Positions 1-64,000 of a DNA stretch of 64,000 bases are shown here, piece after piece. The stretch lies in contig NZ_AKVN02000001.1 of assembly GCF_000271485.2 (NCBI RefSeq), positions 1,244,001 through 1,308,000 of the forward strand, written 5' to 3'. A program made the position numbers and the translations under genes. Numbering within the stretch: the stretch's first letter is position 1; each line of letters opens with the position of its first letter. This DNA is from Pelosinus fermentans DSM 17108 (GTDB lineage: Bacteria > Bacillota > Negativicutes > DSM-13327). The notes under the pieces are model-generated. The model was not told the DNA's origin and did not search any database. It was given only the letters and a program-made list of their open reading frames with translations.

Positions 1-2
1 AG

Positions 3-899
3 CAGTTTCAAATTATTTATGGGAATCAAAACTGGAATACCAGTGTTCAAGGGACTACCCCCGAATTTTTGGAAATACGCAATTTTGAAGTTGCTTCGGG
101 AACTTTTTTTAGTACAAGTGACGAAGATACTCGGGCGCGAGTTGCTGTAATTGGTGAAACGGTAGCTGCTAATTTGTTCGGGGAAATTAGTCCGGTAGGA
201 CAGACTATGCGAATTGGTCAGGCTCCCTTTCGTGTAATCGGAGTTCTGGGCAGTAAAGGGCAGTCATCCATGGGGTCTGACCAGGACGATGTGATTATTG
301 TACCTTTAACTACCGCACAAGAACGTCTTATGGGCATATCCTATGTACATAACATTAGTATTCAGGTAGAAAGTGATGACATCATGGATAAAGTCCAGGA
401 GGATGTTACGACCCTATTGCGGTCACGCCATCACTTGGCACAAAATACGACGGATGATTTTACCGTTCGTAATTTAACAGCACTTATGACCACGATGAAA
501 GAGACTACAGCAACTCTTACCTTATTTCTCGGAAGTGTTGCTGCGATTTCATTGCTGGTAGGCGGCATTGGTATTATGAATATCATGCTGGTATCTGTAA
601 CGGAACGGACTCGAGAAATCGGCATACGTAAAGCATTAGGTGCAACCTATAACAATATTTTGCTGCAGTTTATTATAGAAGCCGTTGTGATTGGTGTTAC
701 AGGCGGAATATTGGGAATTCTTCTTGGCATAGCAGGGGCTCGGATAGTTTCTATGGTAGCAGGCTGGAGTACGGTGATTTCCATTGCTGCCATCATTGGG
801 GCATTTAGTGTTTCTGTAATGATTGGTTTATTCTTTGGCATCTATCCTGCCCGCAAAGCAGCATTACTTGACCCCATAGATGCTTTGCGCTATGAGTAA
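3..899 (+). CDS. MacB-type ABC transporter permease, 3' part
   Basis: C-terminal part of a MacB/FtsX-like permease, the membrane subunit of an ATP-driven exporter of peptides, lipoproteins or drugs. The reading frame is already open at the first base, so the N-terminus and first membrane helix lie outside the window. Visible are the extracytoplasmic MacB core (for example FFSTSDED and LFGEISPVGQTMRIG), then three hydrophobic segments in the last 130 residues and the family ending PARKAALLDPIDALRYE. The motif TERTREIGIRKALGA just after the first visible helix is the FtsX coupling signature. The ATPase partner is presumably upstream. Substrate cannot be told. Confidence 0.9.
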   Translation, partial: QFQIIYGNQNWNTSVQGTTPEFLEIRNFEVASGTFFSTSDEDTRARVAVIGETVAANLFGEISPVGQTMRIGQAPFRVIGVLGSKGQSSMGSDQDDVIIVPLTTAQERLMGISYVHNISIQVESDDIMDKVQEDVTTLLRSRHHLAQNTTDDFTVRNLTALMTTMKETTATLTLFLGSVAAISLLVGGIGIMNIMLVSVTERTREIGIRKALGATYNNILLQFIIEAVVIGVTGGILGILLGIAGARIVSMVAGWSTVISIAAIIGAFSVSVMIGLFFGIYPARKAALLDPIDALRYE

Positions 900-958
900 G
901 AAACAGGCAATAGAAAATGATCATAAAGACTTTTAAAGGAAGTAAGGAGAATGTTGTT

Positions 959-1069
959 ATGCATATTTGGACAGGAAATCTATGGCTATATTCATTGATG
1001 ATTCTTGTATCCCTGCTGGGATATTATGTTTTTCGCATTTCCCGATATATTGTACAAATTCTACTTTAA
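959..1069 (+). CDS. small single-helix membrane protein, unknown
   Basis: A 36-residue ORF (start MHIWTGNLWLYSLMILVS) with one hydrophobic helix followed by a basic segment (FRISRY). AAGGAG at 944-949 lies 9 bases before the ATG. It follows the permease gene by 59 bases and ends about 20 bases before a terminator, so it is probably the last gene of that transcript. No family recognised; the good ribosome binding site and position are the only support. Confidence 0.45.
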   Translation: MHIWTGNLWLYSLMILVSLLGYYVFRISRYIVQILL

Positions 1070-1089
1070 AACCAATATATTTTGATTAC

Positions 1090-1136
1090 AAAAAAGCACT
1101 CATGCAGTATGAATAGCTGCATGAGTGTTCTTTTTT
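1090..1136 (+). terminator. Rho-independent terminator
   Basis: Perfect 11-bp stem (CACTCATGCAG at 1097-1107 with CTGCATGAGTG at 1117-1127) flanked by an A run and followed by TTCTTTTTT. It closes the permease transcription unit. Confidence 0.85.
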
Positions 1137-1156
1137 GAGGTAAAATTCCTCAGCGC

Positions 1157-1176
1157 TCTCTGCGCCTCTGCGGTTC
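1157..1176 (+). repeat. dispersed intergenic repeat, copy 1
   Basis: TCTCTGCGCCTCTGCGGTTC just after the terminator. It resembles the copy at 7977-8004 (CTTTGCGTCTTTGTGGTTC core) and the two inverted copies at 38890-38942. All are intergenic. Short dispersed repeats of this general pattern occur in many bacterial genomes; function unknown. Confidence 0.5.
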
Positions 1177-1196
1177 AAAAAAGTAAGTTATACATA

Positions 1197-1643
1197 TTAT
1201 CTATGCAAAGTATCCTTTAATGTGCGGTATTCTTTAGCAATACGCACAGGTTTCGTCATAAAGCGAACAGGAATAGAACAAAGGAATGTTGTCAAGTCTT
1301 TATGAATTTCTTGGTTTAAACGAGAGGGTTTTGTTATAATACGCGATAATAGCAACTCACCATAGCTCTGGTAAGACGAACTTTTGAACGATTTTTCAAA
1401 CCTGGTATTTTCATTTGCTAAGGCTGTATTACCAATTGGAGCGGGAGAAGAGGTGATGGTGGTTTTATGGGTCAGATTGCTTGGCAGAGGAGTTGCGGTA
1501 ATCTGTTTATAAGGACCGATGGTTTTTCCACACTCTTCACAAGAGATTTGTACAATTAGTTTGTTATTGTATTCAATATCATGAACAGTCTCTTGATTAC
1601 AGCGCATGCAGACTAAAACCGCTTTAAAAGACTCTTTGCACAT
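1197..1643 (-). CDS. zinc-ribbon hypothetical protein
   Basis: 148 residues. The N-terminal 45 residues hold two CxxC pairs (C12/C15 and C35/C38) that fit a small zinc ribbon; the rest is a polar, probably unstructured linker (about residues 45-90) and a basic helix-rich C-terminus (SRIITKPSRLNQEIHKDL). Monocistronic: the 177-base leader upstream carries a perfect 20-bp palindrome. A nucleic-acid or regulatory role is possible but not shown. I do not recognise a named family with certainty. Confidence 0.6.
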   Translation of the reverse strand: MCKESFKAVLVCMRCNQETVHDIEYNNKLIVQISCEECGKTIGPYKQITATPLPSNLTHKTTITSSPAPIGNTALANENTRFEKSFKSSSYQSYGELLLSRIITKPSRLNQEIHKDLTTFLCSIPVRFMTKPVRIAKEYRTLKDTLHR

Positions 1644-1762
1644 AGTGGGACCCTCCTTATTTTCTGGGGAATTTTACTATTGAATATGTAACGAAAGATC
1701 TTTATATAAAATATGGTTTCTATGGTAGCAAGCATATGGAGTTAGTAAACAATAGTTCGATA

Positions 1763-1782
1763 TCGTAAACAATTGTTTACGA
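1763..1782. promoter_or_regulatory. perfect 20-bp palindrome, candidate operator
   Basis: TCGTAAACAATTGTTTACGA, a perfect palindrome in the gap between the zinc-ribbon gene and the 3' end of the SorC gene. A further GTAAACAA half-site lies at 1745-1752. Its position upstream of the leftward zinc-ribbon gene suggests an operator for that gene; the regulator is unknown. Confidence 0.55.
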
Positions 1783-1820
1783 TTGAATAATAAAAAAGAA
1801 ATATCGAATACAAAGATATT

Positions 1821-2768
1821 CTACGTTATTTTTAGTATTTCCTGTGCAGTTTCTTCATCAGTGATCAGCACATTGATAAAACCTCCGTTGAGAGCTCCTA
1901 AAATGGCCCTCACTTTATAGTGACCGCCGCTGCCTACACCAATGCGGATCGGAATAGACTGCAGCGTATTCAAAGGAGCAGCAATGAGGCGATCTTCCAA
2001 GAAAGAATGAATAAGCTTACCAGTTTTATCAAAAAACTGACCTAAGATGTTGCCTACGGCGCCCAATTCATGGAGTTGTTCCATCTCTGCATTAGTAATG
2101 CCATTGCTGACGATTAAAGAGGAGTCAAGGCTGACTTCTCCTAAGCCAAAGAGGCTTTTGGTACAACTTTGGGCTTTCGCCAAAACACTGCTGACACCTG
2201 GGTCGCTGAGCAGCGCTTTCTTGATTTTAGCAGAGCTGACAATCGCTGGTGTATTAAGCCATATCCCTGAAGCGCGCAGCTGCGTTGCAATCAGCTTGAC
2301 AATTTCTTCCGGGTTTATTTTTTCACTGCTGTTTAGTCCGCCCATGAGTTGAATCACTGTTAGGTCTAAGTCTTTTTTCAGTTGTAGAGCCTTACCTACT
2401 TCATAAATCGAAGATCCCCAGGCTATGCCTAAAATATCCTGATCCTGCAGTGTTCGCTGCAGGTAATCAGCACAAGCTTTTCCAACACCTTTTAGATTTT
2501 CACTTAATGTGTTTCCAGATGGAATCACAATAACCTCTTCTAGCCCAAAACGAGCTTTTAAAGCATATTCCGTATCAAAGCAGGTACGAAAATGGTCTGC
2601 TATTTTTATTTCTACAATTCCAAGTTCTTTGGCTTTTGCTAAATGACGTGTGATGGTAGGTCGTGAGCAGCCTAATTTACTGGCAATATTGTCTTGGGTT
2701 AGGCCTTGGACATAGTATAGCCATGCAATTTTGGCTATAAATGTGGTTTCGTTATCGTAAATAGACAT
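1821..2768 (-). CDS. SorC family sugar-phosphate-sensing transcriptional regulator
   Basis: 315 residues. N-terminal helix-turn-helix at about residues 15-45 (YYVQGLTQDNIASKLGCSRP, TITRHLAKAKELGI), followed by the SorC sugar-phosphate binding domain (GIAWGSSIYEVGKAL near 115, VIQLMGGLN near 140, GVGSGGHYKVRAILGAL near 280). It is divergent from the acetoin dehydrogenase operon with two palindromes in the shared gap, so it probably controls that operon and itself. Effector unknown. Confidence 0.88.
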   Translation of the reverse strand: MSIYDNETTFIAKIAWLYYVQGLTQDNIASKLGCSRPTITRHLAKAKELGIVEIKIADHFRTCFDTEYALKARFGLEEVIVIPSGNTLSENLKGVGKACADYLQRTLQDQDILGIAWGSSIYEVGKALQLKKDLDLTVIQLMGGLNSSEKINPEEIVKLIATQLRASGIWLNTPAIVSSAKIKKALLSDPGVSSVLAKAQSCTKSLFGLGEVSLDSSLIVSNGITNAEMEQLHELGAVGNILGQFFDKTGKLIHSFLEDRLIAAPLNTLQSIPIRIGVGSGGHYKVRAILGALNGGFINVLITDEETAQEILKIT

Positions 2769-2789
2769 TATTCACCTCAAAAAATTGAC

Positions 2790-2809
2790 AAAAAGTGAAA
2801 TCACTTTTT
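2790..2809. promoter_or_regulatory. inverted repeat upstream of the SorC gene
   Basis: AAAAAGTGA-N2-TCACTTTTT, a perfect 9-bp inverted repeat about 20 bases before the SorC start codon and partly overlapping a rightward TTGACA (2785-2790). Placed for autoregulation of the SorC gene. Confidence 0.5.
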
Positions 2810-3145
2810 TCATATAGATGGTACAAGGAAATCGTTACATTAAGACTATTCGAATAACCAACCGCCTTATAGTGTCTAAATTATACTATGTTCCATTTCT
2901 ACTGTAAAGTAGGCTGGAAGGGATTCTAGTGCAGTAAAGAAGTAAGGCAGATCGATAGTAATGCAGCAAATAAAGCTATTTTTATTATTGACAGAATGAA
3001 AAAATTGAATTACTATAAAATTAAGAAAAATTACAAAAGTTAAAACGCTGAACAGATGTTTGGAAAGTTTCATTGCTGCAATTTTTAGGTCAGCAATCGG
3101 TGGTGAATAATTCTTTATAAGTTATATTCATCTATTTTTTTAGCC

Positions 3146-3189
3146 ATGCATGAACATTCGTTCTTTAATATGAACGAATGTTCATGCAT
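3146..3189. promoter_or_regulatory. 18-bp perfect inverted repeat upstream of acoA
   Basis: Left arm ATGCATGAACATTCGTTC (3146-3163), 8-base spacer, right arm GAACGAATGTTCATGCAT (3172-3189). Each arm also contains a shorter dyad (GAAC-N4-GTTC). It sits about 90 bases before acoA in the 500-base gap shared with the SorC gene, which fits a SorC-type operator, although a stem-loop in the aco leader RNA is also possible. The rest of this gap (2810-3145) shows no clear gene. Confidence 0.65.
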
Positions 3190-3281
3190 CATAATCATTT
3201 AGAATAGCAGTAAAGGAGTGGTTGATATAGAAGGATTCTTTCAATCTATCGTAATGACTAAGTATATAGGAGGAATTGACA

Positions 3282-4241
3282 ATGACATTAAGTAAAGAAA
3301 CGTTAATAAGCTGGTATAAGAAAATGCTGCATACTCGGTTTTTTGAAGCCCAGGTTGATGCATTTTTTGCAAAAGGTATGATTCATGGTACGACTCATCT
3401 GTCAATTGGTCAGGAAGCTTTCGCTATTGGTTCTACTGCTGCGCTGCATGCAGATGATTTAATTACCAGTACCCATCGGGGACATGGGGAATGCATCGGT
3501 AAAGATGCAGACTTAAATCGTATGATGGCTGAATTGATGGGAAAATCCAACGGTTATTGCAAAGGGAAGGGTGGCTCTATGCATATTGCCGATTTAGAAA
3601 AAGGTAATTTAGGTGCCAATGGCGTAGTTGGCGGCGGCTTTGCCATTGCTGTAGGCGCTGCTCTTACACAGCAGATGAAAAAAACTGGAAAAGTAGTTCT
3701 GTGCTTCTTTGGTGATGGAGCCAGCAATGAAGGCTCTTTTCATGAAGCCTTGAATTTAGCGTCTATTTGGAAGCTGCCTGTGGTATTTATGTGTACTAAC
3801 AATCATTATGGTATGTCTATGTCGGTTGCAAGAAGTACAGCAGTTGCCAATATAGCGGATCGGGCTGCTTCTTATGAGATGCCTGGTATTACTGTAGACG
3901 GTAATGATCCTATAAAAGTATACGAAGCAACCTTGGCAGCAGTAGAACGTGCCAGAAGTGGTGAAGGTCCCTCTATTGTAGAAGGAATCACGTATCGATG
4001 GCTGGGGCATTCCAAGAGTGATGCCAATCGGTATCGGACAAAAGAAGAAATTGAAGCCTGGAAAGATCGATGCCCCATTAAAGCCTTTGAAAAATATCTG
4101 ATTAAAAACAATGTAATCTCGCAGCAAGAATCAGATGAAATTACGGCTGGTGCGAAAGACGATATCGCCCGTGCGGTAGAATTTGCTCAACAGGGATCTT
4201 ACCCTGGTATTGAAACCTTAGAGGAAGATGTATACGCATAA
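3282..4241 (+). CDS. acoA: acetoin/2-oxoacid dehydrogenase E1 alpha subunit
   Basis: 319 residues, thiamine-diphosphate dependent E1 alpha. The TPP signature runs from GDGASNEGSFHEALNLA (about residue 144) to CTNN near 173; the HRGHGECI and KGKGGSMH motifs also fit. AGGAGG at 3268-3273 lies 8 bases before this ATG, so I reject the upstream TTG at 3276. First gene of the acoABC-lpdA operon. Acetoin is the best substrate guess from the alpha/beta/E2/E3 gene order; a branched-chain or pyruvate-type complex is the alternative. The SorC neighbour replaces the AcoR regulator often found with such operons. Confidence 0.9.
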   Translation: MTLSKETLISWYKKMLHTRFFEAQVDAFFAKGMIHGTTHLSIGQEAFAIGSTAALHADDLITSTHRGHGECIGKDADLNRMMAELMGKSNGYCKGKGGSMHIADLEKGNLGANGVVGGGFAIAVGAALTQQMKKTGKVVLCFFGDGASNEGSFHEALNLASIWKLPVVFMCTNNHYGMSMSVARSTAVANIADRAASYEMPGITVDGNDPIKVYEATLAAVERARSGEGPSIVEGITYRWLGHSKSDANRYRTKEEIEAWKDRCPIKAFEKYLIKNNVISQQESDEITAGAKDDIARAVEFAQQGSYPGIETLEEDVYA

Positions 4242-4260
4242 TGTTGTAAAGGAGTAGTGA

Positions 4261-5241
4261 ATGACTATGGCATTGATAACCTATAAAGAGGCTGTAAGGC
4301 AAGCCATGCAAGAAGAAATGCGCCGGGATGAAAATGTATTTTTACTAGGTGAAGATGTAGGGGTATATGGCGGCGCTTTTGGCGTATCCTTGGGTATGCT
4401 TGAGGAATTTGGCGAAGAAAGAGTACGGGACACACCCATTTCTGAAGGCGTTATTGCAGGTGCTGCGGCAGGTGCTGCTGTGACAGGTCTGCGTCCCATC
4501 GCGGAAATTATGTTTAGTGATTTTATTACAATTGCTATGGATTCCTTAGTCAATCAGGCTGCTAAAATGCGCTATATGTTTGGCGGCAAAGCAAAGGTTC
4601 CTATGGTGCTAAGAATGCCGGGCGGTTCGGGAACAGGTGCGGCAGCTCAGCATTCTCAGAGCTTAGAGGCCTGGCTTGTTCATGTACCGGGTTTAAAGGT
4701 AGTTATGCCTTCCACTCCTTATGATGTGAAAGGTTTATTAAAAACAGCGATTCGTGATGACAATCCTGTTGTATTTATTGAGACAAAAACGGTTTACAAC
4801 AAAAAAGGAGAAGTACCGGAAGAGGATTATGTCATTCCCTTTGGAGTAGCAGATGTAAAACGAGTCGGCAGGGATGTTACTGTACTTGCTACAGGCGTAA
4901 TGGTTCACCGATCATTAGAAGCTGCAGAAATCTTAGCGAAAGAGGGCATTGATGTAGAAGTAATCGATCCTCGTACTCTGGTGCCATTTGACAAAGAAAC
5001 ACTGGTAAAATCAGTAATTAAGACCGGTAAGCTGATCATTGTGCATGAAGCCTGCAAACGAGGCGGTTTCGGCGGTGAAGTGGCAGCTGAAGTGATGGAA
5101 AGTGAAGCTTTTGATTATTTGGATGCACCGATAAAACGTGTTGCAGGAAAAAACATTCCGATCCCTTATTGTATGGAACTGGAGAAGAGTGCTGTGCCTC
5201 AGGTCGATGACATCGTAAACGCAGTCAGGGAAATTGTATAA
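4261..5241 (+). CDS. acoB: acetoin/2-oxoacid dehydrogenase E1 beta subunit
   Basis: 326 residues, transketolase-like E1 beta. Typical blocks: [19 protein letters not shown] (about 27-45), [17 protein letters not shown] (about 58-74), [18 protein letters not shown] (about 121-138), and the C-terminal transketolase domain ending near [18 protein letters not shown] at 4248-4254 precedes the ATG by 6 bases; a second ATG two codons on is less well spaced. Pairs with AcoA to decarboxylate the substrate and acylate the E2 lipoyl group. Confidence 0.92.
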
Positions 5242-5257
5242 GCAGGAGGAATATAGG

Positions 5258-6547
5258 ATGGCAACAGAACTGTTAATGCCAAAGCTCGGGATGACCATGG
5301 AAGAAGGTACCATTGTTACCTGGTTCAAAAAGGTCGGAGAGTCGGTTGCGGAAGGCGAAATATTGCTGGAGATATTGACTGATAAGGTAAATATGGAGGT
5401 CGAGGCTCCTGCTGCAGGGCAAGTGCTGGCTATAATCGCAGCAGAGGGTGATATTGTTGAGGTTAATAAACCTATTGCTTATATTGGTCAGCCGGGAGAA
5501 AAGGTAGAGAGCCATGCTGCTGAGGCTCGAAAGACTGAAGAACAGCATACAGCGCAAGTGGCAGCAACAACTCCTGCTCCTGTGCAAAGCGCAGAAGGAA
5601 TTGGCGGTAAAGTCAAAGCCAGCCCGGCAGCAAAGCGTATAGCCCGTGAAGAAGAGATTGATTTACGGGCCGTTCCCCCAAGCGGTCCTGGCGGGAGAAT
5701 TATTGCAGTAGACGTTACGAATTATAAAGCCAGTCCCCTGGCGCAAAAAATTGCCCAGGATAAAGGTGTGGATCTGGCGGAAGTTACAGGTACTGGCATT
5801 GGCGGCAAGATCGTGAAAGCAGATGTTGAGAATGCTGTGACAAAACTAGGGTCAAAAACCAAAGGAGTTCGCAAGCCGTTAGCAGGAATGCGTAAAGTCA
5901 TCGCCGATCATATGGCAGATGCATGGGCAGCGCCTCATGTTACTCATAATATGGAAGTGGATATGTCAGGTATGGTAGAACTGCGTAAAAAGCTTATACC
6001 AGGTATTGAAAAACGCATCGGTGTAAAGCCTTCTTATAATGATCTTATTATTAAAGTCGTCGCCAAAGCATTACGGGAATACCAGCAAGTGATTAATGCC
6101 AGGCTGCATTCGGATGGTTTGGAAATTTGTGATGAAGTGAATGTAGGTATGGCAGTGGCCTTGCCAAATGGTTTAGTAGTGCCAGTCATAAAAAATGCAG
6201 ACACTCTCAGTATTGAGGAAATTACAAAGCGGGCAAAAGAATTGGCGACGCAGGCAAAAGAGGGAAAATTACTGCCGGACGAAATGTCAGGGGGGACTTT
6301 TACCGTAACCAACCTAGGCATGTATGGCATCGATACATTTTCGCCCATTGTAAATGCTCCGGAAGTTTGTATTCTTGGGGTTGGACAATTGCAGGATAAA
6401 GTAGTTGCCAAGGCTGGAGAAATGATCATTCAGCCGCGAATGTCCCTATCTCTTTCTTTTGATCATCGGGCAGTAGATGGAGCCCAAGCGGCAGAATTTT
6501 TAAGAAGAATAAAAGAACTGCTAGAGGATTATTTACAACTTATCTAA
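5258..6547 (+). CDS. acoC: dihydrolipoyllysine acyltransferase (E2) with two peripheral-subunit-binding domains
   Basis: 429 residues. N-terminal lipoyl domain with the lipoylated lysine in DKVNMEV (about residue 43), then a proline/alanine linker, two E3/E1-binding domains in tandem (KASPAAKRIAREEEIDL about 118-150 and KASPLAQKIAQDKGVDL about 158-190), and a catalytic acyltransferase domain with the active-site SFDHRAVDG (about 400-408). Most E2s of this length have a single subunit-binding domain, so the duplication is notable. AGGAGG at 5244-5249 supports this start over an upstream in-frame codon at 5234. Confidence 0.92.
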   Translation: MATELLMPKLGMTMEEGTIVTWFKKVGESVAEGEILLEILTDKVNMEVEAPAAGQVLAIIAAEGDIVEVNKPIAYIGQPGEKVESHAAEARKTEEQHTAQVAATTPAPVQSAEGIGGKVKASPAAKRIAREEEIDLRAVPPSGPGGRIIAVDVTNYKASPLAQKIAQDKGVDLAEVTGTGIGGKIVKADVENAVTKLGSKTKGVRKPLAGMRKVIADHMADAWAAPHVTHNMEVDMSGMVELRKKLIPGIEKRIGVKPSYNDLIIKVVAKALREYQQVINARLHSDGLEICDEVNVGMAVALPNGLVVPVIKNADTLSIEEITKRAKELATQAKEGKLLPDEMSGGTFTVTNLGMYGIDTFSPIVNAPEVCILGVGQLQDKVVAKAGEMIIQPRMSLSLSFDHRAVDGAQAAEFLRRIKELLEDYLQLI

Positions 6548-6581
6548 GATAGATATGAGTCTCTTTTAAGGAGGAAAACCG

Positions 6582-7964
6582 ATGAACTATCAGGTTGTAG
6601 TACTAGGGGGAGGTCCAGGCGGTTATGTAGCCGCCATTAAAGCTGCTCAATGCGGACTAAAAGTGGCATTGGTGGAAAAAGATTCTCTAGGGGGAACATG
6701 TCTGAATCGGGGATGCATTCCTACCAAGGCTTTGCTTAGAAGTGCAGAAGTCTATGAAACCATGAATAAGGCAAAAGAATTTGGTATTGAAGCTTCCCCT
6801 GTCAGCGTGGATGCAAAGAGAATTTTTGCTCGCAAGGATGGTATTGTAAAACAGCTGGTTAATGGCGTAAGGGGTTTAATTCAAGCAAATAAAATCGATT
6901 TATATAGAGGAAGCGGTAAGGTGATTACCCCTCACCAAGTGGAAGTTAATGAAAAATCAGGAACTACAACGATTACAACCGAGAAACTAATCTTGGCTAC
7001 GGGATCAAAGCCTTTTGTTCCAGCGATTCCCGGATTTGATCTTCCGGGGGTCATAACCAGTGATGAGGCTTTAGATTTAGGAGCTATTCCAAAATCCATG
7101 GTGATTATTGGCGGCGGCGTTATTGGCTTGGAATTTGCTTATTTAATGCAGACCTTTGGCTGCAAGGTGACCATCATTGAGATGATGCCTGCTCTTTTAC
7201 CAATGGCAGACAAAGAAGCAGTAGAAGTGCTCGTAAGCTCTTTGGAAAAATTGGGAGTGACCTTCTTTACCAATGCCAAAGTGAGCAAGATCGCAAAGGC
7301 AGAAGCTGCTTTAGCCGTTGAGTACCAGATTGATACTATAACGTATAGGGTAGAAGGGGAAAAAGTGCTGGTTTCAACTGGGCGGGCAGCCAGCGTTGCA
7401 GGAATTGAAAGTCTGCATTTGCACGAGAAAAAGGGTATCCCGGTGAATGCACAAATGGAAACCAGTATTCCAGACGTTTTTGCGATCGGAGATGTAGTAG
7501 GGGGTATTCAACTGGCACATGTGGCTTCTGCTCAAGGGATTGTTGCAGCGCAAAACGCAGCGGGAATAAATTCTTCCTATCATGATGATGCCATTCCTTC
7601 TTGCATTTATACGAATCCGGAAGTTGCTTGGGTTGGTATGAATGAACAGGCAGCCAAAGAAAAATATGGCAGGATAAAAGTGGGAAAATTTCCATTTCAA
7701 GCGAGTGGCAAGGCCATGGCTTACGGAGAAACAAATGGCTTTGTAAAAATAATTTGTGAGGAACAATATGGTGAAATCCTGGGAGTGCATATTGTTGGAC
7801 CTCATGCAACCGATCTGATTTCGGAAGGCGTATTGGCAAAATCCATGGAAGCTACCCTGGAAGAACTGGCCCATGTGATTCATCCTCACCCTACCCTGTC
7901 AGAAGCCATTATGGAGGCCGCTCACGTGACAATGGGCCAAGGCATACACTTTATGGCAAAGTAG
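6582..7964 (+). CDS. lpdA: dihydrolipoyl dehydrogenase (E3)
   Basis: 460 residues, flavin disulfide oxidoreductase that reoxidises the E2 lipoyl group with NAD+. FAD-binding VVLGGGPGGYVAA at the N-terminus, redox-active disulfide CLNRGC (about 41-46), NAD-binding VIIGGGVIGLEFA (about 175-187), second FAD segment DVFAIGDVVGG, and the catalytic HPHPTLSE near 437 in the dimer interface domain. Preceded by AAGGAGG. Last enzyme of the aco operon. Confidence 0.95.
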   Translation: MNYQVVVLGGGPGGYVAAIKAAQCGLKVALVEKDSLGGTCLNRGCIPTKALLRSAEVYETMNKAKEFGIEASPVSVDAKRIFARKDGIVKQLVNGVRGLIQANKIDLYRGSGKVITPHQVEVNEKSGTTTITTEKLILATGSKPFVPAIPGFDLPGVITSDEALDLGAIPKSMVIIGGGVIGLEFAYLMQTFGCKVTIIEMMPALLPMADKEAVEVLVSSLEKLGVTFFTNAKVSKIAKAEAALAVEYQIDTITYRVEGEKVLVSTGRAASVAGIESLHLHEKKGIPVNAQMETSIPDVFAIGDVVGGIQLAHVASAQGIVAAQNAAGINSSYHDDAIPSCIYTNPEVAWVGMNEQAAKEKYGRIKVGKFPFQASGKAMAYGETNGFVKIICEEQYGEILGVHIVGPHATDLISEGVLAKSMEATLEELAHVIHPHPTLSEAIMEAAHVTMGQGIHFMAK

Positions 7965-7976
7965 CTGTAACTAACC

Positions 7977-8004
7977 CTTTGTGTACTTTGCGTCTTTGTG
8001 GTTC
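7977..8004 (+). repeat. dispersed intergenic repeat, copy 2
   Basis: The 28-base copy reads CTTTGTGTACTTTGCG then TCTTTGTGGTTC. It nearly matches the right arm at 38926-38942 (CTTTGTGTCCTTTGCGT) and resembles 1157-1176. It lies between lpdA and the lipB-lipA gene. Confidence 0.55.
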
Positions 8005-8082
8005 GATTCGTTTTATATGTTTTAAAGGATATATCAATTTTTCTTAAATGCTAGAATTTGATGTGGTCTAGGAGGTGGAGTT

Positions 8083-9612
8083 GTGATTGTATTAAATTGG
8101 GGACTTACTCCCTATCAGCATGGCTGGGAATTTCAGAAATCATTTGTCAAAGGGCGGCGCCAGGGGCAGATCAATGAAGATGCATTGCTATTGCTGGAGC
8201 ATCCCCCCGTAATCACTCTAGGGCGCAAAGGAGAAAGGGCCAATATTCTCGCAAGTGATGCTGTACTTGCAGCCAAAGACTGCGAAGTCTGCCAGGTGGA
8301 TCGGGGCGGGGATGTTACTTTTCATGGTCCGGGTCAGTTAGTAGGCTATCCCCTGCTGGACCTGCGTCATTATGGTCAGGATGTTCATGATTATGTGGAA
8401 AAGCTGGAAGAAGTCGTAATTCGCACCTTGAGAGATTATGGAATTGAAGCGGTCAGAGATAAGGAATATACAGGTGTGTGGGTAGGCAGGGAAAAGATCT
8501 GCGCCATTGGCATTGGTATGAAAAGCTGGCTGAGCTATCATGGTTTTGCTCTTAATATTGACGTTGACTTATCTTATTTCCAATTGATTACACCTTGCGG
8601 GATTACAGGGCGAGGCGTAACCAGCATGGCGAAGATATTGGGAAAAGCACCCCAAATGCAGACCGTACGAGAAACAGTAACCACCCACTTTATGGCCGTA
8701 TTTGGTATTAAACATTGGGAGCTGGCAGAAGGACACTGGTTAGGAGAAACAGTAAAACCAGCTTGGCTGAAGGGGCATGTGTCAGGAAATAGCAGTGTCC
8801 AGGAGATGCATGGAATGTTGGATGAATTCTCTTTGACCACGGTATGTTCTGGGGCTCATTGTCCTAATATTGGTGAGTGTTATGCGTCGAGGACAGCTAC
8901 ATTTATGATATTAGGGAGTCAATGCACAAGGCGTTGCCGGTTTTGCGCTGTTCCTAAAGGTGTTGTGCAGCCTGTAGATCAGGATGAACCCCAGCGTGTC
9001 GCTCAGATGGTGAAGAAGTTGGGGCTTAACTATGTAGTGATTACCTCCGTTACACGTGATGATCTTGCTGATGGAGGAGCTGTCCATTTTTCACATACCA
9101 TACAAAGAATCCGTGAGCTTTCCCCAGAAACCTTAATTGAAGTTTTGATTCCGGATTTCCAAGGTGAAGAAAGTGCCTTAGACATCATTATTGCTGCTCA
9201 GCCGGAAGTAATCAATCACAACGTGGAAACCACCCCCGCCCTATACTCTCGTGTACGTCCTCAAGCCAATTATCAGCGGTCTTTAGATGTGCTGCAATAC
9301 GTCAAGAAAAGTGCTCCTCAGATCGTAACCAAGTCAGGAATTATGGTTGGTCTGGGAGAATCACCAGCTCAGGTTGCAGCTACGTTGGCTGACTTGCGCA
9401 GTGTAGGTTGTGATAGCTTGACAGTAGGACAATATCTGGCTCCTTCCCCAGAGCATATTCCCGTTGCAGAATATATAGTACCGGAACAGTTTCAATCATA
9501 CCGGCAATTAGCAAAAAAGCTTGGTTTTTCTCATGCTGCCTGTGGCCCGTTGGTACGTTCTTCCTACCATGCCGCAGAAGGATTTTCTCCGAAAATAAGT
9601 CTTTCCTCTTAA
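8083..9612 (+). CDS. lipBA: fused octanoyltransferase-lipoyl synthase (LipB-LipA)
   Basis: 509 residues in one uninterrupted frame. Residues 1-215 are LipB, which moves octanoate from ACP to the target lysine: GGDVTFHGPGQLVGYPLLDL, catalytic lysine in KICAIGIG and catalytic cysteine in ITPCGITG. Residues about 225-509 are LipA, a radical SAM enzyme that inserts two sulfurs: auxiliary cluster cysteines CSGAHCPNIGEC (about 256-267), radical-SAM CTRRCRFC (about 281-288) and the closing RSSYHAAE serine motif. GTG start with AGGAGG (8070-8075) 7 bases upstream. Directly after acoABC-lpdA, so it likely lipoylates AcoC. LipB and LipA are normally separate proteins. Confidence 0.95.
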   Translation: MIVLNWGLTPYQHGWEFQKSFVKGRRQGQINEDALLLLEHPPVITLGRKGERANILASDAVLAAKDCEVCQVDRGGDVTFHGPGQLVGYPLLDLRHYGQDVHDYVEKLEEVVIRTLRDYGIEAVRDKEYTGVWVGREKICAIGIGMKSWLSYHGFALNIDVDLSYFQLITPCGITGRGVTSMAKILGKAPQMQTVRETVTTHFMAVFGIKHWELAEGHWLGETVKPAWLKGHVSGNSSVQEMHGMLDEFSLTTVCSGAHCPNIGECYASRTATFMILGSQCTRRCRFCAVPKGVVQPVDQDEPQRVAQMVKKLGLNYVVITSVTRDDLADGGAVHFSHTIQRIRELSPETLIEVLIPDFQGEESALDIIIAAQPEVINHNVETTPALYSRVRPQANYQRSLDVLQYVKKSAPQIVTKSGIMVGLGESPAQVAATLADLRSVGCDSLTVGQYLAPSPEHIPVAEYIVPEQFQSYRQLAKKLGFSHAACGPLVRSSYHAAEGFSPKISLSS

Positions 9613-9684
9613 TACAATTGAGTGGATCATTTACTAGAGAAACAGTTTTAAAACTCATATGTAATGTCGCTATCAAAATCCTAT

Positions 9685-9725
9685 TGCCGGAAAAACACTG
9701 TAAAGTTGTTAATCCGGCATTTTTG
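9685..9725 (+). terminator. Rho-independent terminator
   Basis: TGCCGGA (9685-9691) pairs with TCCGGCA (9713-9719), followed by a T5 run. The loop is long (21 bases). It would end the aco-lip transcript. Confidence 0.65.
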
Positions 9726-9810
9726 TATATCATACAATAGAATTTATACGTTTGGATTATCCAGTGTAACTGAAACTGCCAATTAGCGAGAATGTCGGCA
9801 GATAATGTTA

Positions 9811-9840
9811 TTTACAAGATGTATCGGTATAAATTGTAAA
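9811..9840. promoter_or_regulatory. candidate activator site for sigma-54 promoter
   Basis: TTTACAA (9811-9817) and TTGTAAA (9834-9840) form a dyad with partial inner symmetry (GTAT/GTAT), about 97 bases before the -24 box at 9937. That is a normal enhancer distance for a LevR/NtrC-type activator. Inference only. Confidence 0.4.
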
Positions 9841-9936
9841 AAAATAATCTAAAAATGTAAGTATGCAAGATACAACCATAGAAAAATTCAGACTATTTAT
9901 CACGTGTATATGTGATTTTCAATGGTATATTTTGTT

Positions 9937-9952
9937 TGGCACGTTATTTGCA
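9937..9952 (+). promoter_or_regulatory. sigma-54 (-24/-12) promoter
   Basis: TGGCAC-N5-TTGCA matches the sigma-54 consensus exactly. It lies 91 bases before the EIIA start codon and fits the presence of a GAFTGA-type activator at the end of the operon. It also shows that the longer reading frame opening at 9863 cannot be the real protein start. Confidence 0.85.
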
Positions 9953-10042
9953 TTATATAGTATCAGAATCGCTTACGGGCAATGTGGTTCTATTGTAATG
10001 AAGCATGTACAAGAAAACAAGATTGAGTCAAAGGAGGGTTTG

Positions 10043-10516
10043 ATGATAGTGGATTTTACGCTGCTACTAAAGGAAGAGCTGATGATGGTGCCCCTTGTGG
10101 CAAGCAGCCGGGAGGATGCATTTGAGAAGCTGGCACTTGGTTTGGAACAATACGGTTTTGTAAAGGATACCTATTTAGAGGCAGTTAAAAAACGGGAGAG
10201 AGTTTTCCCCACGGGATTATGCACGGGAGAAATTAATGTGGCTATTCCCCATACAGATGTAGAACATGTCGTCCAAGGTGCTATGGCAGTAGGCGTGCTG
10301 GAAAAGCCGGTTCGCTTTGCCAATATGGAGAATCCCAAAGTGGAGATTGAGGTTTCGATTATATTTATGCTGGCATTAAAGGACGCTCATGAGCAGCCTG
10401 CATTCCTGCAAAAATTGGCAGGTTTGTTCCAGGATAAGGAGCTTCTGCATAACCTGGCATCTAAAACGAGTACAAGTGCTACGTATCAGTTATTGCTTTC
10501 TGCCCTTGCTTGCTAA
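10043..10516 (+). CDS. PTS EIIA component, fructose/galactitol type
   Basis: 157 residues. Phosphorylated histidine in the motif NVAIPHTDVEHV, plus TGLCTGEI and FMLALKDAHEQ typical of the PTS EIIA-2 fold. AAGGAGG at 10031-10037 points to the ATG at 10043; the frame is open further upstream but would run through the sigma-54 promoter. First gene of the EIIA-EIIB-EIIC-aldolase-regulator operon. A 241-base gap with a large hairpin separates it from EIIB. Substrate probably a hexitol or pentitol. Confidence 0.88.
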   Translation: MIVDFTLLLKEELMMVPLVASSREDAFEKLALGLEQYGFVKDTYLEAVKKRERVFPTGLCTGEINVAIPHTDVEHVVQGAMAVGVLEKPVRFANMENPKVEIEVSIIFMLALKDAHEQPAFLQKLAGLFQDKELLHNLASKTSTSATYQLLLSALAC

Positions 10517-10623
10517 GAGGAAAAAAAGAGAGGAGGGATGGAATTTATATCAAACGGAGACTGTGACTGGAAATAAGGTAAGAGCATAGTACAAGCAGTC
10601 TATCGGAAAATCTTATTTAGGAC

Positions 10624-10696
10624 GGCAAAGGATGAGCATAGCTAACGCTTCGCCGTTGTACTTAACCTACGCTTATAGCTATGTTCATCCTTTGCC
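10624..10696. repeat. long near-perfect inverted repeat between EIIA and EIIB genes
   Basis: Arms at 10624-10644 (begins GGCAAAGGATGAGCATAGC) and 10676-10696 (ends GTTCATCCTTTGCC) pair with about one mismatch, with a 31-base loop. No T run follows, so it is not a simple terminator. It could be an RNA-processing/stability hairpin that sets unequal EIIA and EIIB levels, or a small palindromic repeat element. Confidence 0.6.
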
Positions 10697-10757
10697 TGTC
10701 TGTGGCTCATAGTTAGTTGTTTTTGAAAGAGACTATAAATTTGAGGAGGAAAAGGAT

Positions 10758-11051
10758 ATGGCTGGAGAAAAGAGAATTTTGGTTGCTTGTGGAACCGGGG
10801 TATGTACCTCTACGATGGCAGTTAATAAATTAAAAGATGCGCTAGAAAAAAGAGGCAAATTGAAACTAGTAAAGATTAATCAATGTAAAATTGCGGAAAT
10901 CGCGTCTATGGCATCGGACAATGACTTAGTAGTGGCGACAACTCAGGTATCGGCAAAAATTAATATTCCGGTAGTAACAGGAACTGCTTTTTTAACTGGA
11001 ATTGGGGTGGATAAAGTAGTAGAGCAAATTATTGATCATCTCAAAATTTAA
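10758..11051 (+). CDS. PTS EIIB component, galactitol type
   Basis: 97 residues. The phosphocysteine loop CGTGVCTST is at about residues 11-19, right after the first strand RILVA, as in GatB-like EIIB. GAGGAGG lies 8 bases before the ATG. Cytoplasmic phosphocarrier between the EIIA at 10043 and the EIIC that follows 17 bases later. Confidence 0.92.
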   Translation: MAGEKRILVACGTGVCTSTMAVNKLKDALEKRGKLKLVKINQCKIAEIASMASDNDLVVATTQVSAKINIPVVTGTAFLTGIGVDKVVEQIIDHLKI

Positions 11052-11068
11052 TTGAGGGGGAATCATAC

Positions 11069-12418
11069 ATGGAAATAATAAGTTACATTGTCGGCTTAGG
11101 TGCCAGTGTTATGATGCCAATTATTATCACCATATTAGGGGTATGTTTAGGTACTAAATTAAGCAAGGCGATCCGTTCAGGTTTAATGGTTGGTGTAGGG
11201 TTCATTGGTTTAAACTTAGTTATCGGTTTATTAACCAGTACGCTAGGCCCGGCTTCACACGCTATGGTAGAAAAGCTTGGGCTGCAATTAACCGTGATTG
11301 ATGTGGGATGGCCTGCCGCTGCTGCCATTGCTTTTGCATCAACTGTGGGAGCGATCATCATACCCATCGGATTGGTAGTCAATATTATACTTTTGATTAC
11401 GAAGCAGACAAGAACGGTTGATGTGGATATTTGGGATTATTGGCACTTTGCTTTTACTGGTGCCTTGGTTACAGCGGCTACCGATAGTATATTATGGGGT
11501 GGTTTTGCTGCTATTGTGAATATGATCATTGTGTTTTATCTGGCAGATTGGACAGCCCCTGGAGTCGAAGAATACAACAAACTGCCTGGAGTTTCCCTGC
11601 CCCATGGTTTTTCGGCAGCCTATGTTCCGATTGCTATTGTAATTAACAAAATCATTGATATGATTCCTGGCATCCGGGATGTCAAAGCTGATCCGGAAAC
11701 ATTACAAGAAAAGTTTGGTATATTTGGTGAACCTCTCATTATTGGCAGTATATTAGGTTTGATTATTGGTGCTCTTGCGGGATATGATGTGAAGACTATT
11801 TTAACGGTAGGTATTACAATGGGAGGATGTTTGGTTCTGATTCCCAAAATGGCTTCTATGCTTATGGAGGGGCTTTTACCCATATCCGATTCAGCACAGG
11901 AATTTATTCAGAAGCGGTTTAAGAATGCCGGGAAAATCTATATTGGCTTAGACTCGGCTGTGGCTATCGGACATCCTGCCTGCATGGCAGCTGCCTTAGT
12001 GCTTGTGCCGATTACGATCATCTTGGCCGCTGTGCTTCCCGGAAATCGAGTGCTTCCCTTTGCTGATTTAGCAGTACTTCCCTTCATGCTGGCTATGGTG
12101 GTTCCGGTAACCAAAGGCAATGTGTTTAGAACCTTTATTGTGGGGCTGGTCATGGTGACGATCGGATTACTAATTGCTACGGATATGGCACCATTACATA
12201 CACAGCTTGCCATAAATGCTAATTTCAAAATGCCGAGTGGCGCTACGCAGATTGCTTCTATTTGTGATGGAGCCAATCCCCTCACCTGGATTATTTTGCA
12301 GCTGACTGGTTTAAAGGTTGTTGGTGTGGCTGTTTTGGTAGCGGTCGTTGGAGCTATGGCCGTTATCAATAGTAAAATTACGAAACGCAGAGATGCCCAA
12401 GAGGATATACAAGCTTAA
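11069..12418 (+). CDS. PTS EIIC permease, galactitol (GatC) family
   Basis: 449 residues with around ten hydrophobic helices. Family blocks: LGASVMMPIIITILGVCLG at the N-terminus, VIDVGWPAAAAIAFAST, DYWHFAFTGALVTAAT, and GLDSAVAIGHPACMAAALVL. It imports and phosphorylates a polyol. Paralogue of the EIIC at 29530. A hairpin follows before the aldolase gene. Confidence 0.92.
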   Translation: MEIISYIVGLGASVMMPIIITILGVCLGTKLSKAIRSGLMVGVGFIGLNLVIGLLTSTLGPASHAMVEKLGLQLTVIDVGWPAAAAIAFASTVGAIIIPIGLVVNIILLITKQTRTVDVDIWDYWHFAFTGALVTAATDSILWGGFAAIVNMIIVFYLADWTAPGVEEYNKLPGVSLPHGFSAAYVPIAIVINKIIDMIPGIRDVKADPETLQEKFGIFGEPLIIGSILGLIIGALAGYDVKTILTVGITMGGCLVLIPKMASMLMEGLLPISDSAQEFIQKRFKNAGKIYIGLDSAVAIGHPACMAAALVLVPITIILAAVLPGNRVLPFADLAVLPFMLAMVVPVTKGNVFRTFIVGLVMVTIGLLIATDMAPLHTQLAINANFKMPSGATQIASICDGANPLTWIILQLTGLKVVGVAVLVAVVGAMAVINSKITKRRDAQEDIQA

Positions 12419-12427
12419 TATCGCTAT

Positions 12428-12468
12428 ATTGCTTGCCGGTATTCTTTTTTCATATATCGGCAAGCAAT
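12428..12468 (+). terminator. intercistronic hairpin, possible partial terminator
   Basis: ATTGCTTGCCG (12428-12438) pairs perfectly with CGGCAAGCAAT (12458-12468); the T-rich part is in the loop, not after the stem. Better read as a processing or stabilising hairpin at the 3' end of the EIIC message. Confidence 0.4.
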
Positions 12469-12502
12469 GTATTGAAGTAAAGTATAAGGAGGAGAAAGTA
12501 TA

Positions 12503-13150
12503 ATGCTGGAGGAGCTTAGAAAAGAGGTTTTGGAGGCAGCTTTGCAATTAGTTCGCTATGGCTTAGTAACACTTACAGGAGGTAATGTAAGCGGCAGAGA
12601 TAAAGAAAGCGGATATATAGCGATTACTCCAAGTGGCATGGATTATGAGAAACTAAATCCAGAGGATATTGTGATCGTAGACAGCAAAGGAAGTATGGTA
12701 GAGGGAAAATGGAAGGCTTCTGTGGATTTGAAAGACCATTTATACATATATAGGAATAAACCCAATTTGTATGGTATTATACATACCCATTCGCCTTATG
12801 CCTGCAGTTTTGCCATGCTGCATCAAGAAATTCCCTGCTGCAGTACTACTCTGGCAAATGAAGTCGGCGGCAGTGTTCCTATTTCGAAATATAGCCCCGT
12901 TGGCGAGGGGGGAATTGGGTCTGCTGTGATAGAAGCAATCGGCGATAAAAATGCCTGCTTATTAGCGAATCATGGAGTGATAGCTGTGGGGATATCGGTT
13001 AGGCATGCATTAGTGGCCGCAGTAATGCTGGAAGATGGAGCAAAAGTCTATCATTTAGCTAAATGCAAAGGAGATCCCATACCCTTGGATCCATCTGAAA
13101 TCGAAAAAGCAAGAAATGTATTTTTATATGAATATGGACAAAATCACTAG
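12503..13150 (+). CDS. class II aldolase (FucA/AraD family)
   Basis: 215 residues. Zinc ligands in IIHTHSPYA (about 92-100) and ANHGVIAVG (about 155-163); GGNVSGRD near 30 and TPSGMDYEKL near 48 bind the phosphate. This family cleaves or epimerises sugar phosphates such as L-fuculose-1-phosphate and L-ribulose-5-phosphate. In this operon it could split the product of the imported ketose or polyol phosphate after oxidation; no dehydrogenase is in the operon. GGAGGAG precedes the start. Confidence 0.88.
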   Translation: MLEELRKEVLEAALQLVRYGLVTLTGGNVSGRDKESGYIAITPSGMDYEKLNPEDIVIVDSKGSMVEGKWKASVDLKDHLYIYRNKPNLYGIIHTHSPYACSFAMLHQEIPCCSTTLANEVGGSVPISKYSPVGEGGIGSAVIEAIGDKNACLLANHGVIAVGISVRHALVAAVMLEDGAKVYHLAKCKGDPIPLDPSEIEKARNVFLYEYGQNH

Positions 13151-13242
13151 GCATATCTGACTTCTGCATGCTACATTTAAATGGTAGCATTTAGAAAGGG
13201 AGGATCTTCCGCTTTCAAATATAATGCTGCAAAGGGGAGATT

Positions 13243-16182
13243 ATGATGGGGATGAAGAAAGAACGATTACAAGTATTAATTGATACTGAGGATAGAAAAA
13301 ATCCTTATACGGATGAAGCATTAGCGAAGAAATTGTCTATTTCCCGCGGTGAAACTACCCTTTTGCGGCAAAAGTTGAAGATCCCTGATTCTAGAGAGCG
13401 GAGAAAACCCATTTTATGTGAAACCATTCGGCAAATCCTAGAAAGCAATCCGGGTATATCCAAACGAGGGGTAACGGGACAATTGCAGCAAATGGGTTTT
13501 TCTGTATCCCGTTTTACAATAGAACAGTTGTTAAGCAATGCATTATATAGTATGGAGGAAATAAAAAGTGCGGTCTCGTCTCCCAATATAGGTACAGACG
13601 TTGAAAGCGGAGGTAAAGAATTTATCAGTACTGCATTTGATAACTTGATTGGGCAGAAGGGAAGTCTATTTCCTATTATCGAGCAGGCAAAAGCAGCTAT
13701 TTTGTATCCTCCTAAAGGACTTCATACGTTGCTGCTAGGTGCAACTGGAGTTGGGAAAAGCGATCTGGCAGAAGCGATGTATCGTTTTGCTGTGGACTCA
13801 GGAAGACTAAATATAAAGGCTCCCTTTGTAGTTTTTAATTGTGCGGATTATGCTGATAATCCGCAATTACTGCTCTCCCAGTTGTGTGGTCATATGAAAG
13901 GCGCCTTTACTGGTGCTGAACGCTCTAAGGAAGGGCTCATTGAAAAAGCTGATGGTGGGATTCTATTCTTAGATGAAGTACACCGGCTGCCGCCAGAAGG
14001 ACAGGAAATTTTATTTTATCTTATTGATAAAGGAAAGTTTCGACGGATGGGGGAAACGGAAAGTCTGCGTCAAGTAGCGGTTATGTTAATTATGGCTACG
14101 ACAGAGGTGCAGTCAGCTGCCTTGCTGGCTACATTCCGCCGCCGGGTTCCTATGGTTATAGAGCTGCCCAGCCTTCAGGAGAGGCCCTTACAGGAAAGAC
14201 TGGCATTAATTCACTATTTTTTAAAACATGAAGCACAGCGTACCGGGAATTCTTTAAATATTGATGCTGATGCGCTAAAGTCACTTTTGCTCTATGATTG
14301 TTCCAGCAACATTGGGCAGTTATCTGCAGATATACAGGTAGCGTGTGCCAGAGGATTTCTGAATCTCATTACCAGCGGCAGCAAAACACTCTATATTACA
14401 GTTTCCAATCTGCCTGCACATGCACGGCGCGGACTGCTTAAACTTCAGCATCAGCGCGATAAAATTGAGAAACTGCGAATTACCAGTTGTGAAATTTTGC
14501 CGGGAAAAGAAAATATGGTATATGTGGATGAGCTGTACTCGGTGCCACGGGAAATCTACTCTTATATTGAGGAACAATATGGAAAGCTTTCTATGCAGGG
14601 TGTTTCTCAAGAAGAAATCAACCGGATCATTGGATCGGAGTTGGAAGCGAAGCTATGGAAGTGGATTAAAAGGGCCAATGATTCGCCGGAGCCCATTGTA
14701 AAGGCTGATTTATATAAAGTGGTTGATAAGGCGATTGTAGATATCGTCGAAGCTATGATCGAGAAAGCTGCTGATATTTTAATTCGGCCAAGTGAACAGA
14801 TCGTTGTAGGATTATCCATTCATTTAACAGAAACACTGAAACGAATCAAGCAAAATAAACGAATTATTAATCCGCATTTGGAAAAAACAAAATATGAATA
14901 TGCCCGCGAATTTGCCATAGCCCGGGAAATGGCAGAATGTTTTCTAGGGCAAACCGGAGTGAGACTGCCAGAAGAGGAAATTGGTTTCATCACATTATAT
15001 TTGACAATGTATTGCCGGCAAGATGCAGATGGGCGGGTAGGAATTCTAGTATTATCTCACGGCCATGTGGCAGCAGGAATGGCGGAAGTTGCTAACAGAC
15101 TGTTAGGAGCTAACCATGCTAAAGCGGTTGAAATGTCGTTGGATGAAAGTTCAGAGACAGCGTTAGAACGCACCATTGAGATTGTTATGCAAATTAATGA
15201 GGGCAAGGGTGTACTCTTACTTGTTGATATGGGATCACTAGCCAATTTTGGCAGCCAGATCACTGCCATAACCGGTATCCCCATTCGGTCGGTAGGACCG
15301 GTATATACGATGATGGTTATTGAAGCGGTTAGGCGGGCACTACTTCCAGATACAGAGCTGGATGAATTGGCGGAAATGTTAGGGCAGCCTTATTTGAGTG
15401 CCGAAAACCTAAGTACAGAATTGTTGCAAAATGATGTATCCTTCAATAAGAGTAAGTCTGCTATTTTAACGATCTGCATTACGGGAAAGGGAGCAGCTAT
15501 GCAATTGCAGAAGGAAGTAGAACGGCAGATCGGCAGGCAGCAGGGCCAAATAGAAATAATCTGCATGGGATTAGCAGATAGGCAAACCTTTGCAAATGAA
15601 GTTCGGAAAATTATGAAAACTCATTCGATTAAAGCTGTAGTTGGAACGTTAGATCCTGGTTTGCCTGGAGTTCCGTTTATCACAGTTGATCAAATCGTAA
15701 AGGGAAAAATAGCATCCATCCTGCAGTGTGCACCAAGTCGAAGAACAACAGTAGCAGAAGTTATCCAAGAGGAGTTAATATTTTATCCTAATCCGGAATG
15801 GAGCAAACCGCAAGTAATTGACTTACTCACACAAAGTCTGCTTTCTAGAGATTTGGTTAAGCCTGAATTTGCAACGGATGTGGTTAAGAGGGAATTAATC
15901 GGAGTACCGATTTTAAGTCTGAGAGTAGCCATTCCTCATGGGGAAGACCCACGATATGTAAATCAAACATCAGTTGCATTGGCGATCTTTCCTGAAGCCA
16001 TACCCTGGGGTGAGAATTACCGGGTAAATGTTGTCTGTTTGTTTGCCGCGGCTACCGATGGCAGGGAACTTGTTCAAGAGCTGGGAGGCAAATTGACAAA
16101 CGATGAAATTGTTGATTGCTTGATTGAAGCTCGCACGCCAGCTGAAGCAAAACGAATCCTGGTACAAGGAGAGAACAAATAA
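13243..16182 (+). CDS. LevR-like sigma-54-dependent activator with PTS regulatory domains
   Basis: 979 residues. Order: N-terminal helix-turn-helix segment (about 10-95), AAA+ domain with Walker A GATGVGKS (about 165), sigma-54 contact loop GAFTGA (about 219) and Walker B ILFLDEVHRLPPEGQE (about 238), PRD domain (about 450-580), EIIA-Man-like domain with LVLSHGHVAAG (about 603), EIIB-Gat-like domain with ICITGKGAA (about 742) and EIIA-2 domain with VAIPHGED (about 895). PTS phosphorylation of the histidines and cysteine should set its activity. It would activate the promoter at 9937. Paralogue of 25697-28657. Confidence 0.93.
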   Translation: MMGMKKERLQVLIDTEDRKNPYTDEALAKKLSISRGETTLLRQKLKIPDSRERRKPILCETIRQILESNPGISKRGVTGQLQQMGFSVSRFTIEQLLSNALYSMEEIKSAVSSPNIGTDVESGGKEFISTAFDNLIGQKGSLFPIIEQAKAAILYPPKGLHTLLLGATGVGKSDLAEAMYRFAVDSGRLNIKAPFVVFNCADYADNPQLLLSQLCGHMKGAFTGAERSKEGLIEKADGGILFLDEVHRLPPEGQEILFYLIDKGKFRRMGETESLRQVAVMLIMATTEVQSAALLATFRRRVPMVIELPSLQERPLQERLALIHYFLKHEAQRTGNSLNIDADALKSLLLYDCSSNIGQLSADIQVACARGFLNLITSGSKTLYITVSNLPAHARRGLLKLQHQRDKIEKLRITSCEILPGKENMVYVDELYSVPREIYSYIEEQYGKLSMQGVSQEEINRIIGSELEAKLWKWIKRANDSPEPIVKADLYKVVDKAIVDIVEAMIEKAADILIRPSEQIVVGLSIHLTETLKRIKQNKRIINPHLEKTKYEYAREFAIAREMAECFLGQTGVRLPEEEIGFITLYLTMYCRQDADGRVGILVLSHGHVAAGMAEVANRLLGANHAKAVEMSLDESSETALERTIEIVMQINEGKGVLLLVDMGSLANFGSQITAITGIPIRSVGPVYTMMVIEAVRRALLPDTELDELAEMLGQPYLSAENLSTELLQNDVSFNKSKSAILTICITGKGAAMQLQKEVERQIGRQQGQIEIICMGLADRQTFANEVRKIMKTHSIKAVVGTLDPGLPGVPFITVDQIVKGKIASILQCAPSRRTTVAEVIQEELIFYPNPEWSKPQVIDLLTQSLLSRDLVKPEFATDVVKRELIGVPILSLRVAIPHGEDPRYVNQTSVALAIFPEAIPWGENYRVNVVCLFAAATDGRELVQELGGKLTNDEIVDCLIEARTPAEAKRILVQGENK

Positions 16183-16194
16183 AAAAGGTACTTT

Positions 16195-16455
16195 ACGTAA
16201 AGCGAAAGTACGGATGCAGGGTATAGGGACGGAATGGCCTGTAGTAGTGAGGAAGCTTTGTAATGAAAGCGGAGCGAAGGGGCTATGTTATCTAGTTTTG
16301 AAGATTGGTCAACCAATAAGGAAGGAACTAATGGACAAAATAAAATCGTTTGGGTAATCATTCAAACAATTAGATAATGAGAGCCGGATGAACCGAGAAG
16401 TTCAAGTCCGGCTCTAAGAGAGCCTGGGGGTGAGATTCCTCCAGGGTACTTACCT
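16195..16455 (+). mobile_element. group II intron remnant (no reverse transcriptase)
   Basis: 16381-16414 is a 34-nt domain V: GAGCCGGATG stem, GAGA-type tip, closing CCGGCTC, with the AGC catalytic triad, followed by a domain VI-like stem (CCTGG/CCAGG, about 16423-16446). The upstream segment 16195-16330 (GGGACGGAATGGCCTG, GGAGCGAAGGGGC) resembles text found in other bacterial group II intron ribozymes. The intron-encoded protein and most of domains I-IV are absent, so this is a deleted, non-mobile remnant. Left boundary approximate. Confidence 0.6.
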
Positions 16456-16456
16456 T

Positions 16457-16639
16457 CGTGTCCCGTTTTACTTAATCCCCGCTACTGAGTGGGGAAAAGA
16501 AATTTATCCGTTTAAGGGTAAAGAATATGATAAGCTGGAGCAGGTTTCATCGCCTGAATGAGGGATTAATTTTTCCGATAAAGCCAAAAATGCCATGGAG
16601 CCATATCTATTTCTTGAAATGATTATGAAAATCTTCTGA
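16457..16639 (+). pseudogene. decayed coding remnant after the intron
   Basis: One frame reads through 16457-16637 with a single in-frame TGA at 16559-16561. Before it stands PATEWGKEIYPFKGKEYDKL and after it NFSDKAKNAMEPYLFLEMIM. It starts right where the group II intron remnant ends, so it looks like a 3' exon of the interrupted gene. Family not recognised. Confidence 0.45.
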
Positions 16640-16770
16640 GAAATCAATGAGAAATAAAGTTGAATTTCTAGGGAAGAATTCGAAGGCTATTTTTAAATTT
16701 CAATGTTAATTTTGTTGCTATCAAATAATATGTTATGATATTGTTAAATCAACGATTAGAAAATTACTTT

Positions 16771-16981
16771 AGATATTCAAGTCAAGAGCCGTCCCGAATA
16801 CAACCGCGAATACAATCGAGCATGGAATTAAGTCCCGTAGGATTTGGTAGAAAAGATTGCATTGCAATCTGATTTTATTGAGCAGGTTTGCGGCCTAGAG
16901 CCGGGTTTATTAAGCCATGAGGACAACCTTGTGAAAATCAATTTTTCTAAGGGCCATCATCTCGATGTGAATAATACATAA
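16771..16981 (+). pseudogene. second decayed coding remnant
   Basis: A continuous frame holds SRPEYNREYNRAWN, two stops (16829 and 16838), then DLVEKIALQSDFIEQVCGLE and NLVKINFSKGHHLDV before TAA at 16979. Protein-like composition with inactivating stops. Family not recognised. Together with the preceding remnant it fills the 850-base stretch between the PTS regulator and the DUF488 genes. Confidence 0.35.
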
Positions 16982-17036
16982 GATGACGGTTTGAGGAAAT
17001 AGTATTGACTATGTCGGGTGTAAAGGCAGGGGTAAT

Positions 17037-17471
17037 ATGATTCTCTACACAATTGGGTTTGGGAAAAAAACGGCGCAGGAATTCTTTACGCTCCTACAAA
17101 AGAATGGAGTTAAGCGTGTAATTGATATCAGACTGAATAATGTCTCTCAACTTGCGGGATACACCAAGAAGGCAGATTTAGCGTATTTTCTTAGAGCAAT
17201 AGCGGATATTGATTATATTCATTTGCCGGAATTTGCTCCGACCAAGCAACTGTTGGATGGGTATAAAGGTAAAGAAATAAGTTGGCGGGAATACGAAACG
17301 GAATACGCTCGTATTCTGGAAGAACGTGCTTCTCTCAATCACTTAGATAATAGCTTATTTGATGGAGCCTGTTTACTTTGTAGCGAACCAACACCTAAAC
17401 AATGTCATCGCAGGTTACTTGCTGAATATTTGGCAGAAAAGGTTAATGGATTGAGAGTAATTCATCTTTGA
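17037..17471 (+). CDS. DUF488 family protein, short form
   Basis: 144 residues. DUF488 hallmarks: YTIGFGKK at the start, VIDIRLNN (about 28-35), and the cysteine/glutamate motif ACLLCSEPTPKQCHRRLLAEYL (C-x-E with a following CHR, about 111-130). DUF488 proteins have no established enzymatic role; the conserved Asp-Arg, Cys-Glu and His suggest an enzyme. First of a three-gene cassette with a second DUF488 and a dual-OB protein, inside an island of decayed genes. Confidence 0.85.
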   Translation: MILYTIGFGKKTAQEFFTLLQKNGVKRVIDIRLNNVSQLAGYTKKADLAYFLRAIADIDYIHLPEFAPTKQLLDGYKGKEISWREYETEYARILEERASLNHLDNSLFDGACLLCSEPTPKQCHRRLLAEYLAEKVNGLRVIHL

Positions 17472-17539
17472 TCGGTACTATGTAGTGAATTTGATGAGAT
17501 AATGAACGTAGGATCAAAAAAAGGGGGGGCGCGGAAGCA

Positions 17540-18175
17540 GTGAAGAATGTTAAAAAGATTTATACCCTGGGACATTCAACTGTCTCCAGCTCATTTTTTT
17601 TAAGTATTATCCAAAAATTTGGCATCTCTTGTATTGTAGATGTACGGAGTGTTCCTTATAGCCGGCATGCTCCACAATATAATAAAGAGGATTTAAGTCG
17701 TTTTTTGAAACGAAATTCTATTCAGTATGTTTTCATGGGCGATGAATTTGGCGCTAGGCGCGAGGAGCAGAGCTTATATTCGCCTTCAGGCTATCTTGAT
17801 TTTGAGCGCACACGTAAATCTGAGCTGTTTATGCGTGGCATTGAGCGTATTAATAAAGGCTTGCAGGCAGGCTTTACAATTGCGCTTATGTGTACAGAAA
17901 AATGGGCAATAGAGTGTCATAGGAGTATTTTAGTAGGCAAGGGATTAGCAGATGTCGGTTTTGAAGTCGTACACATCGACCATGATAGTAATACTATGAC
18001 GCAACCTGAAATGGAGCAGGTTTTGTTAAAAATGTATTTCCCAGAAGTTAATATGTTTGCGGATCAATTGGGTGAGCCACTAAATGAAGCAGCAATGATT
18101 GAAGAAGCTTATCGACGCAAAAATAAGGAAATTGGTTTTATCGGGTATGAAGACAAAGAGGCCGCCCACAATTAA
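17540..18175 (+). CDS. DUF488 family protein, long form
   Basis: 211 residues. YTLGHSTVSSSFF at the start, VDVRSVPYSRHAPQYNKEDL (about 32-51), and ALMCTEKWAIECHRSILV (about 116-133), the canonical DUF488 motif set. A C-terminal extension of about 60 acidic residues follows. Only moderately similar to the preceding paralogue. The gene ends 14 bases before the dual-OB gene, so both are probably cotranscribed. Confidence 0.88.
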   Translation: MKNVKKIYTLGHSTVSSSFFLSIIQKFGISCIVDVRSVPYSRHAPQYNKEDLSRFLKRNSIQYVFMGDEFGARREEQSLYSPSGYLDFERTRKSELFMRGIERINKGLQAGFTIALMCTEKWAIECHRSILVGKGLADVGFEVVHIDHDSNTMTQPEMEQVLLKMYFPEVNMFADQLGEPLNEAAMIEEAYRRKNKEIGFIGYEDKEAAHN

Positions 18176-18189
18176 GTGGAGGCGATTTT

Positions 18190-18855
18190 ATGGAAAAAGA
18201 AATTATACTCATGGCTAAATCCTGGAAGGGCGGCGGTTACTGTATTGCTGGCATTGACACTACTACGAGAGATTGGGTCCGAATAGTATCAGATGATGCA
18301 GCTAGGCAGCATGCGGTTACGGATGAGGACATGAAGTATCAAGATGGGACAAGCCCCCAGATATTGGATAGGGTGAGGATTAAATGTACAGCTCATACAC
18401 CTAATGATTATCAGCCAGAGAATTACACTATGGATAGTTCTCGTCGTTGGAGAAAATCTGGACAAGCAGATATTAATGCGGTTATAAATCTTCATCCTGC
18501 TGAATTTCATGGAATCTTATTTTATAATAACGATAAGAAGGTTACTCCAGGAGAAATACAAGCCATTAGCGATGGCAATAAATACTCATTAGCATTTATT
18601 AGACCTTCAAATACTAAAATTAATGTTAAACGGTGGGATGGAAGCACACGACCAAAGATTACAGCATGCTTTACACATGGAGAGCGAAGTTATCGATATA
18701 TAAAAGTTACCGACCCTACCTTTGTAATACAGTATCAAGATATAGAAGACGGAGATTATCCGCTTGATAATGTATATTTTGTTGCTAGCTTAGCTGATCC
18801 CAATCCGAGCGATGGTGATCATTGGAAGCTGATTGCTACCGTTTTAAAGGAATAA
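18190..18855 (+). CDS. dual OB-fold domain (DuOB-like) protein
   Basis: 221 residues. The opening LMAKSWKGGGYCIAGID and WVRIVSDDAA matches the small family described as dual OB-containing proteins, often next to DUF488 or nucleic-acid conflict genes; a later block (DGSTRPKITACFTHGERSYR) would be part of the second OB fold. OB folds bind nucleic acid or nucleotides. Placed last in the DUF488-DUF488-DuOB cassette and followed by a strong terminator. Family recognition is from memory of motifs, not a search. Confidence 0.7.
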   Translation: MEKEIILMAKSWKGGGYCIAGIDTTTRDWVRIVSDDAARQHAVTDEDMKYQDGTSPQILDRVRIKCTAHTPNDYQPENYTMDSSRRWRKSGQADINAVINLHPAEFHGILFYNNDKKVTPGEIQAISDGNKYSLAFIRPSNTKINVKRWDGSTRPKITACFTHGERSYRYIKVTDPTFVIQYQDIEDGDYPLDNVYFVASLADPNPSDGDHWKLIATVLKE

Positions 18856-18877
18856 TTTATTTTAATAATTATAAAGT

Positions 18878-18916
18878 AAAGCCCTTACCCATTGAATAAT
18901 TGGGTAAGGGCTTTTT
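18878..18916 (+). terminator. Rho-independent terminator
   Basis: GCCCTTACCCA (18881-18891) pairs perfectly with TGGGTAAGGGC (18901-18911), followed by T5. It ends the DUF488/dual-OB cassette and nearly touches the 3' end of the transposase remnant on the other strand. Confidence 0.9.
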
Positions 18917-19451
18917 ACAGGTTTTTAAAATCCTTGTAGAAGGAGGAGTTCTGATAGCTTTCTTTGGCCTGTTCGGATAGGGCTAGTTGGGAAATATCAA
19001 ACGTTCCCTTTACCTGTGGCAGAGACCAGCCCTCTGTAGCTAAAGCCCACTGCTTCAGATGATTTTTCAGCTTTTTCACAGACTGAGTGGTAATGAAGGC
19101 ACGATCTTTCCTATCATTGAATTTGCGGTTATCGGTGGACGAGAGACCGGCATCCGTACAAACAATAAATTTAGCCAGAGAGAAATCCGTAAGGATCTTT
19201 TTTTCTAACGGCTGTAGAGTAAGCTGCTCGTTCGTGTTGCCGCTATGAATACTAAAGGCAAGGGGAATGCCGTCCCCATCCATAAACAGTCCCATTTCAA
19301 CAATTGGATTGGGCCTGTTTTCTTTGGAAGGGCCATACTGTTTATCGCTGCTTTCCTGTTCAATCTCAAAAAAATAATTGGTACAATCGTAGTAAAGAAT
19401 TTTATAATGGATTATTAACAAATATTGAAGTTTAGCAATTCTTGCCGCCAC
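18915..19451 (-). pseudogene. IS4/IS1634-like transposase remnant
   Basis: About 178 codons from the middle of a DDE transposase: ILYYDCTNYFFEIEQES carries the first catalytic Asp, GLFMDGDGIPLAFSIHSGN is the typical following block, and FIVCTDAGLSSTDN the second Asp. The N-terminal third and the C-terminal part with the glutamate are missing (family length about 500 residues or more), and no terminal inverted repeats were seen. A dead insertion-sequence fragment. Confidence 0.75.
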
Positions 19452-19641
19452 AAGCGGCTTTTTCTGTTTTTATACATATAAGGACAATTGTTTTTTGCGG
19501 ATAATACGGATAAGATTGACAAATAAAAAAACGTGATGCAACAGTTAATATTTCTGTAAATTGGTTGTCTCAAGCTGTGGGTCAAGAGTTAGAATAATTC
19601 GTTAATCGTTCTATGAATATAGTATTCAAATATCAAAGATA

Positions 19642-19684
19642 AAATAAGCAGGAGAAATCGTTTTATGATTTCTTCTGCTTATTT
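19642..19684 (-). terminator. terminator overlapping the 3' end of the repressor gene
   Basis: AAATAAGCAGGAGAAATC (19642-19659) pairs with GATTTCTTCTGCTTATTT (19667-19684) with one mismatch. On the minus strand it is followed by a T-rich tract. Its right half encodes the last codons of the repressor. Confidence 0.7.
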
Positions 19685-20043
19685 TTCTGTTTTGCATCCC
19701 AGAATATAATATCAAGTGATGCTTTAATTTTGGATTTATCTTCTTTAGTTAATGGTATGCCATCAAAAAGAACTTCTGGTTGCTCTAGGAATTTAATGAG
19801 GTCATTAGAGTTGTCCTCTTCCGCAGCAGGGGAAAGAGATTCGATATTATCGCGACCTACTAAATAGTCTATGGTCACATTGAAGAAATCTGCAAGCTGC
19901 TTTGTTGTTGCCAGATCTGGTTCACGTTGACCTATTTCATATAAGGATAAGCGGGAGCGAGATATATTAGTTAGTTTTGCAACCTCATTTTGTGTTAATG
20001 ATCTGCGTCCACGCAAATCTGCAAGACGTTCGCCAAATGTCAT
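19663..20043 (-). CDS. XRE family repressor (CI-like)
   Basis: 126 residues. N-terminal Cro/CI helix-turn-helix (LADLRGRRSLTQNEVAKLTN, ISRSRLSLYEIGQREPD, about 5-45), an SOS-independent acidic middle and a basic lysine-rich tail. Divergent from a second small XRE gene; the 149-base gap carries three palindromic sites, so the pair forms a CI/Cro-like switch. Likely a leftover of a mobile element, since no integrase or structural genes remain. Confidence 0.85.
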   Translation of the reverse strand: MTFGERLADLRGRRSLTQNEVAKLTNISRSRLSLYEIGQREPDLATTKQLADFFNVTIDYLVGRDNIESLSPAAEEDNSNDLIKFLEQPEVLFDGIPLTKEDKSKIKASLDIIFWDAKQKNKQKKS

Positions 20044-20080
20044 ATAATCAACTCCTGCATATAATTATATGCTACGGATA

Positions 20081-20177
20081 GAAGCAATTAAATAATTTGC
20101 TTCTAAAAGTTGCAAAGAATATTGACAGCTTCATTGTGAAGCATTATAATAAAGATATAAATGCTTCATAATGAAGC
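20081..20177. promoter_or_regulatory. XRE switch region: promoter and three operator palindromes
   Basis: Rightward promoter TTGACA (20122-20127), 17-base spacer, TATAAT (20145-20150). Operator GCTTCATTGTGAAGC (20128-20142) fills the spacer; GCTTCATAATGAAGC (20163-20177) covers the start of transcription or just beyond. A wider dyad, AGAAGCAATTA/TAATTTGCTTCT (20081-20105), faces the leftward repressor gene. All share the GCTTC/GAAGC half-site. Confidence 0.8.
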
Positions 20178-20192
20178 TGGAAGGAGGATTAT

Positions 20193-20408
20193 ATGAGAAA
20201 AGAGTTAGCTATTGCGCGTGAAAATATTGGACTGACACAAGCAAGGATGGCTGAATTGCTAGGAATATCTCGTAGTTATTACAGCTTAATTGAAAATGGA
20301 ATGAGGAATCCTGACTATGGATTAGCAAAGCGGATAGCTAAAATTCTTAAAGTGTCGCCCAATAATATTTTTTTTGACCTCGATGGCTTCAATTTGAAGC
20401 AAAAATAA
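20193..20408 (+). CDS. small XRE family DNA-binding protein (Cro-like)
   Basis: 71 residues, almost entirely a helix-turn-helix domain (LAIARENIGLTQARMAELLG, ISRSYYSLIENGMRNPD). GGAGG lies before the ATG, directly downstream of the operator-embedded promoter. Likely the antagonist or partner of the divergent repressor. Confidence 0.85.
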   Translation: MRKELAIARENIGLTQARMAELLGISRSYYSLIENGMRNPDYGLAKRIAKILKVSPNNIFFDLDGFNLKQK

Positions 20409-20454
20409 TGGAGTTATCGTTCTGGAATCTAAAGCTAGTAAAGGAGGTGATAAT

Positions 20455-20523
20455 TTGTTCTCTACCAATCGATCGTTTCAGGAAAGAAGAGTAACAATTA
20501 GAAGCCCTTCCATCAACAAGTAG
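20455..20523 (+). CDS. possible 22-residue peptide with a near-ideal ribosome binding site
   Basis: AAAGGAGGTGAT (20440-20451) is an almost perfect anti-16S match, followed by a TTG-initiated 22-codon frame (MFSTNRSFQERRVTIRSPSI...) ending at TAG. Rich in Arg and Ser. No known family. The Shine-Dalgarno sequence is the only support; it could also be a relic of a deleted gene's start. Confidence 0.3.
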   Translation: MFSTNRSFQERRVTIRSPSINK

Positions 20524-20665
20524 CAAAAGAGTAGTCTTTTAAATCTCACTACCTAGATTATACCAGTAATATTTGTAAAATTCTGCATCTTATTCTCAAA
20601 AAGAAGTTTCGTATTTCACTCCCGTTACATATCATCGAAATCTTACAGCAAAAGGAGACAAAACC

Positions 20666-21682
20666 ATGAAAGTCATAACCCTAGATTCACCCCTCAAAAT
20701 CGGTATCAAAGACATCTCCATGCCAGAGCGGAAGAATGACAACGAAGTTCTCATCAAAGTCCGTGCCCTTGGCATCTGCGGATCCGATATTGGTGCTTAC
20801 CGAGGCGTCAATCCTACTGTAAGCTATCCCCGTATCATCGGTCATGAGATCGGCGGGGAAGTGGTGTCTATTTCAGATAATAGCAAGGGCATTATCCCAG
20901 GAGATCGAGTCGTTCTAGAACCCTATCTGCCTTGCTATCAGTGCTATCCTTGCAGCATGGGCAGAACCAACTGCTGCGAGGAGTTAAAAGTCTTAGGGGT
21001 GCAGACGGATGGAGGCATGGCGGAGTATGTGACCCATCCTCTCAACTTGGTGCATCTGGTGCCTCGTGAAATGGAGTGGCAGGAGGTTGCCATGCTTGAG
21101 CCCTTGACCATTGCCCTCCATGCCAATCATCGCTCCAGAGTCAAGGAAGGGGAGCATGTTCTCATTATTGGGGCGGGAGCCATTGGATTATTAGCTGCCC
21201 AAGTCGCCATGGTCTACGGAGCGGTTCCCATTCTAGTGGATGTGGTAGAAAAACGGTTAGCGTTGGCAAAAGAGATGGACATACTCCATACCTTGCATCC
21301 CTCACAGGGAAATGTCATCCAAGAACTCTCTGCCATTACCAAGGGACGCATGGCAGAAGTGGTCATTGAAGCCTCGGGTTCCCAAGGAGCCATTCATAGC
21401 ATGTTTGACTATGTATCCGCTGCCGGACGCATTGCCTTAGTGGGCTGGCCCAATGGGGAAACGCCTTTGCCTACGGCCGTAATTACCAAGAAAGAACTGG
21501 ATATTGTCGGTTCCCGCACCAGTGCCAATGAATTTCCCGAAGCCATTGCCTTACTGCAGAACAAGCAGGTACAGGTGCGTGAGATCATCAGCCGTGTAGT
21601 GACCTTTGACGAGATTCCCGATGCCGTCATGAACATGGCTGCCTTTCCTGACAAGTTTGTCAAAGTGATAGCGGTGCTGTAA
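20666..21682 (+). CDS. zinc-dependent MDR alcohol/polyol dehydrogenase
   Basis: 338 residues. Catalytic zinc ligands in GICGSD (about 37-42) and GHEIGG (about 62), structural zinc cysteines CYQCYPCSMGRTNCC (about 92-106), Rossmann VLIIGAGAIGLLAAQVA (about 166-182). L-iditol/galactitol-1-phosphate/L-gulonate dehydrogenase-like. Next to an IolC-like kinase and a GntP permease, so a sugar-acid or inositol-derived substrate is likely. Codons are C-rich (ACC, GCC), unlike genes before and after. Confidence 0.85.
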   Translation: MKVITLDSPLKIGIKDISMPERKNDNEVLIKVRALGICGSDIGAYRGVNPTVSYPRIIGHEIGGEVVSISDNSKGIIPGDRVVLEPYLPCYQCYPCSMGRTNCCEELKVLGVQTDGGMAEYVTHPLNLVHLVPREMEWQEVAMLEPLTIALHANHRSRVKEGEHVLIIGAGAIGLLAAQVAMVYGAVPILVDVVEKRLALAKEMDILHTLHPSQGNVIQELSAITKGRMAEVVIEASGSQGAIHSMFDYVSAAGRIALVGWPNGETPLPTAVITKKELDIVGSRTSANEFPEAIALLQNKQVQVREIISRVVTFDEIPDAVMNMAAFPDKFVKVIAVL

Positions 21683-21726
21683 CGAAAGAAAAAGAAAGGA
21701 CCAAAGAAAAACAGGAGGTTGTAATC

Positions 21727-22782
21727 ATGAAAAAGTTTACCTTTGCCCCTGAGAAAGACATCGATGTCATTGCCGTAGGACGCATAGCCATTGATTTAAA
21801 CCCCAATGAAATTCATCGCACCTTGGACAAGGTCAACACCTTTACCAAATATGTAGGGGGTTCTCCTGCCAATATTGCTGTAGGCTTAGCCCGTCTTGGC
21901 AAGAAGGTCGGATTCATCGGCAAAGTGTCCGATGATGCCTTTGGCAAGTACGTTACCGATTACTTCATCGAAAAAGGCATTGATGTATCCCATGTTACCC
22001 CGTCATCAGACGGAGAAGTCTTAGGTCTGACCTTTACGGAAATCTCCAGTCCCACCGAAAGTCAGATTCTCATGTACCGGGAAGGCGTTGCTGACCTTGC
22101 CTTAGCCCCAGCAGATATTTCCGAAGACTATATCAAGCGCGCCAAATTCCTCTTAATCTCTGGAACTGCCTTGGCGGCGAGCCCTTCCAGGGAAGCCTGC
22201 TTTTTAGCCATGACCTATGCCAAGAAGCATGATACCAAGATTATCTTTGATATTGACTACCGCAGCTACACCTGGAAATCCAACGTAGAAATCGCCGTAT
22301 ATTACTCCTTGGCAGGACAACGAAGTGATATCCTCATGGGTTCCCGGGAAGAATTTGAACTCATGGAAATGCTGGATAAGGGCAATGACATACCTGACTA
22401 CTGCCTGGCAGACAACTATCTCTTCCATGGGAATCAGATTGTCATTATCAAACACGGGAAGAAAGGTTCCCTTGCCTATAGCAGTGATCGCAAAGCCTAT
22501 AAAGTGGGCTCCTTTTCCGTAAAGCTCTTAAAATCCTTTGGCGGTGGAGATGCCTATGCTTCTGCCTTTCTCTATGGCATCTTAGAAGGCTGGCAAATGC
22601 CCACTTCTCTGGAATTTGCTACAGCCTCAGCAGCACGAGTGGTATCCAGTCATAGCTGCTCGGATGCCATGTCTACCGCCGAAGAAATCATACGCTTTAT
22701 TGCCGATAGTCAGGAAAAAGGGACGGTCATCGAGGAAATTCCCTGGAACCAGTCTATCGAAGGAGGGAGATCATGCCGTTAG
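21727..22782 (+). CDS. iolC: 5-dehydro-2-deoxygluconokinase-like PfkB kinase
   Basis: 351 residues. PfkB family with IolC features: DVIAVGRIAIDLNPNE near the start, YVGGSPANIAVGLARLG (about 42-58), FDIDYRSYTW (about 176-185) and the catalytic KSFGGGDAYASAFLYG (about 268-283; Asp is the base). IolC phosphorylates 2-deoxy-5-keto-D-gluconate in inositol degradation, yet no other iol genes are here, so the substrate may differ. Overlaps the GntP gene by 10 bases; translational coupling likely. Confidence 0.85.
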   Translation: MKKFTFAPEKDIDVIAVGRIAIDLNPNEIHRTLDKVNTFTKYVGGSPANIAVGLARLGKKVGFIGKVSDDAFGKYVTDYFIEKGIDVSHVTPSSDGEVLGLTFTEISSPTESQILMYREGVADLALAPADISEDYIKRAKFLLISGTALAASPSREACFLAMTYAKKHDTKIIFDIDYRSYTWKSNVEIAVYYSLAGQRSDILMGSREEFELMEMLDKGNDIPDYCLADNYLFHGNQIVIIKHGKKGSLAYSSDRKAYKVGSFSVKLLKSFGGGDAYASAFLYGILEGWQMPTSLEFATASAARVVSSHSCSDAMSTAEEIIRFIADSQEKGTVIEEIPWNQSIEGGRSCR

Positions 22783-24092
22783 TCATCTTAGCCTTAGGCA
22801 TTGTCGTCCTATTTATCCTCATTATCGGTGTGAAGCTCAACAGCTTCCTATCCCTAATCCTAGTTTCCTTAGGTGTAGGCTTAGCAGAAGGACTGCCACT
22901 CTTAAAAGTAGTAGACTCCATTGAAAGCGGTGTGGGAGGAACCTTAGGGCATTTAGCCTTAGTCATCAGTTTCGGTTCCATGCTGGGAAAACTCATGGTA
23001 GACAGCGGGGGAGCCCAGCGCATTGCCATGCACCTCATTGATCGGTTTGGCAGGAAATATGTGAAATGGGCAGTCTGCTTAACCGGCTTCATTGTGGGAA
23101 TTGCCTTATTCTATGAAGTAGGCTTTGTCCTTCTCATACCCTTAGTCTTTACCATTGCCCTATCCGCAGGAGTGCCCTTACTGGAAGTAGGCGTACCCAT
23201 GGCAGCCGCTTTATCCGTAACCCATTGCTTCCTGCCGCCCCATCCGGGGCCTACGGCCATTGCCGTTATCTTTAATGCTGATATTGGGCTCACCTTAGTG
23301 TATGGCTTTCTCATTGCCATCCCGACCATCATTGTAGCAGGACCCTTCTTCTATGAAACCATGAAAGATCTCAATCCTGCTGTACCGCAAGGATTGCACA
23401 GCCATCAGTCCTTTAAGGAAGAGGACATGCCCAGTTTCGCCTCCAGTCTGTTTACCACCTTGATTCCCGTATTCTTAATGGCAGCCGCTTCTCTTACTAA
23501 GTTAACTCTTCCCAAGGAATCGTATATTACCCAGTTCTTTGCCTTTGTGGGTAATGCGGATATGGCCTTACTCATTGCCGTTCTCGTTGCCTTCTATACC
23601 TTTGGCATTAAACGGGGGAAGACCATGGCCGACATCATGGAGTCCGTGCAGCAGTCCGCCATGACCATTGCCATGATCCTCTTAGTCGTGGGGGGCGGCG
23701 GTGCCTTTAAGCAGGTGCTCATTGACAGCGGCGTGGGAAAATACATTGCCTCCTTCATGGCAGGTTCCCAGCTGTCTCCCTTAGTACTGGCCTGGATGAT
23801 TGCCGCTGTACTGCGCCTCGCTGTCGGTTCCGCAACGGTAGCCGCCTTAACCACAGGGGGCATGGTACTGCCTCTCATTGCCGCAACCGGTGTCAGTCCC
23901 GAGCTCATGGTTCTTGCAACGGGGGCAGGCAGTGTCATGGCAGGACCGCCCAATGACCCGGGATTTTGGATGTTTAAGGAATTCTTTAATCTTTCCGTAA
24001 AAGAGACCATACGATCCTGGTGCGTCATGGAAACCGCTATTTCTTTTATGGGTTTAGGAGGTGTGCTGCTTTTAAATGCGTTGATTTCGTAA
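22773..24092 (+). CDS. GntP family gluconate/sugar-acid:H+ symporter
   Basis: 439 residues, highly hydrophobic, about twelve helices. GntP blocks: GVGGTLGHLALVISFGSMLG (about 52-71), FYEVGFVLLIPLVFTIA (about 112-128), HCFLPPHPGPTAIAVIF (about 150-166) and AGSVMAGPPNDPGFWMFKEF near 390-409. GGAGGG lies 5 bases before the ATG, inside the end of iolC. It likely imports the acid handled by the two preceding enzymes. Not followed by a T run; a gene remnant comes next. Confidence 0.9.
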   Translation: MPLVILALGIVVLFILIIGVKLNSFLSLILVSLGVGLAEGLPLLKVVDSIESGVGGTLGHLALVISFGSMLGKLMVDSGGAQRIAMHLIDRFGRKYVKWAVCLTGFIVGIALFYEVGFVLLIPLVFTIALSAGVPLLEVGVPMAAALSVTHCFLPPHPGPTAIAVIFNADIGLTLVYGFLIAIPTIIVAGPFFYETMKDLNPAVPQGLHSHQSFKEEDMPSFASSLFTTLIPVFLMAAASLTKLTLPKESYITQFFAFVGNADMALLIAVLVAFYTFGIKRGKTMADIMESVQQSAMTIAMILLVVGGGGAFKQVLIDSGVGKYIASFMAGSQLSPLVLAWMIAAVLRLAVGSATVAALTTGGMVLPLIAATGVSPELMVLATGAGSVMAGPPNDPGFWMFKEFFNLSVKETIRSWCVMETAISFMGLGGVLLLNALIS

Positions 24093-24101
24093 CGGGAGAG
24101 C

Positions 24102-24266
24102 ATATATGCAATTAGACTGAAGAGTATCGGTGATCCTGAGCTTAGAACTTCAAAGCCTATTGGCTACCATACCCGTGAGTATCTGTTGAAATATGGATAT
24201 TCTGAGGCTGATGTTGTCAGATTGGAAGCCGCTGGTGCTGTTAAGTGTTTTCACGGTGAGCTGTAA
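24102..24266 (+). pseudogene. C-terminal remnant of a CaiB/BaiF-like CoA-transferase
   Basis: A frame without a usable start reads SIGDPELRTSKPIGYHTREY, LLKYGYSEADVVRLEAAGAV, then a stop. This resembles the conserved C-terminus of family III CoA-transferases (small residue-PxGxHT, then LxxxGYSxxDIxxL). Only about 50 codons remain. It lies directly after GntP, a deletion scar at the edge of the composition block. Confidence 0.45.
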
Positions 24267-24280
24267 TGGTACATAAAATA

Positions 24281-24326
24281 AATGAATAATAGAGCCGGCG
24301 GATTTCCGCCGGCTCTATTATTCATT
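24281..24326. terminator. bidirectional terminator, 21-bp perfect stem
   Basis: Arms 24281-24301 (AATGAATAATAGAGCCGGCG...) and 24306-24326 pair perfectly around an ATTT loop. It lies between convergent units, and the gpsA stop codon is inside its right arm. Confidence 0.85.
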
Positions 24327-25383
24327 TATAAGCACCGGTGCATTGCTGCAGGAGCGTTGTGATTGTTTCATAGCCCGGTGCATCTTCATAGAGAATCTTA
24401 TACAAGCCGGTCAGTAATGGTAGATCGCTGACCGCCAGCTTGGCTTCCCTTTCCAGCTGTTTTGCCAGCAAGTAGCCAAAACGAATAGCGGGATAGCCTT
24501 CGACAGTGATTCCTTCTTCTTTCATCTTTGCGATAGCTTGACTGGCGGTCAGTCCCTCGCCAATCACTTCGCCCAGTGTTCGGTTGCGTCCGGCTTCCCC
24601 GGTTACCTCCAGGTCACCTACCCCGGGAAGTCCATAGACGGAGAGCAGAGTACCTCCTAAAGCCTGAGATAGAATGCCCATCTCTGCTATGGCAAAAGTG
24701 AACAAGGCAGATTTCGTGTTGTTATGCAAAAAGCCTTTGCGTTTTTTAAAGCCTTCCGCCATGCCTAATCCAACGGCATAGGCGTTTTTCATAGCGGCAC
24801 AAATTTCGGTTCCGGTTACATCGGTATTGACTTCAACGCGATAGACATCGGTCATCAATGTTTTTTGGAGATGTTTGGCGGAGAATAAGTTTGTACTGGA
24901 ATACGTAACCGAAGTAGGCGATTCCCAGACGACTTCGACAGCCTTGCAAGGACCGCCGATAAAGACAAAAGAAAGGGTATCTGTAAGATGTTTCGGCAGA
25001 CGTTCCTTTAGAATTTCCGGCAGCAGGACAACGTTGCCGTCCCCATCGTATTCAAAGCCTTTCGATACACTGCCGATCATCATGCCGGGATGCAAATAAG
25101 GCACAACTCGTTCAAATATCATTCCCAAAGCATCCGACGTAATCGCCATAATGACAATATCAGTATCCTGCATGGCCGCAGCTAGAGATTCTTCCTTGAA
25201 AGGTCTAATTGCTGATGGCAACGAACATTTATGCTTGGGATGAGGTTCTCCGGCCAGCAAGGCATTGATGATCTCATGATCCAGCTCGGTTCCCCACAGA
25301 CGAACTTCATGATTGTTTTTTATAAGAGGTACAGTCAGGGCACTGCCCATAGCACCTGCACCTATAATTGTTATTTTCGACAT
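24322..25383 (-). CDS. gpsA: glycerol-3-phosphate dehydrogenase [NAD(P)+]
   Basis: 353 residues. N-terminal Rossmann motif ITIIGAGAMGSAL, substrate-binding SKGFEYDGDG (about 125), FIGGPCKAVEVVWESPT (about 153; the usual GPSFA is changed), and the C-terminal catalytic GLGDLEVT-like block (LPGVGDLEVTGEAGRNRTLG, about 253) with RN. AAGGAG lies 10 bases before this ATG; a GTG three codons upstream is only one base from it. Makes glycerol-3-phosphate for lipids, or a related sugar-phosphate substrate: the altered GPS motif hints at a divergent paralogue. Confidence 0.85.
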   Translation of the reverse strand: MSKITIIGAGAMGSALTVPLIKNNHEVRLWGTELDHEIINALLAGEPHPKHKCSLPSAIRPFKEESLAAAMQDTDIVIMAITSDALGMIFERVVPYLHPGMMIGSVSKGFEYDGDGNVVLLPEILKERLPKHLTDTLSFVFIGGPCKAVEVVWESPTSVTYSSTNLFSAKHLQKTLMTDVYRVEVNTDVTGTEICAAMKNAYAVGLGMAEGFKKRKGFLHNNTKSALFTFAIAEMGILSQALGGTLLSVYGLPGVGDLEVTGEAGRNRTLGEVIGEGLTASQAIAKMKEEGITVEGYPAIRFGYLLAKQLEREAKLAVSDLPLLTGLYKILYEDAPGYETITTLLQQCTGAYK

Positions 25384-25514
25384 AGCTGTCACGCTCCTTA
25401 ACTTTTTACTAGGTGGAGTAAAAAGCGACAGCTTGACAGGATGCGATCCATCGGGTTTATTATAGCAGATCTTATGAAAAAATCAATTGTCTAAATGCTG
25501 GCGTTGGCAATAGA

Positions 25515-25547
25515 GCCTGGTACAATGTGTGCATGATTGGACCAGGC
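25515..25547. promoter_or_regulatory. dyad, candidate LevR-type activator site
   Basis: GCCTGGTACAAT (25515-25526) and ATTGGACCAGGC (25536-25547) are inverted repeats with one mismatch, 107 bases before the -24 box at 25654. Suitable position and symmetry for an upstream activating sequence. The 310-base gap between gpsA and the next gene holds this dyad, the sigma-54 promoter and nothing else recognised. Confidence 0.6.
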
Positions 25548-25653
25548 ATTTGGGAATTTGGTTGGATTTGTTCTGCTGGAAAATATTTTCGATCGATAAA
25601 AGTGGAGAAGAATCAACTCTTCCAGGGAACAGAGCACAAAACGTGGCAGTAAT

Positions 25654-25669
25654 TGGTACATAACTTGCA
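25654..25669 (+). promoter_or_regulatory. sigma-54 (-24/-12) promoter
   Basis: TGGTAC-N5-TTGCA, one mismatch to the consensus TGGCAC-N5-TTGCW, 28 bases before the regulator's start codon. The regulator gene leads its own operon here, so expression should be autoactivated. Confidence 0.7.
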
Positions 25670-25696
25670 TCTTATAGGCGAAGGTGGGGTAAATAA

Positions 25697-28657
25697 ATGC
25701 GACAGTTATTAAAGATTATTAATCAGGAAAACAAAAAGAATCCTCTGACAGATGAAGAAATTGCTGCACAATTAGGGATGGGAAGGAGTGATGTAGCCAA
25801 GCTCAGGCGATCACTGGGCATCGGAAACTCAAGACAGAGAATGAGAGAACTACTGGAAAAAGAGATTCATGTTTTATTAAACAAGTATCCTAATTTGTCG
25901 GAAAGGGCATTGACCCAAAAGTTAAATGAAAACGGTTTTGGTGTCTCCAGGCATATGGTTAGTGACTTATATCAGCAGATGAAAATACAAGGTGCCTTTT
26001 CCGCAGCAAAACCAGAATCGCCTAACAGTAGTGAGGTCAATGATCCGCCGGTGATACAAACGCAAACTGCTTTTGACGCTTTAATCGGGGCGCAAGGCAG
26101 TTTGCGGACGCAAGTAGAGCTGGCTAAGGCGGCCGTTTTTTATCCACATAAGGGGCTGCATACCTTAATTGCTGGGGCAACTGGTGTTGGAAAAAGTGAA
26201 TTGGCTTATTGTATGCACCGTTTTGCTTTGGAGTCTGGTACGAAACCAAGTGATACTCCTTTTGTGGTTTTTAACTGCGCTGATTATGCAGAGACGCCCC
26301 AGTTATTACTGGCTCAATTATTTGGTTATGTTAAAGGTGCTTTCACCGGTGCGGAAGTGGATAAAGAAGGATTAGTGGAAAAAGCCAATCAAGGGATTTT
26401 ATTTTTAGATGAAATTCACAGGCTGCCGCCGGAAGGACAAGAAATTCTTTATTACCTAATTGATAAAGGAAAGTTCCGGCGGCTGGGGGAAAGTGATACC
26501 TTCCGTAATGTAAGTTTGATGCTGATTGCTGCGACGACAGAAAATATCGAGTCCTTTCTGCTGCTGCCTTTCCGCCGTCGCATTCCAATGGTGATTGAGC
26601 TGCCAACCATTGCCCAGCGTCCTTTGGAAGAACGGTTTCAAATCATTGTAAGTTTTATTCGGGAGGAAGTCAGCCGTATTAAATTGACAATGAGGGTTTC
26701 GTATAACGCAGTGGTTGCCTTACTTATGTATGAATGTCATGGCAATATTGGTCAGTTGCGGTCAGATATACAGGTTGCCTGTGCCCGGGCTTTTCTGAAG
26801 AATATGGCACAAAAAGAAAAAATATTAAAGATCGAAATTAATGATTTAACCCATCAGGTTGTTAAAGGTTTGCTGCTTTTAAATGAGCAGCGTCCTATCA
26901 TAGAAAAAATTCTGCAGGGGGATCTGGAGATCTCCCCGACTGATGAACAAAGGGCACCATTAGTGGAACCCACGTATTTATTGCCGAATGAAGTATATCA
27001 GGAAATTGAAGACAATTATATTAAAATGGAGAATCAGGGAATCGACCTTGCGATTATCAATCGTGTCATCAGTGATGAACTTGAGGCTAAGGTACGGCAG
27101 CTGATTAAGCAGGCGCAAGGCAATAAGCAAAACCTGATTCGGCAGGATTTAGAAAAAATTGTGGGCGAAAAACTCGTCAATGCCGTTGATCGAATGATAA
27201 AGCTGGCTAGAACTCGGCTGCCAGATATTGATGATAGTTTGTTATATTGTTTGGCTACCCATTTAGCGGCCTCTTATGAACGCATCCGGATGAATAACAA
27301 GCTGATTGTCAATCCTCAATTTCAGAAGATGCAGACCGAATATCCGGCAGAGTACGAACTGGCAGGGAGAATGGCACAAATAGCCTCTTATTATCTTGGA
27401 ACAGACTTGCCGGAAGATGAGATTGCTTTTATTGCTATGTACTTAAAATCTTATGCTAAAAAAGATCATCTAAATGAAGTCCATGTGGGAGTTGTGGTAC
27501 TCACTCACGGACGGGTGGCCGAAGGAATGGTACAGGTCGCCAATCGACTGCTCGGCGTTGATTATGCTAAAGCCTTGGAAATGCCATTAGAGGAGAGATC
27601 CGAAGATGCACTGCAGCGGGCTATGCATATCGTGCGGCAGGCGGACAACGGCAAAGGGGTTCTAATGTTAGTGGATATGGGGTCTTTGGTGGGTTTCGGT
27701 AAGCTGATTACCGATAGCACCGGTATAGTAACCCGCATGGTAACTAGGGTCAATACACCGATGGTGATTGAAGCGGTACGCAAGGCATTGGCTCCGGATG
27801 CGGATATTGAGGAAATTGCTAACGCGCTGCACTGGGACAATTCGAACTATGAAACGGATGTATGCCATTTAAGCACGGTTCATAATTTGACGGATGCAAT
27901 TGTAACCATTTGCCTTACTGGTCAGGGAGCGGCAGAGTGGATGGCAAAAATGATTGCCGAATACATGCCGCAATGTTTGAAACAGATAGAGATCATTCCT
28001 ATGGGGGCTTTAGTGGAAGAAGACCTTCAGACTCGTTTAAGGCAAATCGGGCAGAATTATAATCTTCTTGCTGTGATAGGAACCTTGGGGACGGTGATAC
28101 CCGGCATTCCGTTTATTACCGCCAAAGAGATGGTAAAAGGGAACGGTTTGGAAAAATTAAAGAGAATTATACAATTGCGCGGCAGCTTAAATAAAGCAGG
28201 ATCGATTCATTCTGCGGCTGGAGGGTACTCTCAAAATGGATTAATCCGACCGGAACTCGTATTGCTGAACTGCTCCCATAAAAACAAAAATGAAGTTTTG
28301 AATACATTGGCTCAGACATTAGTTAGTCAGGGGCATGTACGGGAACAGTACATCGTATCCATTTATGAGCGTGAAGCATTGGCTCAAACCTTATTTCAGG
28401 ATGTGGCATTGCCCCACGGCAGTCCGGAATACATCCTGAGGCCAGCTATTGCAGTGATGACGCTTCAAGAGCCGATAGAGTGGGTTGATGGGTATCAAGT
28501 AGAGATTGTATTTATGCTGGCTCTCAACAATTATCAAAAAAATGAATTTAAAAAATTATATTCTTTGTTGAATGACCGCGAGCAGCTGATGAAAATGAAG
28601 CAATCGAAAAATATAGAACAATTTATGAGGGTGATTACAGATGGACAAATGTTTTGA
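25697..28657 (+). CDS. LevR-like sigma-54-dependent activator with PTS regulatory domains
   Basis: 986 residues, same architecture as 13243-16182: N-terminal helix-turn-helix segment, AAA+ domain with GATGVGKS (about 160), GAFTGA (about 215), ILFLDEIHRLPPEGQE (about 234), PRD (about 450-580), EIIA-Man-like domain with VVLTHGRVAEG (about 600), EIIB-Gat-like domain with ICLTGQGAA (about 736) and EIIA-2 domain with VALPHGSPEY (about 900). Overlaps the following EIIA gene by 17 bases. Here the regulator is the first gene of the PTS operon it should control. Confidence 0.93.
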   Translation: MRQLLKIINQENKKNPLTDEEIAAQLGMGRSDVAKLRRSLGIGNSRQRMRELLEKEIHVLLNKYPNLSERALTQKLNENGFGVSRHMVSDLYQQMKIQGAFSAAKPESPNSSEVNDPPVIQTQTAFDALIGAQGSLRTQVELAKAAVFYPHKGLHTLIAGATGVGKSELAYCMHRFALESGTKPSDTPFVVFNCADYAETPQLLLAQLFGYVKGAFTGAEVDKEGLVEKANQGILFLDEIHRLPPEGQEILYYLIDKGKFRRLGESDTFRNVSLMLIAATTENIESFLLLPFRRRIPMVIELPTIAQRPLEERFQIIVSFIREEVSRIKLTMRVSYNAVVALLMYECHGNIGQLRSDIQVACARAFLKNMAQKEKILKIEINDLTHQVVKGLLLLNEQRPIIEKILQGDLEISPTDEQRAPLVEPTYLLPNEVYQEIEDNYIKMENQGIDLAIINRVISDELEAKVRQLIKQAQGNKQNLIRQDLEKIVGEKLVNAVDRMIKLARTRLPDIDDSLLYCLATHLAASYERIRMNNKLIVNPQFQKMQTEYPAEYELAGRMAQIASYYLGTDLPEDEIAFIAMYLKSYAKKDHLNEVHVGVVVLTHGRVAEGMVQVANRLLGVDYAKALEMPLEERSEDALQRAMHIVRQADNGKGVLMLVDMGSLVGFGKLITDSTGIVTRMVTRVNTPMVIEAVRKALAPDADIEEIANALHWDNSNYETDVCHLSTVHNLTDAIVTICLTGQGAAEWMAKMIAEYMPQCLKQIEIIPMGALVEEDLQTRLRQIGQNYNLLAVIGTLGTVIPGIPFITAKEMVKGNGLEKLKRIIQLRGSLNKAGSIHSAAGGYSQNGLIRPELVLLNCSHKNKNEVLNTLAQTLVSQGHVREQYIVSIYEREALAQTLFQDVALPHGSPEYILRPAIAVMTLQEPIEWVDGYQVEIVFMLALNNYQKNEFKKLYSLLNDREQLMKMKQSKNIEQFMRVITDGQMF

Positions 28658-29108
28658 ATTTGACGAGAAAGTGATAGCCGTTGGCTTGGAAGTCAGTGAC
28701 AGAGAGGATGCATTGCGGCACATGGCACAAATGCTGCACGACGCGGGATATGTCCGCGATACCTACAGCGAGGCTATTATCCGGCGTGAGCGCACTTTTC
28801 CTACCGGTTTGCCAACAGGAGAGAATGGAGTGGCAATTCCACATACTGACATATGTCATGTCATCGCTCCGATGATTGCCGTCGGAATTCTTAAAACACC
28901 TGTCGAGTTTCAAAACATGGGTGACATTGAGGATGCAATACATGTAAAAATTATGTTTATGCTGGCGATGAATAATTGTGACAATCAAGTGAAATTATTG
29001 TCTGAATTGATGCAGATCATTCAGGATCAGTACTTGTTGAAGAAACTGTGCATAGCACAATCGGTAACAGATATTGGCCGGCTGCTGAAGGATAAAATTC
29101 ACTTTTAG
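28641..29108 (+). CDS. PTS EIIA component, fructose/galactitol type
   Basis: 155 residues; phospho-histidine in VAIPHTDICHV (about residue 70), TGLPTGENG and FMLAMNNCDNQ match the EIIA at 10043. The start codon lies within the end of the regulator gene, indicating translational coupling. Feeds phosphate to the EIIB that starts 33 bases downstream. Confidence 0.9.
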   Translation: MDKCFEFDEKVIAVGLEVSDREDALRHMAQMLHDAGYVRDTYSEAIIRRERTFPTGLPTGENGVAIPHTDICHVIAPMIAVGILKTPVEFQNMGDIEDAIHVKIMFMLAMNNCDNQVKLLSELMQIIQDQYLLKKLCIAQSVTDIGRLLKDKIHF

Positions 29109-29141
29109 ATTGTTTGAAAATGGGTGGAGGAGGTGGAAAAC

Positions 29142-29444
29142 ATGAAAACATTTCGCATACTTACCATTTGTGGTACAGGGATTGCTACTTCAACCGTTGC
29201 TGCAGAAAAATGCAAACAATATTTGACTAAACGTGGTTTGAAGGTAGAAGTAGTTGAATGCAAAGCGGTAGAAGCGTCTGGGAAAATCCCGGTATATTCT
29301 CCCCATGTGGTAGTCGCAACGACCCTGGTTAACGATAGCGCATTGCATGGCACCAAGAAATTTAGCGGATTACCGTTTTTGACGGGCGTGGGTATGGATA
29401 AGTTAGCTGATGAGATTGCTGCTTATTTGCAGAGTTTAGAGTAG
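29142..29444 (+). CDS. PTS EIIB component, galactitol type
   Basis: 100 residues. Phosphocysteine loop ICGTGIATSTVAAEKC at about residues 8-23. GGAGGAGG (29126-29133) lies 8 bases before this ATG, so the longer frame from 29124 is rejected. Paralogue of 10758-11051. Confidence 0.9.
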   Translation: MKTFRILTICGTGIATSTVAAEKCKQYLTKRGLKVEVVECKAVEASGKIPVYSPHVVVATTLVNDSALHGTKKFSGLPFLTGVGMDKLADEIAAYLQSLE

Positions 29445-29529
29445 TATCTCACTACTCTAAACTCTTAGGATGTGATTTTTGCAGAACCTTATAGATTATA
29501 AAACAAAAAAATATGGGGAGGAAAGTTTT

Positions 29530-30780
29530 GTGCAAATAATAAATTTTATTCTTGATCTGGGACCTACTGTCATGATGCCGATCATTATCATGCTTTTAGG
29601 ATTGCTTTTTCGGCAGGGATTTCCTAGGGCTTTTCGTTCCGGTTTAACGATCGGAATGGGGTTTGCCGGAATATTCCTGGTTATAAGTATGCTGACCAGC
29701 AATTTATCGCCAGCAACCCAGGCTATGGTTACAAACTGGGGGTTGCACCTTGATGTAATGGATGTCGGCTGGCCGATCGCGGCGGCGATCAGCTTTGGCA
29801 CACCCATTGTTCCAGCCGTTTTTATTATGGGTCTGTTCATTAATGTTTTGATGTTGTCTATGAACTGGACCAAAACGATGGATATTGATTTATGGAATTA
29901 CTGGCATTTTATCTTTTCTGGTGCGTTGATTATGTATCTGACCAACAGTGCTATTTTGGGCATTATTGCATCCGGCATTACCATTGTCATTGTCCTTAAA
30001 CTGGCTGACTGGACGCAGCCGTATGTGGCAAAAGTCTTTGATATGCCCGGCATATCATTACCACATACTGAGTCCATATCCTGGGCTCCTCTTGGAATAT
30101 TGTTAAATAAAGTAATCGATAAAATTCCCGGTATCAATAAGATTGATATTAATCCGGAAAAGATTCAAGAACGGTTTGGCGTTTTTGGAGAGCCTATGTT
30201 AATTGGTTTGGTTCTTGGTGCATTTATTGGCGTCTTGGCAGGATATACTGTCGAAGGTGTTGTTAAGTTAAGCGTGAATATGGCAGCTGTACTTTTCCTG
30301 ATGCCGCGAATGGTTCGTATTTTAATGGAAGGTCTATTACCTTTGTCTGAAAGCGGGCGTGAATATCTCAGTAATCGGTTTCCTGGCAAAGAAGTATTTA
30401 TCGGCTTGGATGCTGCTGTTGTTATTGGTCACCCTTCGGTAATGGCTGTTTGCATTTTGATGATTCCGATTACCCTGCTGTTGGCTGCTGTTCTCCCAGG
30501 TAACAGAATCTTACCATTTACCGACTTGGCTGGGTTACCCTTCTGCTTGCTTTGGGCTGTAGCCCCTTCAAAAGGAAATGTATTTAGGGGCCTCATTATT
30601 AGTACAATTTTTATGGTTGGTATATTATACATAGCAACCGATTTGGCACTAGTAACTACCTTAATGGCAAAACAAGTAAACTTCCCATTCCCTGAAGGTA
30701 CCGCTGCCATTTCTTCTCTCGATGGGGGGGCCCATCTGATTCCTTATATTATATTTAAAATCGTTGAAATTTTCCATTAA
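29530..30780 (+). CDS. PTS EIIC permease, galactitol (GatC) family
   Basis: 416 residues from a GTG codon with GGGGAGG (29515-29521) 8 bases upstream; an earlier in-frame TTG at 29479 lacks a site. Blocks LGPTVMMPIIIMLLGLLF, MDVGWPIAAAISFGTP, NYWHFIFSGALIMYLT and FIGLDAAVVIGHPSVMAVC mirror those of the EIIC at 11069. Unlike the first PTS operon no aldolase follows; the polyol phosphate may be used by the dehydrogenases further downstream. Confidence 0.9.
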   Translation: MQIINFILDLGPTVMMPIIIMLLGLLFRQGFPRAFRSGLTIGMGFAGIFLVISMLTSNLSPATQAMVTNWGLHLDVMDVGWPIAAAISFGTPIVPAVFIMGLFINVLMLSMNWTKTMDIDLWNYWHFIFSGALIMYLTNSAILGIIASGITIVIVLKLADWTQPYVAKVFDMPGISLPHTESISWAPLGILLNKVIDKIPGINKIDINPEKIQERFGVFGEPMLIGLVLGAFIGVLAGYTVEGVVKLSVNMAAVLFLMPRMVRILMEGLLPLSESGREYLSNRFPGKEVFIGLDAAVVIGHPSVMAVCILMIPITLLLAAVLPGNRILPFTDLAGLPFCLLWAVAPSKGNVFRGLIISTIFMVGILYIATDLALVTTLMAKQVNFPFPEGTAAISSLDGGAHLIPYIIFKIVEIFH

Positions 30781-30901
30781 TTTTAAATTGCCTATATATC
30801 GTAAGGCTATACTCGTCGGCGTTACAGTCCAATCGTTTTGGTTGGATGCTGCAAGAATCTTGATAAACTTTCCGGGCAGCATTGAATGAAGGAGGTAACT
30901 T

Positions 30902-31096
30902 ATGGTTTATGAAATGATGAGAGCCATGGCTGGACCTTATATCTGCAGCGTGGTAGATTCATATATTGCCCACCAGGATGTCCTTAATAGTGTCGTTGTT
31001 GCCGGAGGACTTACCTGGCGGGTGTATAAGCAGAAATACTGGAAACGTATCAGGCCGAAAGAGAAGCAAAAAGAGACATTCTTCAGTCGAATTTAA
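30902..31096 (+). CDS. small conserved-looking protein, unknown
   Basis: 64 residues with AAGGAGG 5 bases before the ATG. A hydrophobic N-terminal half (GPYICSVVDSYIAHQDVLNS) and a very basic tail (WKRIRPKEKQKE). It lies 120 bases after the EIIC gene and before a terminator, so it may be the last gene of the PTS operon. No family recognised. Confidence 0.55.
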   Translation: MVYEMMRAMAGPYICSVVDSYIAHQDVLNSVVVAGGLTWRVYKQKYWKRIRPKEKQKETFFSRI

Positions 31097-31138
31097 TCCA
31101 TAAAAGACTCGTTATTCTGCTAAATGAAAATATTGTAG

Positions 31139-31174
31139 ACCAATCAAATTTTTTAGAATTTGATTGGTTTTTTC
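31139..31174 (+). terminator. Rho-independent terminator
   Basis: CCAATCAAATT (31140-31150) pairs with AATTTGATTGG (31157-31167), followed by T6. Ends the second galactitol-type PTS operon. Confidence 0.9.
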
Positions 31175-31251
31175 TTTACAATAGAGATATTATTGTTATT
31201 TTGATAAAAAAAACAATAAATAAAAAACAATAAAAAAGAAATAAAAAATAA

Positions 31252-31280
31252 TTGACTATTCTAAAAAATGAAAGTATACT
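31252..31280 (+). promoter_or_regulatory. sigma-70/A-type promoter preceded by A-rich tract
   Basis: TTGACT (31252-31257), 17-base spacer, TATACT (31275-31280). The 50 bases upstream are almost pure A with repeated AAAAAACAATAAA/AAAAAAGAAATAAA units, similar to the tracts before 41553 and 43818, and could be UP elements or DeoR-type direct repeats. Confidence 0.65.
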
Positions 31281-31362
31281 AAGTGTAAACATAGGTAAAG
31301 GCACTGAACAAATGTAAAAGTGAGAAGATTATTGTGAATAAATAAATCAGGAGGACGAGTGA

Positions 31363-32655
31363 ATGCTGGGATTAAATTACAAATTAGAAGAACTAGAAAA
31401 GAACGGTAAGAATATATTGACAGGTATCATTGGAGCCGGTCAGATGGGAAAAGGTATGATCAGCCAGATGACATTGATGAAGGGCATGACGCCGGCAGTC
31501 GTTGTGGATATTAATATAGAGAATGCAAAAAAAGCATTTTTGCATGCAGGAATTGATGAAGGAAATATTAAATATGCTAAGACCGCTGCCGAAGCAGATG
31601 CGTTTATTAAAGATGGTAAGTCTGTTATTGCGGATCATAGTGATGCTGCCACCAAATCGGAATTGATTCAAGTTGTTATTGATGCAACAGGAGTGACAGA
31701 AGTAGGAGCAAAAATTGCTTTAGATACGATACTTGGCAAGAAGCATATTGTAATGCTGAATGCAGAAGCAGATGTTGTGATTGGACCCATCCTAAAGAAG
31801 TTCGCTGATGCGGCGGGTGTTATTTATACAGGGGCTGCTGGAGATGAGCCAGGGGCAGTGAAAGAATTATATGACTTTGCCGTAGCGTCAGGTTTTGAGG
31901 TTAGAGTGATCGGAAAAGGTAAAAATAACGTGCTGGATTTTGATTGTAACCCAGATACTGTTTTGGAAGAAGCTACTAGAAGGGGTGTTAGTCCTCACAT
32001 GCTGGCATCATTTAAAGAAGGAACGAAAACAATGGTTGAGCTGGCATGTATGTCTAATGCTACGGGTTACATTTGTGATGTAAGAGGGGGGCATGGCATC
32101 AGTGGTGAGGTAAAAGATCTGCCGCAATTGCTTAGCTTAAAAGAAGAAAATGGAGTATTAAATCAATATGGCGTTGTAGATTTCGTGAATGGCATTGCTC
32201 CTGGAGTATTTGTAATTGTGACAAGTAAACTGCCTGAAGTAAGAGCAGAAATGGAATATGTAAGTATGGGGAAAGGACCTAACTATATATTGTATCGTCC
32301 CTATCATTTGTGCAGCTTAGAAACTCCTTTGTCAGCAGCCAAAGCTGTATTGGATCATCAAGCCACAATTGCGCCAATGGGAGGTTTGGTATCAGAAGTG
32401 ATAACCGTTGCTAAAAAGGATCTAAAGGCAGGTGATCACTTAGATGGTATTGGTGGATATACAGTCTATGGAACGATTGAAAGATATGAAATAGCCAAAG
32501 AAATGAACGCTCTGCCTGTCGGTCTAGTCAACAAAGATACAATCTTAAAACAAGATGTTAAGAAAGGCGATCTTATTACCTATGACATGGTGCAGCTGCG
32601 CGAGGATTCTTTCATTCTCCAAATGAGAAGGCTTCAAGATAAATTATTTGCGTAA
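31363..32655 (+). CDS. COG4091-type NAD(P)-dependent oxidoreductase with C-terminal SAF domain
   Basis: 430 residues. N-terminal Rossmann fold ILTGIIGAGQMGKGMISQM, then a homoserine-dehydrogenase-like middle (MLNAEADVVIGPILKKFA, YTGAAGDEPGAV) and a C-terminal SAF domain (VAKKDLKAGDHLDGIGGYTV to ITYDMVQL). This family is called predicted homoserine dehydrogenase, but some members (DRL type) act as 1-deoxyxylulose-5-phosphate reductoisomerase. Next to a glucitol-type PTS and its regulator it more likely oxidises or rearranges a sugar or polyol phosphate, perhaps standing in for SrlD. Exact reaction unknown. Confidence 0.82.
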   Translation: MLGLNYKLEELEKNGKNILTGIIGAGQMGKGMISQMTLMKGMTPAVVVDINIENAKKAFLHAGIDEGNIKYAKTAAEADAFIKDGKSVIADHSDAATKSELIQVVIDATGVTEVGAKIALDTILGKKHIVMLNAEADVVIGPILKKFADAAGVIYTGAAGDEPGAVKELYDFAVASGFEVRVIGKGKNNVLDFDCNPDTVLEEATRRGVSPHMLASFKEGTKTMVELACMSNATGYICDVRGGHGISGEVKDLPQLLSLKEENGVLNQYGVVDFVNGIAPGVFVIVTSKLPEVRAEMEYVSMGKGPNYILYRPYHLCSLETPLSAAKAVLDHQATIAPMGGLVSEVITVAKKDLKAGDHLDGIGGYTVYGTIERYEIAKEMNALPVGLVNKDTILKQDVKKGDLITYDMVQLREDSFILQMRRLQDKLFA

Positions 32656-32848
32656 GAAATTCATCCATTGTTGATTTATTTTTAATATATACGGTAATGC
32701 TCTCCTGAAAAAAATATTCGTTAGTATCAATTATCATTAGCTTATCCAAGGATTGAAGAAGTTTTTATTGTCAATTTGTGGCTAATACTATATTATTTTT
32801 GTGAACTGGATAAACAGTATACTAACAACATCGTTGGGGGGAGCAAAT

Positions 32849-33811
32849 ATGCAAAAGATAGTAGATGATAGTCGCTTAATTGTAAAATGTTGTAAATTGT
32901 ATTATGAAGAGTACCATACGCAAAATGAAATTAGTAAGATCTTGGGAGTTTCAAGGCCTACTATTTCAAGATTATTAAAAGAGGGGCGAGATTTAGGTAT
33001 TGTAAAGATTGAGATCATTAACCCTTTTGAACGTGATTTTGAGGAACTAGAGAGACGAACTGAAAAGAGGTTTCAGATTAGAGAAGTGCTCATCATTGAA
33101 GATGAGGCTGATGAAGTAATGCAAAAAAGACAGCTGGCAAAAGCTGCTGCCAAATATTTGCGAAGGATTGTAAAAGATGGCGATACCCTTGGAATTTCAA
33201 TGGGAACCACTCTTAAGGCAATTGCAGAACATATCAATAATAACGAAAAACGCAAATTAACCTTCATTCCTTTGATTGGAGGGTTAGGGCAGTCTGAAAT
33301 TGATATTCATCCCAATGATATTGTTATGGGATTTGCACAAGCTTTTGGTGGAAATTTTAAATTGCTGCATGCACCTGCTGTAGTCAGTAACGAGAATATA
33401 AAAAAAGAAATGCTGAAGGAGCAGAGCATTAAAGAGGTTATTGATCATTCTAAATTATGTAATATCGGCATTGTAGGAATTGGTTCGCCCACAGACATGG
33501 GTTCAACTATGATGACTTCAGGATATTTTAATGAAGATGATACGAAAGAATTCGCCAAGTTAGGTGTAGTAGGAGATATTTGCCTGCAATTTTATGATAT
33601 AAATGGCAATGCAGATCAATTTGACTTTAACAAGCGGGTGGTAGGAATTAATTTAACGGATTTGAAAGAAATTGATACAGTGATTGGTGTAGCTTGTGGC
33701 GAGAAAAAAGTGAATGCGATTGTTGGTGCTTTAAATAGTAAAATTATCGATGTTTTAATTACGAACTATAGTAATGCAGTGGCTATTAATAATTATAAAA
33801 ATAATAAATAA
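32849..33811 (+). CDS. SorC family transcriptional regulator
   Basis: 320 residues. Helix-turn-helix (YHTQNEISKILGVSRPTISR, about 18-45), SorC sugar-phosphate domain (GISMGTTLKAIAEHI about 115, FIPLIGGLGQSEID about 140, GVACGEKKVNAIVGALN about 285). GGGGGGAG precedes this ATG by 6 bases; a frame extending upstream to 32801 lacks a site. Placed between the SAF oxidoreductase and gutM, as expected for the regulator of a glucitol-type PTS operon. Confidence 0.88.
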   Translation: MQKIVDDSRLIVKCCKLYYEEYHTQNEISKILGVSRPTISRLLKEGRDLGIVKIEIINPFERDFEELERRTEKRFQIREVLIIEDEADEVMQKRQLAKAAAKYLRRIVKDGDTLGISMGTTLKAIAEHINNNEKRKLTFIPLIGGLGQSEIDIHPNDIVMGFAQAFGGNFKLLHAPAVVSNENIKKEMLKEQSIKEVIDHSKLCNIGIVGIGSPTDMGSTMMTSGYFNEDDTKEFAKLGVVGDICLQFYDINGNADQFDFNKRVVGINLTDLKEIDTVIGVACGEKKVNAIVGALNSKIIDVLITNYSNAVAINNYKNNK

Positions 33812-33995
33812 GAAGGACAAAACGGGGGAGAATTTTCATCATTTTTCAAGTGGACTAACAGAAGAATTTAAGTTAATAAAGAAATCATTTTGATGATGAA
33901 ATTCTATTTTCCCTTGAATTATTATTTGAAAAGTTCGAATTATCCAACAAGTAAAACCAGACTACAATCGTTTAATGAGTAAGAGGAGGAAAAGC

Positions 33996-34370
33996 ATGGA
34001 GAAATTACTACTGGTTGCCTTCTTGTTTTATGTCCTGCAAATGATTTTAACGTATTTTCAAGTAAAAGATTTTCGAAGTAATGTTGATGAACTAAGAAAG
34101 AAAGGCGTTATTGGCATCGGGTCTAAAAAAAGGAAGCTGTCTGCCGGGACAATTGTTATTCTTGTCAGCAATGAATTCGGAGACATTATAGAAGGCCGAA
34201 TGATGCAAGGGTTTAGTATCTTAGCCAGATTCAAGAATCTTAAAGATCTTAATGGATTCAATGTCGGGGAATTAAAAGAAAGAATGCAAAGAGAAAGTAG
34301 TAAAGATACAGCAACGCTGGATGCACTAAAGCAGATTGAAAATCAATTAGTAAAGCTTGAGGCTATGTAA
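33996..34370 (+). CDS. gutM: glucitol operon activator protein GutM/SrlM
   Basis: 124 residues, one N-terminal membrane helix (LLLVAFLFYVLQMILTYF) and the GutM core (GVIGIGSKKRKLSAGTIVIL, then GRMMQGFSILARFKNL). AGGAGG lies 6 bases before this ATG. GutM proteins accompany srlAEB genes and act with the operon regulator. Start of the gutM-srlA-srlE-srlB run. Confidence 0.85.
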   Translation: MEKLLLVAFLFYVLQMILTYFQVKDFRSNVDELRKKGVIGIGSKKRKLSAGTIVILVSNEFGDIIEGRMMQGFSILARFKNLKDLNGFNVGELKERMQRESSKDTATLDALKQIENQLVKLEAM

Positions 34371-34471
34371 TTGATTTGCCTATATGAAGCCATAGAAAGG
34401 AAGGGGGCGTTAGATTAATCGTTTAGATGGGGAAAATTGTACGAGGAAAAAGTAAAGGGAGGTAAAAATTC

Positions 34472-35008
34472 ATGCTGGTATTAGCTCACTTAGCTCAAAG
34501 TTTCATTGCACTATTTCAAAAAGGTGGAGAAGTCTTTGTAGGCTTAGTTACGGGGATTCTTCCGACACTGATTGTCCTGATTACAGCGGTAAATTCATTG
34601 ATTGGTTTAATTGGTGAAGAACGAGTCAATAAGATTGCCAAGGCTGCCACGAAAAATATTATTTTACGTTACACAATATTTCCCATTATGGCTGTATTTT
34701 TTCTAACGAATCCAATTTGCTACAGTTTTGGTAGGTTTTTGCCAGAAAAGTATAAACCTGCTTTCATGGATGCGTCCATATCTTTTGTACATCCGATTAC
34801 TGGTTTGTTCCCCCATGCTAATGCTGCTGAATTATTTGTATGGGTAGGTATTTCCAGCGGTATCACAGCTTTGGGTCTTCCATTAGGTGAGTTGGCAGTC
34901 CGCTATTTTATTACCGGTGTGATTGTAATCTTAATTAGAGGTATTTTAACGGAAAGAATGACCATTTATATGATGAATCGCAAAAATAATCAGTCATTAG
35001 GGGCATAA
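34472..35008 (+). CDS. srlA: PTS glucitol/sorbitol-type EIIC2 component
   Basis: 178 residues with four to five hydrophobic segments. SrlA blocks: [40 protein letters not shown] and [20 protein letters not shown]. Forms the membrane channel with the C domain of SrlE. Preceded by GGGAGG. Confidence 0.9.
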
Positions 35009-35045
35009 GTGGACGAAGAGTAATGATATAGGAGGCGGGATTGTT

Positions 35046-36017
35046 ATGAGTAATGCTGTTCGAATTGAGAAAGGTCCAGGTGGCTTTGGTGGTCCTTTGA
35101 TTATAAGAACCACAGAAACAAGAAATAAAGTAGTATGTATTACCGGTGGTGATATACATCCTGTTGCAGTTAAACTTGCAGAGATGCTGGGCGCAGAGCT
35201 GGTAAACGGTTTCAAAACAGGGGTTCCTGATGATCAAATTGCTGTAGCTGTTGTCGATTGCGGCGGTACTGCGCGCTGCGGTGTGTATCCGAAGAAAAGA
35301 ATTTACACTGTGAATGTATTGCCTGTAGGAAAGTCCGGACCCCTGGCTCAATTTATTACAGAAGACATTTATGTATCTGGTGTCAAGGAATCAAGCCTAA
35401 CTTTATTTGAAGGGGAATATACTCCTCCTGAACCTTCAATCGCGCCAGCAGCTACGCAGCAAAGAGCGCAGGCAGCTCCGGCAGAAAAGGGAAATATCCT
35501 GGCTCGATTTGGTAAAGCTGTTGGTGGCGTAGTGGGGATTTTCTTTCAATCCGGGCGTCATACAATTAATACAGTTATGACCAGCATACTGCCCTTTATG
35601 GCTTTCGTAAGTATGATTATTGGTATCATTTTGCAGTCTGGTCTGGGAAATATTGTTGCAAATGTCGTTTCTCCTTACGCTGGGAGCCTTCCTGGATTAT
35701 TGATTATATCCGTAATATGTTCCCTGCCAGTGCTGTCGCCAATGTTAGGACCAGGTGCAGTTATTGCTCAGGTAGTGGGTGTTTTGATTGGTGTTGAAAT
35801 TGGTGCAGGTCATATTCCTCCGCAGTTTGCTCTTCCAGCCTTATTTGCGATCAATCCCCAGGTTGGCTGCGACTTCTTGCCAGTGGGCTTGAGCTTGGGT
35901 GAGGCAGAACCAGAAACCATTGAACTTGGCGTGCCTGTTATCCTCATGTCAAGATTGGTGACAGGTCCTTTATCAGTAGTGATTGCTTATTTCATGGGCG
36001 TAGGATTATTTAGCTAA
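35046..36017 (+). CDS. srlE: PTS glucitol/sorbitol-type EIIBC component
   Basis: 323 residues. N-terminal [20 protein letters not shown], then the phosphocysteine motif [17 protein letters not shown] (about 72-88) and [20 protein letters not shown]; an alanine/proline linker (about 125-150); C-terminal membrane domain ([59 protein letters not shown]). Full family length. Converts the imported polyol to its phosphate. Confidence 0.92.
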
Positions 36018-36087
36018 ACGCAGAGAAATATAGCTTCTCTTATGGTTGTTTCCCGAGGATACACATTATGAAATGAGAGGGAAGTGA

Positions 36088-36453
36088 ATGATGAAATATG
36101 AAGTTGTAGTGACGAGCATAGGAGATATGGCTACCGAATTAATGGAATCTACTGGAGATCTTATTATTTTCGATACATGTCCTTTAGATGGTTTAGAAGA
36201 AATTTCGATTATGCATACAACGGGAGAAATTAAAAGACCAATTCAAGTTGGCGATAGAGTAACCTTTGGAAAAGCACAGTATACGATTACGGCTATCGGG
36301 GATGAGGCACTTAAAACGCTAGAGGAATTGGGACACTGCACATTTAAATTCACTGGCAGCAATACAGTCGAACTGCCAGGGCAGATTGAATTAAGGGGCG
36401 AAGGTCATCCAGAGATCTCTCTGAATGATATTATTCGAATCGAAGGCAATTAA
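36088..36453 (+). CDS. srlB: PTS glucitol/sorbitol-type EIIA component
   Basis: 121 residues; phospho-histidine H43 in EISIMHTTGE, with VGDRVTFGKAQYTITAIGD and the closing GQIELRGEGHPEI typical of SrlB. Followed by a terminator. The usual next gene srlD (sorbitol-6-phosphate dehydrogenase, an SDR protein) is not present anywhere in the window. Confidence 0.9.
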   Translation: MMKYEVVVTSIGDMATELMESTGDLIIFDTCPLDGLEEISIMHTTGEIKRPIQVGDRVTFGKAQYTITAIGDEALKTLEELGHCTFKFTGSNTVELPGQIELRGEGHPEISLNDIIRIEGN

Positions 36454-36463
36454 AAAGGTAAGA

Positions 36464-36508
36464 AAATTGCTATTTGTCTCCTTAAAGAACAAATAGCAAT
36501 TTTTTTAA
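36464..36508 (+). terminator. Rho-independent terminator
   Basis: AAATTGCTATTTGT (36464-36477) pairs perfectly with ACAAATAGCAATTT (36489-36502), followed by T5. Ends the gutM-srlAEB message. Confidence 0.9.
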
Positions 36509-36628
36509 CACGATGTGCTAGTCCGTAGCAAGATTCGTAAAATACGGTTTATAACCTTAAGAAATAAATAGGAATTAGAAAAATCAAAAAAAATAAGTCT
36601 TCTTTATAAAAATATGAAATAGGATGTG

Positions 36629-37999
36629 ATGGCAATGAAATTGACATTAGATACGATCGGCAGATTAGAAAGTAATGATTTTTTAAACGCCAAATTGGAA
36701 TGCCAATGTGGAAAACCACATAGTATCAATATTGATAAAGTGATTATTGGAAAGGACGCTCTTAATCAAGTGCCTGATGTAGTAAGAACGTTAGGTGCGA
36801 AAAAAGTGTTGCTTGTTGCAGATACAAATACTTACGAAGTAGCTGGCAAGAAAGTAGCTTCATTGCTGGCAGAACATCATTTGGCTTATAAGTCGTATGT
36901 GTATAAAGTGACTCGAGATTTAGTGCCAGATGAAGAGGCTGTTGGAAAATTGCTGCTGCAAGTCGAAAAAAATACAGATCTTATTGTTACGGTGGGAGCG
37001 GGAACGTTGAATGATATTGTAAAATTCATCAGCCGCAGAACCAATATCCCATCTATCGTGGTAGCGACTGCACCTTCTATGGATGGATATGCTTCTGACA
37101 GCTCCGCGTTAATTATTGATAATCTAAAAACGAGCGTGGAATCTTCCTATCCTAAAGTTATTATTGGTGATACTGAGATTTTAAAGAAAGCACCCATGCG
37201 GATGATCTTAGCAGGTCTTGGGGATATGATCGGAAAATATTCTGCACTAAGCGATTGGCAGGTAAGCCGCATCGTAAATAAAGAGTATTATTGTGATGTC
37301 ACTTCTAGAATTTCAAGGGATGCTATTCAAAAATGTGTTGATAATATTGATGGTGTTAAGAATCGAGAGGATATTGCAATTGAAAATGTTATGGATGGTT
37401 TAGTTCGCACGGGAATTGCGATGAGTTTTGTAGGAAATTCTCGTCCGGCATCGGGGGCGGAACATCATATTTCTCACTTTTGGGAAATGAAGTTCTTATT
37501 TGAAGGTAAAGAAGCTTTGCTGCATGGTACGAAGGTAGGCTTAACTAGTATTATTGTAGCCAGATTGTATGAAATGTTAATAGAAAAGCAAGTCGATTTT
37601 GAAGAAGCTGTGGCCAAGGCTCGTATTTTTGATGAAAAAGCGTGGAGAAAATCGATAAGTGAACTTTATGGAAAGGCTGCACCTGGCATTTTGTCTATGA
37701 GCGAAAAGGATGGCAGAAATTCCATAGAAGCTAGAATTTCTAGAATTGAAGTAATTAAGGAAAATTTCCCGCAGATTATTGAAATTGCCAAGGCGGCAGA
37801 AAGAGCAAACCGAGTTGAAAGCTTAATGAAGAGTGCTGGAGCACCCATTAAGCCGGAGGAAGTTGGTGTTGACCAAAGAACGGTGCTGGACAGCGTTTTG
37901 GTAGCAAAAGAAGTACGTCCTCGTTATACCATTCTTAACTTATTATCGGACTTGGGACTATTAGAAGAGTTCACCAGCGATATTAAAAAATATATCTGA
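36629..37999 (+). CDS. sn-glycerol-1-phosphate dehydrogenase-like protein (AraM/EgsA family)
   Basis: 456 residues. Iron-containing-dehydrogenase fold: NAD motif VTVGAGTLNDIVKF (about 122-135), APSMDGYASDSSAL (about 148-161), metal ligands in GLGDMIGKYSALSDW, AEHHISHFWE and LLHGTKVGLTS. Start uncertain: GTG 36626, ATG 36629 and ATG 36635 are all in frame behind AGGA at 36621. Related enzymes interconvert dihydroxyacetone phosphate and glycerol-1-phosphate; in this context it may oxidise a longer polyol phosphate at C2. Followed by an AraL-like phosphatase, the pair seen in Bacillus ara operons. Confidence 0.85.
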   Translation: MAMKLTLDTIGRLESNDFLNAKLECQCGKPHSINIDKVIIGKDALNQVPDVVRTLGAKKVLLVADTNTYEVAGKKVASLLAEHHLAYKSYVYKVTRDLVPDEEAVGKLLLQVEKNTDLIVTVGAGTLNDIVKFISRRTNIPSIVVATAPSMDGYASDSSALIIDNLKTSVESSYPKVIIGDTEILKKAPMRMILAGLGDMIGKYSALSDWQVSRIVNKEYYCDVTSRISRDAIQKCVDNIDGVKNREDIAIENVMDGLVRTGIAMSFVGNSRPASGAEHHISHFWEMKFLFEGKEALLHGTKVGLTSIIVARLYEMLIEKQVDFEEAVAKARIFDEKAWRKSISELYGKAAPGILSMSEKDGRNSIEARISRIEVIKENFPQIIEIAKAAERANRVESLMKSAGAPIKPEEVGVDQRTVLDSVLVAKEVRPRYTILNLLSDLGLLEEFTSDIKKYI

Positions 38000-38018
38000 A
38001 TAGGAAGGAGTCATGTTT

Positions 38019-38846
38019 ATGGAGCCAGTAATAAATACGACACAGCAGCAAGAGATATTAAGAAAAATCAAATGTTTCGTTATGGATTTAGATGGTACTG
38101 TATATTTGGGGAAACGAATTTTAGACGGCGCTATAGACTTTTTGCACACGCTGGAAAAGAATAAAATTAAATTTAAATTTTTTACGAACAACTCTTCCAA
38201 GAATACCAAAGTATATGTGGACCGTATTCGTAATATGGGGTACCACGTAGAAGAAGATATGATGCTTATTTCCAATCATGTTATTATCAATTATCTGAAA
38301 AAACATGCGGCAGATCAAACTGTCTTTGTGCTGGGCAATGAATATCTGCAAAATGATTTTAAGGAAGCTGGGATCGTTTTAGTAGATGAGAATCCGGATA
38401 TTGTGGTGGTCGGCTTTGATACTTCTCTGGCGTATGATAATCTAACGAAAGCATGTACCTTTATTCGAAATGGGGCGAGGTTCTTAGCTGTTAATCCTGA
38501 TTTTAATTGTCCGATAGAAGGCGGATATATTCCAGACTGCGGAGCAATATGCGCATTGATTACGGCATCTACTGGTGTCAAACCTGAGTATTTTGGTAAG
38601 CCTACAGCTCATACGCTGCAGTATATATTAGAGAATACTGGCTGCAAAGAAGAGGAGATTGCGATTGTTGGAGATCGACTATATACAGATATTGCTCTTG
38701 GAAAAGGAAATAATGTGACAACGATTCTAGTACTGTCTGGTGAAAGTCAATTAGTGGACATTCCAGGGAGTGAGGTAAAGCCTACTCTTGTATTCCCTTC
38801 ATTAAAGCAAGTGAAGGAAGCATTAGAAGAAACTGCTAACGTATAA
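38019..38846 (+). CDS. HAD-IIA phosphatase, NagD/AraL-like
   Basis: 275 residues. Motif I CFVMDLDGTVYLGKRIL, motif II FFTNNSSKN, cap domain of the NagD type, motif IV IVGDRLYTDIALGKGNN. AAGGAG ends 8 bases before this ATG; the ATG at 38013 is too close. Probably cotranscribed with the AraM-like gene 19 bases upstream. Broad-specificity sugar-phosphate phosphatase, perhaps detoxifying accumulated polyol phosphates. Confidence 0.88.
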   Translation: MEPVINTTQQQEILRKIKCFVMDLDGTVYLGKRILDGAIDFLHTLEKNKIKFKFFTNNSSKNTKVYVDRIRNMGYHVEEDMMLISNHVIINYLKKHAADQTVFVLGNEYLQNDFKEAGIVLVDENPDIVVVGFDTSLAYDNLTKACTFIRNGARFLAVNPDFNCPIEGGYIPDCGAICALITASTGVKPEYFGKPTAHTLQYILENTGCKEEEIAIVGDRLYTDIALGKGNNVTTILVLSGESQLVDIPGSEVKPTLVFPSLKQVKEALEETANV

Positions 38847-38889
38847 AATATGAATATACGTTTCTTTACGGAGCGTTGAAATACAGAGT

Positions 38890-38942
38890 ACGCAAAGAAC
38901 ACAAAGATAAGTTGAAAATAGACTCCTTTGTGTCCTTTGCGT
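38890..38942. repeat. dispersed intergenic repeat, inverted pair (copies 3 and 4)
   Basis: ACGCAAAGAACACAAAG (38890-38906) is the inverse of CTTTGTGTCCTTTGCGT (38926-38942) with one mismatch; the right arm matches the copy at 7977. Here two copies face each other and could form a hairpin between the two HAD phosphatase genes. Confidence 0.6.
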
Positions 38943-39058
38943 CTTTGCTATTGTTGTTTTATGAATGTTCATGTGTTAATAATCCATAATATTTAATGTA
39001 TCAGGAAATTTGTCTCTATTGAAAACCATGGCAGAATTCAGGGGAAAGGTGATTATCA

Positions 39059-39739
39059 ATGAGCAGATATAAAGGGATTATCTTTGATTTGGACGGCACT
39101 TTACTGGATACTCTGAGTGATATTGCCAATAGTGTGAACGAAGTTCTTGCCAGCTATGGGTATCCGGCGCATTCAAAAGAAGAATATCGAATCAAAATTG
39201 GTAAGGGTTTTCGCAACCTGCTTGAACAAAGTATGCCAGAGGATACAGAACCGGCAGTCATTGAGGAAGGGGTAGAAAAATTTATCAAAGCGTATCATGA
39301 AAACTACAAGAAGGAAACAAAGCCATATGGCGGAATTGTTTCTTTGCTGAAAGCGCTCAATAATAAGGGGATGCCAATAGCCGTAAATTCTAACAAGCGT
39401 AATGATTATACCAATAATCTACTGCGGTATCTGTTTCCTGGTATTGTTTTCAGCGCTATTTATGGCGAGCGTCCCGGTTTTGCTAAAAAACCCGATCCGC
39501 AAGCTGCCTTAGAAATTGCCAAGCAAATGCAGCTTGATCCCAAAGAAGTATTATATGTCGGTGATTCTAAGACAGATATGATTACGGCGCAAAATGCCGG
39601 TATGGATAGTATCGGCGTGTTGTGGGGGTTTCGCGATGAGAGAGAGTTAAGAAATCATAATGCCACTTATGTCGTAAAACGACCGCAGGGTATTTATAAT
39701 ATTGCATTTTGGGGATCGGCCGCGAATTCTATGGAATAG
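39059..39739 (+). CDS. HAD-IA phosphatase, phosphoglycolate phosphatase-like
   Basis: 226 residues. Motif I GIIFDLDGTLLDTLSDI, helical cap, motif II AVNSNKRND, motif III/IV KKPDPQAALEIAKQM and VLYVGDSKTDMITAQNAGMD. GGGGAAAGGTG precedes the start. Gph-like; could hydrolyse 2-phosphoglycolate or sugar phosphates. Separate from the previous HAD gene by 212 bases with repeats, so probably its own unit. Confidence 0.85.
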   Translation: MSRYKGIIFDLDGTLLDTLSDIANSVNEVLASYGYPAHSKEEYRIKIGKGFRNLLEQSMPEDTEPAVIEEGVEKFIKAYHENYKKETKPYGGIVSLLKALNNKGMPIAVNSNKRNDYTNNLLRYLFPGIVFSAIYGERPGFAKKPDPQAALEIAKQMQLDPKEVLYVGDSKTDMITAQNAGMDSIGVLWGFRDERELRNHNATYVVKRPQGIYNIAFWGSAANSME

Positions 39740-39795
39740 GAACTTCCTCATGGTACAAAGTAAGTAACTTGATGATAGAACTTTTTAATATCCCT

Positions 39796-39845
39796 AGAAA
39801 GATAGGAGGTATACACGCTAATGCATGTATACCTCCTATCTTTCT
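39796..39845. terminator. 20-bp perfect hairpin between convergent genes
   Basis: AGAAAGATAGGAGGTATACA (39796-39815) pairs with TGTATACCTCCTATCTTTCT (39826-39845). No T run on either side. The arms contain AGGAGGT and ACCTCCT, the Shine-Dalgarno and anti-Shine-Dalgarno cores. Most simply a shared transcription end or mRNA 3' hairpin. Confidence 0.55.
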
Positions 39846-39868
39846 GGAGAAATCAGTTAGATGTTTTG

Positions 39869-40540
39869 TTAATCACTCATAATTTTTTGACCATAAGTTT
39901 TTTGCCAGTCTTCCGTGAACGTATTAACACTCCAATCTGTCAGCGGGTGGGAGAATAATTTGCTAAATACATCTTCATTGACCGTTACTGCCTGGGCTCC
40001 AGCTAAGCAGATTTTTTGAATTTGCTCCGTATTTTTAAAGCTTGCTGCCAGAACTTGGGTCTGGAAATGATACGTTTGAAAGATGGTAACAATATCGGCT
40101 ACTACGTTTACTCCGTTGCCAGAAATGTTATCAATTCGATTTACATAAGGAGCAACATAACTGGCTCCTGCTTTAGCCGCCATTAATGCCTGCTGGGGGG
40201 TGAACACTGCTGTAGCGGTGACTTTAATGTTTCGTTCCGTAAGGTATTTTATTGCTTTGTAGCCTTCAGGAATAACGGGAATTTTTACATAAATATTTCC
40301 TTGAAAAGTATTATGTAAGAACTCTGCCTCTTCGATAATTTTTTCGGCATCTTGATTGACCACTTGTGCATGCAATGTTTTTTCATCACTTAAAATACAA
40401 CGAATTTCTTGTAAAACATCTACATAGTCTATCTTTTGTTTCGCTAAAATACTGGGGTTAGTTGTAACACCGTCAATGACATAGGTGTCATTGGTCTTTC
40501 TTATAAAATCAATATCGGCAGTATCCAGTAAGATTTTCAT
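39869..40540 (-). CDS. transaldolase / fructose-6-phosphate aldolase (Fsa/TalC type)
   Basis: 223 residues, the short class I aldolase form. DGVTTNPSILAKQKIDY (about 22-38), Schiff-base lysine in IYVKIPVIPEGYKAIKYL (about 85-102), TATAVFTPQQALMAAKAGASYVAPYVNRI. AGGAGG precedes the start codon. Second gene of a leftward rpiB-tal operon. Transfers dihydroxyacetone units between sugar phosphates. Paralogue at 43818. Confidence 0.9.
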   Translation of the reverse strand: MKILLDTADIDFIRKTNDTYVIDGVTTNPSILAKQKIDYVDVLQEIRCILSDEKTLHAQVVNQDAEKIIEEAEFLHNTFQGNIYVKIPVIPEGYKAIKYLTERNIKVTATAVFTPQQALMAAKAGASYVAPYVNRIDNISGNGVNVVADIVTIFQTYHFQTQVLAASFKNTEQIQKICLAGAQAVTVNEDVFSKLFSHPLTDWSVNTFTEDWQKTYGQKIMSD

Positions 40541-40572
40541 TAGCTATACCTCCTGAAATATAATATAAAATA

Positions 40573-40603
40573 CTAACGAGGAGCTTTTGATGCTCCTCGC
40601 TAG
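40573..40603 (-). other. hairpin between rpiB and transaldolase genes
   Basis: CTAACGAGGAGC (40573-40584) and GCTCCTCGCTAG (40592-40603) pair with one mismatch and a 7-base loop. No T run follows; likely an intercistronic processing or stability element. Confidence 0.4.
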
Positions 40604-40626
40604 AAACGTTATAACACTAAAAAATA

Positions 40627-41079
40627 CTAGCCTCTATATTTCTTGTCAATATCAGCTACCAAATTAATTTTGGGCGTTGAAGATCCAGGCGTGAATTCAG
40701 AAGCAAGCCAGGTTTTGGCGATCACTTTAGCTAATTCGGGACCGATGACCCTGGCGCCCATTGTAATGATTTGAGCATTGTTGCTCTTAATGGATCTTTC
40801 AGCAGAAAAAGTATCATGACATAAGGCTGCAAAAATACCAGGGACTTTATTAGCAGTAATGCACATACCGATACCGGTTCCACATAGCAGCATGCCTCTA
40901 GCAGATTCACCCTTTTTAACGCTCTCAGCAACTGTTTCAGCAATATTAGGATAAAAGGTTGCATCATCGGCAGAAGGAATTCCGAAATCTCTTACTTCAT
41001 GTCCTAGCTCTTCCATATATTTTTTAAGGATATTTTTTAATTCAAAAGCGGCGTTATCACAGCCAATTGCAATTTTCAT
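40627..41079 (-). CDS. rpiB: ribose-5-phosphate isomerase B family
   Basis: 150 residues. IAIGCDNAAFELKNILKKYM at the start and the active-site region LLCGTGIGMCITANKVPGIF (about 66-85) with the catalytic cysteine. RpiB isomerises ribose-5-phosphate and ribulose-5-phosphate, and paralogues isomerise allose, galactose or erythrulose phosphates. With transaldolase and split transketolase nearby it belongs to the pentose/tetrose phosphate part of this region. Confidence 0.92.
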   Translation of the reverse strand: MKIAIGCDNAAFELKNILKKYMEELGHEVRDFGIPSADDATFYPNIAETVAESVKKGESARGMLLCGTGIGMCITANKVPGIFAALCHDTFSAERSIKSNNAQIITMGARVIGPELAKVIAKTWLASEFTPGSSTPKINLVADIDKKYRG

Positions 41080-41173
41080 TTGTTTTTCACCTCATAAATT
41101 ATTTCTTATTATTCAAACTGTTGTTAAGAAAGCTGCCTCCTTTCATTAAAATTCTTGACTTTATTTATGAAAG

Positions 41174-41185
41174 TGATCTAAATCA
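41174..41185. promoter_or_regulatory. CRP/FNR-like dyad in the rpiB upstream gap
   Basis: TGAT-CTAA-ATCA, flanked by a wider pair AAAGTGAT (41170-41177) and ATCACTTT (41195-41202). Candidate CRP/FNR-type or other operator about 95 bases before the rpiB start. The gap 41080-41552 otherwise holds A-rich DNA, a TATAAT at 41470-41475 with no good -35 for the next gene, and no supported gene. Confidence 0.35.
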
Positions 41186-41552
41186 TTAGCGTATATCACT
41201 TTGTTTTTTCCTTTTGGAAAAGGTATTCAGTTCTTTTTGAAAAGAGGAAGGTATTTAGCGGAATATTTTACTCTAATGGATTATAATATTTTCTTTTTCT
41301 TTCTATTACTTATTATTTGTTTGCTTTTGAGTTCATTATATGAAAAAAAGAAACAATCGTCAATAGGTATTGATTATATTTTATATTGAAAAATAAGATA
41401 CTTTTTATTAAACATAGTAAAAATGAGTAAAAAATAGAAAAAAAGAAACAAAAAGAAAATTAAAAGTGGTATAATTAAAGCAAATATAGAATCGTTACAA
41501 TGAAAAAATGCAATGAGCTGAAAGTGGTGAAAACAAAAATAAAGGATGGGAG

Positions 41553-42602
41553 ATGTCTAGTATGATGAAAGCAGCAGTATTTTATGGTCCACAAAATGTA
41601 AAATTTGAGAATCGAGAAGTACCTAATATCAACAAAGGCGATATTCTTATCCGAGTAAAATATTGTGCAATTTGTGGTACTGATGTAAGGATTTATAACT
41701 TTGGTCAGGCAAATGTAACTCCTCCAAGGATTACAGGTCACGAGCTGACGGGGATCATAGAAAATATCGGGAGTGAAGTGGAAGATTATCAAGTTGGGGA
41801 TAAGGTGCTAGTAGTTCCTCAAATGACTTGCGGCAAATGTCATTACTGTTTGCAAGGCAAAAGCAATCTTTGTGAAGAAGTGTTATTGTTTGGCTATTCT
41901 CTGGATGGTGGCTTTGCTGAATATATAAAAATACCTGCACAAGCTGTAAATCGAGGAAATGTGATAAAGTTGGATGATACTGCAGATCTGGTGGATGCTA
42001 CTCTTACAGAACCTTTATCTTGTGTTATTAATGGTCAAGAACATTTGCAGATTGGCATTGGTGATGAAGTTTTGGTCATTGGGGCGGGAGCAATTGGTGC
42101 TATGCATGTAGCCTTGGCTAAAGCAAAAGGGGCCGCAAAAATTATTCTTGCAGATGTAGCACTGGATCGGCTGGAACTTGCGGGAAAATGTGGAGCTGAT
42201 TATCTTATTAATTCAAAAAGTGTAGATCTTATGCAAGAAGTAATGTCTCTTACCAATGGTAAAGGGGTCGATGTGGCAATTACTGCTTGCTCAGTGCCTA
42301 TTGCCCAGTCACAAGGGCTGCAACTTCTTAAAAAAGGCGGAAGACTTAGCTTATTTGCAGGTTTGCCTAAAGATCATGCTATAAATCCTTTAGATATGAA
42401 TCTTGTCCATTATAGAGAAATATCTGTTTATGGAGCCTATGCTTCAACCATACCTCAGCATATGACGGCCTATCAGTTATTGGCTAAGAAAATTGTGGAT
42501 GGGAAGAAAATCATTACGAATGTCTTGCCAATGGAACAGTTGGTTGAGGGATTCGGTATGGTGAAAAAGGGCGAAGGGTTAAAAATTGTCGTAAAATTAT
42601 AA
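41553..42602 (+). CDS. zinc-dependent MDR polyol dehydrogenase
   Basis: 349 residues. Catalytic zinc motif CAICGTDVRIY (about 37-47) and GHELTG (about 65), structural zinc CGKCHYCLQGKSNLC (about 94-108), Rossmann VLVIGAGAIGAMHVALAKAKG (about 171-191). Similar to L-iditol, ribitol or arabitol-phosphate dehydrogenases. Three nearby ATGs (41553, 41562, 41565); GGATGGGAG fits the first. Upstream A-rich tract and DeoR gene suggest sugar-phosphate control. Candidate for oxidising a PTS-imported polyol phosphate. Confidence 0.88.
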   Translation: MSSMMKAAVFYGPQNVKFENREVPNINKGDILIRVKYCAICGTDVRIYNFGQANVTPPRITGHELTGIIENIGSEVEDYQVGDKVLVVPQMTCGKCHYCLQGKSNLCEEVLLFGYSLDGGFAEYIKIPAQAVNRGNVIKLDDTADLVDATLTEPLSCVINGQEHLQIGIGDEVLVIGAGAIGAMHVALAKAKGAAKIILADVALDRLELAGKCGADYLINSKSVDLMQEVMSLTNGKGVDVAITACSVPIAQSQGLQLLKKGGRLSLFAGLPKDHAINPLDMNLVHYREISVYGAYASTIPQHMTAYQLLAKKIVDGKKIITNVLPMEQLVEGFGMVKKGEGLKIVVKL

Positions 42603-42603
42603 A

Positions 42604-42644
42604 AAAATCACTGTTTGCTCGATGAAGAGCAAACAGTGATTTTT
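42604..42644. terminator. bidirectional terminator
   Basis: AAAATCACTGTTTGCTC (42604-42620) pairs with GAGCAAACAGTGATTTT (42627-42643), A-run on the left, T-run on the right. Serves the converging dehydrogenase and DeoR genes. Confidence 0.92.
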
Positions 42645-42660
42645 TTATTCATTGACCTTA

Positions 42661-43425
42661 CTAGCCGATTAGAACATTGATGTTCATATTTCGTAATTGT
42701 GCAATTATTTCTGCTGGTGCACTGTCGTCGGTGATAAGGGTATCCATTTGATCAGTGGCAGCAAAAGAAGCCAGAGAAGAAGTGTCGAATTTACTGGAAT
42801 CCATGAGAGTGACCAATTTAGCTGAAGACTCAACCATCCGTTTTTTTAGATCTACCTCATATACATTGAAATCCATCAGCCCGTCTTTTATCGTAAAACC
42901 GCTGGCGGAAGTGAACATGATATCAATTTTAAGCTGAGTTAAGATGTTGGTTCCTAATGTTCCCTCAAGAGCCGTTGAGCCAACCCGAATGACTCCGCCA
43001 AGCAGAATGACTGTTATTAAGGGATTATCTCTCAATTCGAGAGCTGTATAGATGCCATTTGTAATTACTGTTAAGCGTACTGGCATAGTTTTTAATAGTT
43101 TAGCAAATTCACGTATGGTAGAGCTTCCATCTAAAAGAATGCATTGACCATTAGTAACCAATTCAGCTGCTTTTTTGGCAATGGCGGATTTTTGATTCTG
43201 ATTCTTTTGCTCTCGTACCGAAAAAAAGTTTTCTGGATCAACTTGTTCGGAGATAATAGCACCACCGTGAAACCTCTTAATAAGACCTTCTTCTTCCATC
43301 GTTTTCAGATCATTGCGCAGAGTAACCTCTGTAACACCTGAAAATGATGACAATTCTTTCACTGTAGCTTTTCCATGGCTACTGAGAAATTCGAGAATTT
43401 TTTTTCTTCTTTCAATTAAAAACAT
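42661..43425 (-). CDS. DeoR family transcriptional regulator
   Basis: 254 residues. DeoR helix-turn-helix (ERRKKILEFLSSHGKATVKE, TEVTLRNDLKTMEEEGLIKR, about 4-55) and the sugar-phosphate sensor domain (LLDGSSTIREFAKLL about 92, VITNGIYTALEL about 115, GTLGTNILTQLKIDIMFTSASG about 150-172). AAGGAG lies 5 bases before this ATG. Divergent from the transaldolase-transketolase operon and convergent with the MDR dehydrogenase; likely represses both until a sugar phosphate accumulates. Confidence 0.9.
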   Translation of the reverse strand: MFLIERRKKILEFLSSHGKATVKELSSFSGVTEVTLRNDLKTMEEEGLIKRFHGGAIISEQVDPENFFSVREQKNQNQKSAIAKKAAELVTNGQCILLDGSSTIREFAKLLKTMPVRLTVITNGIYTALELRDNPLITVILLGGVIRVGSTALEGTLGTNILTQLKIDIMFTSASGFTIKDGLMDFNVYEVDLKKRMVESSAKLVTLMDSSKFDTSSLASFAATDQMDTLITDDSAPAEIIAQLRNMNINVLIG

Positions 43426-43667
43426 AGTTTCTCCTTGTTGATCGTTTATCATGTTCTTGCTTTATAAGCAAAGTATATAAAATATAGTCTGGCAAATGAT
43501 TACGGTTAAGTAAATTCCCTAAAAGTTGTATATTTACAATTACAGTTATCATAGCAAAAACTAAGAAAACAATCAATACTAGATTCATTAAAAGAAAAAA
43601 TAATAAAAAATAAAAAGAAAAAGCAAGAAAAAAGATAGTAAAAATAAGATAAAAGATAATAAAATAG

Positions 43668-43695
43668 TTGACAAAGTAAAGTCTAGTGATAAAAT
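43668..43695 (+). promoter_or_regulatory. promoter of the transaldolase-transketolase operon, with A-rich tract
   Basis: TTGACA (43668-43673), 16-base spacer, TAAAAT (43690-43695). The preceding 100 bases (about 43560-43665) are purine-rich with repeated AATAAAAAATAAAAAG, AGAAAAAAGATAG and ATAAAAGATAATAAAAT units, possible DeoR operator repeats. This covers the 390-base gap; no gene seen in it. Confidence 0.6.
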
Positions 43696-43817
43696 ATAAG
43701 TAAGAACTTGCATTGCTAAATATTGTGGTTCATGATATTTAGAAATGCTGTACAATATCATTTATAATGTGTATCTTAACTCAGATTGGAAAAAAATATG
43801 TAAAAGGGGAGATTTTG

Positions 43818-44465
43818 ATGAAAATATTTATTGATACTGCAAACGTTAGTGACATTGCTAAAGCAAATGATCTGGGAGTTATTCGCGGAGTTACTACCAA
43901 CCCTTCCTTGATAGCAAAAGAAGGACGTAATTTCCAAGAGGTCGTGCAAGAGATATGCGCGATCGTTGACGGTCCTATTAGCGCTGAGGTTATTAGTCTG
44001 AAAGCAGACAAAATGGTGGAAGAAGCATTGCCTTTAGCTGCATTAAATCCTAATATTGTTATTAAAATTCCTATGACAATTGAAGGACTGAAAGCTGTTA
44101 AGGTATTGACAGCAAAAGGTATTAAAACAAATGTTACGTTAATCTTCTCTTCCAATCAAGCCTTGTTAGCTGCATCGGCAGGTGCCAGCTATGTAAGTCC
44201 TTTTATCGGGCGCTTAGAAGATATTAATGAAGATGGTTTAAAAGTGGTTGAAGAAATTGCTGCTATTTTTAAAATTTATGGTTTTAAGACGGAAATTATT
44301 GCTGCGAGCATTCGTACCGTGCGCCATGCTACACAAGCAGCCTTAGCAGGTGCTCATATTGGTACTATGCCTTATAGTGTAATTGAACAGATGGCTAAGC
44401 ATCCTTTAACCGATGCCGGCATCAGCAAATTCTTAGCTGATTGGGAAAAAGTTAAAAATAAATAA
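43818..44465 (+). CDS. transaldolase / fructose-6-phosphate aldolase (Fsa/TalC type)
   Basis: 215 residues, normal size for the family. [39 protein letters not shown] (about 25-43), Schiff-base lysine in [19 protein letters not shown] (about 78-96), [25 protein letters not shown] precedes this ATG; an upstream in-frame extension from 43767 lacks a site. First gene of the tal-tktN-tktC-HPr-EI fragment operon. Second paralogue of this type within 4 kb. Confidence 0.92.
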
Positions 44466-44547
44466 TATAGTAAAAGGTTGAAAGGTGAAATACGGCCTTA
44501 ATTGGCCGTATCTTATCTAATGACAATCGGGAGGTATCGTAAATAGA

Positions 44548-45378
44548 GTGAATATTGAATTAATTAATAGTTTAACAGAGAAAACATTGAATATACGTAA
44601 GAATATTATTCGTATGATTACACAAGCGCAATCAGGTCATCCGGGTGGTTCCCTGTCGGCAGTAGAAATTCTGACCTATCTGTATTTTAAAGAAATGAAT
44701 ATTGATCCTTCAAATAGTAAAAATCCTAAGCGGGATCGATTTGTTTTAAGTAAAGGGCATGCGGCACCCGTATTATATGCTGCGTTAGCTGAAAGAGGGT
44801 TCTTTTCTGCCGATGAATTATTAACGCTGCGTAAAATAAATAGTCGATTGCAGGGACATCCTGATATGAAGGGAATTCCTGGCGTGGATATGTCTACAGG
44901 ATCTTTGGGACAAGGATTGAGTGCTGCGGCTGGAATGGCTTTAGCTGGCAAAATCGATGGCAGCGCTTATCGCGTCTTTGCATTGTTGGGCGACGGTGAA
45001 CTAGAAGAAGGACAAATATGGGAAGCAGCAATGTTTGCAGCTCATTATAAGTTGAATAATCTTACCATTTTTATTGATTTCAATGGTCTTCAAATTGACG
45101 GTTCGATTTCCGAAGTGTTATCACCTCTGCCTATTCCAGAAAAATGGAGTGCTTTTGGCTGGAATGTTATTGAGATCGATGGTCATGATCTCGAAGAAAT
45201 CCATTGTGCTGTTCAAAGTGCCAAAGGAGTTCTTGATAAGCCAACTGCAATTATTGCTACTACCATTAAGGGAAAATGTATCAGAAAGATGGAGAATGCA
45301 GCAGAATGGCATGGGAAAGCTCCATCCATTAGCGAATGTGAAGAATTTTTATTTGAGCTGTCAAGGGGAGGGCTATAG
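44548..45378 (+). CDS. transketolase, N-terminal subunit
   Basis: 276 residues. Thiamine-diphosphate binding domain: AQSGHPGGSLSAVEILTYLY, DRFVLSKGHAAPVLYAALAE, and the TPP motif LGDGELEEGQIWEAAMFA (about 149-166). GTG start at 44548, with GGGAGG 13 bases upstream, a long spacing. Split transketolases are made of this subunit and a C-terminal one encoded next. Converts ketose and aldose phosphates in the pentose phosphate network. Confidence 0.92.
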   Translation: MNIELINSLTEKTLNIRKNIIRMITQAQSGHPGGSLSAVEILTYLYFKEMNIDPSNSKNPKRDRFVLSKGHAAPVLYAALAERGFFSADELLTLRKINSRLQGHPDMKGIPGVDMSTGSLGQGLSAAAGMALAGKIDGSAYRVFALLGDGELEEGQIWEAAMFAAHYKLNNLTIFIDFNGLQIDGSISEVLSPLPIPEKWSAFGWNVIEIDGHDLEEIHCAVQSAKGVLDKPTAIIATTIKGKCIRKMENAAEWHGKAPSISECEEFLFELSRGGL

Positions 45379-45380
45379 AA

Positions 45381-46349
45381 ATGGCAAAAGCTACACGAGA
45401 GGCCTACGGTGAGGCATTAGAAAAAATGGGTGGCCTTTGCTCTAATATTGTAGTGTTGGATGCGGATTTATCCAAATCAACGAAAACCTGCATATTTGCT
45501 AAAAGTTACCCTGAACGATTTTTTAACGTTGGTATTGCAGAACAGAATTTAGCGGGAGTTGCTGCAGGTTTGGCAGCAGCGGGAAAAATTCCTTTTATCT
45601 CTACATTTGCTATGTTTGCCAGTGGACGTGCTTACGAACAAATACGAAATTCGATTTGCTACCCGAAGCTAAATGTGAAAATTGCCGCCACACATGCTGG
45701 TTTGACAGTAGGGGAGGATGGGGCTTCTCATCAGTCGATTGAAGATATCTCTTTAATGCGCAGTATTCCTAATATGACGGTGCTAGTACCGGCTGATGGG
45801 AATGAAACCTGCCAAGCAATACAATTCGCTGCTGAGTATGATGGACCTGTGTATATTCGTTTAGGACGTATGGCAGTACCTGATCTATTTACAGAAGAAT
45901 ATAGGTTTGAGCATGGCAAAGCTGTTTGCTTAGTGGAAGGAACGGATGCAACCATTGCTGCAACAGGAATAATGGTTCATATTGCTAAAGAGGCTGCTGA
46001 AAAATTGCAAGCAGAAGGTTTCAGTATTAGAGTATTGAATATTCATACCATAAAACCAATTGATAAAGACGCGATTGTAAAAGCAGCAGAGCAAACAGGC
46101 GCTATTGTTACTTGTGAAGAACACAGCATTATTGGGGGGCTCTCCAGTGCAGTAGCAGAAGTGCTGGTGGAGAATCTTCCTGTACCGATGGAACGTGTTG
46201 GAGTACGTGATACCTTCGGTGAATCAGGCATTCCAAAAGAGCTTTTAAAAAAGTACGGACTTACTGTGGATGATGTGGTGTTGGCTGTTAAGAAAGTCAT
46301 TGCCAGAAAACATAGATTACGATCCTATGAAAAGAAAGGGGAATTGTAA
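45381..46349 (+). CDS. transketolase, C-terminal subunit
   Basis: 322 residues. Pyrimidine-binding and C-terminal domains: VVLDADLSKSTKTCIFAKSY, FFNVGIAEQNLAGVAAGLAA (about 48-67), HAGLTVGEDGASHQSIEDIS (about 104-123), then the TK C domain (VTCEEHSIIGGLSSAVAEVL). Starts 2 bases after the N subunit ends, and its stop overlaps the HPr start (TAATG). Confidence 0.92.
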   Translation: MAKATREAYGEALEKMGGLCSNIVVLDADLSKSTKTCIFAKSYPERFFNVGIAEQNLAGVAAGLAAAGKIPFISTFAMFASGRAYEQIRNSICYPKLNVKIAATHAGLTVGEDGASHQSIEDISLMRSIPNMTVLVPADGNETCQAIQFAAEYDGPVYIRLGRMAVPDLFTEEYRFEHGKAVCLVEGTDATIAATGIMVHIAKEAAEKLQAEGFSIRVLNIHTIKPIDKDAIVKAAEQTGAIVTCEEHSIIGGLSSAVAEVLVENLPVPMERVGVRDTFGESGIPKELLKKYGLTVDDVVLAVKKVIARKHRLRSYEKKGEL

Positions 46350-46612
46350 TGGAACTCAATTTGCAAATTAAAAATAAGGCGGGGCTGCACGCAAGACCAG
46401 CAGCTATTTTTGCTCAAAAATGTTCTACCTTTAAATCCAACATTACGATAATAAAAGAGAATAAGCAGGCTAATGGGAAAAGCCTAATTAATCTTATGGG
46501 GTTAAGTGTAAAACAAGGAGATACAATCACATTGAAAATTGATGGACCCGATGCTGCTGAAGCAGGCGCTGCTTTGAAGAAAATCGTGGATGATAAGTTT
46601 GGTGAAGAGTAA
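46349..46612 (+). CDS. HPr-like PTS phosphocarrier
   Basis: 87 residues. Catalytic histidine H14 in NKAGLHARPAAIF and the regulatory serine S45 in NGKSLINLMGL, both intact, so it could accept phosphate from enzyme I and from HPr kinase. Operon-specific HPr copies often serve a dedicated PTS or act as a sensor (Crh/DhaM-like). The start overlaps the transketolase stop. Confidence 0.9.
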   Translation: MELNLQIKNKAGLHARPAAIFAQKCSTFKSNITIIKENKQANGKSLINLMGLSVKQGDTITLKIDGPDAAEAGAALKKIVDDKFGEE

Positions 46613-47000
46613 TAACAGAGGAAAAGGAGAAGAACCTGCAGCTTCTTCAGGAAGTATTATGAGCCAAAAAGCAAAAGAAAAAAATCGCTTTTTAGCGGCA
46701 CAGCAAGCAGCGGAAGCAGAGATTATCAGTTTGCAGCAATTAAACGAAAAAGATAAAGAAGGGCAGGCTGAAGTTTTAGCTGTTCATAGGGAATTAGTGA
46801 GTTCCCGATCATTTAGTGATTCTGTTATGACTTTCATCAATAAGGATCATGCAAATGCAGAAGCAGCGGTGGAATATACTGTGAACGAAATTGTTTCTAT
46901 GCTGGTTCTCCTCGAGAATGATTATATGCGGCAACGAGCAGTAAATATTAAGGAAATTGGCAATCGTTTATTGCGCCACTTACGAATAACAAAGACCTAG
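46590..47000 (+). pseudogene. truncated PTS enzyme I (N-terminal HPr-binding subdomain only)
   Basis: 136 residues, matching only the helical N-terminal part of enzyme I: FLAAQQAAEAEIISLQQL, EVLAVHRELVSSRSFSDSVM, NAEAAVEYTVNEIVSMLVLL and YMRQRAVNIKEIGNRLLRHL. The phospho-histidine domain and PEP-binding barrel (over 400 residues) are absent, and a terminator follows 54 bases later. Start uncertain: ATG 46590 inside the HPr gene or ATG 46659. Either a decayed gene or a retained HPr-binding module. Confidence 0.75.
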
Positions 47001-47053
47001 ATTACCTTCACGCGAATCCATTCGTATTTTAGTGGAGATAGTTTTTTTATAAT

Positions 47054-47096
47054 AAAATAGCTAGAAACCTTATTGAAAAGGTTTCTAGCTATTTTT
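47054..47096 (+). terminator. Rho-independent terminator
   Basis: AATAGCTAGAAACCTT pairs with AAGGTTTCTAGCTATT, followed by T4-5. Ends the transketolase-HPr operon. Confidence 0.9.
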
Positions 47097-47140
47097 GGTT
47101 TGTGTGACATTTATGCTATTAAAGGGGAAAGTGCCCAATC

Positions 47141-48019
47141 TTAACGATACGTTGCTGCGTAATTGGCATTATTTGTTCCACGTACTCCAGTAATATTCCA
47201 ATCACCGCCTTGACTTCTCACAAGATCCATTTTAAAGCGTTGATTGGTATCTTGTTTTACCACTTGAACTGTGGCCCGATTGCCTGATTGGGAAAGAAGG
47301 GAAAAAGAATCACGGTTTGCATCAAATCCGTATCTGGCTGCAGAATCTTTAGCAACGGTTATAGGGCTGGTTTGGTAATAACCGGAATCATAATAGCCAT
47401 TATAGCGATTGCTGTCACTGCCATAATAGATACGGCCATCTTTGTATACTGCCCGGTTATCGCTAGAACTTGGCCAGCTGCGATTGTGTTGATGCCAGCC
47501 ATTTCTATTATTGTGCCGGGTATCATATTTACTGCCATTGCCATCATAGCGAGTATCATAACTAGCGCTGGCGTAAGTGCCTCTAGTATTCGTATTTTTA
47601 CTGCTATCATACCGGGTATCATAACTGGAACCATTGTTATATCTGGTATTATATCTCGAACTATCATTATATCTGGTATCATAGCTGGCACCGGTATTAT
47701 GTCTGGGAGCGTAAGTGGCATCATTGCTTGCTCTAGTAACATTTTTGTTATTACTGCCATTATACCGAGTGTCATAGCTGGAGCCGTTGTTCTGCCTCGT
47801 GTTATAGTGGGAACTATCATTATACCTGGTATCATAACTGGCACTTGCTTTGGTTTGCTCTATTTTTATAGGATGAATATTAGGATTTTCAGCAGCAAAA
47901 GTGGTAGCAGGAAGTGCAGTACCTGCAGCACCTGTCATAATAGCAGCACCTGCTAAAGCGGCAGCGTATTTTTTATATTTTCCACGGAGCATTTTTCGTT
48001 TAGATAATTTTCTTTCCAT
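47141..48019 (-). CDS. secreted protein with YDTRYN repeats
   Basis: 292 residues. Basic N-terminus and hydrophobic core (KYAAALAGAAIMTGAAGTAL) ending PATTFAAEN: a signal peptide. Residues about 58-175 are degenerate repeats of (S/K)YDTRYN/YNTRYN/YDTRHN in a Ser/Asn/Gly-rich setting, about ten copies. A tail of about 80 residues (AKDSAARYGFDANRDSFSLL, VVKQDTNQRFKMDLVRSQGG) looks folded. AAGGAGGAGG precedes the ATG. Cell-surface, matrix or spore-related function is conceivable; no known family recognised. Confidence 0.8.
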   Translation of the reverse strand: MERKLSKRKMLRGKYKKYAAALAGAAIMTGAAGTALPATTFAAENPNIHPIKIEQTKASASYDTRYNDSSHYNTRQNNGSSYDTRYNGSNNKNVTRASNDATYAPRHNTGASYDTRYNDSSRYNTRYNNGSSYDTRYDSSKNTNTRGTYASASYDTRYDGNGSKYDTRHNNRNGWHQHNRSWPSSSDNRAVYKDGRIYYGSDSNRYNGYYDSGYYQTSPITVAKDSAARYGFDANRDSFSLLSQSGNRATVQVVKQDTNQRFKMDLVRSQGGDWNITGVRGTNNANYAATYR

Positions 48020-48100
48020 ACATATCCTCCTCCTTTGATTTTATTTTTAGTCTTCCAAAAAGTCATTGTCAAAATTCATGGAAAATTAAACAAGAAAAAA

Positions 48101-48143
48101 TAATAAAAAGCCTTCCAGCGTTATAGCTGAAAGGCTTTTTATT
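48101..48143 (-). terminator. terminator of the cation efflux gene
   Basis: AAAAAGCCTTCCAGC pairs with GCTGAAAGGCTTTTT around a GTTATA loop with one mismatch; T/A runs on both sides make it usable in both directions. It directly follows the leftward efflux gene. Confidence 0.88.
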
Positions 48144-48156
48144 ATTTTGTCTGCCC

Positions 48157-49095
48157 TTAAGTTCGTGTATGGACGGGCAGAGCTGCTTGCAGGCATGTTT
48201 CATGATTGAAGTCTGCTATTTCAATTTGGATCGTAGTGTGGTGAATTTGAAACTGGTCGCGAATGCTGCTGATTGCCTCCTGCAGGATAGTTTGGGCATT
48301 CTTGCTCTCTTCAATTAGCAGATGGCAGCTTAGTGAGTCGAGGCCGGAGGTGATTGTCCAGATGTGCAGATCGTGAACATCACGAACGCCATCGATACGC
48401 TGCAGGGACTCTTTTACTTCCAGCCAATTGATTGTAGGAGGCGTTCCTTCGAGCAGGATGTTCACCGATTCATTGATCACACCCCACGCGCTTCGCAGAA
48501 TTAACAGTGCAACAATGACGCTGATGATGGGATCAGCCGTATACCAGGAGAAAAAATACATCAATAATCCTGCGATTATGGCCCCGACAGAACCAAGGGC
48601 ATCGCCGAGAACATGAAGATATGCACTGCGGAGATTAATGCTCTTGTCCATATTTCCCTTTTTCGTCAATACGAGGGCACTTAATAAGTTGGCGAGCAGG
48701 CCGATCACAGCAATGGCGATCATGTAGATACTATTGACTGACGGCGGTGCGAAAAAGCGTCCGTAGGCTTCCCAAACAATCAAGCCGGCAATCATAAATA
48801 AAGTCACTCCATTGAAAAAAGCAGCCAGTATTTCAAAACGGTAAAATCCATAGGTTTTTTGGGGTGACGGCGGTTTAAGTGCCAGAACAGTTGCAAACAG
48901 GCTTAATCCCAGGGAGGTAGTGTCACTGAGCATGTGCCCGGCATCAGAGAGTAAAGCAAGACTGTTTGTAAACAATCCTCCCAGGAATTCAAGAACCATG
49001 ATACCTGCAGTGATAATCAGTGATATTGTAAGTGCAGTACGGTTGTTTTTTACATGAAGAGGTCCTTCATGACTATGACCATGATGATGCCCCAT
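48157..49095 (-). CDS. cation diffusion facilitator (CzcD/ZitB-like)
   Basis: 312 residues. Histidine-rich start MGHHHGHSHEG, six helices, metal-site motifs LALLSDAGHMLSDTTSLGLS (about 47-66, HxxxD) and LHVLGDALGSVGAIIAGLLM (about 161-180, HxxxD), then a cytoplasmic domain with DVHDLHIWTITSGLDSLSCH. Exports Zn2+, Co2+ or Cd2+ in exchange for protons. AAGGAGG precedes the ATG. Divergent from the Bcr/CflA pump. Confidence 0.93.
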   Translation of the reverse strand: MGHHHGHSHEGPLHVKNNRTALTISLIITAGIMVLEFLGGLFTNSLALLSDAGHMLSDTTSLGLSLFATVLALKPPSPQKTYGFYRFEILAAFFNGVTLFMIAGLIVWEAYGRFFAPPSVNSIYMIAIAVIGLLANLLSALVLTKKGNMDKSINLRSAYLHVLGDALGSVGAIIAGLLMYFFSWYTADPIISVIVALLILRSAWGVINESVNILLEGTPPTINWLEVKESLQRIDGVRDVHDLHIWTITSGLDSLSCHLLIEESKNAQTILQEAISSIRDQFQIHHTTIQIEIADFNHETCLQAALPVHTRT

Positions 49096-49164
49096 ATGAT
49101 GCCTCCTTGTGTAGCGTTCAAAGTTTTCATTTTTCCATTATATCACAAAGTAGGACGACGCTTC

Positions 49165-49193
49165 TTGACGGCGATAATATTTCTCTTTACAAT
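49165..49193 (+). promoter_or_regulatory. promoter of the leader peptide/Bcr pump unit
   Basis: TTGACG (49165-49170), 17-base spacer, TACAAT (49188-49193). Places the RNA start near 49200, just ahead of the leader ORF and attenuator. Confidence 0.7.
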
Positions 49194-49210
49194 AAGGAGA
49201 AGATAATAAA

Positions 49211-49255
49211 TTGCTGTTAGACATTAGTAAAAGTGCGGGCACTATTTGTCGTTAA
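49211..49255 (+). CDS. candidate leader peptide of the drug efflux gene
   Basis: TTG-initiated 14-codon frame (MLLDISKSAGTICR) with AAGGAG at 49194-49199, 11 bases upstream. It runs through the left arm of the terminator-like hairpin and stops in its loop, the arrangement used for ribosome-stalling attenuators. Very short; support is positional. Confidence 0.4.
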   Translation: MLLDISKSAGTICR

Positions 49256-49273
49256 GAGGAATAGTGCTTTTTG
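49239..49273 (+). promoter_or_regulatory. transcription attenuator upstream of Bcr/CflA pump
   Basis: GCACTATT (49239-49246) pairs with AATAGTGC (49260-49267), followed by T5, in the pump's sense orientation and with no other rightward gene upstream. A competing hairpin, AGTG-CGGG-CACT (49232-49243), would block the terminator. Confidence 0.55.
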
Positions 49274-49326
49274 TTATTGTAGATTTTCTATACTGCTCAC
49301 CTATATTTTAGAAAAGGATTGATGAT

Positions 49327-50547
49327 ATGAATTGTACCTTGCAAGATCAAGAAAATATAATAAAGGATAAGGGAAAATCCTCTGTCTTATGGATTGCGTT
49401 TCTCTTAGGAGCATTGGCTTCTTTTGGACCCTTATCCATTGATATGTATTTGCCTGCATTGCCGAATCTGGTCACTGAGCTAAATTCCAGTACCTCTTTA
49501 GCGCAGCTGAGTTTGACATCGTGTCTGCTGGGTATTGCCTTAGGGCAATTATTTGTGGGACCTTTCAGTGATGTATTTGGACGTAGGGGACCTTTATTAA
49601 TCGGATTATGTATTTATGTTGTCTCGTCCTTATTATGTATGTTTGCCACTACAATTTGGACATTTATCACAATGCGCTTTATTCAAGGGGTAGCGGGATC
49701 AGCAGGAATTGTTATCTCGCGAGCAATTGTAAGGGATCTTTATTCAGGTTCGGAAATGACGAGGTTTTTTTCCCTGCTAATGTTAGTAAATGGAGTAGCC
49801 CCCATTCTGGCACCGATATTAGGCGGGCAGGTTTTGCAGGTTGCCTCTTGGCGAGGTATTTTTTTAGTACTGTTTGCTGTTGGAGTGGTCATGTTATTTG
49901 CCGTATTTTTGGGTCTGCGGGAAACGCTGCCTCTTAGCCGCCGCTCAAAGGGCGGTTTAAGAAATACGATACTTACTTTTCGTGAATTAATAAAAAATCG
50001 AACTTTTATGGGTTATGCACTAGCACAAGGTTTTGTAATGGCTGGCATGTTTGCTTATATCTCTGGTTCTCCTTTTATCCTGCAAAACATTTTTGGTGTT
50101 TCACCGCAGATGTTTAGTTTGCTTTTTGGGATTAACAGCATTGGCATCATTATTGCCGGACAAATTACAGGACGACTTGCAGGGCGAATTCCTGAAAAGA
50201 AACTTTTGATTACTGGGCTGACTCTTTCTTTTGCAGGCGGGGTTTTGCTGCTGATTATGATTCTAATTGGGGGAGGACTTTACTCCATCTTGCTGCCATT
50301 ATTTGTGGTGGTTTCCAGTGTCGGGATTGTTGGCACCAGTAGTTTTTCCTTAGCCATGCAGGATCAAGCAAAAGCGGCAGGCAGTGCATCAGCTCTTATT
50401 GGAGTGTTGTCTTTTGTCTTTGGAGGGCTGATGGCACCTCTTGTTGGCATTAGCGGAAGTCATACTGCTATCCCTATGGGAATTACCATTGCGGTTGCTG
50501 AAACCGCTGCAGTATTATCCTATTTCTTTTTAGTCAGGCGTGCATAG
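49327..50547 (+). CDS. Bcr/CflA family multidrug MFS transporter
   Basis: 406 residues, twelve helices. Family blocks: LSIDMYLPALPNLVTELNSS near the start, GQLFVGPFSDVFGRRGPLLI (MFS motif A, about 73-92), RFIQGVAGSAGIVISRAIVRDL (about 118-139) and LAPILGGQVLQVASWRGIF. Exports drugs such as bicyclomycin, chloramphenicol or sulfonamides in relatives. A leader peptide and attenuator upstream suggest drug-inducible expression. Confidence 0.92.
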   Translation: MNCTLQDQENIIKDKGKSSVLWIAFLLGALASFGPLSIDMYLPALPNLVTELNSSTSLAQLSLTSCLLGIALGQLFVGPFSDVFGRRGPLLIGLCIYVVSSLLCMFATTIWTFITMRFIQGVAGSAGIVISRAIVRDLYSGSEMTRFFSLLMLVNGVAPILAPILGGQVLQVASWRGIFLVLFAVGVVMLFAVFLGLRETLPLSRRSKGGLRNTILTFRELIKNRTFMGYALAQGFVMAGMFAYISGSPFILQNIFGVSPQMFSLLFGINSIGIIIAGQITGRLAGRIPEKKLLITGLTLSFAGGVLLLIMILIGGGLYSILLPLFVVVSSVGIVGTSSFSLAMQDQAKAAGSASALIGVLSFVFGGLMAPLVGISGSHTAIPMGITIAVAETAAVLSYFFLVRRA

Positions 50548-50610
50548 TCTAGTATCTTAAATGACGTAATGTACTAGTTATATATATTTAGCTGGAAATG
50601 TGGAGGAAAA

Positions 50611-50640
50611 ATTGATATACTAATATATTAGTATATCAAT
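50611..50640. promoter_or_regulatory. 30-bp perfect palindrome, GntR-type operator
   Basis: Each half is ATTGATATACTAATA and its complement, with no mismatch and no spacer (axis between 50625 and 50626). It lies 23 bases before the GntR start codon at the head of the hexuronate gene group. Half-site ATACTAAT suits FadR/UxuR-type GntR regulators. Confidence 0.8.
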
Positions 50641-50662
50641 GAAGATGGATTTGGAGGACACT

Positions 50663-51349
50663 ATGGAAGTAAGTATAATTGAAAAAAATCCGCGGGAATC
50701 TACGCGAGAATATGTATATCGATTTTTAAAATTTAATATAATGGAATTGAAATTAATTCCAGGCAGTGCTTTATCGGAAAAAGACATAGCGCAATTGTTA
50801 AATGTAAGCAGAACTCCGGTCCGAGAGGCATTTATCCAATTATCTCAGGAATATTTGCTCGATATTTTACCACAAAAAGGAACATATGTATCCCTTATTG
50901 ATATTGAAAATGTTGAAGAATCCAAGTTTTTACGTGAAACCATTGAGAAGGCAGTCATGGCTATGGCTTGTGTTGATTTTCCAAGTGATAAGCTTTTTGA
51001 ACTTCAATCCAATATTGCTTTGCAAGAATTATGCTTTAAGGAAAAAAACTATTTGCGGTTTTATGAACTAGATGAAGAAATGCATAAAATTATCTTTGTA
51101 GGCTGCAAAAAGGCACGGATTTGGTCCATGATTCAGCAGATGAATACACATTATAATCGAGTTCGAATATTGAATATAGCTGGCGGATATGATGCTCTGC
51201 CTGTCTTAAAGCAACATAAAGAAATTCTTCTTGCTATTAAGGAAAAAGATGGAGAACTGGGAATGAAGACGATTGATCTTCATTTAAATAAGGTGAAGTT
51301 TGATATTGAGGATCTGCGGAGGGATTATAAGGATTACTTTAAACAATAA
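50663..51349 (+). CDS. GntR family (FCD type) regulator of the hexuronate operon
   Basis: 228 residues. N-terminal winged helix (LKLIPGSALSEKDIAQLLNV, SRTPVREAFIQLSQEYLLDI, about 30-70), C-terminal helical FCD domain with metal/ligand residues (RFYELDEEMHKIIFVGC, VLKQHKEILLAI). GGAGG lies 5 bases before this ATG; an upstream ATG at 50639 sits inside the palindrome. Most likely a repressor released by a hexuronate or fructuronate, controlling itself and uxuA onward. Confidence 0.88.
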   Translation: MEVSIIEKNPRESTREYVYRFLKFNIMELKLIPGSALSEKDIAQLLNVSRTPVREAFIQLSQEYLLDILPQKGTYVSLIDIENVEESKFLRETIEKAVMAMACVDFPSDKLFELQSNIALQELCFKEKNYLRFYELDEEMHKIIFVGCKKARIWSMIQQMNTHYNRVRILNIAGGYDALPVLKQHKEILLAIKEKDGELGMKTIDLHLNKVKFDIEDLRRDYKDYFKQ

Positions 51350-51638
51350 ACTAATCCTGCATTATACCGTTTTATAAATACTGTTGGCATAGCCACTTGA
51401 AAGAGATGTACTCTTTTGGGTGGCTATATTAATTGTAGGCATGATGCAGCAAAAAACTAAAAATACTGACTTTATTATAAAATACTGATAAATGGTATTT
51501 ACACTAGTATGGTAGTATGTTAGAATTTGAGTAATAAACAAATGGGAATGAATTCTCCTTACGTTGATGAATTCGTAGTTATCGATAATGCTAGTACATC
51601 CATTTGTTATTTTAACTTTAAAGGGGGTCCGAATGTAA

Positions 51639-52709
51639 ATGATTATGTCATTTCGTTGGTACGGCACAGAAAATGATTCCATATCCTTACAAAATATCCG
51701 GCAAATTCCTGGAATGAAAGGAGTAGTAGGAGCATTATTTGATGTTCCAGTTGGTGAAGTTTGGCCATTAGATAAAATCCTTGCATTGAAGAAGGAGATC
51801 GAAGATCAGGGATTATTACTGGAAACGATTGAAAGTGTTAATGTTCATGAAGATATTAAGTTGGGACTTTCATCACGAGATCAGTATATTGAAAATTACA
51901 TCATATCGTTGAAAAATCTAGGGCAAGCTGGAGTAAAGGTGGTTTGTTACAACTTTATGCCAGTATTTGATTGGACACGAACCGATTTAGCCAAAGTGCT
52001 GCCAGATGGTTCAACTGCTTTGGATTTTGATGTTCGATTGATTCAAGGCAAAGATCCGCAAAAAATGGTAGAAGAAATGCAGGCAAATTCCAATGGATTT
52101 GAGCTTCCGGGCTGGGAAGACTGGCGCTTAAAAGAATTAAAACATCTTTTTGATTTATATAAAGATATTGATGAAGAAAGGCTATTTGGTCATTTAGAGT
52201 ATTTCTTGAAAGCAGTAGTACCTGCCGCAGAGGAATATGGCATCAAAATGGCAATCCATCCGGATGATCCACCCTTCCCGGTATTTGGGCTTCCCAGGAT
52301 TGTAACTTCCAAGAAAAATTTGAAAAGAATTGTTGATATGGTCGACAGCCCTAGCAATGGCTTGACCATATGCAGCGGATCATTGGGAGCAAATCTGGAG
52401 AATAATATACCGGACATTATTCGTTACTTTGGTGATCGCGTTGCTTTTGGACATGTGCGTAACGTACAGGTTCATGAACCTGGAATCTTTAATGAGACGG
52501 CTCATAAAGCGGATGAAGGTTCTATTGACATGTATGAAGTTATGAAGGCATTCCACGATATTGGTTTTACAGGGCCGATAAGACCTGACCATGGGCGAAT
52601 GATCTGGGATGAAAAAGGCAGACCGGGTTACGGCTTATATGATAGAGCCTTAGGGGCCAATTATTTGTGTGGCCTTTGGGATGCTATTGTGAGAAGTGCG
52701 GGTAAGTAA
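51639..52709 (+). CDS. uxuA: D-mannonate dehydratase
   Basis: 356 residues, near the usual length. SFRWYGTENDSISLQNIRQI and GVVGALFDVPVGEVWPLDKI at the N-terminus, YNFMPVFDWTRTDL (about 106-119), and metal ligands in MAIHPDDPPFPVFGLPRIV, CSGSLGANLENNI, FGHVRNVQV and RPDHGRMI. Removes water from D-mannonate to give 2-keto-3-deoxygluconate. The 289-base gap upstream contains no gene; it has a possible degenerate GntR half-site near 51515. Confidence 0.95.
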   Translation: MIMSFRWYGTENDSISLQNIRQIPGMKGVVGALFDVPVGEVWPLDKILALKKEIEDQGLLLETIESVNVHEDIKLGLSSRDQYIENYIISLKNLGQAGVKVVCYNFMPVFDWTRTDLAKVLPDGSTALDFDVRLIQGKDPQKMVEEMQANSNGFELPGWEDWRLKELKHLFDLYKDIDEERLFGHLEYFLKAVVPAAEEYGIKMAIHPDDPPFPVFGLPRIVTSKKNLKRIVDMVDSPSNGLTICSGSLGANLENNIPDIIRYFGDRVAFGHVRNVQVHEPGIFNETAHKADEGSIDMYEVMKAFHDIGFTGPIRPDHGRMIWDEKGRPGYGLYDRALGANYLCGLWDAIVRSAGK

Positions 52710-52731
52710 TAGAAGTGAAAGGAGCTTTGTC

Positions 52732-54351
52732 ATGTTAGTCCTAAACAAAGAAAGTATAAAAGATACCAGCTTATGGGAACAAGCAGGCATAGAAAATTTG
52801 AATTTCAATCATGAGAAAATGACCGCTTTGACAAAGGAAAATCCTACATGGGTGCACTTCGGGGCTGGTAATATTTTTAGAGGATTTATTGCCATGCTGC
52901 AACAATCACTTTTGAATTCAGGAACAGTAGATTCAGGAATTGTTGTAGTGGAAACCTATGATAGCGAAATTATCGATAAAATATATGCTCCTTATGATAA
53001 TTTAGGTTTGTTAGCCATTATGAATACCGATGGCAGCTTGGATAAAAAAATTATTGGCAGCATAGGCGAAAGTCTAGTGGGAGACCCCTCAAGAGCAAAT
53101 GACTGGCAGAGAATACAAACCATCTTTTCGAAACCTTCGCTGCAGGTAGCAAGTTTTACAATCACAGAAAAAGGTTATAGTTTAAAGAATGCAGCAGGAA
53201 ATTATTCTGCCGATGTACGGGAAGATATGAAGAAGGGGCCGGATAATCCAAAAAGTGTGATGGCTAAAATTGCATCATTAGCTTACACCCGTTATCAACA
53301 TGGAGAGCTGCCAATTGCTTTTGTTAGTATGGATAACTGCTCCCATAATGGAGATAAACTTTATCGCGCTGTAGAAGCAATTTGTAGAAAATGGGTTGAG
53401 CTGGGTTTGGTGGAAGAGGGCTTTTTGAACTACATAAATACTCCGGAAAAAGTATCTTTTCCCTGGAGTATGATTGATAAAATCACACCTCGACCTGCCG
53501 AAAGCGTTAAAAACACATTGAATCAAAGTGGTTTTGGAAGTACAGATATTCTTTGTACAACAAAAAACACATTTATCGCTCCTTTTGTGAATGCCGAAAA
53601 GCCTCAGTACTTAGTAATAGAAGATAAGTTTCCCAATGGACGTATGCCGTTAGAGCACGTAGGCGTGATCTTTACTGATAAACAGACCGTAGATAGAGTT
53701 GAGAAGATGAAGGTGTGTACCTGCTTAAATCCCCTGCATACTTCTCTTGCAGTTTTTGGTTGTTTGTTAGGGTATACATTAATTGCCGATGAGATGAAAG
53801 ATCCAAATTTAAGAAAATTGGTAGAAAAGATAGGCTACGAGGAAGGTATGCCGGTAGTTGTAGATCCGCAAATTGTGGATCCAAAAGCTTTTATTAAAGA
53901 AGTGATTGAAGTAAGGTTTCCTAATCCGTATATCCCCGATACCCCACAACGGATTGCATCCGACACATCGCAAAAAGTAGGAATACGTTTTGGAGAGACA
54001 ATCAAAGCGTACTCTGAAAGGGTTGATTTGGATCCAGCGAGCCTTACCTTTATTCCTTTGGTAATTGCCGGATGGTGCAGGTATTTGATGGGAATCGATG
54101 ACCAAGATGCTGAAATGAGTTTAAGTTCTGATCCATTGTTATCTACCTTAAAAACCTATATTTCAGGAATAAAAATGGGGAATGTAGAATCTGTGGGAGA
54201 TTCTTTGCAGCCGATACTTTCCAATGAAGAAATTTTTGGTGTAAATCTTTATAGCGTTGGCTTGGGAGAAAAGATTGAAGACTATTTTAAAGAAATGATT
54301 TCTGGCCCAGGTGCTGTAAAAGCTACCTTACAAAAATATGTAAAGAATTAA
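52732..54351 (+). CDS. uxuB: D-mannonate oxidoreductase (fructuronate reductase)
   Basis: 539 residues. Polyol-specific long-chain dehydrogenase: WVHFGAGNIFRGFIAMLQQS (nucleotide binding, about 40-59), FVSMDNCSHNGDKLYRAVEA (about 202-221), and the catalytic KVCTCLNPLHTSLAVFGCLLG (about 326-346) with NxxH. AAAGGAG lies 7 bases before this ATG. Reduces D-fructuronate to D-mannonate with NADH. Confidence 0.93.
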   Translation: MLVLNKESIKDTSLWEQAGIENLNFNHEKMTALTKENPTWVHFGAGNIFRGFIAMLQQSLLNSGTVDSGIVVVETYDSEIIDKIYAPYDNLGLLAIMNTDGSLDKKIIGSIGESLVGDPSRANDWQRIQTIFSKPSLQVASFTITEKGYSLKNAAGNYSADVREDMKKGPDNPKSVMAKIASLAYTRYQHGELPIAFVSMDNCSHNGDKLYRAVEAICRKWVELGLVEEGFLNYINTPEKVSFPWSMIDKITPRPAESVKNTLNQSGFGSTDILCTTKNTFIAPFVNAEKPQYLVIEDKFPNGRMPLEHVGVIFTDKQTVDRVEKMKVCTCLNPLHTSLAVFGCLLGYTLIADEMKDPNLRKLVEKIGYEEGMPVVVDPQIVDPKAFIKEVIEVRFPNPYIPDTPQRIASDTSQKVGIRFGETIKAYSERVDLDPASLTFIPLVIAGWCRYLMGIDDQDAEMSLSSDPLLSTLKTYISGIKMGNVESVGDSLQPILSNEEIFGVNLYSVGLGEKIEDYFKEMISGPGAVKATLQKYVKN

Positions 54352-54384
54352 AAAAAACATAGTATTACATAAGATGTATATAAA

Positions 54385-54430
54385 AGATAAACTCAGGAGC
54401 ATCGGCTCAAAAACGCTTCTGGGTTTATCT
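54385..54430 (+). other. hairpin between uxuB and the transporter gene
   Basis: AGATAAACTCAGGAGC (54385-54400) pairs with GCTTCTGGGTTTATCT (54415-54430) with a G-T mismatch set. Only a weak T tract follows, so partial termination or processing is more likely than a full stop. Confidence 0.45.
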
Positions 54431-54546
54431 TACAGAGAATGGATACTGTTGCTTGATCTAATGTAGATATAAAGAGAAAAAACAAAATCTTTACATTTAT
54501 CAAAACATATTAAATTTGCTGAATTATTATTAGGAGGAATTTAAAA

Positions 54547-55836
54547 ATGTTTAAAAAGTATCGGTGGAACATTGTACTCATGCTATTTCTAGGTAATGCT
54601 CTAAACTATGTTGATAGAACAGCCATGTCAGTTGCCTTACCAATATTGAATAAACGATTTGAATTGACACCTTTTGAATCAGGGTTGATTTTGAGTAGTT
54701 TTTTTGTAGGTTATGCCCTTTTTAATTTCGTAGGCGGTTATCTTTCAGATAAAGTGGGACCCAAGAAAGTTATGGGATCAGCCATGGTTGTTTGGTCACT
54801 TTTTTGTGGACTAACAGCAGGAGCATATAATTTTGTGTCATTGCTTATCGTCCGACTTTTCTTTGGCTTTGGTGAAGGACCAATTACCGCCACCACAAAT
54901 AAGACTATGAACAATTGGATACCTGTCAAAGAAAGGGCGACTGCAGTTGGGATTTGTAATGGGGGTGCTCCCGTTGGCGGAGCGTTATCTGCTCCAATTG
55001 TCGCATTTGCCTCTTTGGCGTGGGGGTGGGAAGCAACTTTCATTATTTTAGGGGTAATTGGTTTCATATGGGCGTTAGTATGGTGGAAGGTAAGTGCTGA
55101 TAAGCCAGAAGACCATCCCATGGTATCTAAGGAAGAAGTAGCAGAAATAAATGCAGGCAGGATTGAAATAGCAAGTACTGAGCCAACTGCTTCAGCTCAA
55201 GTTAAAGTTTCACTGCTGTCGATTATTAAGCAAAAGAGGATATTTGCTTTGTTGTTGGGAATGTTTGGATATAATTATACGCTATTCTTTTTTCTTACAT
55301 GGTTTCCTACCTATCTAGTAGATGCAAGGCATCTGAGTATTAAGGAAATGGGCTTTGCTGCGATGATTCCATGGATAGCGGGAGCTATCGGCCAACTTCT
55401 TGGCAGTATTATTATTGACTATATATACAGGAAGACAGGAAAATTGCTCTTTTCCAGAAAAGTCGTTTTAGTGACTTGTCTGATGCTAGCTGCGCTATGT
55501 GTTGGCTTAACCGGTTTTGTTAATGATGTGGTGTCGGCGGTTTCTCTAATGACCGTAGGTATTTGCTTTTTATATTTACAGGCTACAACGTATTGGGCTA
55601 TTATCCAAGATATTGTGCCAAGGGATAGAGTTGGCGGAACCAGCGGATTTATTCATGCAATGGCCAATGTTTCCGGAATCTTGGGACCATCAATAACGGG
55701 ATGGCTGGTACAAACAACTGGTCAATATACATCTGCATTTGTGTTGGCAGCAAGTCTGGCTATGATAGGCGCATTAGCTGTTGCTTTCTTCGTAAATGGA
55801 CCTAAAGTTCCTAAGAATCAGGAAGTAATTGTATAA
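54547..55836 (+). CDS. MFS hexuronate transporter (ACS family, ExuT-like)
   Basis: 429 residues, twelve helices. ALNYVDRTAMSVALPILNKRF at the N-terminus and LFNFVGGYLSDKVGPKKVMG (MFS motif A) mark the anion:cation symporter family used for glucuronate and galacturonate. RLFFGFGEGPITATTNKTMN is the family's second conserved block. Lies between uxuB and uxaC, so it should import the substrate of UxaC. Confidence 0.88.
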   Translation: MFKKYRWNIVLMLFLGNALNYVDRTAMSVALPILNKRFELTPFESGLILSSFFVGYALFNFVGGYLSDKVGPKKVMGSAMVVWSLFCGLTAGAYNFVSLLIVRLFFGFGEGPITATTNKTMNNWIPVKERATAVGICNGGAPVGGALSAPIVAFASLAWGWEATFIILGVIGFIWALVWWKVSADKPEDHPMVSKEEVAEINAGRIEIASTEPTASAQVKVSLLSIIKQKRIFALLLGMFGYNYTLFFFLTWFPTYLVDARHLSIKEMGFAAMIPWIAGAIGQLLGSIIIDYIYRKTGKLLFSRKVVLVTCLMLAALCVGLTGFVNDVVSAVSLMTVGICFLYLQATTYWAIIQDIVPRDRVGGTSGFIHAMANVSGILGPSITGWLVQTTGQYTSAFVLAASLAMIGALAVAFFVNGPKVPKNQEVIV

Positions 55837-55858
55837 AAATGAATGATAGGTGATATAC

Positions 55859-57265
55859 ATGAATGGATTTATGGATGAAAATTATCTTTTGGAGACAAAA
55901 ACGGCTAAAAAATTATATTTTGAGTATGCAAAAGATATGCCTATTTTTGATTATCATTGCCATCTCCCTGTTCAAGAAATTGCAGATGACAAAAAGTTTG
56001 AGAATATAACACAGCTCTGGCTCAGTGGGGATCATTACAAATGGAGAGCATTAAGAGCTAACGGCATATCGGAAGAGTATATTACAGGCAATAAAAGTGA
56101 TTATGAGAAGTTTAAAAAATGGGCTGAAACAGTTCCCTATACTATAGGAAATCCTTTATTCCAATGGACATATTTTGAGCTTCGACACTATTTTGGAATT
56201 CAGAATCAGCTAACCCTGGAAACTGCAGATGCAATCTGGAATAAATGTAATGATATGCTCCAGCAAGAAGATTTTTCAGCAAGAAATCTGATCAAACGGT
56301 CCAATGTCAAAGCCCTTTGTACAACGGATGATCCGGTAGATACCTTAGAGTATCATAAGAGGATAAAGGCGGATGAAACATTTGACGTAAAAGTTCTTCC
56401 AACATTTAGGCCTGATATGGCTTTAGAAGTTGGTCATGAGAAATTCCGTAACTGGCTGAATAAATTGGGGAATATTACTGGCATTGCCATTGAAACATTT
56501 GAGGATTATCTTGCGGCATTAAAACGTAGGATACAGGATTTTCACGAAGTTGGCTGCCGTTTATCTGATCATGGGTTACCGGAACATTTTTATAGGGAAG
56601 CCAATCTCGCTGAGATACATAACATATTTGATAAACGTTTTGATAAGCAAGCGATATCGATTGAAGAACAAGTTAAATTTCGTTCGGCAATTTTAATTTT
56701 TTTGGGAAAAGAATATGCACGGCATGGCTGGGCTATGCAAATCCACCTTGGAGCAATACGTAATACAAACACTAGAATGTTACGTTCAATTGGCATTAAT
56801 ACTGGCTTTGATACGATAGCAGATTATAATATTGCCGATGAATTATCTCTTTTCTTGGATGCACTAGATACAGTACAGTTACTTCCTAAAACAATCTTGT
56901 ATTGTTTGAATCCTAGAGATAATTATATGCTGGCAGCGATGGCGGGAAATTTCCAAAGTGATATACCGGGGAAAGTTCAATTTGGATCGGCATGGTGGTT
57001 TAATGACCATGAAGAAGGTATGATCGACCAAATGAAGGCTCTGTCAAGCATTGGATTATTTTCCCGGTTCGTTGGGATGCTAACTGATTCCAGAAGTTTT
57101 ATTTCTTACACAAGGCATGAATATTTTAGACGAATTGTATGTAATCTTGTAGGAAACTGGGTAGAGCAAGGCAGCTATTATCAAGATTTTGATTTCTTAG
57201 GTAAAATGATAAAAGGTATATGTTTTAATAATATTAAAGATTATTTGAATGTTGAAGTAGAGTAA
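55859..57265 (+). CDS. uxaC: uronate isomerase
   Basis: 468 residues, standard length. Metal motif PIFDYHCHLPVQEIADD (about 27-43), KWRALRANGISEEYITGNKS, TDDPVDTLEYHKRI (about 158-171), QIHLGAIRNTNTRMLRSIG (about 294-312) and GSAWWFNDHEEGMIDQMKAL. Amidohydrolase-like barrel that converts glucuronate to fructuronate and galacturonate to tagaturonate. AGGTGA lies 5 bases before this ATG. Confidence 0.95.
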   Translation: MNGFMDENYLLETKTAKKLYFEYAKDMPIFDYHCHLPVQEIADDKKFENITQLWLSGDHYKWRALRANGISEEYITGNKSDYEKFKKWAETVPYTIGNPLFQWTYFELRHYFGIQNQLTLETADAIWNKCNDMLQQEDFSARNLIKRSNVKALCTTDDPVDTLEYHKRIKADETFDVKVLPTFRPDMALEVGHEKFRNWLNKLGNITGIAIETFEDYLAALKRRIQDFHEVGCRLSDHGLPEHFYREANLAEIHNIFDKRFDKQAISIEEQVKFRSAILIFLGKEYARHGWAMQIHLGAIRNTNTRMLRSIGINTGFDTIADYNIADELSLFLDALDTVQLLPKTILYCLNPRDNYMLAAMAGNFQSDIPGKVQFGSAWWFNDHEEGMIDQMKALSSIGLFSRFVGMLTDSRSFISYTRHEYFRRIVCNLVGNWVEQGSYYQDFDFLGKMIKGICFNNIKDYLNVEVE

Positions 57266-57368
57266 ACCTCACCCTAAAAACAGTACAAATAAGTTTACTG
57301 TCAAAAATCTGTTATGCTTGTCTATAAAAACAATAGGCAAACAATTGAAATGAGGTGCCGAAAAGCGT

Positions 57369-58316
57369 ATGCCAGCAGTAATAACGATTGGTGAGAGCAT
57401 GGTTCTAATGATTGCAGAGCAAAGCGGGCCGCTAGAATTTGTAACCAGTTTTACCCGTAAAGTTGCCGGCGCAGAATCGAATGTAGCCATTGGCTTATCC
57501 CGTTTAGGCCATCAGGCCGGATGGATTAGTTCCATTGGTGATGACCCCTTTGGTACATATATACGGAAGAACATTCGTGGTGAGGGCGTAGATACTGAAC
57601 TTATTACGGTATCTCCAAACTATCGAACAGGTATGATGTTAAAAGAGCAAAGTGACATAGGTGATCCTAAAATTTATTATTATCGGGAAAACTCAGCTGC
57701 TAGCCATATGAATCCATCAGCCTTAATTGATAGTTATTTTGATAATGCAAAAATACTCCATATTACAGGTATCTTTCCTATGCTGAGTCCAGAATGTCAG
57801 GAAACAGCATTTGCTGCAATTGCCCTTGCCAAGGAGAAAGGGTTACTTATATCCTTCGATCCTAACATACGCAAACAACTTTGGAGGGGTGAGGAGTCAA
57901 GGCGCATACTATTAGAGATTGCGCAGCAAGCCGATATTATACTGCCTGGAATCCAGGAAGCGGAGCTATTAGTAGGGAGCTTGGAGTGGAAGGATATTTC
58001 AACAGCTTTCCATTCCAAAGGAATTCGCTTTGTCATTATGAAAGACGGCGCAGTAGGAGCATATTACTCAATGAAAATGGCAGATGATGAGATAATTGAT
58101 GGGTATGAAAAGGGATTCGAAGTCAAACGTGTTGTAGATACTGTTGGTGCTGGTGACGGATTTGCAGTCGGTGTACTTTCCGGGATTCTTGAGGGACTAC
58201 CTCTAAACGAATCTGTTCGCCGCGGAAATGCAATTGGTTCACTTGCTGTTATGGTAAAAGGCGATTCTGATGGCTATCCCACACGTAAAGAACTTGACGA
58301 ATATCTTAGCAGGTAA
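57369..58316 (+). CDS. kdgK: 2-keto-3-deoxygluconate kinase
   Basis: 315 residues, PfkB family. ITIGESMVLMIAEQSGPLEF, KVAGAESNVAIGLSRLGHQA (about 35-54), SFDPNIRKQLW (about 160-170) and the catalytic VDTVGAGDGFAVGVLSGILE (about 257-276). Phosphorylates the uxuA product. The next pathway enzyme, KDPG aldolase (eda), is missing; a 19-codon eda-like tail follows immediately. Confidence 0.92.
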   Translation: MPAVITIGESMVLMIAEQSGPLEFVTSFTRKVAGAESNVAIGLSRLGHQAGWISSIGDDPFGTYIRKNIRGEGVDTELITVSPNYRTGMMLKEQSDIGDPKIYYYRENSAASHMNPSALIDSYFDNAKILHITGIFPMLSPECQETAFAAIALAKEKGLLISFDPNIRKQLWRGEESRRILLEIAQQADIILPGIQEAELLVGSLEWKDISTAFHSKGIRFVIMKDGAVGAYYSMKMADDEIIDGYEKGFEVKRVVDTVGAGDGFAVGVLSGILEGLPLNESVRRGNAIGSLAVMVKGDSDGYPTRKELDEYLSR

Positions 58317-58362
58317 GGCTAAAGAGTTTGTTGAGAAAGTTAAAGCTGCCCGTAATCGATAA
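58306..58362 (+). pseudogene. possible KDPG aldolase (eda) C-terminal remnant
   Basis: In a frame offset from the end of kdgK the sequence reads LAGKAKEFVEKVKAARNR followed by TAA. Pattern A-x-x-F-V-x-x-V-x-x-A-R is like the last helix of Eda. It overlaps the last 11 bases of kdgK, as a deletion junction might. Very short, so this is a suggestion. Confidence 0.3.
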
Positions 58363-58383
58363 AAAGTAAATATGCAGCGGTAG

Positions 58384-58439
58384 AATAATGCTTTGTAAAT
58401 TGCGATTTCGTCATTTATAAAGCATTATTAATTTTTTTT
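58384..58439 (+). terminator. Rho-independent terminator of the hexuronate operon
   Basis: AATAATGCTTTGTAAAT (58384-58400) pairs with ATTTATAAAGCATTATT (58413-58429) with one mismatch, followed by a T8 run. Confidence 0.9.
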
Positions 58440-58519
58440 GCAGGGGTGCAGAGAGTATATGTAGAAATCTGTAGTAAGCTATTAAATAAATACAATTGAA
58501 GTTAACTAAGGAATGAAAA

Positions 58520-59707
58520 TTGTTTGAGGAGATGAAAGATCATATGATCCAGCAAGCTGAGCGCATGAAAGGATTGACATCAGCAATTTTTTCGCAATTA
58601 GAAGAACTGCAGAAGAAGGCAGCAGCCTCTGGTGTGGATATCATTCAACTTTCCATTGGAAATCCGGATATGGCTCCGGCACCACATATTATAGAAGCCA
58701 TGAAACAGGCAGTGGAGTGCGGTGGTAATTATGGCTATACCTTATCCAAAGGTAAACCGGAACTGCTGCAGGCGATTGCCGGGTGGTATAATAAAAAATT
58801 TGATGTACAATTAGATCCCAATACCGAAGTTCATTCTCTGATTGGTTCTCAGGAAGGTTTGGCTCATATTGGACTTTGTCTGGTGAATCCAGGAGATGTA
58901 GTGCTTATTCCTGATCCGGGATATCCTATTTTCAGCACAGGTCCACATATTGCCGGAGCCCAGCTGCATAAGATGTGTTTAACTGCCGAAAATAATTATC
59001 TGCCAGATTTGGACGGGATTGACGAAGACATATTAAAACGTACTAAACTCATGATTTTGAATTATCCCAATAACCCATTAGCTGCTACGGCAACACGTGA
59101 GTTTTATGAAAAAGTGGTGGCATTGGCACATCAGTATCAGTTTGTGGTTTGTAGTGATTTTGCATATAGTGAATTAGTCTTTGATGATTATCGTCCAGAG
59201 AGCTTTTTGAGTATTCCAGGGGCGAAAGAAATTGGCATCGAGTTTAATTCCCTGTCCAAAAGCTATAACATGTGCGGCTGTCGGATTGCATATGTTGTTG
59301 GTAATTCCCAGGTTATATCGCTGCTGGGGCGTCTAAAATCAAATTTTGACTATGGAATATTTGCACCCGTGCAGCTTGCTGCAATTGCTGCGTTAACAGG
59401 TCCCCAGGATTGTGTAAGAGAAACGGCCGCAGCTTATCAAAGGCGTCGTGATATCATTGTGGATGGTTTTAATCGTATAGGATGGCATGTAGAACGTCCA
59501 AAAGCGTCTATGTACATATGGGCTAAGGTGCCTACAAAGCAAAGTTCTTTTGATTTTGCTGTTGACCTGCTCAATCATACAGGCGTAGCAGTCGTTCCGG
59601 GTAAAGCCTTTGGTGATTGCGGGGAGGGCTTTGTCAGAATTGCTTTGGTACAGCCAGAAGAGCGATTGGCGGAAGCAGTGGCAAGAATAAAGAAATGGCT
59701 GAGATAA
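58520..59707 (+). CDS. class I/II aminotransferase (DapL/AlaT-like)
   Basis: 395 residues. PLP enzyme of fold type I: IIQLSIGNPDMAPAPHIIEA (about 40-59), YGYTLSKGKPELLQAIAGWY (about 71-90), LIPDPGYPIFSTG, ILNYPNNPLAATATREFYEK (about 178-197), Schiff-base lysine in SLSKSYNMCGCRIAYVVGN (about 245), closing FVRIALVQPEERL. LL-diaminopimelate or aspartate/alanine-type aminotransferase. TTG start with AAGGA 7 bases upstream; ATG 58544 is an alternative. Stands alone after the uxu terminator. Confidence 0.88.
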   Translation: MFEEMKDHMIQQAERMKGLTSAIFSQLEELQKKAAASGVDIIQLSIGNPDMAPAPHIIEAMKQAVECGGNYGYTLSKGKPELLQAIAGWYNKKFDVQLDPNTEVHSLIGSQEGLAHIGLCLVNPGDVVLIPDPGYPIFSTGPHIAGAQLHKMCLTAENNYLPDLDGIDEDILKRTKLMILNYPNNPLAATATREFYEKVVALAHQYQFVVCSDFAYSELVFDDYRPESFLSIPGAKEIGIEFNSLSKSYNMCGCRIAYVVGNSQVISLLGRLKSNFDYGIFAPVQLAAIAALTGPQDCVRETAAAYQRRRDIIVDGFNRIGWHVERPKASMYIWAKVPTKQSSFDFAVDLLNHTGVAVVPGKAFGDCGEGFVRIALVQPEERLAEAVARIKKWLR

Positions 59708-59811
59708 ACAAGACGTATCAAGGGGATGAGACTGTTGCTATTGCAGGTCATGAATTATAGAGAATAAGAGATGAAAATCAGAATATAACAACAATAATAA
59801 AACTAACTTAA

Positions 59812-59845
59812 ATGTATTGCAATGCATAAAAACATGATGTATAAT
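59812..59845 (+). promoter_or_regulatory. promoter with overlapping near-palindrome
   Basis: TTGCAA (59817-59822), 17-base spacer, TATAAT (59840-59845). ATGTATTGCAATGCAT (59812-59827) around the -35 is a palindrome with one mismatched pair, so it may bind a regulator. Drives the integrase-like gene. Confidence 0.6.
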
Positions 59846-59902
59846 CAAAACAAGTTAAGTTAATGATGTTTAAGTTGTCTTTGGTTAAGAGTACAACGAA
59901 GT

Positions 59903-59935
59903 GCCGACCGAATGCCTGTGTGCATTCTGGTCGGC
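59903..59935 (+). promoter_or_regulatory. leader hairpin before the integrase-like gene
   Basis: GCCGACC-G-AATGC (59903-59915) pairs with GCATT-CT-GGTCGGC (59922-59935), 6-base loop. It ends 12 bases before the AAGGAGG of the gene and is followed by TATTACTTTT. It could act as a weak attenuator or protein-binding stem. Confidence 0.45.
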
Positions 59936-59964
59936 TATTACTTTTATAAGGAGGTGTGAGTATA

Positions 59965-60945
59965 GTGTCGGATGATAGCACATTTGTTTTGACAGGACTG
60001 CAGCTAGTGATAATGGGAGATGTAGAAGCGGATGCGCCAGATGGATCGATTGGGTTTACCAGGGATTCGTATTGGAGTGAGAAAAAGCAGGCTACTATTG
60101 TTTCTGAGACTATCCCTTCTGCCGCAAGTAATAACGTTGCTAGTGAAAAACTTAGAAATCTATTAATGACGATTTGTTTGGACTATCCCTTCTGGAATGA
60201 TTTTCGTATATTGGATTTTTTTAATAAGCGCAGTATTTCTATGACAATGGAAGAGTTGCGAGATTTGCGCAGAGAATGTGGCATTGAAAGGAGAGAAGAT
60301 GTTTGCCTGGAGTTAATGCGGCTCTATTTTAATAACGAAATAGAGTTAGACAAAAAACAGGTACAGTTTATCGAAAGGCTGAATCCGGCATTTCGTGATC
60401 GAGATTTTCTGGCAGATAGACCTGGTGAATTACTTGTATATGAATGTGTCTTTTTTCGAAGGTTAAATAAAATGTTTTATCTTCACTTAGTATTTGATTT
60501 ATTTAATGGCTATGCTTTTGGTAAAGTGAGTCGTCGTTGCTCAGGAGAAATAGGATTAAAGCTGCTGCAGGAAAAAATTGTTCCCTTTTATCAAAGCAGA
60601 GGTTATGAGATTCATGGAATTTTACATTCTGTCAAATCGACTCGAGATCATTGGGAAGCAGAAGAAGCCAAAATTAAGGACAGTATTATAGCAATGGGCA
60701 TTGAGTGGTTAGAGCCTAAGCATGAGTTTGGGATCATACAACGTTTTCAGCGAGATTTTTTAGATAGCTTTTTTAGTAATGCAGAAGCACTTGACGTATC
60801 ATTATTAATGATTCAGCCAGCTTTTGATCGATGGATGATAAAATATAATGCCTTCTGTCCCTTTCATCAAAGGCGTAATCTCTTAGGTTTCGCGGATGAG
60901 TTAGAGAGTACAGGCAGGATATCTTTAGAAGCCAAATGTAATTGA
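59965..60945 (+). CDS. IS481-like integrase-fold protein lacking catalytic residues
   Basis: 326 residues. About residues 60-140 resemble the helix-turn-helix part of IS481-type transposases (YPFWNDFRILDFFNKRSISM, LRDLRRECGIERREDV), then an RNase-H-like core: DRPGELLVYECVFFRRLNKM where the first Asp should stand, ILHSVKSTRDHWEAEEAKI in place of the TDNG block, and FGIIQRFQRDFLDSFF in place of NGxxERF. The three DDE acids appear replaced (E/C, V/K and Q). Intact frame, own promoter, AAGGAGG 10 bases before GTG. Probably a domesticated DNA-binding protein; next to anfH. Confidence 0.7.
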   Translation: MSDDSTFVLTGLQLVIMGDVEADAPDGSIGFTRDSYWSEKKQATIVSETIPSAASNNVASEKLRNLLMTICLDYPFWNDFRILDFFNKRSISMTMEELRDLRRECGIERREDVCLELMRLYFNNEIELDKKQVQFIERLNPAFRDRDFLADRPGELLVYECVFFRRLNKMFYLHLVFDLFNGYAFGKVSRRCSGEIGLKLLQEKIVPFYQSRGYEIHGILHSVKSTRDHWEAEEAKIKDSIIAMGIEWLEPKHEFGIIQRFQRDFLDSFFSNAEALDVSLLMIQPAFDRWMIKYNAFCPFHQRRNLLGFADELESTGRISLEAKCN

Positions 60946-60964
60946 AATCATAAAAACAATAAAA

Positions 60965-62131
<1,167 letters not shown>

Positions 62132-62166
62132 TTGACTAACAAAAAAAATAGGGGGAGAACACATAT

Positions 62167-62493
62167 ATGATTATGGTTAGAGCAATTGTTAGACCAGATA
62201 AAAAAGAAGTAGTTCTTGACGAACTTTCCAGCGCTGGGTTTCATGCTGCTACTGTAGTAGATGTTGTAGGCCGCGGGAAACAAAAGGGGATCAAGTTTGG
62301 TGATGTTATATATGATGAAATTCCGAAAAGTCTTATTATGTTAGTCATTAATGATGAAGATAAAGAGGATGTACTGGATGTTATTATCCGCCATGCTAAG
62401 ACCGGTGATGAGGGGGCTTTTGGCGACGGGAAAATATTTATCAGTTCCACGGACGAAGTGTATACCGTTTCCAGCGGCGTTGCTGGGCTATAG
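62167..62493 (+). CDS. nifI1: nitrogenase-associated PII protein NifI1
   Basis: 108 residues, GlnB-like: VRAIVRPDKKEVVLDELSSA, T-loop region VVDVVGRGKQKGIKFGDVIY and the C-terminal GDGKIFISSTDEVYTVSSG. In NifI-bearing organisms NifI1 and NifI2 form a complex that blocks dinitrogenase when ammonium is present and lets go with 2-oxoglutarate. Position between H and D genes is the hallmark. Confidence 0.93.
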   Translation: MIMVRAIVRPDKKEVVLDELSSAGFHAATVVDVVGRGKQKGIKFGDVIYDEIPKSLIMLVINDEDKEDVLDVIIRHAKTGDEGAFGDGKIFISSTDEVYTVSSGVAGL

Positions 62494-62505
62494 GGGGGCG
62501 GTCTT

Positions 62506-62913
62506 ATGAAAGAAATTATAGCTGTAGTACGGATTAATAAGGTCAGTGCTACCAAAAAGGCATTGGTACAAGTAGGGGCTGCCGGTTTTACAGCTTTAAA
62601 GGTCATGGGGCGGGGCAGATTAGTAGAGGATAAAGCTGTAATTGCTGAACGTAGAGCGACCCTATTAGCCTTAGCTCAAAAAGATGATTATAATACGGAA
62701 AAGCTGATAACCGAATTCTTAGACGGGACTCGTTTGTTTCCCCGCAGGATGTTTACAGTTTTAGCTCATGACGAAGATGTGTCTAAGATTGTCGCGGCCA
62801 TCATTGAAGCCAATAGAACGGATTACAATGTTGGTGATGGGAAAATCTTTGTATTGCCAGTGCTTGATGCAGTAAGGGTAAGAACGAGAGAATCCGGAGA
62901 TGCGGCAATATAG
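62506..62913 (+). CDS. nifI2: nitrogenase-associated PII protein NifI2
   Basis: 135 residues, longer than a standard PII because of an enlarged T-loop (GRGRLVEDKAVIAERRATLL to GTRLFPRRMFTVLAHDEDV, about 34-90), as in NifI2. Ends with VGDGKIFVLPVLDAVRVRTR. Starts 12 bases after nifI1 with its own GGGGGCGG site. Partner of NifI1. Confidence 0.93.
   Translation: MKEIIAVVRINKVSATKKALVQVGAAGFTALKVMGRGRLVEDKAVIAERRATLLALAQKDDYNTEKLITEFLDGTRLFPRRMFTVLAHDEDVSKIVAAIIEANRTDYNVGDGKIFVLPVLDAVRVRTRESGDAAI

Positions 62914-64000
<1,087 letters not shown>

Follow-up and report, generated by a model that had tools for sequence, protein, structure and literature searches.

The glucitol-type PTS operon starting at position 31363 of the window (the whole 64-kb stretch of Pelosinus fermentans DNA that was analyzed) may import 2-C-methyl-D-erythritol (ME) and use it as food, with a DXR-II-like (DRL) oxidoreductase running in reverse, a reading to which we assign a probability of roughly 0.5. 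The PTS would take up ME and yield MEP, the DRL would oxidize MEP to DXP, and an E1-E2-E3 complex encoded upstream (3276-7964) would cleave DXP, an acyloin, with CoA to acetyl-CoA and glyceraldehyde 3-phosphate. We infer ME as the substrate, the direction of the flux, DXP as the substrate of the complex and, with these, every enzymatic step. The evidence computed here consists of the gene identities, the recurrent linkage, the kinship of the window E1 to DRL-linked E1s, the DXR-II residues and the linked DRL as the sole candidate DXR found in some genomes. The first-pass annotation, which proposed a polyol route other than sorbitol use, was right in part, but the substrate and product are probably others.

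Operon organization and the DXR-II-like oxidoreductase

All genes of the operon lie on the + strand. The DRL, a SAF/COG4091-type oxidoreductase (31363-32655; PF21135, 213.5 bits against a cut-off of 27; match to 3upy), precedes the SorC-family regulator of the operon (32801-33811; PF04198, 248.5 bits), whose best match, at 61%, is the SorC protein adjoining the DRL in L060. The glucitol-type PTS follows, with GutM (33975-34370; PF06923, 101.5 bits, cut-off 25; the narrow model NF007592 gives 53.5, below 148), the EIIC SrlA (34472-35008; NF049923, 231.3 bits, cut-off 150; also PF03608), the EIIBC SrlE (35046-36017; NF049924, 470 bits, cut-off 400; TIGR00825 gives 395.2, below 458.7) and the EIIA SrlB (36088-36453; PF03829, 105.6 bits, cut-off 25; narrow models under cut-off). 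Downstream are an AraM-like Fe-ADH (36626-37999; PF13685, 112.7 bits, cut-off 28) and two accessory phosphatases, a HAD-IIA (38013-38846; TIGR01460, 143.3 bits, over cut-off) and, just beyond 38846, a HAD-IA (39059-39739; PF13419, 150.2 bits), which also follows the HAD-IIA in G400, G401 and G402. No SDR gene is present among the open reading frames of 31363-38846.

The operon is not a chance assembly, because the same DRL occurs at 98-100% identity in 5 of the 10 genomes of the family (its own genome counted) and the gene order is kept: G400, G401 and G402 have it intact from the DRL to the HAD-IA, and G406 has it up to SrlE, at which point the contig runs out. The Gat PTS, LevR and GpsA-like genes at 24322-30780 were rejected as part of the core, as G400 lacks them between LevR2 and the DRL.

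The closest solved relative of the window DRL is the Brucella DRL 3upy (E 3.4e-98, residues 3-428), and the window protein combines the DRL catalytic domain with whole-length similarity to characterized DXR-II. In an alignment of 97 DRLs (103 minus 6 duplicates), K191, K193, T229, R320 and G121 are conserved in all 97 and H250 in 80, the window protein included in each case; these are the ligand and diagnostic residues of DXR-II (PMC3847144). In a DRL tree built without DLO sequences, the window protein falls in a clade of 17 that includes C. difficile (L065) and Eubacterium callanderi (L100), and C. difficile 630 and E. limosum have been placed in DXR-II (PMC3847144). Judged by its sequence, the SAF protein of the window resembles the alternative DXP reductoisomerase, DXR-II; a homoserine dehydrogenase is not favored, as the residues and the linkage indicate DXR-II.

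Among 36 DRL genomes checked, DXR-I was found in 20 and not found in 16, of which 15 have IspG. In five genomes with IspG in which DXR-I was not found (G037, G176, G250, G341 and G381), a single DRL was found and is linked to both PTS and E1, and in G199, with the same IspG and DXR-I status, the single DRL found is linked to module B (a TIM-like/YjbQ set); at most four first-look candidates were scored in most genomes, and weaker second copies may escape this search. As no other candidate DXR was found in those five genomes, linked DRLs probably do catalyze the DXP/MEP reaction, by genomic inference. The window genome has both DXR-I and IspG, which makes a housekeeping DXR role unlikely for the window DRL.

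The genomes in which DXR-I was not found lend some weight to an isoprenoid supply module, in which either isoprenoid synthesis would draw on ME salvaged as MEP by the PTS, or the complex would make DXP for the DRL to reduce; E. coli can make DXP with a mutant AceE but not with the wild-type enzyme (PMC3424233). We consider such a module improbable, as the window genome already possesses DXR-I and IspG, and as the PTS, the SorC control and the full E1-E2-E3 set would better suit catabolism.

Neighborhoods of DRL genes and the upstream E1-E2-E3 complex

The neighborhoods were compared in 80 named loci, the best 80 of at least 405 DRL relatives, which hence lean to window-like DRLs. A glucitol-type PTS adjoins the DRL in 58 of these 80 loci and no PTS is present in 22. 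Module A, an acetoin/pyruvate-dehydrogenase-type complex, is the most frequent partner module (25/80), module B adjoins the DRL in 17, and the two never occur together (0/80). Several loci speak against the ME reading: besides the 22 without a PTS, neither module is found in 18 of the 58 PTS-linked loci (8 of these 18 with full 10-kb flanks), and L060, the closest DRL locus, has neither within 10 kb. Across 398 genomes, E1alpha lies within 15 kb of the SrlA site in 16 of 25 cases with a DRL versus 0 of 12 without (Fisher p 2.1e-4). In the genus, DRL and E1 occur together in 5 of 10 genomes, which may reflect shared ancestry, and the AcoR-type E1 tracks the same genomes.

The complex of the window stands apart from the DRL, 28 kb upstream of it, which also counts against the ME reading. 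It comprises E1alpha (3276-4241, +; TIGR03182, 367.8 bits, below the cut-off of 393.85; nearest to DRL-linked E1alphas), E1beta (4261-5241, +; NF006667, 418.7 bits, over cut-off; also placed by tree), E2 (5234-6547, +; acyltransferase models, the best at 327.1 bits under cut-off) and a dihydrolipoyl dehydrogenase-like E3 (6582-7964, +; named by eye, resembling the E3 genes of module-A loci), which is the complete gene set of an acetoin dehydrogenase complex. Two further genes are probable parts: a SorC-family regulator (1821-2768, -), whose best match (43%) is the SorC protein of the DRL/PTS/module-A locus L136, and a small cysteine-rich protein (1197-1643, -) with about 30% identity to one beside the DRL or E1 in other loci. 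Homologues of the latter occur in 11 named loci with module A, none with module B and 4 others.

The E1 profile models do not discriminate among pyruvate, acetoin and DXP. When 136 other E1alphas were compared, the 14 nearest to that of the window were all from DRL-bearing genomes, 12 of them within 15 kb of a DRL. In the E1alpha tree (43 of 45 rows after duplicate removal; 42 of 44 for E1beta), the window protein groups with the DRL-linked L062, L064, L068 and L072 and the unlinked L160 (support 94), apart from the other, AcoR-type E1alpha of the same genome (L144), which sits in the AcoR-linked clade. The window copy is adjoined by a SorC gene and shows neither AcoR-type regulation nor membership of that clade.

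The direction proposed for the DRL is consistent with the listing of Dxr as reversible in PMC13001223. With somewhat less than even confidence, the ME reading can be extended to a widespread catabolism in which the PTS would yield MEP and reverse DXR-II would yield DXP, followed by acyloin cleavage to acetyl-CoA and glyceraldehyde-3-phosphate by module A, or by isomerization and an aldolase step, which may give DHAP and acetaldehyde, by module B; DXR-II would then have originated in catabolism and been recruited in some lineages as the sole isoprenoid DXR. Such an origin, if true, would explain the patchy spread of DXR-II and its presence beside DXR-I. A step held to be the committed entry to isoprenoids would become a reversible catabolic step, DXR-II would gain a function in genomes already bearing DXR-I (20 of the 36 checked), and one could name bacteria that feed on ME and its glucosides, a plant metabolite. 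The accessible portions of the openly licensed literature yielded no account of ME catabolism, nor of a pathway that pairs DXR-II with a PTS, which is a weak negative.

PTS specificity and alternative polyols

The genome contains three EII-GUT sites, one of which (L008) reads SorC-SrlD-GutM-SrlA-SrlE-SrlB. The gene set of the first-pass annotation (SAF oxidoreductase, SorC, gutM-srlA-srlE-srlB, AraM-like protein and HADs) is confirmed, with its lack of SrlD, the sorbitol-6-phosphate dehydrogenase, holding for the window cluster and not for the genome. In the SrlE tree, a single clade of 9 rows (8 SrlD-linked and L148; support 100) unites the SrlD-linked proteins, that of E. coli among them, and the window SrlE lies outside it, in agreement with the earlier proposal of a polyol other than sorbitol. 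The SrlE and SrlA trees hold 72 and 69 rows from 115 loci, the rest being duplicates or loci without a long enough stop-free match; L151 is absent from the SrlE rows. Sorbitol was rejected as the substrate given the cluster without SrlD, the separate SrlD operon and the position of the PTS. A distant srlD had been named as a possible refutation; it exists, but the L008 operon has its own PTS, and the non-sorbitol reading of the window operon is therefore strengthened. Uptake probably delivers a polyol in phosphorylated form, and the SAF protein probably acts on that phosphate.

The sister PTS of the window (L149) is adjoined by AraM, TktAB and HAD-IIA, with no DRL, a point against the ME reading. 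The window order, with AraM following SrlB, recurs in G400, G401 and G402. Additionally, L061 combines a PTS and a DRL with AraM, RpiB and a TIM-like gene, and erythritol catabolism is known to process tetrulose phosphates through a TIM-like and an RpiB-like enzyme. These observations accord with a route in which a tetritol such as erythritol would enter as the 4-phosphate, AraM would oxidize it next to the phosphate and/or the DRL would oxidize C1, and RpiB and a TIM-like isomerase would form erythrose-4-phosphate for TalC and TktAB to pass on. This route is unlikely, as it leaves the E1-E2-E3 complex, the DXR-II residues and the genomes with a linked DRL as the only DXR found unexplained, AraM stands beside the DRL in one locus, L061, among the 80 best of at least 405 DRL relatives, and no TIM-like gene was seen in the 64-kb window. 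The conversion of a tetritol or pentitol to erythrose-4-phosphate by the SAF and AraM proteins, the main reading of the first-pass annotation, is on the same grounds not supported as the principal one; moreover, the commonest partner module is a complex for which erythrose-4-phosphate would have no need.

The AraM-like protein was rejected as a G1P dehydrogenase, as it scores 232.1 bits with the equivalog NF002022 (cut-off 413); its best PDB match, 9h4x, is an enzyme of that kind. Beyond the HADs lies a neighboring pentose-phosphate set outside the core (39869-46349), comprising TalC (-), RpiB (-), an MDR dehydrogenase (+), DeoR (-), TalC (+), TktA (+) and TktB (+), with TalC, RpiB, DeoR and Tkt named by eye; an AraM branch may draw on it. 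The AraM-like protein, both HADs, RpiB and transketolase are regarded as accessory and may act in the use of a second polyol, for example erythritol. As AraM also adjoins the DRL-free sister PTS, a tetritol branch may exist in the window operon. TalC was not taken as a partner of the DRL; it occurs in 6 of the 80 best loci out of at least 405, and in some it is perhaps a housekeeping neighbor, in the order tal-murA-glpX-rho.

A second DRL operon of the same genome (L007) is followed by transketolase and phosphofructokinase, and transketolase-like genes occur in 4 of the 80 named loci. Both would fit similar chemistry on another polyol, in which the DRL would, for instance, convert a branched pentitol (apiitol) phosphate to xylulose-5-phosphate, or act on a linear pentitol phosphate, ahead of transketolase. 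We hold this to be improbable, as the linked DRLs seem to act as DXR and as we know of no precedent for an acyloin-type complex acting on xylulose-5-phosphate.

Comparison with known systems

Relative to characterized DXR-II (Brucella DRL 3upy; PMC3847144), the window DRL shares the full-length similarity, the catalytic domain and the named ligand residues, whereas it resides within a PTS operon, has DXR-I alongside it in the genome and is proposed to run from MEP to DXP. The upstream complex has the E1alpha, E1beta, E2 and E3 of acetoin/pyruvate dehydrogenase complexes; unlike acetoin dehydrogenase, it has a SorC-type rather than an AcoR-type regulator, and its E1alpha belongs with the DRL-linked group.

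The AraM-like dehydrogenase beside a HAD-IIA phosphatase has what we take to be a counterpart in the B. subtilis AraL-AraM pair, and such pairs are also present in L149, L166, L167 and L169; the window protein differs in scoring under the G1PDH equivalog cut-off and in its location in a PTS operon. Brucella-type erythritol catabolism is resembled in the RpiB-like isomerase near the window operon and the TIM-like gene of L061, whereas the window has a PTS in place of the kinase and no TIM-like gene was seen in it.

SrlA, SrlE, SrlB and GutM are shared with the E. coli sorbitol operon (srlAEBD-gutM), but the window cluster has no SrlD, its PTS is outside the SrlD-linked clade and its regulator is SorC, where E. 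coli has SrlR, of the DeoR type. In favor of the ME reading, the sorbitol PTS reportedly carries ME in Salmonella (Testa et al. 2004). Against it, PMC3994034 states that MEP in Salmonella is made by an ATP-dependent kinase and not by the PTS. In Listeria, a SAF-domain protein is among the sorbitol genes lowered in a ccpC mutant, which PMC11176438 interprets as sorbitol use.

Gene content and relation to sorbitol operons

The window (G000:C1:1244001-1308000 of the 5.03-Mb genome) carries the gene set described in the first-pass annotation, with open reading frames (ORFs) and families matching those claimed: a SAF oxidoreductase, hereafter DRL (31363-32655), then SorC, GutM, SrlA, SrlE and SrlB in this order, an AraM-like dehydrogenase (36626-37999), HAD-IIA (38013-38846) and, next, HAD-IA (39059-39739). 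TalC and RpiB genes, named by eye, lie downstream of HAD-IA on the minus strand. They are followed by an MDR dehydrogenase gene and, up to 46349, by genes read by eye as DeoR, another TalC and a transketolase in two parts. The window also contains a gat-type PTS with a LevR-type regulator and a GpsA-like dehydrogenase (24322-30780), which are absent between LevR2 and the DRL in genome G400 and partially matched at locus L149. A hexuronate-type cluster (50639-58316: GntR, mannonate dehydratase-like, fructuronate reductase-like, transporter, UxaC-like and sugar kinase genes) and a NifH-like ORF (61205-62913) are recognized by eye.

The proposal that this PTS serves a polyol other than sorbitol is supported by the SrlE tree (72 rows), in which the SrlD-linked proteins and that of L148 form one clade (support 100) and the DRL-linked proteins, along with the window's SrlE, fall outside it. 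The genome has two further glucitol-type PTS loci, one of which (L008) is a separate sorbitol operon with SrlD. Across 398 genomes, a DRL lies within 10 kb of SrlA at 25 of 37 sites; SrlD is present by similarity at eight of the 12 DRL-less sites (L008, L146, L147, L150-L154) and was not found by similarity at L148, L149, L155 and L156. No description of such a non-sorbitol route was found in the literature searched.

Identity and neighborhoods of the DRL

The SAF protein is assigned to DRL_cat by Pfam, and its PDB matches are both Brucella DRL entries. PMC3847144 defines the clade of the alternative DXP reductoisomerase DXR-II and names its ligand and diagnostic residues; all of those checked are kept in the window protein. 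K191, K193, T229, R320 and G121 are invariant across 97 DRLs, and H250 is present in 80. That paper counts C. difficile 630 and Eubacterium limosum among the DXR-II members, and the window DRL's 17-row clade includes those of C. difficile at L065 and E. callanderi at L100. It also describes Finegoldia as showing DXR-II activity while lacking every other enzyme of the MEP and mevalonate pathways, which hints at another role for DXR-II.

An alignment of 19 DRLs matched at least 405 relatives, from which the best 80 named loci were taken, so that this set is skewed to window-like DRLs; 20 additional stretches came from a sample of 398 genomes, 36 of them with a DRL at E 1e-60. Among the best 80 of at least 405, PTS genes adjoin the DRL at 58. 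An acetoin/pyruvate-dehydrogenase-type complex (module A: E1alpha/E1beta at 25, E2 at 23, E3 at 17) and a second set (module B: TIM-like or YjbQ gene at 17, class II aldolase at 13) never occur together beside a DRL at these 80 loci, and SDR genes matching SrlD at 27-36% occur at four. The 58 PTS-linked loci divide into 24 with A, 16 with B and 18 with neither, eight of the 18 having full 10-kb flanks, and three changes of the A/B label are required on the DRL tree. E1alpha lies within 15 kb at 16 of the 25 SrlA sites with a DRL versus none of the 12 without (Fisher p 2.1e-4, a guide only because the sites share descent).

At L061:11501-13583, L093, L100 and others, a class II aldolase, a TIM-like isomerase and YjbQ adjoin the PTS and DRL; one guess at the chemistry of module B is that DXP is isomerized to a ketose-1-phosphate that is then cleaved to DHAP and acetaldehyde. 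The remaining glucitol-type locus of the genome, L007:2479-10397 (C1:2868478-2876396), is a second DRL operon, SorC-GutM-SrlA-SrlE-SrlB-DRL-transketolase-phosphofructokinase, with a full-length transketolase and the last two genes named by eye. Its DRL, 56% identical to the window's and 93% to that of Propionispora (L083), is placed in a module-B-rich clade. A PTS-less clade (L075, L081, L091, L092, L116, L117, L121, L127) often has the DRL flanked on one side by a flavoprotein-like gene and on the other by an ORF of ~1034 aa resembling a tRNA synthetase.

The E1-E2-E3 complex of the window

A module-A-type complex is encoded at 3276-7964, near a gene of the SorC family (1821-2768). A small cysteine-rich protein is encoded nearby (1197-1643); its relatives recur beside DRL or E1 elsewhere, at 11 module-A, no module-B and four other named loci (best 80 of at least 405). 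Directly after the complex lies a 509-aa ORF (8083-9612), which by eye resembles a fusion of LipB and LipA. The 14 E1alphas closest to the window's, among 136 others in the sample, all come from DRL-bearing genomes, and 12 lie within 15 kb of a DRL (rank test p 5.7e-10, a guide only given shared descent). A tree of 43 E1alpha rows groups the window's copy with DRL-linked L062, L064, L068 and L072 and unlinked L160 (support 94). The genome's other complex (L144) lies beside a sigma-54-type regulator read by eye as AcoR, and its E1alpha groups with copies beside a similar regulator (support 100). E1beta is in less sharp agreement, the nearest by path being DRL-linked L095 and L130, then unlinked L158. 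Within the family, five of 10 genomes have a DRL and the same five a window-type E1, about 13 to 40 kb apart in the four with both on one contig; shared ancestry could explain this co-occurrence, and the AcoR-type copy is found in the same five.

Substrate and direction of the route

The earlier interpretation, a tetritol or pentitol converted to an aldose phosphate such as erythrose-4-phosphate, holds as to a non-sorbitol polyol route, but 2-C-methyl-D-erythritol (ME) as substrate and acetyl-CoA plus glyceraldehyde-3-phosphate as products are better supported, all enzymatic steps being predicted. The standard reductoisomerase DXR-I and IspG are both present in P. fermentans. Of the 36 DRL genomes, 16 gave no DXR-I match; IspG is present in 15 of these 16, the exception being G244. 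In G037, G176, G250, G341 and G381, the sole DRL found (E 1e-60) sits in a PTS/complex cluster and should therefore serve these cells as their DXR; a similar case is G199, with a module-B DRL. Such genomes speak for linked DRLs acting on DXP and ME phosphate (MEP), and if the PTS product is MEP, the imported substrate would be ME. The PTS is predicted to import ME and deliver MEP, and the route would yield acetyl-CoA and glyceraldehyde-3-phosphate.

AraM is also present with the sister of the window's PTS at L149, where neither DRL nor SrlD was found in the stretch; the same locus has TktAB, a GpsA-like gene and a gat EIIC. The PTS in the window may therefore import a further polyol, for instance erythritol, on which AraM, RpiB and transketolase would act. 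AraM-like genes have HAD-IIA close by at other transport loci (L149, L166, L167, L169) and also adjoin gat-type PTSs as well as what look by eye like arabinose genes and PTSs of the mannose type. AraM-like dehydrogenases of ~455 aa lie beside various sugar transport genes at L166, L167, L169 and L172-L175, some with HAD-IIA.

DXP is an acyloin, as acetoin is. ME transport by the Salmonella sorbitol PTS was reportedly described by Testa, Cornish and Poulter in 2004. According to PMC3994034, an ATP-dependent kinase makes MEP in Salmonella, which speaks against the PTS making MEP there. Of three other sources, one lists Dxr as reversible (PMC13001223), one records ME and ME glucosides in plants (PMC11192765), and one reports that DXP formation in E. 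coli is enabled by mutant, not wild-type, AceE (PMC3424233).
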